From: Saccharicrinis sp.
GTDB lineage: Bacteria > Bacteroidota > Bacteroidia > Bacteroidales > Marinilabiliaceae
Length of the DNA: 37,962 bases
Direction: 5' to 3'
Assembly: GCA_024635585.1 (NCBI GenBank)
Contig: JAGXIP010000164.1
Location: 1 to 37,962 of the forward strand
The notes beneath the pieces were generated by a model. It was not told where the DNA came from and did no database searches. It saw only the letters and a list, made by a program, of their open reading frames with translations. Within the stretch, counting starts at the first letter, position 1, and each line of letters starts with the position of its first letter. The position numbers and the translations under genes were made by a program. Positions 1-37,962 of the stretch are shown piece after piece.

Positions 1-390
1 CAATTGCTTTGCCGAGATGAGGATAAGGATTTATCCGTTTGTGCAGATAAGGAGCAGCTTTCGCAGGTGTTGGCCAACCTGATTAAAAATGCTAATTACG
101 CATTGGACGGTATCGAAAATCCTGAAATATCAATCGGGTTTAGAACAAACCACAAAGAGCAAATTGAGATATCGGTTAAAGATAATGGACCCGGTATTGA
201 TCCCAATTTGTTAGAAGAAATATTTATCCCCTTTTTCACCACCAAAGATAATGGAAGCGGTATTGGTCTGAGCCTATCACGCCAAATAATGCGGCTGCAT
301 GGTGGTTGGCTGAAAGCACATTCGGTTAAGAACAAGGAAACTGTATTTACCTTGGTGTTGCCCAATAAGGAAAAAAATTTAAATAGTTAG
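1..390 (+). CDS. Sensor histidine kinase, C-terminal part (5' truncated by window edge)
   Basis: The reading frame is open from base 1, so the start lies outside the window. What remains is a HATPase_c (GHKL) domain: the N box NLIKNANYALDG (about residues 25-37), the G1 box DNGPGID and the F/G2 region FFTTKDNGSGIGLSLSRQIM. It binds ATP and would phosphorylate a histidine in the missing DHp domain as half of a two-component system. The asparagine and glycines needed for ATP binding are present. The protein ends about 30 residues after the G2 box, as is normal, and has no receiver domain. The layout resembles the NtrB-like group of Bacteroidota kinases. The sensed signal and the partner regulator cannot be told from this fragment. 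It converges with ispD. Confidence 0.9.
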   Translation, partial: QLLCRDEDKDLSVCADKEQLSQVLANLIKNANYALDGIENPEISIGFRTNHKEQIEISVKDNGPGIDPNLLEEIFIPFFTTKDNGSGIGLSLSRQIMRLHGGWLKAHSVKNKETVFTLVLPNKEKNLNS

Positions 391-452
391 TAAATTTAAA
401 AAATTACACATCCAAAATCCCTCACATTTCAGCCCCTCTACTTTTTCTCCTC

Positions 453-478
453 TCCGGCGGCTGCCGGAAGGCTAGGAG
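453..478. repeat. GC-rich hairpin between convergent genes
   Basis: TCCGGC (453-458) and GCCGGA (463-468) form a perfect 6-bp stem with a GGCT loop, and outer CTCC/GGAG pairing is possible. The hairpin runs into the last codons and stop of ispD (472-474). Neither strand has a clear T-run, so it is either a weak shared terminator between the kinase gene and ispD or a small palindromic repeat. Confidence 0.4.
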
Positions 479-1146
479 GAGCTTCTATGCATAAGCACCT
501 CGCCCACAACTAAATCCATTGGTGTGGTTATTTTGATATTTTCGAGGTTTCCTTCGGTTAGGGTTATTGTATTTCCCGCCGCCTCATAAACGCTGGCATC
601 ATCGGTAAAAAAATCACGATAGGGCTGTTCGTATGTTGCTTTTAATTTTGATGAGAAAAATACCTGCGGCGTTTGCACCATTTTGTAGTTGGCACGGGCT
701 ACTGCTTTACTACCAAACTCGCCTACCTCACGGATGGACTCAATGACATCGGTAACGGGTATGGCACAGCCGTGCTTTGCCGCTGTATTATAGCAATTTT
801 TTAGTGTTTGTGCAGATACCAAAGGCCTCACCCCATCGTGCACACCTACTAAACATTCCTGCGAAATTTTTTCTAAGCCATTCTTAACGCTCTCGAAGCG
901 GGTTGCGCCGCCACATGCCACCGAATGCCCAACGGTAAAGTTATATTCGGTGCACAGCATGTTCCACAATTCCATTTGGTCTTTGGGCAGCACCAAAACA
1001 ATCTGCATTTGACTATCAAATTCCACAAACCTTTGTATGGTATGCATCAGAATGGGCTTACCACACCACTTTATAAATTGCTTGGGCAGTTCGCTCTGCA
1101 TCCTGGATCCACTGCCGCCGGCTACTATGATAACTGATTTATTCAT
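472..1146 (-). CDS. ispD: 2-C-methyl-D-erythritol 4-phosphate cytidylyltransferase
   Basis: IspD catalyses the third step of the MEP isoprenoid pathway: CTP plus methylerythritol phosphate gives CDP-methylerythritol. The 224 residues match the family length. Visible motifs are the nucleotide-binding loop AGGSGSRMQSELPKQF (residues 9-24, with Arg15 and Lys22 in the usual catalytic places), VHDGVRPLV (102-110), VQTPQVF and the C-terminal LENIKITTPMDL. The ATG at 1146 gives a start directly at the Rossmann beta strand, as expected. It lies downstream of pgi but behind a strong terminator (1263-1297), so it probably has its own promoter. The last residues (MHRSSS) come from a palindromic GC-rich end. 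Confidence 0.95.
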   Translation of the reverse strand: MNKSVIIVAGGSGSRMQSELPKQFIKWCGKPILMHTIQRFVEFDSQMQIVLVLPKDQMELWNMLCTEYNFTVGHSVACGGATRFESVKNGLEKISQECLVGVHDGVRPLVSAQTLKNCYNTAAKHGCAIPVTDVIESIREVGEFGSKAVARANYKMVQTPQVFFSSKLKATYEQPYRDFFTDDASVYEAAGNTITLTEGNLENIKITTPMDLVVGEVLMHRSSS

Positions 1147-1262
1147 GTGCTAAAATTAGAAAAAATACGGATAAATAATGGGCGGATAATTTCCTTTCTT
1201 GTAGTTTCAGCTTTATACCTAATAGTTTTGAAAACCTGTTAGGTGTGGTGTACAAAGTATAA

Positions 1263-1297
1263 AATAACAATAGCGGGCAGTGCCCGCTATTGTTATT
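1263..1297 (-). terminator. Intrinsic terminator after pgi
   Basis: A perfect 16-bp inverted repeat (AATAACAATAGCGGGC and its complement) encloses a 3-base loop, about 50 bp past the pgi stop. On the minus strand it is followed by TTATA-type T-rich sequence. The stem strength and position make it the transcription end for pgi. Confidence 0.75.
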
Positions 1298-1347
1298 AAT
1301 TTAAACTTATCCGTAGATAAATATGCTATCAATTCTGCATTTGCAGA

Positions 1348-2685
1348 TTACAACTTAGCTTTAATGGCTGCTGTTTCTTTCTCAAAACCTGGTTTTTCCA
1401 ATAGGGCAAACATGTTTTTCTTGTATGCTTCTACGCCGGGCTGGTCAAATGGATTAACATCTAAAATATAACCGCTAATGCCACAGGCAATCTCGAAGAA
1501 ATAAAGCAACTGACCAAGGTAATAGGCGTTCAGTTCGGGTATTTCAATTTTAATATTGGGCACACCGCCATCTACGTGGGCAAGTTGCGTTCCCAATTCT
1601 GCCATCTTATTTACGTAATCAACCCTTTTACCCACTAAAAAATTAAGTCCGTCCAGGTCGGCTTCGTCTTTTGGTACAAATACTTCTCTACTGGCGTTGG
1701 TAACGGTAAGTACGGTTTCAAAGATGTTGCGCACACCTTCCTGAATATATTGACCCATAGAGTGCAAATCGGTGGAGAAATCCACTGCTGCGGGGAAAAT
1801 ACCTTTGTTCTCTTTTCCTTCGCTCTCGCCATAAAGTTGCTTCCACCATTCGGCCACAAAATGCAGTTTAGGTTGGTAGTTCACCATTATTTCGGTTCCC
1901 TTACCTATTTTATACAGTTCGTTTCGTACAGCAGCATAAGTAGCGGCGACACTATTTTCGGCTTCGAGGGCAGTTATTTTTTCCATGTCGTGGGCACCTT
2001 TTACCAAAGCGCGGATATCGATACCTGCCACAGCGATAGGCAATAAACCCACAGGGGTAAGTACAGAATAACGTCCGCCAACATCGTTAGGAATAACATA
2101 GGTTTTGTATCCTTTTTGTCCGGCTAGGGTACGCAAGGCGCCTTTATTGGCATCAGTAATAGCCACGATACGTGCTTTTGCTTCTTCAGCAGAATATTTA
2201 CTTTCTAGCAAATCTTTGAGCAAACGGAAAGCCAAAGCAGGTTCTGTTGTGGTTCCGGATTTGGAAATAACGATTACAGAAAAGGATTTATCTTTTAAAA
2301 GGTCGAGTAGCTCAGCAGTATAATCTTCGTTAATATTTTGTCCGGCATAAACCACCACTGGATTTTTTCTGTTGGTGAGTAAATGATCGAAACTATTGGA
2401 TAGGGCATCAATAACGGCGCGTGCTCCAAGGTAGCTTCCGCCAATGCCTATTACCACAACAATATCCGACTTGGATCGCAGACCAACGGCTGTTGCTTCA
2501 ATATCGGCCAGTTGGGCATCGTCAATGCTCGACGGAAGATTCACCCATCCAAGGTAATCGTTTCCTCGTCCTGTTTTTTCGTACAGTGCTTTCAGATGTG
2601 AAGCCACCTCATTTTTGTATTCTTGAACTTTTCTTTCCGATATGAAATCGAAGGTTTTTGTGATATTAATTCTTAAATTTTCCAT
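1348..2685 (-). CDS. pgi: Glucose-6-phosphate isomerase
   Basis: Cytoplasmic enzyme that interconverts glucose-6-phosphate and fructose-6-phosphate in glycolysis and gluconeogenesis. At 445 residues it is the short bacterial form. Visible are the SIS-domain phosphate loops [13 protein letters not shown] (79-91) and [11 protein letters not shown] (140-150), the signature [14 protein letters not shown], a Glu-containing [21 protein letters not shown] stretch in two parts, and the C-terminal block [13 protein letters not shown] with its lysine. It starts 37 bp after the gpsA stop, so pgi and gpsA are probably cotranscribed. The order lysS-gpsA-pgi recurs in Bacteroidales, from general knowledge. 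No missing active-site residue was seen. Confidence 0.97.
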
Positions 2686-2722
2686 GCTTACGTGTTATTA
2701 ATTGGTATATGGACTTGTTTAT

Positions 2723-3718
2723 TTATCGTAAAGTTTCGGTGAGCAGGCGTATCTCGATGGCGGGAGAAATACGTTCGTAAATAATATTATAAACCGCATC
2801 AGTAATGGGCATATTCACCTTATATTTTTCGTTAATTTCTTTTATACTTTTAACGGCATAGTATCCTTCAGCAATCATAAGCATCTCCATTTGAGCATAT
2901 TTTACCGAGTAACCCTTACCCAGCATGGTACCAAACATACGGTTACGGCTAAACTGCGAATATCCGGTTACAAGCAAGTCGCCCAAATAGGCGGAGCTTT
3001 TGATATCGCGATTTATGGGGTGCACCGTATCTACAAAGCGCTTTATCTCCTGAATGCCGTTTGACATGAGTACAGCTTGGAAGTTGTCGCCATACCCCAT
3101 ACCATGGCAGATGCCTGAAGCGATGGCTATAATGTTTTTGAGCACCGCAGAATATTCCGTTCCATAAATATCATCGGTAACCGAGGTTTTGATGTAATTA
3201 CAATTTAAAAGAGAAGAGAACGCACGCCCCCTTTTTAAATCATGACAGGCAATAGTAAGATAGGATAAACGTTCCAAAGCCACCTCCTCGGCATGACAGG
3301 GACCAGTTATTATGGCAATATCTTCCAGAGGGACATCGTAAAATTCGTTTAAAAAAGTGCCTACAATCATATTGTCCTCCGATACCAGTCCTTTTACGGC
3401 TGATACCATAAATTTACCTTTTAAGGGTATAGACAGTTCGCTTAGCGTAAGTTTTAAAAATGCCGACGGAATGGCTATAATGATGATGTCACTTTCTTCC
3501 ACTATATGATTGATGTCGGAAAAAAAGTGAATGTTTTCAACATCAAAATCAACGCTGGTAAGGTAATTAGGGTTACGCCCGTCTTTCCTGAATCTTTTAA
3601 TATGTTTGGGATTCCGGAAATACCAATTTAACTCAGATACATTGTTCATCAGCATCTTAGCTATGGCCGTAGCCCAGCTTCCACTGCCAATTATACCAAC
3701 TCTTGATGTTTCGTCCAT
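2723..3718 (-). CDS. gpsA: NAD(P)H-dependent glycerol-3-phosphate dehydrogenase
   Basis: GpsA reduces dihydroxyacetone phosphate to sn-glycerol-3-phosphate, the backbone for membrane phospholipids. The 331 residues start with a Rossmann fold, VGIIGSGSWATAIAKML (7-23, GxGxxA type). AVKGL (107-111), the ITGPCHAEEVA block (137-147) and the catalytic-lysine segment YSAVLKNIIAIASGICHGMGYGDN (in two parts, Lys194) follow in the normal order. The ATG at 3718 sits just before the Rossmann strand. It is the middle gene of the lysS-gpsA-pgi run. A possible promoter box lies at 3778-3785. Confidence 0.96.
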   Translation of the reverse strand: MDETSRVGIIGSGSWATAIAKMLMNNVSELNWYFRNPKHIKRFRKDGRNPNYLTSVDFDVENIHFFSDINHIVEESDIIIIAIPSAFLKLTLSELSIPLKGKFMVSAVKGLVSEDNMIVGTFLNEFYDVPLEDIAIITGPCHAEEVALERLSYLTIACHDLKRGRAFSSLLNCNYIKTSVTDDIYGTEYSAVLKNIIAIASGICHGMGYGDNFQAVLMSNGIQEIKRFVDTVHPINRDIKSSAYLGDLLVTGYSQFSRNRMFGTMLGKGYSVKYAQMEMLMIAEGYYAVKSIKEINEKYKVNMPITDAVYNIIYERISPAIEIRLLTETLR

Positions 3719-3763
3719 AATTTGTTATTATCCGCTACTTTAAATTTAAATTAAGGATTAACC

Positions 3764-3841
3764 CAACTAGGACAAGCCAAAACTAAACAAGATGATCATG
3801 TAAAACACTTGTGACATTGCTGTTTTGGTTTGTCCAAGTTG
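3764..3841. repeat. Imperfect long inverted repeat between lysS and gpsA
   Basis: The arms 3765-3783 (AACTAGGACAAGCCAAAAC) and 3822-3840 are complementary at 17 of 19 positions. A small inner pair ACAAG/CTTGT lies at 3787-3791 and 3808-3812. The arm nearest gpsA contains a TAnnTTTG-type box on the minus strand. It could be a leader structure, an operator or a small mobile palindrome. Confidence 0.6.
3778..3785 (-). promoter_or_regulatory. Possible -7 promoter element for gpsA
   Basis: The minus strand reads TAGTTTTG, which fits the Bacteroidota -7 consensus TAnnTTTG, about 60 bp before the gpsA start. No good -33 TTTG was seen at the right distance, so support is weak. Confidence 0.3.
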
Positions 3842-3934
3842 CTGGGCAAAATTTATTGATGCATATTTAGCAATTAGGCGTTGTATTATTCCTCCTTTTT
3901 TATATCAACAACAACGCATCATAAATTTTGCTTG

Positions 3935-3991
3935 AGTATTTTAATCCTAGTATTCTGCCAAAAAATGGCAGAATACTAGGATTAAAATACT
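3935..3991 (-). terminator. Perfect 26-bp inverted repeat overlapping the lysS stop codon
   Basis: The arms 3935-3960 and 3966-3991 are exact complements around a five-A loop. The right arm includes the last two lysS codons and the stop (3982-3984). On the lysS transcript the stem is very stable but is followed by CAAGCAAAATTT rather than a T-run. It would therefore act as an RNA-end stabiliser or atypical terminator. Confidence 0.65.
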
Positions 3992-5706
3992 AACCAGTCT
4001 TTAACTTCTTCTATTGTGGGGTTTTCGTATCCCAACTTATTTTTTTTGTTATAACCGCACAAGTCCTGGTGTAGCTTGGTGGCTTTAACTTCTTTTAATG
4101 CCTCTACCTTTTTATAGCCCATTTTTTGTATAATTTCTACCCAAGTTTTAGCTATACCCAGTGCCATATATTTTTCTTCAGGGTCGGTTTCTACCTTTTT
4201 CTCAGGGCGCATTTGTGGAAACAACAGCACTTCTTGTATCGATTGTTGGTTGGTCATCAGCATGGCCAATCTATCTACACCAATACCCATACCTGATGTG
4301 GGTGGCATACCATACTCCAGTGCACGCACAAAGTCCATATCGATGAACATGGCTTCATCATCGCCTTTTTCTGATAATTTCATTTGCTCCTGAAAACGCG
4401 ATAGCTGATCGATAGGGTCGTTGAGCTCAGTATATGCATTGGCTAATTCTTTTCCGTTTACCATTAGCTCAAAGCGTTCCGTGAGTTCGGGGTTATTGCG
4501 GTGCTTTTTACATAAGGGCGACATTTCCACGGGATAATCCGTAATAAAAGTAGGTTGTATGTAGTTTCCTTCGCATTTTTCGCCAAATATTTCATCAATC
4601 AGCTTGCCCTTGCCCATGGAGGGTTCCGTTTCAACTCCAAGTTTTTCGCACACTTTAAATAACTCCGCTTCATTCATGCCATTAATATCAATGCCGGTAT
4701 GTTCTTTAATGGAATCGAGCATGGTAATTCTTTTAAACGGACGTTTAAAATCAATCACCTTATCTCCTAATTTTACCTGAGTGGTACCATGAAGCGCAAG
4801 TGCAACACGTTCTACCATTTCCTCGGTAAAGTCCATCATCCACTTATAATCTTTATAAGCCACATAAATTTCCAACACGGTAAATTCGGGGTTGTGCGTG
4901 CGATCCATGCCTTCGTTACGGAAATCCTTGGCAAACTCATACACACCATCAAAACCGCCTACTATCAATCGTTTTAAATAAAGCTCGTTGGCTATACGCA
5001 GGTACAACGGCATATTGAGGGCGTTATGGTGGGTAATAAACGGACGGGCGGCAGCGCCTCCGGGAATAGCTTGTAAAATAGGCGTTTCCACTTCCATGTA
5101 TCCCTTTTCGTTAAAAAAGTTACGCATGGTGTTTACGATTTTAGTACGTTTTAAAAAGGTATCTTTAACGTGATCGTTCACAATTAAATCTACATAACGC
5201 TGGCGATATCGCTGCTCCGGATCGGTAAAGGCATCGTAAGTTTTACCATCCTTTTCTTTAACAATGGGTAGGGGTTTCAAAGCTTTGGTAAGTACCTTAA
5301 ACTCTTTTACATGAACCGAGGTTTCGCCCATTTGCGTTTTAAACACATAGCCTTTTACACCAATAATGTCACCTATATCCAGTAGTCGTTTAAAAACCGT
5401 GTTGTACATGGTTTTATCCTCACCTTCACAAATATCGTCGCGTCTAAAATACAATTGGATGCGCCCTTGGTTGTCCTTAATTTCGGCAAACGAAGCATTG
5501 CCCATGATACGGCGAGTCATTATCCTACCGGCCACCGAAATGTCTTGCAGACTATCCGGATCATCCTCAAATTGTTTCTTGATATCTTCGGAATAATGGG
5601 TTATTTCGTATTCTTCGGCAGGAAAAGCATCAATTCCCAACTTGTTTAATTCTTTCAGACTATTTCGTCGGAGCAATTCCTGTTCACTTAGTTCAATGGC
5701 ACTCAT
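3982..5706 (-). CDS. lysS: Lysyl-tRNA synthetase, class II
   Basis: LysS charges tRNA-Lys with lysine using ATP in the cytoplasm. The N-terminal OB-fold anticodon-binding domain covers about residues 55-140 (VAGRIMTRRIMGNASFAEI). The class II catalytic core contains the motif 2 segment FRNEGMDRTHNPEFTVLE (262-279) and motif 3 GMGIGVDRLAMLM near 480-495. At 574 residues it is longer than the usual 500 or so. The extra C-terminal 70 residues after motif 3 are typical of Bacteroidota LysS. The ATG at 5706 follows an AT-rich leader, and a matching -7 box lies at 5823-5830. It opens the lysS-gpsA-pgi run but is separated from gpsA by 263 bp holding two structured repeats. Confidence 0.97.
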   Translation of the reverse strand: MSAIELSEQELLRRNSLKELNKLGIDAFPAEEYEITHYSEDIKKQFEDDPDSLQDISVAGRIMTRRIMGNASFAEIKDNQGRIQLYFRRDDICEGEDKTMYNTVFKRLLDIGDIIGVKGYVFKTQMGETSVHVKEFKVLTKALKPLPIVKEKDGKTYDAFTDPEQRYRQRYVDLIVNDHVKDTFLKRTKIVNTMRNFFNEKGYMEVETPILQAIPGGAAARPFITHHNALNMPLYLRIANELYLKRLIVGGFDGVYEFAKDFRNEGMDRTHNPEFTVLEIYVAYKDYKWMMDFTEEMVERVALALHGTTQVKLGDKVIDFKRPFKRITMLDSIKEHTGIDINGMNEAELFKVCEKLGVETEPSMGKGKLIDEIFGEKCEGNYIQPTFITDYPVEMSPLCKKHRNNPELTERFELMVNGKELANAYTELNDPIDQLSRFQEQMKLSEKGDDEAMFIDMDFVRALEYGMPPTSGMGIGVDRLAMLMTNQQSIQEVLLFPQMRPEKKVETDPEEKYMALGIAKTWVEIIQKMGYKKVEALKEVKATKLHQDLCGYNKKNKLGYENPTIEEVKDWLVF

Positions 5707-6088
5707 ACCAATTATTATCTTTTAAAATATTTAGCTTTTTTCATCGTAATATCACGCATCACGAATTCAATATTCAATTCATAGTGTAGATTACACTTAT
5801 GGGAATGTACAAAAAATCGCTGCAAAGATAATCATTACGCTTTAATATTAAATATATAAACAAAATAGGCTTTGAACTTTAACGTAATTTTAGGCGTTAG
5901 GTGGGCATATGTATTTAGTGCGGCTTACATATCAGCACTAAACGCATCATTCAAATATTTTTATTATATAAGACGAATGGATCTGCGTGAATAGTTCTAT
6001 TACATGTTTGAATTAAACGAACATGCGCTTTTCATAGGTAATTACATATCGTTTTGTTAAAATTGCACTATTCAAAATTTTTTAAGCA
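5707..6088. other. Divergent intergenic region between lysS and lipA
   Basis: This 382-bp AT-rich stretch holds no credible gene. It must carry the promoters of lysS and lipA. Visible are the lysS -7 box (5823-5830) and an 8-bp inverted repeat TTTAGTGC/GCACTAAA at 5914-5921 and 5935-5942. The repeat could be an operator or a short hairpin near lipA. No exact TAnnTTTG box was seen facing lipA. Confidence 0.5.
5823..5830 (-). promoter_or_regulatory. Putative lysS promoter, -7 element
   Basis: The minus strand reads TATCTTTG, an exact TAnnTTTG match to the Bacteroidota primary sigma -7 element, giving a leader of about 110 nt before lysS. The -33 TTTG is not clear at the usual spacing. Confidence 0.5.
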
Positions 6089-6949
6089 ATGGATATTAAA
6101 ACTAAAAAACCAGACTGGTTAAAGATACAACTTCCCAATACTGCTGATTATAAATGGATGCACCAAACCATCCGCGACAATAAATTACATACCATTTGTA
6201 CCAGTGGCAAATGTCCTAACGCAGCTGAATGCTGGGGTGCAGGCACCGCTACTTTTATGATTTTGGGCGATATTTGTACGCGTGCCTGTAAGTTTTGCAA
6301 TGTTAAAACAGGAAAGCCATTGGCAGTAGATACCAAAGAACCTTTAAGAATAGCTCGCTCCATAAAAATAATGAAGCTCAAACATGCGGTTATTACCTCG
6401 GTGGATCGAGATGATTTGGAAGATGGTGGTGCTGGCATTTGGGCAGAGACTATTTTAAAGGTTAAAGAGATGAATCCAGGCATTACGCAGGAGGTACTGA
6501 TACCCGATTTTAATGGTCTTCGCCATTTAATACAGCAAGTGATAGATGCCAAACCCGAAGTGATTTCGCATAATCTGGAAACTTCACGAAGGATTACACC
6601 CATCATCCGAAGTCGCGCCAAATATGATTTGAGTTTGGAAGTGTTGAAATTTATAGCGGATGCTGGTGTTGTAGCAAAAACCGGTATTATGGTGGGTATT
6701 GGCGAAACAGAAGAAGAGGTTTTACAAACCATGAAGGATGCTGTTGGTGTTGGTGTTAAGGTGTTTACCATTGGCCAGTACTTGCAGCCTAGTAAACAGC
6801 ATTTACCCGTTGAGGAATACGTAACCCCCGAGCAGTTTGCCAAATACAAAAAGGCAGGATTGGAGATGGGTTTTAAATATGTTGAAAGTGGCCCCATGGT
6901 ACGTTCGTCGTATCATGCCGAGAAGCATATCAACGCGTTAAGGGAGTAG
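6089..6949 (+). CDS. lipA: Lipoyl synthase (radical SAM)
   Basis: LipA inserts two sulfur atoms into octanoyl groups bound to the E2 and H proteins, making lipoyl cofactor. The radical SAM cluster motif is CTRACKFC (Cys63, Cys67, Cys70; Cx3Cx2C). The sacrificial auxiliary cluster motif is CTSGKCPNAAEC (Cys37, Cys42, Cys48; Cx4Cx5C). The C-terminal serine that completes the auxiliary cluster lies in VRSSYHAEKH. The 286 residues are the normal size. It is followed 255 bp later by lipB on the same strand, so this pair makes lipoate de novo. Confidence 0.97.
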   Translation: MDIKTKKPDWLKIQLPNTADYKWMHQTIRDNKLHTICTSGKCPNAAECWGAGTATFMILGDICTRACKFCNVKTGKPLAVDTKEPLRIARSIKIMKLKHAVITSVDRDDLEDGGAGIWAETILKVKEMNPGITQEVLIPDFNGLRHLIQQVIDAKPEVISHNLETSRRITPIIRSRAKYDLSLEVLKFIADAGVVAKTGIMVGIGETEEEVLQTMKDAVGVGVKVFTIGQYLQPSKQHLPVEEYVTPEQFAKYKKAGLEMGFKYVESGPMVRSSYHAEKHINALRE

Positions 6950-7204
6950 GCTTGGGGCAAGGGGCGTAAAGCGTAGAACAAATAGTGGAAAGCATACAGC
7001 ATAAAACGTAAAGTTGAAAGTTGAAAGTGGGGTGAGAGCAGACTGCAATGATATTTCAAAGGAAACGGACAGTGTGCTTTATTGGGATGAGTTGGTTTTT
7101 TAAAATTATTTGCAAGCCGCATTATGAAATTTGGATCTCGATACCTGATACTCATCTTGATACTTGATACTCATATCTTGATACTTTTATTTTAATACTA
7201 TAAA
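6950..7204 (+). other. lipA-lipB spacer with low-complexity repeats
   Basis: No gene is seen. The first part is purine-rich (AAAGTTGAAAGTTGAAAGT near 7010-7030). The second part contains five GATAC units in 45 bp (see 7140-7184). No clear terminator or exact promoter box was found. Confidence 0.5.
7140..7184 (+). repeat. Short irregular tandem repeat, GATAC units
   Basis: GATAC begins at 7140, 7147, 7159, 7166 and 7180. The units sit in a CTTGATACTTGATACTCAT-like pattern directly upstream of lipB. The spacing is irregular and there are no unique spacers, so this is not a CRISPR. Confidence 0.6.
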
Positions 7205-7906
7205 ATGAACAGCAGCGTTATATTTGAAGACCTAGGTTTGATTGAATACAAACAGGCCTGGGATTATCAGGAAGAAATTTTTGACTCAATTATTGAGATT
7301 AAGTTATTTAATCGTGAGCACCCAGATGATTTAAAGCCAATAAGTCATAAGTTATTGTTTTGCGAACATCCTAATGTATATACACTGGGCAAGAGCGGAG
7401 CGGTTAATAATCTTTTAATAAACGATGCTTTCTTAAAACAGATAAACGCCACGTACTATAAAAGTAATCGAGGCGGAGATATCACCTATCACGGGCCGGG
7501 GCAGATTGTAGGTTACCCTATTTTTGATTTGGAGGAAATGGGGCTTACCATTAAAAATTATATACATTTGTTAGAAGAGTCTATTATTAGCTGTATCGCT
7601 GATTACGATTTAGAAGGTGATAGGCTCAATGGCGCCACAGGAGTTTGGTTAGATGTGGACGTTGCTGGCAAAGCGCGTAAGATTTGCGCCATAGGGGTAA
7701 AAGCCAGCCGCTATGTGAGCATGCACGGGTTTGCCCTAAATGTAAATACCGATTTAAGTTACTTTAATCATATCAACCCTTGTGGATTTTTAGACAAGGG
7801 CGTTACCTCTCTTGAAAAAGAACTGGGAGAAAAGCAGGACTTTGGATTGGTGAAGAAGAATTTACTTCGCCATATTGAAAAAGTATTCCAAATTAAATTG
7901 AGTTAG
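7205..7906 (+). CDS. lipB: Octanoyl-[acyl carrier protein]:protein octanoyltransferase
   Basis: LipB moves the octanoyl chain from acyl carrier protein to the lipoyl domains that LipA then sulfurates. Family signatures are present: RGGDITYHGPGQIVGYPIFD (89-108), ARKICAIGVKASRYVSMHG with Lys159, and NPCGFLDKGVTSL with Cys193. Lys159 and Cys193 are the probable catalytic dyad. The 233 residues fit the family. The ATG at 7205 follows an A/T-rich tract. It pairs functionally with lipA upstream. Confidence 0.95.
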   Translation: MNSSVIFEDLGLIEYKQAWDYQEEIFDSIIEIKLFNREHPDDLKPISHKLLFCEHPNVYTLGKSGAVNNLLINDAFLKQINATYYKSNRGGDITYHGPGQIVGYPIFDLEEMGLTIKNYIHLLEESIISCIADYDLEGDRLNGATGVWLDVDVAGKARKICAIGVKASRYVSMHGFALNVNTDLSYFNHINPCGFLDKGVTSLEKELGEKQDFGLVKKNLLRHIEKVFQIKLS

Positions 7907-8009
7907 AAATAAATTTGCAACCCTTTTTAATAAAGGTTTTTTAAAAAGTATATGGTCAGGCTGGGTTTTGAAAATCCAAATTTTTTAGGAAATTTTAAAC
8001 TCAAAATAA

Positions 8010-9767
8010 ATGGCCACACAATATTGTATGGAAAAAAGATGGAAAATAAATGGTTCCAGTGACGAAGAAAAGGTGGAGCACCTGTCGACAGAATTAGGAA
8101 TCGACAGGTATTTGGCCAATTTGCTGGTGCAACGCGGTGTTGAAACGTTTGAAGAGGCAAAGGCATTTTTTAGACCATCGTACGATCATCTGCATAATCC
8201 TTTTTTAATGAAGGATATGGATAAGGCGGTGACTAGATTGGAAAAAGCCATCGAAGCACAGGAAAAAGTAGTTATTTACGGCGATTACGATGTGGATGGA
8301 ACAACATCTGTGGCATTGGTTTATTCTTTTTTGAAACCCTATTTTAAAGATATCAGCTTTTATATACCCAACCGTTACGACGAAGGATACGGAATATCCA
8401 TTAAAGGAATAGATCATTTTGCCGAGGAAAAATGCACCCTCGTTATAGCTTTGGATTGCGGTATTAAAGCAGTTGAAAAAATAGCGTATGCCACCGAAAA
8501 AGGCATCGATTTTATTATATGCGATCACCATACACCAGGCGATGTTCTCCCCAATGCGGCGGCATGTTTAGATCCTAAAAGGGTGGATTGCGAATATCCC
8601 GATGAGAACCTATCAGGCTGTGGCGTTGGATTTAAGTTTCTGCAAGGTTTTTGCCAACGACGCAAGCTCGATCATACTAAATTATACGATTATTTAGATT
8701 TGGTGGTGGTGAGTATTGCATCTGATATTGTACCCATAACCGGCGAAAACAGAGTGATGGCTCACTTTGGACTGGAAAAGTTAAACACCAATCCAGGCAT
8801 GGGATTGAAGCACATTTTAAAGGTGGCGGGGGTGCAAGGGCGTGAAATGAGTATTAGCGATATTGTTTTTAAGATAGGGCCACGCATAAATGCCGCAGGA
8901 CGCATGGAATCAGGAAATGATGCCGTTAGATTGCTTATAAGTGATGATGAGGAGAATGCCGGCATCATGAGTATTGATATTGATAAATGCAACGATACGC
9001 GCAAAGGCTTCGACCGCGATATTACCCTTCAAGCACTTGAGCAGATTGCCAATAGCGAAGAAATGAAAAGCAAGAAGGCAACTGTATTGTTTGAGCCCCT
9101 TTGGCATAAAGGTGTTATTGGAATCGTGGCCTCACGGCTTACCGAAACGTATTATCGTCCCACGGTTATTCTTACCGAATCAAAGGGTTTTGCAACAGGA
9201 TCGGCACGCTCTGTTGATGGTTTTGATTTGTACAAGGCCATTGAATCGTGCAGCGACTTACTGGAGAACTTTGGTGGACACATGTATGCGGCCGGACTTA
9301 CCTTAAAAATAGAGAACATCCCTGCGTTTAAAGCACGGTTTGAAAAATTTGTGGAGGAAAACATTACGCCAGAACAGCAAGTGCCTCAAATTGATGTTGA
9401 TCTGGAGATTAGCCTAAAGCAAATCAATAATAAGTTTTTTAGGATTTTAAAGCAGTTTCGTCCATTTGGGCCAGGTAATTTAACCCCGGTTTTTGTTACC
9501 AAAAGGGTTTTTGACTATGGTACCAGCAAAAAAGTGGGTAAGGATCAAGATCATCTAAAAGTGGAACTGATAGAAGAGGAATCGGGTTCCATAAAGCAAG
9601 GAATTGCTTTTTCGATGGGCAGTTGTTTGGAGCAATTGCAAACAGGCAATCCTTTTGATATTTGCTACACCATCGAAGAAAACCTTTATAATGGACGCTC
9701 AACCCTGCAAATGATGGTGAGAGACATCAAGTTTCCGTATTCAGATGAGTTTGCTGATTTAGAATAA
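8010..9767 (+). CDS. recJ: Single-stranded-DNA-specific 5'-3' exonuclease RecJ
   Basis: RecJ degrades single-stranded DNA 5' to 3' in RecF-pathway recombination and in mismatch and base-excision repair. DHH-phosphoesterase motifs are visible: VIYGDYDVDGTTS (88-100), the CDHHTPGD motif (171-178), SGCGVGFKF, and the DHHA1 region with GPRINAAGRMESG. A C-terminal OB-like domain follows (FRPFGPGNLTPVF). The 585 residues match the usual length. An alternative ATG at 8028 (MEKRWKI) aligns better with typical family starts, but the ATG at 8010 has the more A-rich upstream context, so the start is uncertain by six codons. Confidence 0.95.
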   Translation: MATQYCMEKRWKINGSSDEEKVEHLSTELGIDRYLANLLVQRGVETFEEAKAFFRPSYDHLHNPFLMKDMDKAVTRLEKAIEAQEKVVIYGDYDVDGTTSVALVYSFLKPYFKDISFYIPNRYDEGYGISIKGIDHFAEEKCTLVIALDCGIKAVEKIAYATEKGIDFIICDHHTPGDVLPNAAACLDPKRVDCEYPDENLSGCGVGFKFLQGFCQRRKLDHTKLYDYLDLVVVSIASDIVPITGENRVMAHFGLEKLNTNPGMGLKHILKVAGVQGREMSISDIVFKIGPRINAAGRMESGNDAVRLLISDDEENAGIMSIDIDKCNDTRKGFDRDITLQALEQIANSEEMKSKKATVLFEPLWHKGVIGIVASRLTETYYRPTVILTESKGFATGSARSVDGFDLYKAIESCSDLLENFGGHMYAAGLTLKIENIPAFKARFEKFVEENITPEQQVPQIDVDLEISLKQINNKFFRILKQFRPFGPGNLTPVFVTKRVFDYGTSKKVGKDQDHLKVELIEEESGSIKQGIAFSMGSCLEQLQTGNPFDICYTIEENLYNGRSTLQMMVRDIKFPYSDEFADLE

Positions 9768-9798
9768 GCGTTTACGTAATGGCATTCTGTACTTCACA

Positions 9799-10404
9799 TT
9801 AAAATACCTCCAGTATCAAGGTAAGCAATATGGGCACCAGTATAGTTAGCACAATGCCGCTAAAAATGGCTATGATACCGTATTCTTTACCGGTAAATTT
9901 AACGATGACGGGCAAGGTCGTGTCCATGGCAGTTGCTCCACCAGATGCTATGCCGGCCAATTTCCCAAAATATTTCACTAACAGAGGCACGGCTAATAAG
10001 GTTAAAATTTCCCTGAAGATATTGGACAGCAGTGCCACTACACCCAACTCTTTTCCACTTATTTCGCTAATAAATATACTCGATAAGGAGTAGTAACCAA
10101 ATCCCGCACCCACTGCCATGGCCTCTTTTACTTTGATGTCGGAGAGCAAGAGTGATATAAGAGCAGTTCCAAGCAAGCTGCCCACAATAACAGTTAGGGG
10201 TACCAAAACTATTTTAAAATTCATTTTGCGCAACACGTAAAAGGCGGCCTTATCACTACCTATGCTTATGCCCACCAAAAACATGAGGACAAACAAAGCA
10301 TAAGTGGTAAGGTTATCGTTTAGCAGCCATTGGGGAAATACATTATAGATACCTCCGATAAGACCCACTGCAAAAAATGATAATATAATCAGGCTTCCTT
10401 TCAT
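9799..10404 (-). CDS. LysO-type lysine exporter, C-terminal subunit (DUF340)
   Basis: A 201-residue membrane protein with about six hydrophobic segments, corresponding to the C-terminal two thirds of E. coli LysO (YbjE), a lysine exporter of about 299 residues. Characteristic stretches are FVLMFLVGISIGSDK, GAGFGYYSLSSIFISE and SGGATAMDTTLPVIVKFTGKEYG. The start overlaps the stop of the preceding gene by four bases (ATGA at 10401-10404), so the two are translationally coupled. Together they total 298 residues, equal to one full LysO. It would act in the inner membrane. Lysine as substrate is inferred from the family. Confidence 0.85.
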   Translation of the reverse strand: MKGSLIILSFFAVGLIGGIYNVFPQWLLNDNLTTYALFVLMFLVGISIGSDKAAFYVLRKMNFKIVLVPLTVIVGSLLGTALISLLLSDIKVKEAMAVGAGFGYYSLSSIFISEISGKELGVVALLSNIFREILTLLAVPLLVKYFGKLAGIASGGATAMDTTLPVIVKFTGKEYGIIAIFSGIVLTILVPILLTLILEVF

Positions 10405-10694
10405 TGCTCTTCGGGTTTGTCCGATTTAAAATAGAGCTGATACACCACTTTGGCCAGTAGCACGCTGCCCAGCACAGCGCCTAATGTCAACCAGAAAGCT
10501 TTGTAACCAATGCGCGAAAAGCTATTAATGATCTCTTCGTTGGTGCCTACGGATATACCTAACAAAAACAATAGCAGATAAACCGCCCAAGTAATTCCTG
10601 AATCTACTTTTTTACGAGCCTGATCCTTTTTTCGGAAGAACCAGCCTAATCCGATTCCTAAGGTGAATAATGCGATAACAATATAGGAGGTCAT
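10401..10694 (-). CDS. LysO-type lysine exporter, N-terminal subunit
   Basis: A 97-residue protein with three predicted hydrophobic segments that corresponds to the N-terminal third of LysO. It ends in a soluble tail (FKSDKPEEQ). Its stop overlaps the start of the C-terminal subunit in an ATGA, which indicates a stable two-gene arrangement rather than a recent frameshift. The repeated motif LFLLGISVGTNEEI resembles FLVGISIGSDKA in the partner, suggesting an internal duplication within the family. The gene has a well-formed promoter (10757-10786) and a dyad in its leader. It lies downstream of dpp11 on the same strand. Confidence 0.8.
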   Translation of the reverse strand: MTSYIVIALFTLGIGLGWFFRKKDQARKKVDSGITWAVYLLLFLLGISVGTNEEIINSFSRIGYKAFWLTLGAVLGSVLLAKVVYQLYFKSDKPEEQ

Positions 10695-10722
10695 AAATTA
10701 AAATTAGACATGCGGTATAATA

Positions 10723-10756
10723 CGAATGGAGTAAGTTTTACAACCAACTCCATTCG
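10723..10756 (-). promoter_or_regulatory. 10-bp perfect dyad at the LysO transcription start
   Basis: CGAATGGAGT and ACTCCATTCG (10723-10732, 10747-10756) are exact complements around 14 bases. They begin directly after the -7 box. It could be a repressor operator covering the transcription start or a hairpin at the 5' end of the leader. The leader of about 60 nt is too short for a lysine riboswitch. Confidence 0.55.
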
Positions 10757-10786
10757 CAAATATATTCAAATGCCGTTTAATTCAAA
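10757..10786 (-). promoter_or_regulatory. Promoter of the LysO operon
   Basis: On the minus strand, TTTG (10786-10783), an 18-bp spacer and TATATTTG (10764-10757) match both halves of the Bacteroidota consensus. The likely start of transcription is near 10752, about 60 nt before the first ATG. Confidence 0.7.
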
Positions 10787-10929
10787 GCAATGCTTGAGAT
10801 AATCTGTGTATTGCAAAATTCATTGGTAAAGTTGGTAGCATCGTTGCGCTTACTGCGAAAGTGTTTAATAATATGCACTTTTTTGGAAAAAAGGTGGTAG
10901 AAGTGTGCGAACCTTAAAATACTACTCTT

Positions 10930-13092
10930 TTACTGTTTCCACTCTTCCAGTAGTTCTTTTGCCCTCAACTGATGTTCCAGCACAAAACGGATGTACCGGA
11001 TATCAACGGCAATCTGTCTGCTCCATTGCGGAAGGTATTTGTAATCTGATACCAAACCATATCCTACTCTGTCGAAGTTTAAGCCAATCAACCTGCCTTT
11101 TTTATCTAAAACGGGGCTTCCCGAGTTGCCTCCCGTGGTGTGGGCGTTGGTAATAAAGCAGGTGTTTAAGGTTTTTTTGCTTCTCGCAACCTCCTTTTGA
11201 CAAATTTGTGTAAATAGATTGGGCAGTGGATAAATATCTACATTTTCATGGTTTTTTTGGATTAAGCTTTCCAATGTTGTCTTATATGTATAAGAGCTGT
11301 CGCCTACATTGAAACCTTTAATTTTACCGTAGGATACCCGTAAGCTCCGATTGGCATCGGGCGATAGTTTTTTATCGGCCTTCATTTCACGCATGGCTCG
11401 AACAAATTTTTGGTGATATTGACCATATTCGCGTCTGATATCCATGCGCTGGCGATATAGTTTTTCAAGATTGATTAAATAAAAACTGATACATAGTTGA
11501 AAAAGTGGGTCGTTTTGGATGGTAACTACATCCACTGCGGTATAGTTATTTAAAAAATTGTCTAACTTTTCTTTGGATGTAAAAACCGATTTGTGGAAGA
11601 TTTCATTCATGTATTTATTAAAATCACCTTGGTAGAATTTACGTGCATGAACGATGGGAGCAGGTTTTAAGCTGTCACCCACATTTTTGTCGTATAATTG
11701 TACACACACTTCCAATAACTCTTTCTCTGTGTCAATATTAAAATTCTTGAAAAATTTGGCTGTCTCCGAGCTCATTCGGTCTAACTCTTTGGTTAACCTA
11801 ATGTCGTTTATCTTTGGACGGGAGCATATGGCATTTATCATCTCGAACTTAGCCACAAAGGAAGTGATGTTGGCTCCACGGATACCTGCATCGTTTATAT
11901 AAACATTTAATTTTTCCAGGGTATCCAACTGGTCACAAAATGATTCTATACGGTTGATAAGATGTCCATATTCTTGTATCCGTTCCTCCGTTGCATTAAC
12001 CCAACGTGTAAATTCTGCCTCTTCCTGCTGCTTTTGTTTTATGATGTCAAAACGCATTAGGCCTGCTGATTCAGCTTTCCAACGTAGCAGTTTATTTGAT
12101 GTATTACTTTTTTCATCCGCATATTTTAACCACAAATCGTCATTCTTACCTATGTTTGTATTGAGGATTTGCATTTTTGCGTCACCTACTTTAATGGAAT
12201 GGTAATTTGTAACCTCAACAATCTGCCGGAGTGCCCGCGATGTTAAAAATTGTTTTGTACTAGCTGGAAACCCCAATAGCATTGCAAAATCACCTTCCTT
12301 ATAGCCTTTAAACGATAATTTAAGTGCGTTTGCAGGTTTGATCGGCGTATTGTGTGTTGCGTATTTTATGGATTGATGGGCGGTGTCCCCATAAACCCGG
12401 AGGATACAAAAATCGGCCGATTGACGTGGCCATTGCCAATTATCCGTTTCGCCCCCAAACTTGCCCAGCGAAAGAGGCGGCATGGCCACGATCCGCACGT
12501 CATTGTATATCTCGTAAACTTCAAGGAAGTATTGGCTGCCACCAAAATAGGATTTAATTTTGGCCTTATAATTCGTGTTTAAGATGGCCTCTTCAACAAT
12601 CTCCTTTCCAAGGATTTGATGTGAATCCTCAGATGTACCTTCTTCCTCTAATTCGACTGCCTCATTAAGCCGGGTCGTTACATCCTCCATTCTTACAAGT
12701 CGAGCCAAGGTAAGCCCGTGGGCTGGTAATTCCTTTTCATACGAATCGGCATAGAACCCGTTCTTGAGGTAATTGTTTTCTGTTGTGCTGTGCTTGTGAA
12801 GATAAGATACTGCACAATGATGATTGGTGAGGACAAGACCTGTGGAGGTGATAAATGCACCTGTTGCCGAAAACGTTGTGGGATCGTTTGACTTTCCCAA
12901 TCCAAGCACCGCATCTTTCAGGCATGTTTTATTGATGTCATATACATCTTGAGCTGAAAGTTTAAAGCCCGCTTTTTTCATGTCTTCGATGTTATATTTC
13001 TTCAGCAATGACGGGATCCACATGCCTTCGTCGGCTTTGGACAGCAAGGAGAAAAAAATAAGGCAAGCAATGAGTATTTTTATTCTGTTCAT
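10930..13092 (-). CDS. dpp11: S46 family dipeptidyl-peptidase, DPP11-type
   Basis: S46 peptidases are periplasmic serine exopeptidases that release dipeptides from the N-terminus of oligopeptides. The 720-residue length, the signal peptide and the mature start ADEGMWIP are typical. The chymotrypsin-like triad is visible as His92 (LTNHHC), Asp217 (GETDNWQWPR) and Ser657 (TGGNSGSP). Eighteen residues after the serine lies Arg675 (LNFDRV). At this position DPP11 has Arg and cleaves after Asp/Glu, while DPP7 has Gly and cleaves after hydrophobic residues. The call of acidic specificity rests on that residue. A terminator (13192-13230) separates it from the metalloprotease upstream. The LysO genes follow 235 bp later. 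Confidence 0.9.
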   Translation of the reverse strand: MNRIKILIACLIFFSLLSKADEGMWIPSLLKKYNIEDMKKAGFKLSAQDVYDINKTCLKDAVLGLGKSNDPTTFSATGAFITSTGLVLTNHHCAVSYLHKHSTTENNYLKNGFYADSYEKELPAHGLTLARLVRMEDVTTRLNEAVELEEEGTSEDSHQILGKEIVEEAILNTNYKAKIKSYFGGSQYFLEVYEIYNDVRIVAMPPLSLGKFGGETDNWQWPRQSADFCILRVYGDTAHQSIKYATHNTPIKPANALKLSFKGYKEGDFAMLLGFPASTKQFLTSRALRQIVEVTNYHSIKVGDAKMQILNTNIGKNDDLWLKYADEKSNTSNKLLRWKAESAGLMRFDIIKQKQQEEAEFTRWVNATEERIQEYGHLINRIESFCDQLDTLEKLNVYINDAGIRGANITSFVAKFEMINAICSRPKINDIRLTKELDRMSSETAKFFKNFNIDTEKELLEVCVQLYDKNVGDSLKPAPIVHARKFYQGDFNKYMNEIFHKSVFTSKEKLDNFLNNYTAVDVVTIQNDPLFQLCISFYLINLEKLYRQRMDIRREYGQYHQKFVRAMREMKADKKLSPDANRSLRVSYGKIKGFNVGDSSYTYKTTLESLIQKNHENVDIYPLPNLFTQICQKEVARSKKTLNTCFITNAHTTGGNSGSPVLDKKGRLIGLNFDRVGYGLVSDYKYLPQWSRQIAVDIRYIRFVLEHQLRAKELLEEWKQ

Positions 13093-13191
13093 GGTTATTT
13101 TCTAAGTCATTATGCAGTAAGTATAAGAATCGGTTCGTTTATCGTAGGAAATTCAAAAAAACGTTATCTCATACGTAAAATTAGTAGTGAA

Positions 13192-13230
13192 TAAAAAAAG
13201 CCTCCCGGATAAAATAAAGATCAGGGCTTA
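13192..13230 (-). terminator. Terminator at the end of the SusCD/metalloprotease locus
   Basis: AAGCC (13198-13202) pairs with GGCTT (13225-13229), with further inner CCC/GGG and GAT/ATC pairing. A run of seven T follows on the minus strand. The hairpin overlaps the stop codon of the interrupted metalloprotease (13228-13230). Confidence 0.65.
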
Positions 13231-15591
13231 TCCCTCAATGATGGATTTTAAATAGTTAAAATGCTTTTTTGACGATGGGCTTCCTTTTTTGGCTTTCGTT
13301 GTAACCATGGAACGGAAGGTGTCTAACTCTGTTTTTATATCTGCCATAATAAGGTTGTTAAAGGCGTGTCCTCCATCTGCATTGTTATCTTTCAATAATT
13401 TTTGCAGTTGCTTTATATATTCTGTTTGCAGATTTCTCATCCAATTCGATTCCTGCTTTTTATTGGAAACATTAAAAAGATGTTGGGTTATGTCGCCCAA
13501 ATAATCTCCAACAGTATAGGGTTGCGTCGACATAGTAGCGCAGCGCAATATCCGGACTAAAACGGAGCGGCTCAACAGGCTACTGATCACCTTCCCCTGG
13601 TTTGTCATGATATCCAGGTCGTACGAACCTATGATAGCCGATATTTCAGGATTATTCATCCAATCATACTGATTCAACAACTCTTCAAGCATAAAATTCA
13701 ATGCCTCGCTCTGTTTTACCTTACTCACAGGTACAAACTTATCAGGATGTGTCGCGTTGGTTGATTCAAACGTGTAAACACCTCCCAGACGAGCTTCGGC
13801 ATGTTTAAAATACTGGTTATACTGGTTTAAAACTGCCTCTTGCATTTCTTTTAGATTATCCGGATCATCGCTAGTCCATTCCACCAGGTTATGCATGATA
13901 AGTTTGGTGTTTTTGGCGCCATATTTAGCCGCTTTTATAACATCGTCACCCAGCGATTCTGTTAAAACGGACGGATCAAGACAGCCGTCTCCCATCCCGT
14001 TTTTGGCACCAAAAAGATACATTTTGTCATTACTTTTTTCCGCAATCCATTCGTTTAATGTCTCCAGCTCCTCCTCGGGGCTCTTGGCAGAATAAATAGG
14101 TTGATATGCCCATTGAATAGAGAAATAATCGTATGGTCCTAAAATAGGAGGGGTCAAACCTACCCCTTTATCTTCAGGTTGAGCAATATAGTTGTTTCGG
14201 GCATAATCCATGATTGAAGCTGCTGTGCCGTACGTATTTGTAAAACCTGGCGATCGCAACGAGTCAACGGGGAATGCGTAGGATGCTTTGTAATTATGTT
14301 TCAGCCCCAACGTATGTCCTATTTCGTGCGATGCCGCATATCGGACTAAATCGCCCATCAATTTTTCTTCAATCTCATTTTCGGAGCCGCGTATTTTAGG
14401 GTCGTTGGCTGCTGTTTGGGCAAATCGCCATTGGTACAATTTTTTGAAAACATTGTGGTAAAACAACACATCACCCTGCAATATTTCACCTCAACGTGGA
14501 TCAACCCAATGGTTGCCCATGGCATTTGCTTTTTCGTTGGTCACATATCTAAAACAAGAATTCGTAAAATCGTTTTCAAAAAAGAGACTATCGTTTATAG
14601 GATAATCTTTTGCTATAATGGCATTCTTAAACCCGATAGCTTCAAATGCTTTTTGCCAGTCTTCGATTCCTAATTTGATATAAGGCTTCCATTTTTCCGG
14701 AATAGAATTATCCATGTAAAAAACAATCGGTTTCTTAGGCTCAACCAATTCGCCATTCTTATGCCTTTCAATATCTTCATTTTTAGCTTCTACTCTCCAT
14801 CTCTTTGCATACGCATAGGACTTCACATCCATATATTCTGATGACAGTTCTTTCTTTGGTTCATCGTAATACCCGATTTGGGAACTGGACAAACGGGGCC
14901 GCATGGGAATTTTAGGAAGCAGAACAATGGATCGGTGCAGCGAACACATAAAGGAATTGCGCTTTCCGACGAAGCCCATTTGTGTAACTATCTCTACATT
15001 CTCGGGGTAAGCCCTAGCACTGATTGTTTTGGTTGCTTCGGGTATTGATTTACCAAGGCTGGCCCCTCCAAAAGGGGAGATTTGTGCAATTTGCGAATTG
15101 AAGAAGTTGCTAACATTGATAATGAATGCTTTTGTTTCCGGGTTTTCGGCTTCAATTTTGAAGGCTTGCATCACCGTTTGCATGTTGTTCCGTTTAAAAG
15201 AAATGCTGATAGGGTCATTTTTGTCAACTTTTATTTCCGGTTCCACCAAATGTAAAAACACATTTTTATCGTCGTGGCTAAACCTCACCATCATGGGATT
15301 ATGCATCATTTGACCTGCCACGGCATTTTTACTCGAGCTAACTTCTTCCACCCTGCTGCCGATCAACAAATCTCTACCCATGATGTCATCGGGGATTTCG
15401 AGCCGCAAATCGCCATCCTGCACGTAAACACCTATGAAACCGTGGCTGCTGATGTCGGCCTTTTTAATGAGACTCTGATACTTTTTACTATCCGCCAGAG
15501 CGTTTGACTGGCCCTGAGACAAGAGACTTATGGCTATAAAACCAACAGTAAACAATAATGATAATTTGAATCGTAACATTGTATATTTCAA
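13228..15591 (-). pseudogene. Zinc metalloprotease (DUF5118/DUF5117 metzincin type) interrupted by in-frame TGA
   Basis: The two open parts (15591-14491 and 14481-13228) lie in the same frame and are split only by a TGA at 14493-14491. Read through, the product has 787 residues, a normal size for this secreted Bacteroidota family. It has a signal peptide (LFTVGFIAISLLSQGQ), a DUF5118-like N-terminus (GFIGVYVQDGDLRLEIPDD), a DUF5117-like middle and a catalytic domain with HEIGHTLGLKH (zinc ligands His422, His426, His432 in read-through numbering) and the Met-turn SIMDYARN. The stop falls inside the conserved block WVDPR-stop-GEIL, where relatives have a Thr- or Ser-type residue. The protein before the stop lacks the catalytic site, and the part after it lacks a signal peptide. 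It could be a recent nonsense mutation or a sequencing error. It follows the lipoprotein gene by 19 bp in the SusCD operon. Confidence 0.85.
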
Positions 15592-15610
15592 AATTTACTT
15601 ATTTAAAGTT

Positions 15611-17095
15611 TTATAAATCAACTGCTGCCGGCCCGGCTATGTCAAGGGGAGCCGGTTCCGCATAGACATTACTGTTGTAAATATGGTAATGTACCTCTTG
15701 CTTACCTCCCCAGAGTTCATCGTTAGTGTATTCGATGGTCAGTATTATCTCATACAATCCGTCGGATATTTCGGAATAGGTCCCATCACCTTTGATTCCA
15801 ATGAGGTACGAACTTCTACTTGTTCCGGATATAGTTAAATATTGCGAAGTTACCAACACGGTTCCTTCCGTTGTACTGGTGCCGTCTTTAGGGAAAAATT
15901 CGAGGGCATCATCAATATTGAACCCAGGTGATTTATCCGCATCGGTATATTCATCGTTGAATAAATACTTCATGCCAAAAGCATTGGTTGTCCGTCCGGC
16001 ATTGGGCGAGTCAATCCTGACCTTAAAGGCATGATGGTACACATCGTCGGACGGGTCAGAATTACCTCCATCCGAGTAAAGCACTGCATTTGGGTCATCA
16101 GCATCCACAACCATTGGAAAGGTAAATTGGGTGAACGAGCGCCAGTCACTGATTCCATCGGCATCATAATCGATCCACATTTCGCCATAGGTACGATAAT
16201 AAGGGTCGTTTAGGTTGTAAAAGTGGGCAGCGGGATTTGCCGCCTTATCTCTTTCTACCTTAAGCGGCTTAACAATCTGTAAATTCTTATTCCCAATCGC
16301 TAAATAAGCCAAATCATCACGCAATGTCAATATGCTCTCGTAATACCTGTCGTCGATGTTAATGTCCTCATCCAAGGTACACGTGTATGTAATTTGCGTA
16401 TCGCCCTTTTTTATCGGATTTCTGGTTAAAGTGTAATCAAAGCCATCATTAGCCACAAACAATTCTTCCGATTCCAGCTCATCCATAAAAAAGCCTTTTG
16501 GGAAATCCACGCTAAATTCAAATGCTTCCCCTTTTCTTCCTTCCACTACTTTACGGTTAGATGGAAAAGTATACGTAGTTTCCAAATGGCCAAAACTAAC
16601 AGTTAACTTCTTATTTTTTTGATGAGAATTCAAACTCCCAATGCTAATACTAGGATCACTCACCTTGGTTAGTTCAAATTCTAACTGATTTACTTCCGAA
16701 GTATCCCAGCGTTCGTTTATTTCAATAAATATGGTATCAATTAACTTATCCTTGCTAAACCTCAGCTGATCTAACGGCGATTGCGTATATCCGCTATAAG
16801 TTCCTGTTTTAACTGTAGAATACTCAACGGTAACTTCTTCATTAATTTCTGAAGCCGTTAACGCAACCGGTATTTTTATGGGCTTAATTAGCTTATGGGT
16901 ATAATTCTCGACTGATGGGTTATTATTTTTACTTGCTCCTCCTTCCAAAGGAATGCTATCGCTGTCCAGCACAAGAAAAAACCTAAGATACGACGGGCCG
17001 CTATAATAGGTTTCGCCAATAAAATCGTCTGGCGAACAAGCCTGAACAATGAGGACACAAACAATACCCAATATTATATTTCTAATAGCCTTCAT
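15611..17095 (-). CDS. SusCD-associated surface lipoprotein (DUF4843-like N-terminus)
   Basis: A 494-residue protein with a lipoprotein signal peptide ending LIVQAC (Cys20, counted from the ATG at 17095). That ATG is chosen over an upstream TTG at 17104 because it gives a standard signal peptide. The N-terminal region SYLRFFLVLDSDSIPLEG with following beta-rich sequence resembles the DUF4843/DUF4929-type lipoproteins encoded with SusCD. The later acidic stretch WIDYDADGISDWRSF looks like a calcium-binding loop. It overlaps the susD end by 14 bp and is followed by the metalloprotease, so it is part of that operon. A role in surface binding of the same nutrient is inferred. The exact family is uncertain. 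Confidence 0.75.
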   Translation of the reverse strand: MKAIRNIILGIVCVLIVQACSPDDFIGETYYSGPSYLRFFLVLDSDSIPLEGGASKNNNPSVENYTHKLIKPIKIPVALTASEINEEVTVEYSTVKTGTYSGYTQSPLDQLRFSKDKLIDTIFIEINERWDTSEVNQLEFELTKVSDPSISIGSLNSHQKNKKLTVSFGHLETTYTFPSNRKVVEGRKGEAFEFSVDFPKGFFMDELESEELFVANDGFDYTLTRNPIKKGDTQITYTCTLDEDINIDDRYYESILTLRDDLAYLAIGNKNLQIVKPLKVERDKAANPAAHFYNLNDPYYRTYGEMWIDYDADGISDWRSFTQFTFPMVVDADDPNAVLYSDGGNSDPSDDVYHHAFKVRIDSPNAGRTTNAFGMKYLFNDEYTDADKSPGFNIDDALEFFPKDGTSTTEGTVLVTSQYLTISGTSRSSYLIGIKGDGTYSEISDGLYEIILTIEYTNDELWGGKQEVHYHIYNSNVYAEPAPLDIAGPAAVDL

Positions 17096-18551
17096 TTTGT
17101 TCAAGATTTGAATTTAACTTAATGTTTCGTTCGGGTATTGGTAGCACAAAGAAATTAGACGGATAGGATAGGTTACAAACTGTAGACACGCATCCTTCGT
17201 TTCGTTCCACGTTTTTATTAAAACGGGCTATGTCGTATAGCAGATGACCTTCGAAGCACAATTCTTTGCGACGTTCAATGAATATCGCTTCCAACAAATC
17301 ATCCGTTTCAAGGGTTAAAGTAGCATTGGCTCTTTCCTGAATTACATTCAAGTCGTTGAGTGCTTGTTCACTTTGGTTAAGCCGGGCGGCAGCTTCGGCC
17401 CGAATCAAATATATTTCGCTCATCCTGATTACAGGATATCCCGGGTTATCCTGAAATTTTCGGGTAAAATAATAAGGTAGCTCTTCTTTATCCTCACCCA
17501 CCAACGTTTCTAACGGTGCTTCTATAAACATGTTTTTGCCTCTTACGTCCGATGGCTCAAACAAGTTCAGCAAATCTCCCGAAGCCACATAGCTTTCATA
17601 ATCCATTGCGGAACGATAACCAAAATCACCAGAAACTGAACTGGTTGTCGACAACTCCCCGTCTCTATCATAGTGTATGCTTAATTCAAATACAATTTCG
17701 CTAACGGCAACATTGGGCTCTTTCCACTGATCCACATAATCGCCTTGTGGCATAAGATCAATGCCTGATTCAGCGATCACATCGTTAGCCAAATCATAAG
17801 CCCTTTGCCAATTATTGGCATAAAGAACTGCCCTGGCCATTAATGCTTTAGTACTGGTAGCAGTTAACAACGAATAGTTAGTGCCATCCAGCGTATTGGT
17901 TTCTGTAAAAAGTTGAAGCGCTGTTTCAAAATCCTGCATCACCAATTCATAACAACGTTTAACCGATTCCCTCGCCGGAAAATCAACGCCTATTTTCTGT
18001 GTCTTGGTGTTATAAACAATTCCTTTGTGCGATGCGTCTGCTGTGGAAGTATAATTTTGAGCATAATTACGCAGCAGCAGAAAATGAGAAAAGGCACGCA
18101 TACTATAACATTCTGCTTTTATTTGTTGCTTCTGACCGTCGCTTGCATCCTCAACCGCATCCACGTTCTCAATTAATAAATTGCAGCCATTTATAATCTT
18201 ATAACAATCGGCATAAGATGACTTAAACTCACTCTCATCTTTGTCGTCGGAAAAATTGTAACTATTTTCTATTCTCTTATAAATTGATGTAACCAAGCCT
18301 TTACTATTGTTCGATAAGTTTGGTGAAAAAGAAATATTACCGCCACAAGCATCGGCATAAACTGCATCCACCTCGTTCATCATATGTTGCGACAGCATGG
18401 TATAGTTGCCACTCATAGCCTCTCTGATACCTTTGTACGAGCCCAGTTGCTCACTGATAGAAATTTGTGTACCGGGTTCCTGCTCAAGAAATTCATCACA
18501 ACTCCAAACAATAAAGAGTATTAATAGGCTATATGCTAGTTTCTTTCTCAT
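17082..18551 (-). CDS. SusD/RagB-family nutrient-binding outer-membrane lipoprotein
   Basis: SusD-like proteins sit as a lid on the SusC pore and capture glycans or peptides at the cell surface. The 489 residues begin with a lipoprotein signal, with Cys18 in IVWSCDEFLEQEPG. That stretch is the typical SusD mature N-terminus (C-x2-FLE-x-P). The helical TPR-like body (AECYSMRAFSHFLLLRNYAQ) and the C-terminal segment VIRMSEIYLIRAEAAARLN followed by IFIERRKELCFEGHLLYDIAR are classic for the family. It starts one base after the susC stop, so the two are cotranscribed and probably form a complex. Confidence 0.95.
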   Translation of the reverse strand: MRKKLAYSLLILFIVWSCDEFLEQEPGTQISISEQLGSYKGIREAMSGNYTMLSQHMMNEVDAVYADACGGNISFSPNLSNNSKGLVTSIYKRIENSYNFSDDKDESEFKSSYADCYKIINGCNLLIENVDAVEDASDGQKQQIKAECYSMRAFSHFLLLRNYAQNYTSTADASHKGIVYNTKTQKIGVDFPARESVKRCYELVMQDFETALQLFTETNTLDGTNYSLLTATSTKALMARAVLYANNWQRAYDLANDVIAESGIDLMPQGDYVDQWKEPNVAVSEIVFELSIHYDRDGELSTTSSVSGDFGYRSAMDYESYVASGDLLNLFEPSDVRGKNMFIEAPLETLVGEDKEELPYYFTRKFQDNPGYPVIRMSEIYLIRAEAAARLNQSEQALNDLNVIQERANATLTLETDDLLEAIFIERRKELCFEGHLLYDIARFNKNVERNEGCVSTVCNLSYPSNFFVLPIPERNIKLNSNLEQNEGY

Positions 18552-18552
18552 C

Positions 18553-21500
18553 TTAAAAATTCATTTTAAGTCCTAACGTAAATGTTCTCGATTCGGGATA
18601 GGTATTCATAAATTCTCGAATCCCATTTTTCCCTCTTGGGCTTTTTTGTTTATAAAAATAAGCTACGTTCGATACATCGGCCATAATACTTAGGTTCTTA
18701 ACAAAAATATTAGCCCGGTGAAAAGGTACTTTATAGGATAAACTAATATTGCTAATCTTTAGATGTGAGCTGTCGTAAATGTACTTACTCAAATTAGTAA
18801 CCAAAGGGTTGTATTTTGATACGGCCGGTTGTAGCGCCAAATCGCCCGGGCCGCTCCAGTAATCGTACGCATTTATACTAAGGTTGCGACTGCCAATGAA
18901 ATTATAATTAGATATCAGATTGTAATCCACCAATTTATCCCCACCATATTTAAACGAGCCCCTAACACTTAACGAAAGGTTTTTAAAACTGAGGGATGAA
19001 TTAAAACCACCGTAAAAATCAGCTTGTGCATTGCCAATAGGTTGCCAGTCGGTGGCATTAAACAAATCATTTATCAATTCAGAGTCATAAATCTGTCCGT
19101 TTACCTCTACCAGATCACGACCGGTGGCCGGATCGATTCCAGCCCAGTTTAATCCCCAAATAGTTGAAGTACTGTAACCTTCTTTTATGGCTATGGCTTT
19201 GGATGCTGCCGAGTAATCATCACCAAATCCCCGTACCGAAGTAATTTTACTTTTCAGGGTAGCGATATTAAGATTTACATCCCATTTAAAATCAGTGCTT
19301 TTAATAATCTGTGTTCGTAAAGAAGCCTCCCAACCTTTATTGTACATATTGGAGCCATTAATTTGAATGCCCGCATAACCCGTTTCGTGAGGAATGTCGC
19401 GGCTGGATATCATATCTTCGATATTATCGTAGAAGTATTCAACCGTCAAATTTAATCGGGAGAGCATACTAATATCTATGCCAAAGTTGAATTTTTTATT
19501 GGTTTCCCAAGTTAATCGGGGATTTGGAGCATCGCTGGGAGTGGCATAGGCCACTTTATTATACCCTCCAAATTCCTTATACGAATAGAGCCCTTTAGAT
19601 CTATAGGAGCCGATACGGGAGTTGCCGGTTGTACCATAGCTTATTCTCAACCTAAAAAAATCAAGCCACAACTGTTGTTTCAGGAATGATTCTTTGCTGA
19701 CAATCCAGCTTAGGCCGGCACCTCCATTATAAGCTACATTGGTGTCATCCCCAAAAACCGAACTTTCGTCGCGGCGGAAGTTGGCCAGGAAAAAGTATTT
19801 CTTTTTCAAATCATAATTCAGTTGGGAAAATAACGATATCCTCGAATTATAATTAATGTCGGAATTATAGGTTTGCAACTTATACCTATCATCATCCACA
19901 GTTTTGGGATCGTCATCCTGAATAGCATCGCTGACAGGATGGATACGTTCCGGATTAACAAAACCTCTTCCCGAGGCATAGTCAAAATCTACCTTTTCTT
20001 CTGCCAATTCAATGCCGGCCATCACATCAAAGTAATGGTTGTCGTTTATCTGTTTTTTATAACTGGTCTGTGCCTGCCAGTTCCATCGTGTTGAGTTTCT
20101 ATTATTTATCGTTCGTCGTCCCCACATTGGGTAATCTGCGCCATTTAGGATAAATCCGCCATTCAACTGACCGCTTTCGTTAGCACCGGAAAAATAACGG
20201 TCCTGTTCTTTATCTTTGTAGTCGATGCCGAGGAGTGTAGAAATAATCCAATCCTCCGAAATATTATAGGCCAAGTTCAGGCTGGTAATAAAGCCCTTTG
20301 TATCTGATTTATTAAGGTTTTGCTCAATGGCTGCAAAGGGATTCCCCAAACCGGATACACCAATATTGGTATAAGTGCCATCCTGGTTATAAATGGGTAA
20401 ATTAGGTGCAAAGGCATAGCTATAATAAATATTAGGCGCATTCTTTTGCACAATACTGGGGCTAAACGATAGTTGAGCCTTAAGTCGTTGGGTTGTGAAG
20501 CCAAAGTTTGAACTTACGCGGTATTGATCGGAGCTGTTACCTTTTTGCGGCTCCTTAATGTGCAAATAATTTACCCCCACACGAAAGGTAAAGGCTTTGT
20601 GCCCACCACTGACACTCAAAGCATATTTGTTAAAAGCACCCGTTCCGTTTAATTCATCAAACCAACTGGTATTAACTCCATTGTAAGGGGTTGGGTTAGC
20701 ACCCTGACTTGCCAAAAAAGCATTTAGCACTTCGCTGTATTGCTCCCCATTCATGTACTTTATTTGGTTGATGGCTTGAGAAATACCATGTTGCGTGGAG
20801 AAGTCAAATTTCGTTTTCCCAGCTTTCCCCTTTTTTGTAGTGATAAGGATTACACCATTGGCACCGTCGGCACCGTAAATACTCACGGCTGCTGCATCTT
20901 TCAATACATTTATCGATTCAATATCTTCGGGAGCCAATTGTCCCAAGGGATTGTTGAAGTTCTCAGCATTGGTACCACTCCCATCGAAAAAGGAATTGTC
21001 AATGGCCATTTCTTCGCTCATGATTACTCCATCGATAATGATCAGTGGCTGAGTGGAGGTTCCTAATAAGGAATTACTCACAGGAGTCAAGCTGCCTTGC
21101 CCACGAATATTGATTTTAACTGGTGACAAAGGACCCGAACCAGTTTCGATATTAACCCCTGCAATTTGGCCAACAAGCATTTTGTCTACGCTTTCAAAAG
21201 CTTGACCCACCTGAATATCTTTTGATTGAATAGTCTCGATACTACCAACTACCTCTTCCTTTAGTTTTTGCGTCCCATAAGATGAAGTGATTACTACTTG
21301 CTCCAGTTCATTAACGGATTCCTCCATAAATATTTCGAGGTAGGTTCTGTTACCCACGTTCACCGTTTGTGTTTCCATCCCGATAAAGGAGATAACCAAC
21401 TCCAGGTTTCCTGCATGTTCTTCTTTAACGGCAAGTCCAAATTGACCCTCCAAATTGGAGACGGTTCCTAAACCCGTTGCTTTAACCACGATATTAACTC

Positions 21501-21618
21501 CTGGAAGTGGTGAGTTGTCAGCTTTGTCCAAAACCCTACCCGTAATCCTGACTTGTGCGGCAATGGATCCAAGGTTAATGACAAAGGCAAACAAAAGAAC
21601 AGTGAGTTTGAATTGCAT
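18553..21618 (-). CDS. SusC/RagA-family TonB-linked outer-membrane receptor
   Basis: A TonB-dependent transporter that imports oligomers bound by its SusD partner. The 1021 residues carry a signal peptide, then a carboxypeptidase D regulatory-like domain (ITGRVLDKADNSPLPGVNI, about 25-100). The SusC plug follows with VVITSSYGTQKLKEEVVGS, INIRGQGSL and LKDAAAVSIYGADGANGVIL. A 22-strand-type barrel ends in TFTLGLKMNF with a terminal Phe. The STN domain is absent, so signalling through an anti-sigma factor is not expected, and no ECF sigma/anti-sigma pair lies next to it. The substrate is not readable from sequence. The proteases around it suggest peptides, as with P. gingivalis RagAB. Confidence 0.95.
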   Translation of the reverse strand: MQFKLTVLLFAFVINLGSIAAQVRITGRVLDKADNSPLPGVNIVVKATGLGTVSNLEGQFGLAVKEEHAGNLELVISFIGMETQTVNVGNRTYLEIFMEESVNELEQVVITSSYGTQKLKEEVVGSIETIQSKDIQVGQAFESVDKMLVGQIAGVNIETGSGPLSPVKINIRGQGSLTPVSNSLLGTSTQPLIIIDGVIMSEEMAIDNSFFDGSGTNAENFNNPLGQLAPEDIESINVLKDAAAVSIYGADGANGVILITTKKGKAGKTKFDFSTQHGISQAINQIKYMNGEQYSEVLNAFLASQGANPTPYNGVNTSWFDELNGTGAFNKYALSVSGGHKAFTFRVGVNYLHIKEPQKGNSSDQYRVSSNFGFTTQRLKAQLSFSPSIVQKNAPNIYYSYAFAPNLPIYNQDGTYTNIGVSGLGNPFAAIEQNLNKSDTKGFITSLNLAYNISEDWIISTLLGIDYKDKEQDRYFSGANESGQLNGGFILNGADYPMWGRRTINNRNSTRWNWQAQTSYKKQINDNHYFDVMAGIELAEEKVDFDYASGRGFVNPERIHPVSDAIQDDDPKTVDDDRYKLQTYNSDINYNSRISLFSQLNYDLKKKYFFLANFRRDESSVFGDDTNVAYNGGAGLSWIVSKESFLKQQLWLDFFRLRISYGTTGNSRIGSYRSKGLYSYKEFGGYNKVAYATPSDAPNPRLTWETNKKFNFGIDISMLSRLNLTVEYFYDNIEDMISSRDIPHETGYAGIQINGSNMYNKGWEASLRTQIIKSTDFKWDVNLNIATLKSKITSVRGFGDDYSAASKAIAIKEGYSTSTIWGLNWAGIDPATGRDLVEVNGQIYDSELINDLFNATDWQPIGNAQADFYGGFNSSLSFKNLSLSVRGSFKYGGDKLVDYNLISNYNFIGSRNLSINAYDYWSGPGDLALQPAVSKYNPLVTNLSKYIYDSSHLKISNISLSYKVPFHRANIFVKNLSIMADVSNVAYFYKQKSPRGKNGIREFMNTYPESRTFTLGLKMNF

Positions 21619-21644
21619 GGGTCGATTTATTATAAAAATGAAAA

Positions 21645-21676
21645 GAGAACAATCCGTGGAACGACGGATTGTTCCC
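21645..21676 (-). terminator. Terminator between ELW-repeat gene and susC
   Basis: An 11-bp perfect stem (GAACAATCCGT, 21647-21657, with 21664-21674) around a six-base loop is followed on the minus strand by TCTTTTCATTTTT. It lies just after the T9SS gene and only about 28 bp before the susC ATG. SusC expression must therefore depend on read-through or on a promoter overlapping this hairpin. Confidence 0.7.
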
Positions 21677-21689
21677 CATGTTTTAATGA

Positions 21690-23159
21690 TTACTTAATGG
21701 TGATTTTTTCAGTCAAAGTACTTGTACCATCCACAATTTGTAAGATATAAATCCCTACTCTGCTATAGTTTATTTGGTTATTTAAAACCTGACCGTTAGC
21801 AACACATTCACCGGCTAAATTATAAATGCAATAAGTGGCATTGGCCGATTCCAATCCATTGATATTTATTCTGCCCTTTGATGGATTTGGATAAACCTTC
21901 ACAACTGAAACAATAGGTGCATCACCAATGGCAGTTGAGATAGTTGCAGGATCCAACATAAACAATTCGTTACCTGTTGTTTCGGTTCCAGTTGCATCTT
22001 CACCCTCGAAGTAAAGGATGCCATTTAGTTCAACAATTTCATCAATATCGATAATCGTTGAATTCAACTGTTCAATGGTTGTTCCATTTGTTCTGAATAG
22101 GTGACTTTTCTTATCTGCACCGTTATCCTGACCACTATAATATAAATAACCATCATATGCACAGTAATCAGAAGGGTTATGGTCAATATTGTCAACACTT
22201 GCTATATTACTGATATTGGTTGTCGTTCCTGCAGTTGGATTATACACATAAAGCTGATCCCCGTTGATGCCGTCATCTCCCTCTAAAAATATTTTTCCAT
22301 CCCAGGCATATAGGTTGTCAACACCGCCTATGGTCGAAGCTGAGGGGATGGCTATGGTTCCGACTTCGGTACCGTCAGTTTCCCATAGGCCGCCAAGCGC
22401 TTCAAAATATACTTTGGTATCCAGATTGACCATGTTAGAAATACCTGAACTTTCAATTCTGTCGTTAGGGGTTTCGTTAGTTAAATCATCGGCGGCAATG
22501 TTCTTAACCAATGTGTATTCTTGGGTCGAGAAATCGTACTCGTAAAGTTCTGTACCAACCTCACTGCCCAGAATATTATCCTTGTCTTCATTATCGTTTC
22601 GCATATATAAAAGGGCCTTCCCATTGAGAATGGTAAAAACGCCACCCAGAACATTTTCGACAAGTCCGGTAGTTGCATTGGCCACCTTTTGAATTGCGGT
22701 TCCATTGAATTCGTATATGGCATTGCTTTCTGTTACTTTGATAAAGTATAACTTGCCATCATATTCCTTTGGCGAGAAGATTAAGGTTCCCAAGCCAAGA
22801 TCAACTGTTCCGCTTTCGGTACCATCGGTCGAGTAGGCCACATTTCCACTTCCTGGATTAGCGGAGAAAAACAAAGTAGAATTGAAATTAAAGAAAAAGC
22901 TGGGAGAAGAACTGGAAGTACCGGTTCTTATATCTGCAACTAATTCCGTAATAGTGCCGTTTGTTCTCCACAATTCTTTACCGTGGTCAACAACATCGGC
23001 CGCATCATCGGCCGCAAAATAAACATAACCGTCAAAAACAAATAAGTTTGCGGGGAGAGAATTTCCTGTACCAGGGTTAATGTCCTTAACAAGGGCAATT
23101 TGAGCTTGAGCTCCTATGGCAATAAAAGCCAATACGAAAAAGTAGTAAAATTTTGTCAT
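21690..23159 (-). CDS. T9SS-exported ELW-repeat (beta-propeller-like) protein
   Basis: A 489-residue secreted protein. A signal peptide ends near GAQAQ. The body contains repeats with ELWRTNGT, LWETDGTEVGT and YSTDGTESGTVDL patterns (ELWxxDGT type), plus many DGxLYF strands that suggest a beta-propeller. The C-terminus has a type IX secretion type A sorting domain: VVKVYPNPSKGRININGL, then CIYNLAGECVANGQV, then GIYILQIVDG and EKITIK. It is thus expected outside the cell or anchored on the surface. The ligand is unknown. A terminator separates it from susC, so the functional link to the uptake locus is only positional. Confidence 0.85.
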   Translation of the reverse strand: MTKFYYFFVLAFIAIGAQAQIALVKDINPGTGNSLPANLFVFDGYVYFAADDAADVVDHGKELWRTNGTITELVADIRTGTSSSSPSFFFNFNSTLFFSANPGSGNVAYSTDGTESGTVDLGLGTLIFSPKEYDGKLYFIKVTESNAIYEFNGTAIQKVANATTGLVENVLGGVFTILNGKALLYMRNDNEDKDNILGSEVGTELYEYDFSTQEYTLVKNIAADDLTNETPNDRIESSGISNMVNLDTKVYFEALGGLWETDGTEVGTIAIPSASTIGGVDNLYAWDGKIFLEGDDGINGDQLYVYNPTAGTTTNISNIASVDNIDHNPSDYCAYDGYLYYSGQDNGADKKSHLFRTNGTTIEQLNSTIIDIDEIVELNGILYFEGEDATGTETTGNELFMLDPATISTAIGDAPIVSVVKVYPNPSKGRININGLESANATYCIYNLAGECVANGQVLNNQINYSRVGIYILQIVDGTSTLTEKITIK

Positions 23160-23286
23160 AATACATTATTTTAAAGATGATGTGATTACCGATAATAATT
23201 TTGAGGCAAAGATTATTTTCAATACTATTACGGGCGATCACAATTAATTAATAATATGCGTCAATAACATAATAAAGTTTGTAATG

Positions 23287-25188
23287 TTATTTAAAAGTAT
23301 ATGGATTATCCAGCTCTTCGGTAATACCATTTTCGTACTGGATAAATAGTTTCTCCTCTGTAATTTTGTCCACTATCTCTTGGGCTGTTGTTTTCTTCCG
23401 TACGAAAAATACCCGTAGTGTAGGTTCATCGTTAAAGTAAGTGACCATGCCTACTACATACGGGTTGGCTTTTCCTACATGATTGATCATATATTGCATC
23501 ATTTGCTTGTTGCGGGGATAAGTGTCGAATGTCATTTCAAATGAAGCCAGCTCTTCATTTTTATAATCGCTTCGTTTATTAAATGTGCGTTTAAATGGCA
23601 TAAACAAGCCTTTGCGAAGATCTATACCCGTGGTATATGATTTTAGTCGCTCTATAGCGGCCACGTCAAATTCAAGTTCCTGCTCAAACTCCATCCCTCC
23701 GCTTACCAGCTTTATACTTTCCGTCTCAATACTGGCTTTTAGTTTCTCTAAATCCATACCATAATCGCAATATATCTTTACACTTACAGGCTCCCCAAAT
23801 GATGTTTCAAAAGCGTATATATCATTCCGTTTACGCATAATCTGATCCAAATAGAAAATATCCATCTGATCGAACAGATTATATACTTTTACCTCTATGA
23901 TAGCCACTTTAGAACTATCTGCCGCATCCTTTATAAATACCCGAGTAGGTGTAAACAAGGATTTTTTTACTTCCTCAGATGAAATGGTCAAACTATCGTA
24001 CCAAATTTTTACCGAATTTGTATTTACATAGGTGGCCGCACCAAGCACCCCTGGGACAGCCTTCATTTGATTAACAAAGGAGATACTGCTTCCATAGCAC
24101 TTAACATTTTTAAGGCCTTCATACTCAAACAAACTAGCGTTTTCAACAGCCGCCTCATCGCCCCATTTCATATTTACAGTAGGTATTTCAAGTTTATTTC
24201 CCAGATAAATACCTCCCAATACCAACACACATAAAGCCGCAATAGGCATCCAGCGAAAATTGTTCTTATTGTTTATCAAAAGGGTATCTGAAACAGGACA
24301 AGCACCCAAGCAATCGCCGCACAAATTACAGTCGGCGTGGTTAACCACTTCCAGCGAAGCCACATCGATACCTTGAGGGCATTCCTTGGAACACAAACCA
24401 CAATCGATACAGGAATTCGTATTTCGTGTGATTTTTAGCATTTGAATGCTTTTTGATTTTTCGGGCAGTAGCACCTCGAAGAAATAACCCGCAACAAACA
24501 ATGTGATTAATAGATATATCCAGCTAACTTCGATATCAAGCGCATATATTATCGCATAACCGATAACCAGTGTAAGTACAATATATATGTGTTTGAACAG
24601 GTTTGAAAAAGCTCCCAATGGGCATACATAGCGACACCAAAACATAGGAACAATAGTGGAGCCAATAGCAAGAATCAAAATAGCGCTTACGGCCATCCAC
24701 GGAATCACGTCTTCGCCAAACCTACTTGCTGCAGCATAGAAGGGATCGTAGGTTTTGCAAAACAGCTCGTTGGATGCCAATGTAAAGTAAAACGTGATGC
24801 CCAGCAAAACATACTTCAAGACACGTAATAGCTTATCCGTCGTTGGGGGAATAGTAGTTTGTATCTTGATTTTACGCCCTAGCTTCCCAAACCATTCCGA
24901 TGTTGTACCCAACGGACATAGATAACTGCAAAACAGCTTGCTAAAGAGCAACACGCCTATTAATAGGACAACCCCAAGTACCAATTGCATTCCTGCCATG
25001 GAACAGGCCAGTGCTCCATTGTCTAAAAATGTAAATACAGATTGTATTCCACCCAAAGGGCAATAAGCTTCGAAATCAACAAATAACTGAGGGTTAAAAA
25101 GCACCCTGATAAACCAATATACGATAACTGCTAAAAGCGCTAATTGAATAATGGTACGAACACCATTCCTTTTTATAAACCTTGACAT
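23287..25188 (-). CDS. Membrane 4Fe-4S protein (NapH/NosR-like) with C-terminal HMA-like repeats
   Basis: The 633 residues are counted from the ATG at 25188. An upstream TTG at 25230 is rejected because it lies upstream of the transcription start implied by the -7 box. The N-terminal half has several membrane segments and two FCSYLCPLG/WCRYVCPLG motifs (Cys87/91, Cys185/189) as in NapH, NosR and CcoG. A two-cluster ferredoxin domain follows (Cys260, 263, 266, 270 and Cys287, 290, 293, 297). The C-terminal 300 residues seem to hold three heavy-metal-associated-like beta-alpha folds. The first starts NVKCYGSS and keeps only one cysteine (Cys364) of the usual CxxC. An inner-membrane electron-transfer role is inferred. 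The partner is unknown and no nitrous oxide or nitrate reductase genes are nearby. Confidence 0.8.
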   Translation of the reverse strand: MSRFIKRNGVRTIIQLALLAVIVYWFIRVLFNPQLFVDFEAYCPLGGIQSVFTFLDNGALACSMAGMQLVLGVVLLIGVLLFSKLFCSYLCPLGTTSEWFGKLGRKIKIQTTIPPTTDKLLRVLKYVLLGITFYFTLASNELFCKTYDPFYAAASRFGEDVIPWMAVSAILILAIGSTIVPMFWCRYVCPLGAFSNLFKHIYIVLTLVIGYAIIYALDIEVSWIYLLITLFVAGYFFEVLLPEKSKSIQMLKITRNTNSCIDCGLCSKECPQGIDVASLEVVNHADCNLCGDCLGACPVSDTLLINNKNNFRWMPIAALCVLVLGGIYLGNKLEIPTVNMKWGDEAAVENASLFEYEGLKNVKCYGSSISFVNQMKAVPGVLGAATYVNTNSVKIWYDSLTISSEEVKKSLFTPTRVFIKDAADSSKVAIIEVKVYNLFDQMDIFYLDQIMRKRNDIYAFETSFGEPVSVKIYCDYGMDLEKLKASIETESIKLVSGGMEFEQELEFDVAAIERLKSYTTGIDLRKGLFMPFKRTFNKRSDYKNEELASFEMTFDTYPRNKQMMQYMINHVGKANPYVVGMVTYFNDEPTLRVFFVRKKTTAQEIVDKITEEKLFIQYENGITEELDNPYTFK

Positions 25189-25227
25189 CAATTCTATATT
25201 TGTTAATTGATTTAGTAATGAACAATC

Positions 25228-25235
25228 CAAAAGTA
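25228..25235 (-). promoter_or_regulatory. Putative -7 element for the Fe-S membrane protein
   Basis: The minus strand reads TACTTTTG, matching TAnnTTTG about 40 bp before the ATG at 25188. A TTTG lies upstream but with only 14 bp spacing, so the -33 element is not convincing. Confidence 0.4.
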
Positions 25236-25394
25236 TAAACCACTATTAACAAATCGGTACCACAACAATTTTTGACACCTAAAAAACAGGTGCCATATTT
25301 TTTTGGTACGCGCTACCGGTTGTATTACAGGACAATAGAAATTAACGAGACGATTTGGTATAAGCTATCGAAATTAGGAGTGAAAGGGGGCTGA

Positions 25395-26543
25395 TTAATC
25401 TCTTCCTTGTTGTGCCCGATAATCGGAGGGGGTTATTCCGGTATGGTTTTTAAAAATTCTGTTGTAACTGGTTTTTGATGCAAAACCACAGTCCATGGCC
25501 AATGAGAATATGGTGAACCTATCATTGCTCTCGTCATCCAATTTTCGTTTCAAGGTTTCTACACGGTACTTGTTCATGTATTCACAATAATAAATATTGG
25601 CTTTTTGTATAATAATCTGTGAGATTTCATTTTGCGAAATATTCACCTCCTCCGATAAAGCGCGTATGGTATATTGCCCGGTTAAATAGGGTTGTTGCGA
25701 TTTGACAAAGTCTTCGATGGCTTCAAATTTCCCATCGATATTTTCAATATCTAGTTCGTTTTCACCTTGCTTAAAGGTTGCTGGCGACTTTTTAGTGCCT
25801 ACCTGTGAATCATCCAATGGAATACTTACTCCGGCTTTAGGTGCTACAAATAAATATCCATAGCTATTCCCCATATACAGGAAAATCATAATAAAAAAGG
25901 AAACCAGGATATTTACAACCAGAATATCATTGCCCAAAAATCCAAACCCAAGCCAATAAATGACTTTATATATTACCGACATGGAAAATAAAACAAAGAC
26001 TCCGATAGTAATATTATTAATCCATGTTATTCTGATATGGTTAATACAATTTATCTTGCTATAACCCATCTTTTTGGAATTGACATAATACCATCCAGCA
26101 AACAAATAAGCCCCCAAAATAAAAAATTTAAGGAAGGACAATAGGTTAACATAGCGATTGTCGTCATGAAGGCAACCTGTGCCATAACAATCCATCACCC
26201 CAAGTACTTCATTGAAATACCATTTCAAACTAAACAAAAAGACGAAAGGTAGGATATTTAAAAGATGAATCCTTTTTAGAGTAAAAGCTTTATCCACAAA
26301 ACTTCGAACATAGAAATAGAAAAAAACACCATGCAAAACGTGTGTATCGCACAATATGGAAAAAAGCAATAAATATCTTGAGAATAAACCAATGGAATGT
26401 AAAAAGAAACCGAGCTCGGTTACAGCGAGAAGAATAATCCAGGCCACAAAAAATTTTTCCGATAAAGCCTTCTTAGGTTTAACTATCAGAGAAAACGAAA
26501 AAAATAAAATCAGCGCTAGACAAACTATGTAAATATATGACAT
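25395..26543 (-). CDS. Membrane-anchored AraC-family transcriptional regulator
   Basis: A 382-residue protein. The first 240 residues contain about seven hydrophobic segments, and the last 100 contain an AraC DNA-binding domain with two helix-turn-helix units (YTIRALSEEVNISQNEISQ and FTIFSLAMDCGFASKTSYNR in turn, then FKNHTGITPSDYR). Such 7TM-AraC fusions are common in Bacteroidota and are thought to sense signals at the membrane. The ATG at 26543 lies 25 bp after a -7 box. It may regulate the Fe-S protein gene 200 bp downstream, but that is only positional inference. Confidence 0.88.
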   Translation of the reverse strand: MSYIYIVCLALILFFSFSLIVKPKKALSEKFFVAWIILLAVTELGFFLHSIGLFSRYLLLFSILCDTHVLHGVFFYFYVRSFVDKAFTLKRIHLLNILPFVFLFSLKWYFNEVLGVMDCYGTGCLHDDNRYVNLLSFLKFFILGAYLFAGWYYVNSKKMGYSKINCINHIRITWINNITIGVFVLFSMSVIYKVIYWLGFGFLGNDILVVNILVSFFIMIFLYMGNSYGYLFVAPKAGVSIPLDDSQVGTKKSPATFKQGENELDIENIDGKFEAIEDFVKSQQPYLTGQYTIRALSEEVNISQNEISQIIIQKANIYYCEYMNKYRVETLKRKLDDESNDRFTIFSLAMDCGFASKTSYNRIFKNHTGITPSDYRAQQGRD

Positions 26544-26567
26544 ATGAATTTAATCTCCCTCTGACTC

Positions 26568-26575
26568 CAAAGATA
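26568..26575 (-). promoter_or_regulatory. Putative -7 element for the AraC-type regulator
   Basis: The minus strand reads TATCTTTG, an exact TAnnTTTG match 25 bp upstream of the ATG. No clean -33 TTTG at 17-20 bp was seen. Confidence 0.45.
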
Positions 26576-26637
26576 ATTATCTATGCCATAAAAATGGTAT
26601 ATCAAAGTATCTATTTAAATATTCAATAGTCTTGTTG

Positions 26638-27096
26638 ATGTATATGTTCCTGTTTTTTTCCTGTTCAGAACGACAGGAAAGAGAAAAAACACCTATAAGA
26701 AATTTTATAGATAAAACTTTAACAACTAACGCTTCTGAAGCAACTGCAATAGAATTTATGGATATAGACAAGATATATTTTAAGGACAGCACAGCTAAAG
26801 CTATTCTTATAGATGTTTATTTTGAGTTTAACGATTACTTAAGTGAAAATTTAGTTTCCGAATATACCATTGTTACTTTTGAAGAATCATTAAAGATACA
26901 AAATATTAAAAAGTTTGACCTTAAAATGAAAAATTATGATGGGGTTAATTGGGTCATTATCAAAAAATTAAGTATTCCAACAGTCGTAAACGATAATAGA
27001 ATCGTGTCTTTTCATCCAAAATTACAAATGGGAAGAGATAATGTATTTACACCTTGGTTTATTAATGAGCCTTTTAATAACACCTTATTTGAATAA
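26638..27096 (+). CDS. Small unknown lipoprotein-like protein
   Basis: About 150 residues with no family I recognise. The region reads KYLFKYSIVLLMYMFLFFSCS before an acidic and basic soluble body, which is the shape of a lipoprotein signal with Cys in FFSCS. The good signal peptide begins upstream of the ATG at 26638, but no ATG, GTG or TTG stands at its expected start, only an ATA (26599) in frame. The in-frame choices are TTG at 26632 and ATG at 26638 or 26644. The body is AT-rich compared with its neighbours. The C-terminus is FTPWFINEPFNNTLFE. It is isolated on the plus strand between minus-strand operons, suggesting an acquired or decaying gene. Confidence 0.5.
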   Translation: MYMFLFFSCSERQEREKTPIRNFIDKTLTTNASEATAIEFMDIDKIYFKDSTAKAILIDVYFEFNDYLSENLVSEYTIVTFEESLKIQNIKKFDLKMKNYDGVNWVIIKKLSIPTVVNDNRIVSFHPKLQMGRDNVFTPWFINEPFNNTLFE

Positions 27097-27415
27097 TATA
27101 ATATCTATGGTATTTACAAAACATATTAATTCGATATACACGTTGTAACTTCAGTAATCGAAAAAAAGAACCAATTGGACTAAAGGGAGATTCCAAGGAT
27201 AATGAACATCCAAAATTGTGACTGCCAGCATCAACAATCATATATAGCCAATCCTCAAGTGCATCGAGCCAACAGCAAAAAAATAAAAAAAACGTAACCT
27301 TCTCTCTAGTGCTCCGTATCATGCATTAAAGAGTAAATTTTTTTTCATAGATTAAGGTTTAGGTTTAGGTTAATTTGATGAAGAGTCGCTCCACCCGGAG
27401 CGGCTCTTTTTTTTG
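27097..27415. other. AT-rich gap after the orphan lipoprotein gene
   Basis: No credible gene is seen in these 319 bp. It contains a short direct repeat GGTTTAGGTTTAGGTTA near 27356-27372 and ends in the terminator at 27381-27414. The rest shows no recognisable structure. Confidence 0.5.
27381..27414 (+). terminator. Strong intrinsic terminator, plus strand
   Basis: AAGAGTCGCTCC pairs with GGAGCGGCTCTT (12-bp stem with one G-T pair, ACCC loop). Ten T follow on the plus strand (27405-27414). It ends transcription of the orphan lipoprotein gene and can serve as a weaker minus-strand end for the phosphorylase gene at 27416. Confidence 0.85.
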
Positions 27416-28228
27416 TTACAACGAAGCCACCAATTCTTTAATCACCATGGTCATAATAGGTTCGGCTTTAGCGGCTACTTGTTGCACTTCTTCGTGCGAT
27501 ATTTCTACTATCTCACCCGGAACGCCCGAATCCGTTACGATGGAAACACCAAAACAGGTCATATCCATGTGTCGAGCCACAATAACTTCGGGCACGGTGG
27601 ACATACCCACCACATCAGCACCTAAAATACGGAACATCTTATACTCGGCAGGTGTTTCGAAGGTAGGGCCAGAGGTGCCCACATAAACACCACGCTTAAG
27701 TGTAATGTTATTCTTTTTAGCTATTTCAAAAGCTTTGGCAATTAGTTTTTTAGAGTAGGGCTGGCTCATGTCGGGGAAGCGTGGCCCCAGTTCATCATAG
27801 TTTTTGCCCATCAAGGGATTGGCGCCAAACATATTTATCTGGTCTTCAATTACCATGATGTCACCCACCACAAAATCCGGATTTAGTCCTCCGCTGGCAT
27901 TGCTAACCAACAGGGTATTTATCCCCATCATTTTCATCACCCGCACCGGAAAGGTAACCTGTTTCATATCATAGCCTTCATAAAAATGGAAACGCCCTTG
28001 CATGGCCACTACTTGTTTTCCGCCCAATGTTCCGAAAATAAGCCTGCCTTGATGTCCTTCGACTGTAGATACCGGGAAATTTGGGATGGCATCATAACTC
28101 AAGGTGCTTTTAATGTCTATCTCGCCCACTAAACCGCCCAAGCCGGTGCCTAATATAATACCAATGGTGGCTTCTGTTTTGGATTGCTCCAAAATAAAAT
28201 CAGCTGTTTCATTTATCTTGCTCAACAT
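27416..28228 (-). CDS. punA: Purine-nucleoside phosphorylase (trimeric PNP type)
   Basis: Phosphorolysis of inosine and guanosine to base and ribose-1-phosphate for purine salvage. The 270 residues show the PNP family signatures GTGLGGLVGEI, VEGHQGRLIFGTL, QGRFHFYEGYDM, the purine site VSNASGGLNPDFVVGD, SGPTFETPAEYKMFR and GADVVGMSTVPEV. These are typical of the trimeric (PunA/human-like) rather than the hexameric DeoD class. Its ATG lies inside the end of lpxK (20-bp overlap), so the two are translationally coupled. Confidence 0.95.
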   Translation of the reverse strand: MLSKINETADFILEQSKTEATIGIILGTGLGGLVGEIDIKSTLSYDAIPNFPVSTVEGHQGRLIFGTLGGKQVVAMQGRFHFYEGYDMKQVTFPVRVMKMMGINTLLVSNASGGLNPDFVVGDIMVIEDQINMFGANPLMGKNYDELGPRFPDMSQPYSKKLIAKAFEIAKKNNITLKRGVYVGTSGPTFETPAEYKMFRILGADVVGMSTVPEVIVARHMDMTCFGVSIVTDSGVPGEIVEISHEEVQQVAAKAEPIMTMVIKELVASL

Positions 28229-29273
28229 AGCTTTTTATTTTTTTTATGAATTCCTGTTGCTTATCGTTTAATATTTCAATCTGGATGGGAATATAATAAA
28301 TATACTCCGCCAACGCTGAGTCACGTTCAATTATATGCTTTAATCTCACTGCGTCCTTTTCGGTGGTTACAATAAATTTAGCTTTGCCTTGTAGTTGGTT
28401 AAATCGATGGCCAATTTGCACTATATCTTTTGCACTAAATTGATAATGATCGGGATAGCGCAGGCATTGCACATGGTTGGCCATATTGGCAACATGCTGT
28501 TCAAAAGCAGCCGGGTTGGCAATGCCGGTAACAAGCAATATGTTTGCTTCGGTCAAATTTATTTCGCTTTGCTCCCCATCAAATAGCAAACGGGGTTTTT
28601 GGTAGGCTATGGTAGAAAAATAGATCTCTTGATGAGGGAGTGGCTTTATCTTACGGATAAAATGGCTTTGCTTATCTACACTTAGTTGCTTTGGACACTT
28701 GCTGAATAAAATAATGTCGGCTCTTTTTTTACCACTCATTGGCTCACGCAGTTCGCCAGCAGGAAGCATCAAATCTCTCCACAAGGGTCGATTATAATCC
28801 ACCACCAAAATGCTCAAACCCGGCGTTACATAGCGGTGCTGGTAGGCATCGTCCATAACAATAACATCAGGCTTTTTATACATTGCCAATAGGGCATTTA
28901 CGCCGAGCACCCTCCTTTCGGAAACCGCCACGGTGATATCGGCAAACTTATCGAGTATCTGCTTGGGTTCGTCGCCAATTTCAGCTGCCGTTGATTGGGC
29001 ATTGGCCAACACAAGCCCTTTGGTAAGCCGTTTATAGCCCCGACTCAGCAGTGCCAGTTGATAATCCTCTTTGAGCATTTTAATAATAAACTCGGTGAGC
29101 GGGGTTTTGCCCGTTCCTCCCACGGTAATGTTCCCCACCGAAATAATAGGTAACGAAAAAGTTTCCGATGTTAATATTCCTATGTTAAACATGCAGTTTC
29201 GTGCACGAACAATCAATCCATACAACAAAGCTATTGGATAAAGTAAAAACCGTATGTATTTTATCGTTTTCAT
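28209..29273 (-). CDS. lpxK: Tetraacyldisaccharide 4'-kinase
   Basis: LpxK phosphorylates the lipid A disaccharide at the 4' position on the inner membrane, a late step of lipopolysaccharide synthesis. The N-terminal hydrophobic anchor (IRFLLYPIALLYGLIV) is followed by Walker A GNITVGGTGKT (47-57 from the ATG at 29273) and the DDAYQHRYV active-site block. The ATG at 29273 is preferred to an upstream in-frame ATG at 29315, because the longer version would translate through the terminator hairpin at 29283-29312. This gives 354 residues, a normal family length. Confidence 0.93.
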   Translation of the reverse strand: MKTIKYIRFLLYPIALLYGLIVRARNCMFNIGILTSETFSLPIISVGNITVGGTGKTPLTEFIIKMLKEDYQLALLSRGYKRLTKGLVLANAQSTAAEIGDEPKQILDKFADITVAVSERRVLGVNALLAMYKKPDVIVMDDAYQHRYVTPGLSILVVDYNRPLWRDLMLPAGELREPMSGKKRADIILFSKCPKQLSVDKQSHFIRKIKPLPHQEIYFSTIAYQKPRLLFDGEQSEINLTEANILLVTGIANPAAFEQHVANMANHVQCLRYPDHYQFSAKDIVQIGHRFNQLQGKAKFIVTTEKDAVRLKHIIERDSALAEYIYYIPIQIEILNDKQQEFIKKIKSYVEQDK

Positions 29274-29282
29274 GGCTGTAAA

Positions 29283-29312
29283 AAAAGGCCGTCTTTTAAA
29301 GAACAGCCTTTT
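29283..29312 (-). terminator. Terminator between sppA and lpxK
   Basis: AAAAGGC pairs with GCCTTTT, with additional inner G-T-tolerant pairing, and seven T follow on the minus strand. It ends 10 bp before the lpxK start, so it either attenuates read-through into lpxK or the lpxK promoter overlaps it. Confidence 0.7.
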
Positions 29313-29342
29313 CAATAACTAAAGTTTAAAGATAGACAAACT

Positions 29343-31106
29343 TTAATTTATCTGCAATTCGTAGGGTAATCGAGCCTGAATGGGATCAACTTCTCTTATT
29401 CTGTTAAGTTGTTCAATCTGCTCATAACCAGCACCTAGGAAAGAACCCATCATGTAGGATTTGGCTTCGCTTTTTATGCTTTTGAACATCTCTTCAATGG
29501 GCGAAAGTTGCTCGGGTAATTCCTTAATGCCATACTTTTCGAGACCGGCTTTTTCTTTGGCAATTTGTATGGCTTTTTCCAATCCACCCATCACATCAAC
29601 CAGGTTACGTTCAATGGCATTTTCGCCGCTCCAAACCCTTCCCTGACCTATTTCATCAATAGACTGCTTGGTCATGTTTCGACCATCGGCACATCTACCA
29701 ATAAACACATCATAAAATCTCTCAACATATCCTTGAAACAAGGCTCCTTCGTCCTCACTGAGCGGACGGGAGATGGAAGGCATGTCGGCAAATTTGTTGG
29801 TTTTAACACCATCAAAAGTAAATCCATATTTATTGGCTAAAGGCTGAATATTTGGCATCATACCAAATACGCCTATCGAGCCGGTGAGTGTAACAGGGTT
29901 AGCTACAATGGTATCGGCTACGCAGGCAATGTAATAACCACCGGAGGCAGCCAAATCGCCCATGGAAACAATGACCGGTTTAACTTCCTTGCAAAGCTGC
30001 ACTTCGCGCCAAATGATATCGGAGCCTGAGCCTGAACCGCCGGGAGAGTTTATCCGGAGTACCACCGCCTTGATATTCTTGTCGTTACGGGCATCGCGAA
30101 TGGTTTTACTCAGTTCTTCGGATTTGATGCCATCTTCATCCATACCATCAATATCGCCCTCGGCATATATAACGGCAATTTTATCTTTTATCAAACCTTT
30201 GTTTCCATCCGATACATATACCGACTTGTAATCGGCAAGATTCACTTGCCTGATATCCTTGTCTTCTTCGGTATTGGTAAGCGCTTTCAGTTCGGCTATT
30301 ACCTCGTCTTTGTATTTTAGTCCATCCAAAATTTTACCTTCTACAAAGACATCGTTGCTTAAAAACATACCGCCATTGTTGGCTAAATCGTTAATTTCGG
30401 TAGCAGATATTCCTCTGGTTTGAGATATGCCGGTAACAATATGATTCCAAATAGAATTAACATAGGTTATGGTCTGCTCTTTGGATGGGTCGCTCATGTG
30501 GTCGAGGATAAAAGGTTCAACGGCCGATTTAAATTTGCCATGTTTAAATATTTGCATCTCTACACCCAATTTTTCTAAAGCACCTTTAAAAAAGGTACGC
30601 TCCGAGCTTAAACCTTTAAAGTCTATCATGCCGTGTGGAGGCAAATATACTTTTGTGGCAGCAGAAGCCAAATAATATCCTTTTTGCGAATACATGGGCG
30701 CATAGGCATAAATAAATTTGCCTGAATCTTTAAAGCTAACCAGCGCCTCCCTTATTTCGTTTAATGTCGCATATCCAGTCATTGGATTGCTACACTCTAG
30801 GTAGATACCCAAAATGTTTTCATCGCGTTGGGCTTTTTTTATGTTAGCCAGTACATCGTTGAGCCCCAATTGCGATTCGCCAAAGGGTGTTTCGCCAAGC
30901 AAATCGGCCAGCGGGTCGTCCACGCCTCTATCTTTGATAACCTTATCTAAGTTGATGGTTAAAAGGGTGTCTTCCTTAACTTCAACATTCTTTTCGCCCG
31001 ATGCAACCATGGATGCTATCACGCCAAAAAATATTAGCACGATTAAAATGGCTGTTACAATGGAGCCTACAACCGTAAGAAGTAATGATTTAAAAAATTT
31101 TGCCAT
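29343..31106 (-). CDS. sppA: Signal peptide peptidase SppA, 67-kDa type
   Basis: SppA degrades signal peptides left in the inner membrane after secretion. The 587 residues match the long, tandem-domain form. One N-terminal membrane segment (LLLTVVGSIVTAILIVLIFFGV, about 8-30) anchors it. The dyad is Lys193 in the N-terminal repeat (GKFKSAVEPF) and Ser388 in the C-terminal repeat (MGDLAASGGYY), followed by TLTGSIGVFG. The residues sit as in E. coli SppA. Its promoter is divergent from folK. Confidence 0.95.
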   Translation of the reverse strand: MAKFFKSLLLTVVGSIVTAILIVLIFFGVIASMVASGEKNVEVKEDTLLTINLDKVIKDRGVDDPLADLLGETPFGESQLGLNDVLANIKKAQRDENILGIYLECSNPMTGYATLNEIREALVSFKDSGKFIYAYAPMYSQKGYYLASAATKVYLPPHGMIDFKGLSSERTFFKGALEKLGVEMQIFKHGKFKSAVEPFILDHMSDPSKEQTITYVNSIWNHIVTGISQTRGISATEINDLANNGGMFLSNDVFVEGKILDGLKYKDEVIAELKALTNTEEDKDIRQVNLADYKSVYVSDGNKGLIKDKIAVIYAEGDIDGMDEDGIKSEELSKTIRDARNDKNIKAVVLRINSPGGSGSGSDIIWREVQLCKEVKPVIVSMGDLAASGGYYIACVADTIVANPVTLTGSIGVFGMMPNIQPLANKYGFTFDGVKTNKFADMPSISRPLSEDEGALFQGYVERFYDVFIGRCADGRNMTKQSIDEIGQGRVWSGENAIERNLVDVMGGLEKAIQIAKEKAGLEKYGIKELPEQLSPIEEMFKSIKSEAKSYMMGSFLGAGYEQIEQLNRIREVDPIQARLPYELQIN

Positions 31107-31142
31107 AATTATGAATTATTTATGAAGATTGTATTTTACAAA

Positions 31143-31150
31143 CAAATATA
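31143..31150 (-). promoter_or_regulatory. Putative sppA promoter, -7 element
   Basis: The minus strand reads TATATTTG, an exact TAnnTTTG match 37 bp before the sppA ATG. It faces away from the folK -7 box 20 bp to the right. Confidence 0.5.
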
Positions 31151-31169
31151 TTAAAACAATTGTTATCGT

Positions 31170-31177
31170 TACCTTTG
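31170..31177 (+). promoter_or_regulatory. Putative folK promoter, -7 element
   Basis: TACCTTTG matches TAnnTTTG 28 bp before the folK ATG. No clear -33 TTTG is present at about 19 bp. Confidence 0.5.
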
Positions 31178-31204
31178 TGGCAAAATAATTTGAAAGAATA
31201 AAAA

Positions 31205-31711
31205 ATGAACAGCGTTATTTTACTTATTGGTGGCAACGAAGGCAACAGAACGGAAAACATCCACGCAGCCAAAACGTTGATAGGTGATAGGATAGGTAAA
31301 ATAATTGAGTTTTCAAGTTGCTACGAAAGCGAACCATGGGGTTTTGCGCACCAACAGAACTTTTTAAATCAGGTCGTAGAGGTGTCGACTACCTTATTGG
31401 CTTTGGACATCTTAAACCTGGCAAAACAAATAGAAAAAGAATTGGGTCGTAAGCCCAAAACCCCAGCTGGTTACGAAGGCAGAACGATGGACATTGACAT
31501 TCTGTTTTTTAATGATGAAATTATAGAACTCCCCCAGCTAACAGTTCCCCATCCAAAAATTCAGGAGCGTAGATTCACTTTGCATCCTTTGGCAGAGCGA
31601 TGGAGCCAATTGGTTCATCCGGTATTGGGAAAAATGATGGCGGAATTGCTGGATGAATGTGATGATGCTGGGTGGGTAGAGAAAGCCCCCTACCTGTCTA
31701 CCGATAGGTAG
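31205..31711 (+). CDS. folK: 2-amino-4-hydroxy-6-hydroxymethyldihydropteridine diphosphokinase
   Basis: FolK transfers pyrophosphate from ATP to 6-hydroxymethyl-7,8-dihydropterin in folate synthesis. The 168 residues show ILLIGGNEGNRTENI (5-19), YESEPWGFAHQQNFLNQVVE, the signature GRTMDIDILFFNDEII and LTVPHPKIQERRFTLHPLAE. The last dozen codons and the stop lie inside a palindromic repeat (31664-31746), so the C-terminal tail APYLSTDR is probably added by that element rather than ancestral. The catalytic core is intact. Confidence 0.94.
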   Translation: MNSVILLIGGNEGNRTENIHAAKTLIGDRIGKIIEFSSCYESEPWGFAHQQNFLNQVVEVSTTLLALDILNLAKQIEKELGRKPKTPAGYEGRTMDIDILFFNDEIIELPQLTVPHPKIQERRFTLHPLAERWSQLVHPVLGKMMAELLDECDDAGWVEKAPYLSTDR

Positions 31712-31746
31712 AAATCCCCCGAATGGGGGACTTTATGACCAGCATC
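31664..31746. repeat. Nested palindromic repeat at the folK 3' end
   Basis: GATGCTGG (31664-31671) and CCAGCATC (31739-31746) form an outer stem. AAAGCCCCC (31682-31690) pairs with GGGGG-A-CTTT (31725-31734), and CTACCT (31690-31695) pairs with AGGTAG (31706-31711). An alternative CCCCC-GAAT-GGGGG hairpin lies at 31716-31729. The nested stems and terminal inverted repeats look like a REP or small MITE. It also may terminate folK. Confidence 0.65.
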
Positions 31747-31783
31747 GGGTTTTGAAGGAGGGGTGGGTAACTTTTAAATACCA

Positions 31784-32452
31784 TCAATACATTCTTGTCT
31801 TACTCGATTCATCTACATTTAAATTGTAATACGAAGCCTGAGGTAGTCGCACGTTTGAACCATCCGTAATATTTCCTTCTAAAACTTTTAGCTTGGTTTT
31901 AAAATTTGGCTCAAAGTAAGAGTTTCGAGTATTCAAGGTCACTTTTTGTGCGGTTAAATCCCATCCGTCGAATCTGGAAGACTCACTGAGTGAAATTTCT
32001 ATCTCGTCAATGCTCACAGCGTTGAACGTAACTTTCGAATTTAGAACATCAATGAAAAGAGATTTTTGATGAAATTCAATAAAAGTCACATCACAATGCT
32101 TACCTGATATCGATACAAGATTATTTACTTTCAATTGTATATGGCGCAATAAATTTGTTCGAGTAGATAGGATAAACAGAGTGTCATTGTTTATCCTAAA
32201 TTCAGGTTTTATCTGCACCGAATCTGGATTCGAATGGTAACTAAGTTGGTTAATTCCATCAGTTCTGATGATAACATTACAGTCATTATGGACAACAATA
32301 TGACTATATGATTCCAAGGTTATCGCCTCCTCTTTAAATGTAGGATAGTTTTTACTCCTATCGTTATAGATAAATCCCATTATCATAAATCCTGCGAGAA
32401 ACAGTCCGATAATAGAAAAGAAGGATATAAATATGATTCTACTTGTTTTCAT
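31784..32452 (-). CDS. Membrane-anchored GIN/DUF2807-like protein
   Basis: A 222-residue protein with one N-terminal membrane segment (IIFISFFSIIGLFLAGFMIMG) and a periplasmic beta-rich body. The body has DSS-type turns at regular intervals (VLNSKVTFNAVSID, LSESSRFDGWDL, LNTRNSYFEPNF, LNVDESSKTRMY). This resembles the right-handed beta helix of GIN/DUF2807 'putative auto-transporter adhesin' domains, though it is shorter and divergent. It is the last gene of the ABC/GntR operon and overlaps the regulator gene by 14 bp. Function unknown. Confidence 0.65.
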   Translation of the reverse strand: MKTSRIIFISFFSIIGLFLAGFMIMGFIYNDRSKNYPTFKEEAITLESYSHIVVHNDCNVIIRTDGINQLSYHSNPDSVQIKPEFRINNDTLFILSTRTNLLRHIQLKVNNLVSISGKHCDVTFIEFHQKSLFIDVLNSKVTFNAVSIDEIEISLSESSRFDGWDLTAQKVTLNTRNSYFEPNFKTKLKVLEGNITDGSNVRLPQASYYNLNVDESSKTRMY

Positions 32453-32813
32453 TTTCTTCGAGTTTTGTAATTAATGTTTTAACATCAGATTTAGTAATTT
32501 TAAGGAGCTCGATCTGATCGATCAAATCGGGAAGCGTAAACTCGAAAAACTCCTGACGGCGTACAGCTAGTATGCGTAGTGGTGCATCTTCGGCCACAAA
32601 AAAGCCTATACCACGTTTGTTGCTTATGATTTCCTCGCGTTGCAGCTCGGTATAAGTGCGCATTACGGTGTTGTGGTTCACCCCTATGTTGGCAGCTTGT
32701 TCGCGTACCGAGGGTACTTTATCACCCACGCTGTATTCCCCCAACAAAATGCGGTCGCACAAATTATCAGCTATCTGCTGAAAGATTCCTTTTGAGTTTT
32801 TAAATTCCATCAC
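32439..32813 (-). CDS. GntR-family repressor (YtrA-like subfamily)
   Basis: A 124-residue regulator with an N-terminal winged helix (GIFQQIADNLCDRILLGEYS, then KVPSVREQAANIGVNHNTVM and RTYTELQREEIISNKRGIGF) and only about 45 residues of helical C-terminus. The very short effector region defines the YtrA subfamily, whose members usually repress ABC transporter operons they belong to. It is the third gene of the operon, with a 4-bp ATGA overlap with the permease gene. The 24-bp dyad at 34430-34453 is its likely operator. Confidence 0.9.
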   Translation of the reverse strand: MMEFKNSKGIFQQIADNLCDRILLGEYSVGDKVPSVREQAANIGVNHNTVMRTYTELQREEIISNKRGIGFFVAEDAPLRILAVRRQEFFEFTLPDLIDQIELLKITKSDVKTLITKLEENENK

Positions 32814-33574
32814 GACACTTCCTTTTCTTTTAATTTAAAAAATCCATAGGCCAGGGCTGTAGAAGCGGATATGCTCAATATCCAATAAAGCCAAATAAGA
32901 CCAGTATCATCCGAATCTATAAGTTTTTGGACTACATATCCCATTCCATTTTGTATTTTGAAGATTTCGAAAGCGAGATAGAAATAACTAAAACCTATTA
33001 AAATAATTGCACCCACAAAAATTAGCGTTTTGACCAGTGGATACTTTTTAAATACGGAGGCACCCACAAAAACTAAAGAGCTGGTAAATAAATAGATATA
33101 TGCAGCCACTTTAAAAAGAAATTTGTCCGCAGGATTAAATATAGGGACAAAACTAAAGCTCACATAAATATGATTGGGCTTAATGAATTGAGCTACAGTT
33201 AATGCAGGGATAGATATGAAATAAAATAGAATAGGGAAAAGGGCGGTATATAAAATTACCTTACTTGTATATTCGTAAATAAACTTTTCTTGAACCGATA
33301 CTGGCAACATCAATGTGTTAAGGGAGGATTCCTTCTTTCGTAAAAAGCCAAATGAGTTACCTATGAATAATAGGCCGCCAATAGCTGCACTAATTAAAAA
33401 CAGTGGGATCCAATGATGCTGTTGCCAATGGCGAGTAGTAAGCATAAAGAACAGTAGAAGCAAAAAGAGGGCTACCGAAGCACCACCAATAGTGAGCAAT
33501 ATGGATTTCCGATTCATGCTTACTTGATAACGGGCGTAGCGAATAAAACGTGAGAAATTAAATATCTGATTCAT
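32810..33574 (-). CDS. ABC transporter permease-like membrane protein
   Basis: A 254-residue protein with about six membrane segments (ILLTIGGASVALFLLLLFFM, HWIPLFLISAAIGGLLFIG, and others). The start is set at the ATG at 33574 because a longer version (33640) would overlap the ATPase gene by 83 bp and add a non-hydrophobic leader. With this start the overlap is 17 bp. It has no recognised substrate motif and would be the membrane partner of the ATPase. The family resembles the ABC-2-type permeases that accompany YtrA-like regulators. Confidence 0.75.
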   Translation of the reverse strand: MNQIFNFSRFIRYARYQVSMNRKSILLTIGGASVALFLLLLFFMLTTRHWQQHHWIPLFLISAAIGGLLFIGNSFGFLRKKESSLNTLMLPVSVQEKFIYEYTSKVILYTALFPILFYFISIPALTVAQFIKPNHIYVSFSFVPIFNPADKFLFKVAAYIYLFTSSLVFVGASVFKKYPLVKTLIFVGAIILIGFSYFYLAFEIFKIQNGMGYVVQKLIDSDDTGLIWLYWILSISASTALAYGFFKLKEKEVS

Positions 33575-34388
33575 TGGTTTGTAGGTTGATGCCGCTAGTG
33601 ATGGCGTTAAATAATAGTTCAATGTCGAGGGGAGTTTCAATTCCGTTTTTATGTTTGATAACGCGATGGCCTCCCGGGGCAGACTCGTGATACAGATAAT
33701 TGTTGCTGCGAATATCTGAAACCGTTTGAAAAGCGAAATTCTCTATCACATCAAAAACACTGCTGTTAAAAACAATACGGCCTTTATCCACCAGTAAAAT
33801 TCTATCAATCAGGTTCTCCACATCCTTCACCTGGTGGGTGGATATGATCACCATCTGCTCGTCGGTCAATGCGCCGGCCATCACTTTGCGAAAAAGCGAT
33901 TTTGAAGGGATATCCAAACCATTAGTTGGCTCGTCCAGAAGCAACAGTTTACAGTTGGTGGATAAAGCAAAAGCTATCAAAAATTTCTTTTTCTGTCCAT
34001 ACGACATTTTACTCAGGTTCTTGGAACTGTCTAGCTCAAAATCGCTTAGGATTTTGTCCATCTTGGCATAATCAAAAGTTGGATAAAAAGGAGCAGTTGC
34101 TTTTACAAAAGCCGAAATAGTAACCGAAGGTGTAGAAAATTCCTCGGGCACAAAATAAACATGCTCTAAGTACGATGGTTTGCGTTGGAAAGGAACATGA
34201 TTCATAACGGTCATGCTTCCCTGTTGAGCTTGCAACAGCCCGGCCACCAATTTTAACAAAGTAGATTTGCCAGCACCATTTTTACCGAGCAAACCAATAA
34301 TGCTCCCTTGGTTAACTTGTAGGTTCAGCTCCTTAAACAAAGGGAACTTGGCGCCATAGCCAAAGCTAAGGTTTGTAATGTTTATCAT
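33558..34388 (-). CDS. ABC transporter ATP-binding protein
   Basis: A 276-residue nucleotide-binding domain with Walker A GLLGKNGAGKSTLLKL (33-48), Q-loop region YFVPEEFS, signature MSYGQKKKFLIAFAL (in place of LSGGQ), Walker B LLLLDEPTNGLD and switch histidine ISTHQVKDVE. It is the first gene of the ATPase-permease-GntR-GIN operon. The arrangement suggests an export-type, envelope-stress or antibiotic-response transporter, as with B. subtilis Ytr. The substrate is unknown. The upstream 160 bp hold the promoter and operator. Confidence 0.93.
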   Translation of the reverse strand: MINITNLSFGYGAKFPLFKELNLQVNQGSIIGLLGKNGAGKSTLLKLVAGLLQAQQGSMTVMNHVPFQRKPSYLEHVYFVPEEFSTPSVTISAFVKATAPFYPTFDYAKMDKILSDFELDSSKNLSKMSYGQKKKFLIAFALSTNCKLLLLDEPTNGLDIPSKSLFRKVMAGALTDEQMVIISTHQVKDVENLIDRILLVDKGRIVFNSSVFDVIENFAFQTVSDIRSNNYLYHESAPGGHRVIKHKNGIETPLDIELLFNAITSGINLQTNESDI

Positions 34389-34429
34389 AGAATTTAGTGT
34401 TGAATAAAGAATAGGCCTACCACATAACT

Positions 34430-34453
34430 ACTGTACTATTGTAATGGTACAGT
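34430..34453 (-). promoter_or_regulatory. 24-bp operator-like dyad at the ABC operon start
   Basis: ACTGTAC and GTACAGT flank an ATTGTAAT-like core, and the halves match at most positions. The dyad begins two bases after the -7 box on the minus strand and therefore covers the transcription start. This is the normal place for a repressor site, and a YtrA-type GntR regulator is encoded in the same operon. Confidence 0.7.
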
Positions 34454-34454
34454 G

Positions 34455-34485
34455 CAAATATAGGATTGTTTTTAGAATAAACAAA
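34455..34485 (-). promoter_or_regulatory. Promoter of the ABC/GntR operon
   Basis: On the minus strand, TTTG (34485-34482), a 19-bp spacer and TATATTTG (34462-34455) give the exact Bacteroidota promoter arrangement. The -33 lies within a 14-bp palindrome AACAAACGTTTGTT (34480-34493). Confidence 0.8.
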
Positions 34486-34548
34486 CGTTTGTTAAAAAAA
34501 AAAAGATGGAAGCTGGAGGTAGTAGATAGGTCTTTGCTATGGGTTATT

Positions 34549-35142
34549 TTAATTAAACGATGGATCCTCAGGGAAACCTGACCATGTTTTATACACATCG
34601 CCCAGACTTTCCATACTTTTTTTCCAAATATCATCTACGTTATTACTCATAATCATGCTGTCGTCAATCTCAGTAACAATCCAGGAATTTTCATCACTTT
34701 CGCCTTCTAATTGGCTTGGCGACCAACCTGAATAACCGGCAAAAAATTTGACCTGCTCAAAGTTAGCCTCATGGTTGTTTAACAATGATTTAAGTACTTC
34801 AAAATCGCCGCCCCACCAAATAGTATCGGTAATTCTGGCCGAACCTGGCACTTTATCGCCCAAGGTGTGTATAAAATGCAAGGTATCGGAGGCAACGGGT
34901 CCGCCGATATGCAATTCACCCTTAAACGACAAAAGCTCTTCAATAACTTCATCCGGATACAAATTGTTTGTTTTATTCAGAACGAAGCCCACAGCCCCTT
35001 GTGCACCATACTCTGTAAGTAATATAATGGATCGGCCAAAATAAGGACCTCTTAAAAATGGATCAGCAATGAGTATCCTTCCCTTGGCTGGCGCTAGCTT
35101 TGGCAAACTGGCTTTAAATATATTAAAATCTAATTTTCCCAT
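34549..35142 (-). CDS. YqgE/AlgH family protein (DUF179)
   Basis: A 197-residue member of the DUF179 family. Conserved blocks are GRILIADPFLRGPYFGRSII (21-40), LLTEYGAQGAVGFVLNKTN, LHIGGPVASDTLHFIHTL and VKFFAGYSGWSPSQLEGE. The family is widespread in bacteria with a structure but no agreed function. AlgH in Pseudomonas was linked to alginate regulation. It is divergent from the antiporter gene and is followed, 160 bp later, by the ABC operon. Confidence 0.92.
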   Translation of the reverse strand: MGKLDFNIFKASLPKLAPAKGRILIADPFLRGPYFGRSIILLTEYGAQGAVGFVLNKTNNLYPDEVIEELLSFKGELHIGGPVASDTLHFIHTLGDKVPGSARITDTIWWGGDFEVLKSLLNNHEANFEQVKFFAGYSGWSPSQLEGESDENSWIVTEIDDSMIMSNNVDDIWKKSMESLGDVYKTWSGFPEDPSFN

Positions 35143-35278
35143 ATTTTGGATTTACATAGGGTTAAAATAACAATTTATTGTATTTATTAAAAATTATTTC
35201 TGATTTTTACTGTTTTAAACTCTATAATTCTTGAATTGATAGTTAACCTATTAAGCGGCACAATCCAGAAAACAACTT

Positions 35279-37198
35279 ATGCTGAAGTTTAAAGCTATAC
35301 TCATTATAATTTTCACGTTTGCCTTTACCAACCTTTGGGCACAAACCTATCCTGTTGAGGTAAGCAGTCCCCATATATTGGTTTCATCTGTTAAAACGGA
35401 AATCGACCTAACATTCAGTTCCTTACCCGACTCCTTGTACAAGCATGTATCTGTGTTGATTGGCGACGAACCACAGCGTTTATCTTGGTCGGAAAATACC
35501 GCTACATTTTCAAACCGCTTTGAAAGCGAGCAAGAGATGAAAGTTTTACTGCACAATGAGGTGATATATAAAAATCGCATGAATCCAATTCCTTTGTGGT
35601 TTTCCGTATTGCCCCCACTCATTGCCATATTGATGGCTTTACTTACCAAAGAGGTTTTTTCATCTTTGTTTATGGGTTTGTTTGTGGGTGCCACCATTAT
35701 TTGGAAATATAAGGGATTTTCGTTTTTCATGAGCTTGTTTAAAGGGCTGTTTAGTGTGGTGGACACTTATGCCTTGTCGGCTTTGTTGGACAAGGATCAT
35801 CTCTCCATTATTATTTTCTCGATGTTGATTGGCGGAATGGTAGCTCTGATTACCTTGAATGGCGGCATGAAAGGAGTGGTGGCTATTTTATCGAGGTATG
35901 CCCGTAGTCCGCGTTCGGGGCAGTTTATCACTTGGTTAATGGGACTTCTGATATTTTTTGATGATTATGCCAATACGCTGGTGGTTGGAAATACGATGCG
36001 ACCGGTAACAGACAAGTTGAGGATATCGCGCGAAAAACTGGCCTATATTGTTGATTCTACTTCGGCACCCATAGCGGCCATAGCCTTTATTACTACATGG
36101 ATAGGTGCTGAGTTAAGTTACATAAGTGATGGCATAAACAAGTTGGGTCTCGACAAATCTGCCTATCAGGTCTTCCTCAGCTCTTTACAATATTCTTTTT
36201 ATCCTATTTTCACTTTGGGCTTTGTGCTGATGCTAATACTCAAAAGGCGCGATTTTGGCCCGATGCTAAAAGCTGAGAGGAGAGCCAGAACAGAAGATAT
36301 TGAAGAAGAAAATAGCACACAAACACATTTACCTCAAATAGTTAAAGAAATTGAGGTAGGAGGCGATGTGGTAGGAAGATGGTACAATGCCTTTATCCCA
36401 GTTATGGTTGTAATATTGGGCACTATGGCCGGCCTCGCTTACACGGGTTTTGATGCTGATGTTTGGAATAATCCTACTTTACAGATAAGTACTAAGTTAT
36501 CGGTTATTGTAGGTAATGCCGATTCGTTTAAAGCATTGCTTTGGTCGTCGCTGGGCGGAGTTTTGGTGGCATTGATGCTCACAACAGTACAAAAGGTGCT
36601 TAGTTTAAAGGATGCCATCGAGGGGTTGGTCAACGGTTTTAAAACCATGTTTAATGCTGTACTTATACTGGTATTGGCGTGGGGCATAGCGCGTATAACT
36701 CAGGATATGCACACGGCAGCATTTATTACCGAAGTGATGCGACACATAAAAATGAGTCCACAATGGATCCCTGCTCTGGCTTTCGTTTTCTCAGCCATGA
36801 TAGCGTTTAGCACTGGATCATCCTGGGGTACAATGGCCATTATTTATCCATTGATACTACCGGCATCTTGGCATATTTCGATGGAAGCAGGAATGGATTC
36901 AGCAAGTGCCTTACCAATATTTTACAACGTGGTTTCCACTGTGTTGGCCGGCTCTGTGTTGGGAGACCATATTTCGCCCATTTCCGACACTACTATTTTA
37001 AGTTCGCTGGCCAGCCGATGTAATCATATGGCACATGTGCGTACCCAGTTGCCCTATGCTTTATTGGTTGGAGGCGTTGCCCTATGCGCAGGAACAATAC
37101 CAGCTGCATTTGGGGTGCCTGCATGGCTGTTGATGATCATGGGTTTTCTGGTGTTGTATGTACTTATTAATAAATTAGGAAAGAAAGTGGATGCTTAG
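35279..37198 (+). CDS. NhaC-family Na+/H+ antiporter with N-terminal periplasmic domain
   Basis: A 639-residue inner-membrane protein. It opens with a cleavable-looking signal peptide (IIIFTFAFTNLWAQ) and about 80 soluble residues. An antiporter domain with about 11-12 membrane segments follows, starting at WFSVLPPLIAILMALLTKEV. Family motifs are FFDDYANTLVVGNTMRPVTD, VDSTSAPIAAIAFITTWIG, SAMIAFSTGSSWGTMAI and VLGDHISPISDTTILSS. Substrate specificity (Na+ or organic anion exchange) is not readable. The signal peptide plus periplasmic extension is uncommon for antiporters. Confidence 0.88.
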   Translation: MLKFKAILIIIFTFAFTNLWAQTYPVEVSSPHILVSSVKTEIDLTFSSLPDSLYKHVSVLIGDEPQRLSWSENTATFSNRFESEQEMKVLLHNEVIYKNRMNPIPLWFSVLPPLIAILMALLTKEVFSSLFMGLFVGATIIWKYKGFSFFMSLFKGLFSVVDTYALSALLDKDHLSIIIFSMLIGGMVALITLNGGMKGVVAILSRYARSPRSGQFITWLMGLLIFFDDYANTLVVGNTMRPVTDKLRISREKLAYIVDSTSAPIAAIAFITTWIGAELSYISDGINKLGLDKSAYQVFLSSLQYSFYPIFTLGFVLMLILKRRDFGPMLKAERRARTEDIEEENSTQTHLPQIVKEIEVGGDVVGRWYNAFIPVMVVILGTMAGLAYTGFDADVWNNPTLQISTKLSVIVGNADSFKALLWSSLGGVLVALMLTTVQKVLSLKDAIEGLVNGFKTMFNAVLILVLAWGIARITQDMHTAAFITEVMRHIKMSPQWIPALAFVFSAMIAFSTGSSWGTMAIIYPLILPASWHISMEAGMDSASALPIFYNVVSTVLAGSVLGDHISPISDTTILSSLASRCNHMAHVRTQLPYALLVGGVALCAGTIPAAFGVPAWLLMIMGFLVLYVLINKLGKKVDA

Positions 37199-37267
37199 TG
37201 CTTGGTAGAAAAAAAACATTGGTAACTATTCAGCTTTTGTGAAATAAGAAAGTTTGTTGCAACCCCT

Positions 37268-37413
37268 ATTGCCGTTGGTTTCAACTAACGGAATAGTGAC
37301 TTTTCTCATGGCTTTAGCCACATTTAGCGTATTTGATTTATTTTTTTTAAAAAATGTGCCTAAAGCCAACAGTAGCTGTACATTCATAACCGTTGACTAA
37401 AGCCAACGGCAAT
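37268..37413. repeat. MITE/REP-like element with terminal inverted repeats
   Basis: Terminal repeats ATTGCCGTTGG (37268-37278) and CCAACGGCAAT (37403-37413) are exact complements. Inside lie several short hairpins that share GGCTTTAG or its complement (TGGCTTTAGCCA near 37310; CCGTTG/CAACGG near 37391-37408; CCTAAAGCCAAC near 37357). No protein is encoded. Confidence 0.7.
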
Positions 37414-37433
37414 ATTAGTAGCCATTAACAACA

Positions 37434-37469
37434 AAAAAATCCGGTACAGAAACTTGTGCCGGATTTTTT
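37434..37469. terminator. Bidirectional intrinsic terminator
   Basis: AAAAAATCCGGTACA pairs with TGTGCCGGATTTTTT around a GAAACT loop. There is T-rich sequence downstream on both strands, so it can end both the antiporter and the EF-G-like transcripts. Confidence 0.85.
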
Positions 37470-37521
37470 ATCATCAATTAAAATCAATTTATTGAATTGA
37501 TTTGCTTGTAATAATTCAAGT

Positions 37522-37962
37522 TTACACTTCTACAATTTCCTTTTCGTAGTCGGCCAATAATTGTCCTTGCACCTCATGAGGTACAATTTCGTATTGGGCA
37601 AATTTTTGGGTAAACATGGCTCTACCTCCAGTAATTGAGCTCAGCGATGTTGAATATTTGTTCAACTCCTTTAATGGCACCTTGGCTTTAATTACCTCAA
37701 AGCCTCTTTCGCTGCTCATGCCTTCAATTATCGCCCGGCGTCCTTGCAAATCGCCCATCACGTCACCCATTCTATCCGAAGGAACTTTAACCTCTAAATT
37801 ATAGACGGGCTCCAGAATTTTTGGCGCAGCATTTTTAAAAGCATCGCTAAAAGCATGACGACCGGCCAGTCTAAACGAAATCTCGTTACTATCTACCGCA
37901 TGCATTTTACCATCGTACACACAAACCCTAATGTCGCGGGCATAGGAACCTGTCAAAGGACC
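37522..37962 (-). CDS. EF-G-like translation factor, C-terminal part (truncated by window edge)
   Basis: The frame is open to the window edge, so the start is missing. The 146 or so residues cover domains IV-V of an elongation factor G: TGSYARDIRVCVYDGKMHAV, then SFRLAGRHAFSDAFKNAAP and ILEPVYNLEVKVPSDRMGDV, then GDLQGRRAIIEGM. Domain V ends in FTQKFAQYEIVPHEVQ. The sequence LTGSYARDIRV rather than the usual VMDIKV-like block suggests the second EF-G (FusA2-like) paralogue common in Bacteroidota. Without the GTPase domain this cannot be settled. Confidence 0.88.
   Translation of the reverse strand, partial: GPLTGSYARDIRVCVYDGKMHAVDSNEISFRLAGRHAFSDAFKNAAPKILEPVYNLEVKVPSDRMGDVMGDLQGRRAIIEGMSSERGFEVIKAKVPLKELNKYSTSLSSITGGRAMFTQKFAQYEIVPHEVQGQLLADYEKEIVEV

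Follow-up and report, generated by a model that had tools for sequence, protein, structure and literature searches.

A recurring SusCD locus of Saccharicrinis sp. joins a metalloprotease–S46 peptidase cassette to a membrane ferredoxin, with a possible role in metal release from imported peptide or protein

Analysis of a 37,962-nucleotide stretch of DNA from Saccharicrinis sp. (contig JAGXIP010000164.1; the whole stretch is referred to as the window) reveals that the region from an araC gene to a gene for an S46 peptidase, positions 10930-26543, is a conserved unit. Its genes occur in the order araC, membrane ferredoxin, T9SS ELWxxDGT protein, susC, susD, lipoprotein, DUF4953 metalloprotease and S46. 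The original prediction had drawn a single block from SusC to LysO, and these boundaries were wrong: SusCD, the metalloprotease and the DPP11-type S46 do belong together, but LysO lies outside, and the araC, ferredoxin and ELWxxDGT genes lie inside. We consider it highly probable that the conserved unit and the protease-S46 cassette at its end are both real. More tentatively, and with slightly more doubt than conviction, we propose that the locus is a SusCD uptake system for the redox-coupled release of metal from imported peptide or protein, the metal being suggested by the company that the genes keep. The features are as follows.

25395..26543, minus strand: AraC-type regulator (Pfam HTH_18 and HTH_AraC), N-terminal half hydrophobic by eye
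23287..25230, minus strand: membrane ferredoxin P0008 (Pfam Fer4_5 and Fer4), likely start the ATG at 25188
21690..23159, minus strand: secreted ELWxxDGT-repeat protein with a T9SS sorting tail (TIGR04534 and TIGR04183)
21644..21677, minus strand: strong hairpin with T-rich tail between the ELWxxDGT gene and susC (terminator scan; -20.3 kcal/mol)
18553..21618, minus strand: SusC-type TonB-dependent transporter (TIGR04056, 629 bits; cut-off 368)
17082..18551, minus strand: SusD-type lipoprotein lid (Pfam SusD_RagB and SusD-like_3)
15611..17104, minus strand: lipoprotein P0004, lipobox by eye, likely start the ATG at 17095
14491..15591, minus strand: metalloprotease piece 1, signal peptide by eye, DUF5118 and DUF5117, ending at a TGA
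13228..14481, minus strand: metalloprotease piece 2, same frame, DUF4953 metzincin with HEIGHTLGLKH, no signal peptide of its own by eye
10930..13092, minus strand: S46 dipeptidyl peptidase with DPP11-type S1 arginine (PF10459, 566 bits)
about 10721..10758, minus strand: strong hairpin between S46 and lysO, at the edge of the unit (-22.4 kcal/mol over 10715-10775)
9799..10694, minus strand: LysO in two ORFs, 10401-10694 and 9799-10404 (PF03956, 228 and 44 bits)

The recurring set consists of a regulator, a membrane Fe-S protein, often a secreted repeat protein, SusC, SusD, a lipoprotein and a metzincin, and the protease-S46 cassette is built into it in the window and in three other genomes. 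In these three (G033, G348 and G263; loci L008, L122 and L123), which span two families including that of the window, the order araC, ferredoxin (in a reduced form), susC, susD, lipoprotein slot, protease, S46 is repeated, with the lipoprotein slot filled by a different sequence type (two ORFs in G033). Such repetition speaks against the view that protease and S46 stand beside the SusCD unit by chance and have no functional tie to it, a view that we judge very improbable even though L134 and L135 show the pair in quite other surroundings and the same-genus relatives carry another protease type and no S46 at this place. By the refuting condition set with the prediction, absence of the DPP11 and LysO genes from this place in close relatives counts against it, and L005, L006 and L007, all of the same genus, possess the locus without S46 and LysO at that place. 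Many of the loci compared stop at contig ends, where the absence of a neighbour sometimes means that it is unseen. A homologue of araC adjoins the locus in L005, L006, L007, L008, L045, L046, L122, L123, L145 and L148, and the ELWxxDGT protein is retained in L005, L006, L046, L145 and L148 as well as in many loci of the peroxidase type described below; a literature search returned no paper on ELWxxDGT. GC content lies between 0.36 and 0.42 across 9-26 kb without a sharp break, a promoter scan found 42 candidates against 43.2 expected, and an Rfam scan of the whole window gave no matches.

LysO had been cast as the lysine exit valve of the locus. The Lys_export domain is present in both ORFs, as the prediction of a two-gene LysO had it, and two ORFs are the usual state in the family. 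Among the matches listed, from which one S46 match each of G015 and G022 is absent, LysO lies at most 20 kb from S46 in one of 37 family genomes, that of the window, and no other of these genomes has it close to S46 or DUF4953; nor, across 57 labelled protease loci of the order, does a LysO gene stand on the same strand at a distance of four genes or fewer. With its linkage to S46 and DUF4953 confined to the window among those matches, the exit-valve role is unsupported, and LysO was rejected as part of the route, being a neighbour only. The hairpin that separates it from S46 folds better than all 200 shuffles (z -5.8), as does the predicted terminator in front of susC (z -5.1). A further terminator proposed at 13192-13230, in the gap between protease and S46, did not survive the same comparison, since 192 of 200 shuffles equal or better its fold (z +1.4).

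The assignment of the S46 protein as a DPP11-type peptidase is borne out by a full-length domain (profile positions 1-696 of 698), by His, Asp and Ser residues, which we take to be the catalytic ones, that align with those of 5jxf and 4xzy, and by an FDR motif that aligns with the DPP11 structures shown. The arginine of this motif, found in all six cassette S46s (that of the window and five others), presumably selects Asp/Glu at P1, and the window enzyme is accordingly a putative releaser of Asp/Glu dipeptides. Against the Dpp7 equivalog NF053519 it scores 499 bits, below the cut-off of 1200. It is the third S46 match in its genome, the other two being one G-type and one R-type; one of these is truncated by a contig end. 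The protease adjoins S46 in four other genomes (L008, L122, L123 and L135) and is fused to it in a fifth (G180, L134). In a tree limited to S46 rows longer than 450 aa, the window S46 and the five other protease-linked S46s form one deep clade (support 100/100), and the cassette proteases likewise group together (98/96) in a tree of 28 hand-picked rows, with those of 500 aa or less, or of 300 bits or less, excluded from the protease trees. The protease-S46 cassette is a real one. Because SusC, SusD and the lipoprotein of the closest transporter relative are 62-79% identical to those of the window while its protease is 38% identical, this cassette has apparently been exchanged.

The two metalloprotease pieces are one gene (13228-15591) interrupted by an in-frame TGA at 14491-14493. 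The HExxHxxGxxH motif and the domain order DUF5118-DUF5117-DUF4953 (DUF4953, 314 bits in Pfam) are recovered across the two pieces, so the predicted secreted metzincin-type protease stands as to domain and apparent signal peptide, but its gene is split, and no single open frame here carries both signal peptide and catalytic domain. Elsewhere in the family, DUF4953 occurs in 12 genomes (13 matches), in open frames of 766-860 aa with zero internal stops. The protease genes of Plebeiobacterium marinum (L138) and P. sediminum (L137) are open. Given this stop, the copy in the present assembly may be decaying or misassembled, and the claim of a complete route from protein to dipeptide is broken in this assembly by the interrupted gene. 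Selenocysteine at the TGA was considered and is unlikely, as Cys is absent from this column in all 13 aligned relatives. Across the order, DUF4953 proteases lie near SusCD in 31 of 57 loci and near a ferredoxin in only two; a full-text literature search returned no paper naming DUF4953 or DUF5117.

The prediction of a SusC and SusD pair holds, with SusC above the TIGR04056 cut-off and susD directly next to it. SusC is 74% identical to that of G017 (over 2-817) and 59-60% identical to those of G049 and G051. Its best solved relative by sequence is 8aa4 (252.8 bits), above RagA (182.9 bits), and such similarity to solved SusC proteins is not decisive as to peptide import of the RagAB type. The third member of the core, P0004, is a lipoprotein as predicted, to judge by its lipobox, and gave zero Pfam matches and none in a PDB search with its family profile. 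Part of its structure model (pLDDT 85.9) resembles tandem Calx-beta domains (Foldseek, NCX CBD12 3us9, E 5.7e-8, TMq 0.25), the remainder having no match in the Foldseek rows shown, and residues W310, W321 and H358 are present in 21 of 21 aligned rows, L144 (whose susC is split) and rows with a SusC score of 900 bits or below having been excluded. Of 24 loci with a SusCD-lipoprotein core of the P0004 type, 18 have a protein with two CxxCH motifs behind that core, and all four of these proteins tested are CCP_MauG. Going by these matches, the partner of this core in Flavobacteria is a di-haem protein, and such a protein and the protease alternate behind it; no DUF4953 label was found in the peroxidase-type loci within the stretches covered. 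A literature search joining cytochrome c peroxidase with SusD, TonB, Flavobacteri and iron returned no paper.

This alternation could also be read as a sign that the cargo is redox-modified in some other way, for example a glycoprotein or pigment-protein on whose organic part the peroxidase or ferredoxin acts with no metal gained. Glycosidases do flank some SusCD-protease loci (GH2, GH3 and GH2 in L092; a GH2 upstream of araC in L008), but we hold this reading improbable, for no glycan enzyme was found among the 30 window ORFs or in a scan of eight proteins from the flanks of L005, L006, L007, L045 and L046. The earlier statement that the block contains no glycosidase, lyase or sulfatase, with zero matches among those 30 ORFs, is thereby upheld, and the glycan-active enzymes that mark a polysaccharide utilisation locus beside SusCD are missing among them. 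One of the eight flank proteins, a CotH protein of L045, contains a CHB_HEX_C_1 domain.

The membrane ferredoxin P0008 contains two CxxxCP motifs, an 8-Cys ferredoxin domain and C-terminal HMA-like domains; we infer that it lies in the inner membrane with its C-terminal domain extracytoplasmic. In its structure model (pLDDT 81), the C-terminal part matches CopZ 6ff2 (Foldseek prob 1.00, TMt 0.76) and MerP 1osd (prob 1.00, TMt 0.69), matches based on probability and TM-score, all E-values exceeding 0.001. In place of CxxC, the HMA-like site carries a single Cys. In C378-x-G-S, C378, G380 and S381 are present in 35 of 35 aligned rows, window included, the alignment being restricted to rows of more than 550 aa. 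A PDB search returned weak matches to the ferredoxin domain only, and against the NapH/MauN subfamily P0008 scores 44 bits (cut-off 213). In L122 and L123 the ferredoxin has shrunk to the HMA-like part and a separate FMN/Fer4_5 protein is present.

Relatives of this ferredoxin occur in DUF4876/DUF6850/DUF4857 loci in eight of 33 fetched loci, as scored by similarity to Pfam-tested proteins, with DUF4876 itself in six. Two of the five other cassettes lie in such loci, following TonB-DUF4876-DUF6850 in L135 and DUF4876 in L134. Loci of the DUF4876/DUF4857 type are induced by iron depletion, in Bacteroides (BT3625-33) by 36.7- to 128-fold, and PG1019-22 is listed as well (PMC10434189, in the part of its text available). 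After the protease, G047 has a TonB receptor and a DUF4374 protein of the XusB type (29 bits against a cut-off of 25). Among the 33 ferredoxin loci, 20 have no SusCD-protease set, no DUF4876/6850/4857 gene and no S46 within three genes, and several ferredoxin relatives adjoin housekeeping genes (L061, L062, L064 and L066).

The two peptidases might instead serve nutrition, with SusCD importing oligopeptides, the metzincin and DPP11 trimming them to dipeptides, LysO having no part, and the redox protein performing a side step (e.g. disulfide reduction) or being simply co-regulated. The fusion in L134, the arginine shared by all six cassette S46s and the frequent proximity of SusCD to DUF4953 across the order agree with this explanation, as do an S9 peptidase near L006 and ferredoxin relatives beside S46 (L047, L067, L071 and L076) and M16 peptidases (L047 and L071). 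We nevertheless regard it as possible but somewhat doubtful, because redox genes accompany the peptidases and because the ferredoxin family and the cassette keep iron-type company. The ferredoxin is present in all four P0004-type protease loci whose upstream side is covered (L137, L138, L148 and L155), and in L046; the genome already holds two other S46 matches; DUF4953 labels are lacking in the peroxidase-type loci; and, as weak evidence, 8aa4 precedes RagA among solved SusC proteins.

Under the tentatively favoured reading, that of redox-coupled metal release, SusCD and the lipoprotein would capture and import peptide- or protein-bound cargo; two enzymes in which a Sec signal is seen by eye, the metzincin and the DPP11-type peptidase, would cleave it in the periplasm. 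The inner-membrane ferredoxin would hand electrons to its HMA-like domains, and these would reduce or take over the metal freed, with iron or haem iron as first choice and copper as second. AraC would switch the gene set, and LysO would have no role. Pointing toward metal are the Fe-S motifs, the HMA-like domains with their invariant Cys, the DUF4876-type company, the DUF4374 protein of G047 and the two-CxxCH proteins. Pointing away from it are the 20 ferredoxin loci lacking such company, the ferredoxin relatives beside housekeeping genes, those of L047, L071 and L076 beside S46 or M16 peptidases with no adjoining TonB gene noted, the scarcity of ferredoxins near DUF4953, the single Cys, the Foldseek E-values and the reduced ferredoxin of L122 and L123; moreover, the iron data concern other species, and the loci named in the available text of that source list no such ferredoxin (PMC10434189).

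More broadly, though we think it somewhat unlikely, some SusCD systems may form a class devoted to gaining metal rather than carbon, in which a shared core (SusC, SusD, the Calx-beta-like lipoprotein and the secreted ELWxxDGT protein) would bring in peptide- or protein-held metal and interchangeable back ends would free it: a metzincin, with or without a DPP11 partner, plus an HMA-tipped membrane ferredoxin in Marinilabiliaceae and relatives, and a MauG-type di-haem protein in Flavobacteriaceae and Fulvivirga. If so, SusCD would gain a further trade beside glycans and peptides. Should metal release hold for this locus, the label "nutrient uptake" on SusCD could mask metal scavenging, and the cassette with its natural fusion would offer a direct handle on DUF4953 metzincin function. 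Were the locus to serve peptide feeding only, the cassette would still be a testable protein-to-dipeptide route outside oral bacteria.

RagAB of Porphyromonas gingivalis, an organism with S46 peptidases, is a SusCD-type peptide importer and resembles the window in having a SusC/SusD pair without glycan enzymes; it differs in that RagA is the more distant of the two solved proteins compared above, and to our knowledge it has no ferredoxin, T9SS repeat protein or DUF4953-S46 cassette. B. thetaiotaomicron BT_2261-2264, a peptide importer of SusCD and two lipoproteins, shares the union of SusC-SusD with an extra lipoprotein in one set, although similarity to BT_2264 (5fq6) reaches only 63.5 bits and we know of no protease or redox gene there. 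With Porphyromonas DPP11, the window S46 has full length, catalytic residues and S1 arginine in common, but it belongs to the separate deep clade of protease-linked S46s, and its genome has another R-type S46 too.

Among metal systems, the XusABC xenosiderophore system consists of a TonB transporter, a surface partner and an inner-membrane reductase (PMC13142918). The window matches it in joining a TonB transporter and a surface partner to a presumed inner-membrane redox protein, and G047 adds the DUF4374 neighbour; the reductase of XusABC is a PepSY protein where the window has a ferredoxin, and the available part of that source names no SusD or protease (PMC13142918). Neither a DUF4374 propeller nor a PepSY reductase was found among the window ORFs scanned. 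The iron-responsive loci BT3625-33 and PG1019-22 are of the type in which ferredoxin relatives and cassette-clade members occur in other genomes; they have TonB-DUF4876-DUF6850 where the window has SusCD and another lipoprotein, and BT3625-33 is listed with PepSY-TM proteins in the text available (PMC10434189). MbnP/MbnH, from what is available of PMC3621798, is a parallel only, and the accessible text of PMC5787105 gives no link to a SusCD locus. The cupric reductase CcoG is described, in the portion of the source at hand, as a membrane protein that carries two 4Fe-4S clusters and ends in an Ig-like domain outside the cytoplasm (PMC7558416). P0008 would share this layout, given the probable placement of its C-terminal domain, with an HMA-like fold where CcoG has the Ig-like domain.

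Contig C279, the window, belongs to a 4.85-Mb genome assembled in 310 contigs; the nearest relative of its SusC is in genome G017, and the nearest named species come next, Plebeiobacterium marinum and P. sediminum (Marinilabiliaceae). The following features frame the transporter genes:

25395-26543, minus strand: araC
23287-25230, minus strand: membrane ferredoxin (P0008)
21690-23159, minus strand: ELWxxDGT protein with a T9SS tail
14491-15591, minus strand: first piece of the protease gene, with signal peptide (by eye), DUF5118 and DUF5117
13228-14481, minus strand: second piece of the protease gene, with the DUF4953 catalytic domain

After the ELWxxDGT gene, the minus strand carries susC, susD, a lipoprotein gene, the DUF4953 metalloprotease, an S46 peptidase and LysO (two ORFs). 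A very stable hairpin upstream of lysO (10721-10758; 12-pair stem, without a T-run) could be regulatory. The two protease ORFs share one frame and are separated by a TGA. DUF4953 occurs in 13 of 71 family genomes and is an open frame, with no internal stop, in all 12 besides the window genome; a search of the window genome for a second DUF4953 match found none. The window protease gene is thus broken in the assembly, by a TGA that may be either a true stop or an assembly fault. Single in-frame stops were also seen in the DUF4953 gene of G127 (TAA, contig C321), the N-terminal part of LysO in G020 (TAG, C1), and the ferredoxin matches of G291 (TAA, C21) and G284 (TAA, C38).

The proposed link between the protease and the DPP11-type peptidase is real, and stronger than could be known from the window alone. 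An S46 gene adjoins or is fused to the protease gene in five of 73 fetched protease loci (L008, L122, L123, L135 and L134), a set made up of 13 loci from the family, 58 from the order, and L045 and L046, in which some loci lacking the pair are cut by contig ends. At L134:1736-5416 (G180), a DUF5117/DUF4953-type metzincin and S46 are naturally fused in a single 1226-aa frame that, by eye, carries a signal peptide. In an S46 tree of 32 rows, the window and these five peptidases form one side of a branch (100/100), a grouping to which long-branch attraction may contribute given the long window branch (1.91); gene order is independent of the tree. The corresponding proteases are likewise grouped in a tree of 28 chosen rows (98/96) and in a wider quick tree of 72 rows (support 95). 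The S1 position reads FDR in all six paired S46 proteins, the window's included, as in aligned DPP11 structures. Two more S46 matches occur in the window genome: a G-type, and an R-type truncated where its contig ends. At L122:13336-14592 and L123:5328-6584, an FMN-binding Fer4_5 membrane protein (NosR/RnfG-like; Pfam run on L122) directly follows S46.

The window protease and the window transporter appear to have different histories in this lineage, because the G017 transporter is close (SusC 74% identical over 817 residues, SusD 79% over 131 residues, with the lipoprotein at 62%) but the G017 protease is 38% identical to that of the window and 70-80% identical to those of G049, G051 and G047. 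The G017 genes are split between two contigs, a short one with susC and another with the rest, so their linkage is presumed.

LysO had been assigned the role of a lysine exit valve for a protein-to-dipeptide route, a role that the comparison does not support. LysO was found in 37 of 71 family genomes, and among the matches listed (which omit one S46 match for G015 and G022) S46 lies within 20 kb of it in the window only; G001 and G020 carry both on one contig, yet hundreds of kilobases apart. Seven genomes contain both LysO and DUF4953, which share a contig in the window only, although the short protease contigs of G012 and G017 make LysO absence there weak evidence. At L019 and L020, other neighbors surround a LysO that shares 92% identity with that of the window, and no LysO label occurs within four same-strand genes of the protease in 57 order-level loci.

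Judged by tblastn and profile searches over fetched loci, araC, a ferredoxin-type gene, susC, susD, a lipoprotein slot and the protease occur together in nine loci besides the window: those of G049, G051, G047, G033, G291, G165, G348, G263 and an uncultured Draconibacterium (L148). Therefore, while the original prediction was mostly right about the genes, its block was misdrawn, both the left edge at LysO and the right edge at susC being wrong. The ferredoxin is in reduced form in G033, G348 and G263, araC lies at the opposite end in G291, G165 and L148, and G049, G051, G165 and L148 also have the ELWxxDGT gene. The lipoprotein slot holds a sequence relative of the window lipoprotein (P0004) in G049, G051, G291, G165 and L148, and another sequence type in G047, G033, G348 and G263. 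In L122 and L123, the loci of G348 and G263, the ferredoxin gene upstream of susC is reduced to an HMA-like part. At L045:16081-17636, the protease and araC are separated by three small ORFs in reverse orientation, perhaps a toxin-antitoxin set; one of them resembles a DNA-binding regulator by eye.

The P0004 model is good (pLDDT 85.9) and in part resembles tandem Calx-beta domains; same-slot lipoproteins of L007, L008 and L122 give weak Calx-beta matches, with DUF4843 in L007 and L008. W310, W321 and H358 show no variation (21 of 21). A scan with the lipoprotein family yielded 24 loci (L009, L006, L005 and L045 among them), six with a DUF4953 protease as the next gene. The other 18 (L139-L144, L146, L147, L149-L154 and L156-L159; Flavobacteriaceae, Fulvivirga and one Bacteroidia MAG) continue the SusC-SusD-lipoprotein core with a two-CxxCH protein, directly after the lipoprotein except in L146 (one gene later). 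All four such proteins scanned with Pfam (L140, L142, L146 and L150) are CCP_MauG; by NCBIfam, that of L140 comes closest to MauG (237 bits) and MbnH (222 bits), in each case below the cut-off. Genes for an ECF sigma factor and FecR lie upstream in L140, the sole locus scanned for these. A quick tree of 33 SusC rows places the P0004-type protease rows in two clades amid the peroxidase-type ones; one transporter type has thus swapped back ends at least twice.

P0008 combines two CxxxCP motifs with an 8-Cys ferredoxin domain, and its model (pLDDT 81) ends in several alpha-beta repeats. By Foldseek, some of this repeat region aligns with CopZ (probability 1.00, TMt 0.76, 60 columns) and also with MerP, no E-value being ≤0.001. 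Once rows ≤550 aa are dropped, every one of the 35 rows has C378, G380 and S381. Relatives at E ≤ 1e-50 occur in 32 of 295 order genomes, the window genome included. Among 33 loci fetched around relatives other than the window's, two have the SusCD-protease unit and eight a DUF4876, DUF6850 or DUF4857 relative (DUF4876 in six; DUF4857 alone in L074), and 20 have none of these and no near S46. S46 lies within three genes at four (L047, L067, L071 and L076); as a rough control, this holds for 16 of 581 genes of order protease loci, a set that includes loci with the protease-S46 pair. In L047, L071 and L076 the ferredoxin relatives adjoin S46 genes without a SusCD label, with M16 peptidases too in the first two.

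This recurring redox component, missed in the original prediction, points to redox-coupled metal release from imported peptide or protein as the more interesting reading. Peptide use would fit the company of ferredoxin with peptidases as well, as where its relatives lie beside S46 and M16 peptidases (L047, L071). Several observations weigh against metal release: DUF4953 proteases have SusCD nearby in 31 of 57 order loci and the ferredoxin in only two of 57, a PKD-like protein separates SusCD from the protease in L124 and L126, glycosidases border the SusCD-protease loci L092 and L008, and a telling neighbor is absent at those 20 ferredoxin loci. Metal release is suggested indirectly by the company of DUF4876 and DUF6850, by the iron-depletion data for such loci, by a DUF4374 neighbor and by CcoG. 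In L135, a TonB receptor, DUF4876 and DUF6850 precede the protease-S46 pair, and in L134 DUF4876 precedes the fusion. In B. thetaiotaomicron, BT3625-33 (DUF4857, ABC, PepSY-TM, DUF4876 and TonB) is reported to rise 36.7- to 128-fold upon iron depletion, and P. gingivalis PG1019-22 (DUF4876 and TonB) appears in an iron-stimulon table (PMC10434189); a DUF4876 gene is reported as lower under excess haemin (PMC10470040). Next after the protease in G047 (L007:620-4418) come a TonB receptor and a protein that matches DUF4374 at 29 bits (cut-off 25), a pair resembling XusA/XusB, XusB being described as a DUF4374 protein (PMC13142918). Finally, in vitro work on the membrane Fe-S protein CcoG is reported to have found reduction of Cu(II) and none of Fe(III) (PMC7558416).
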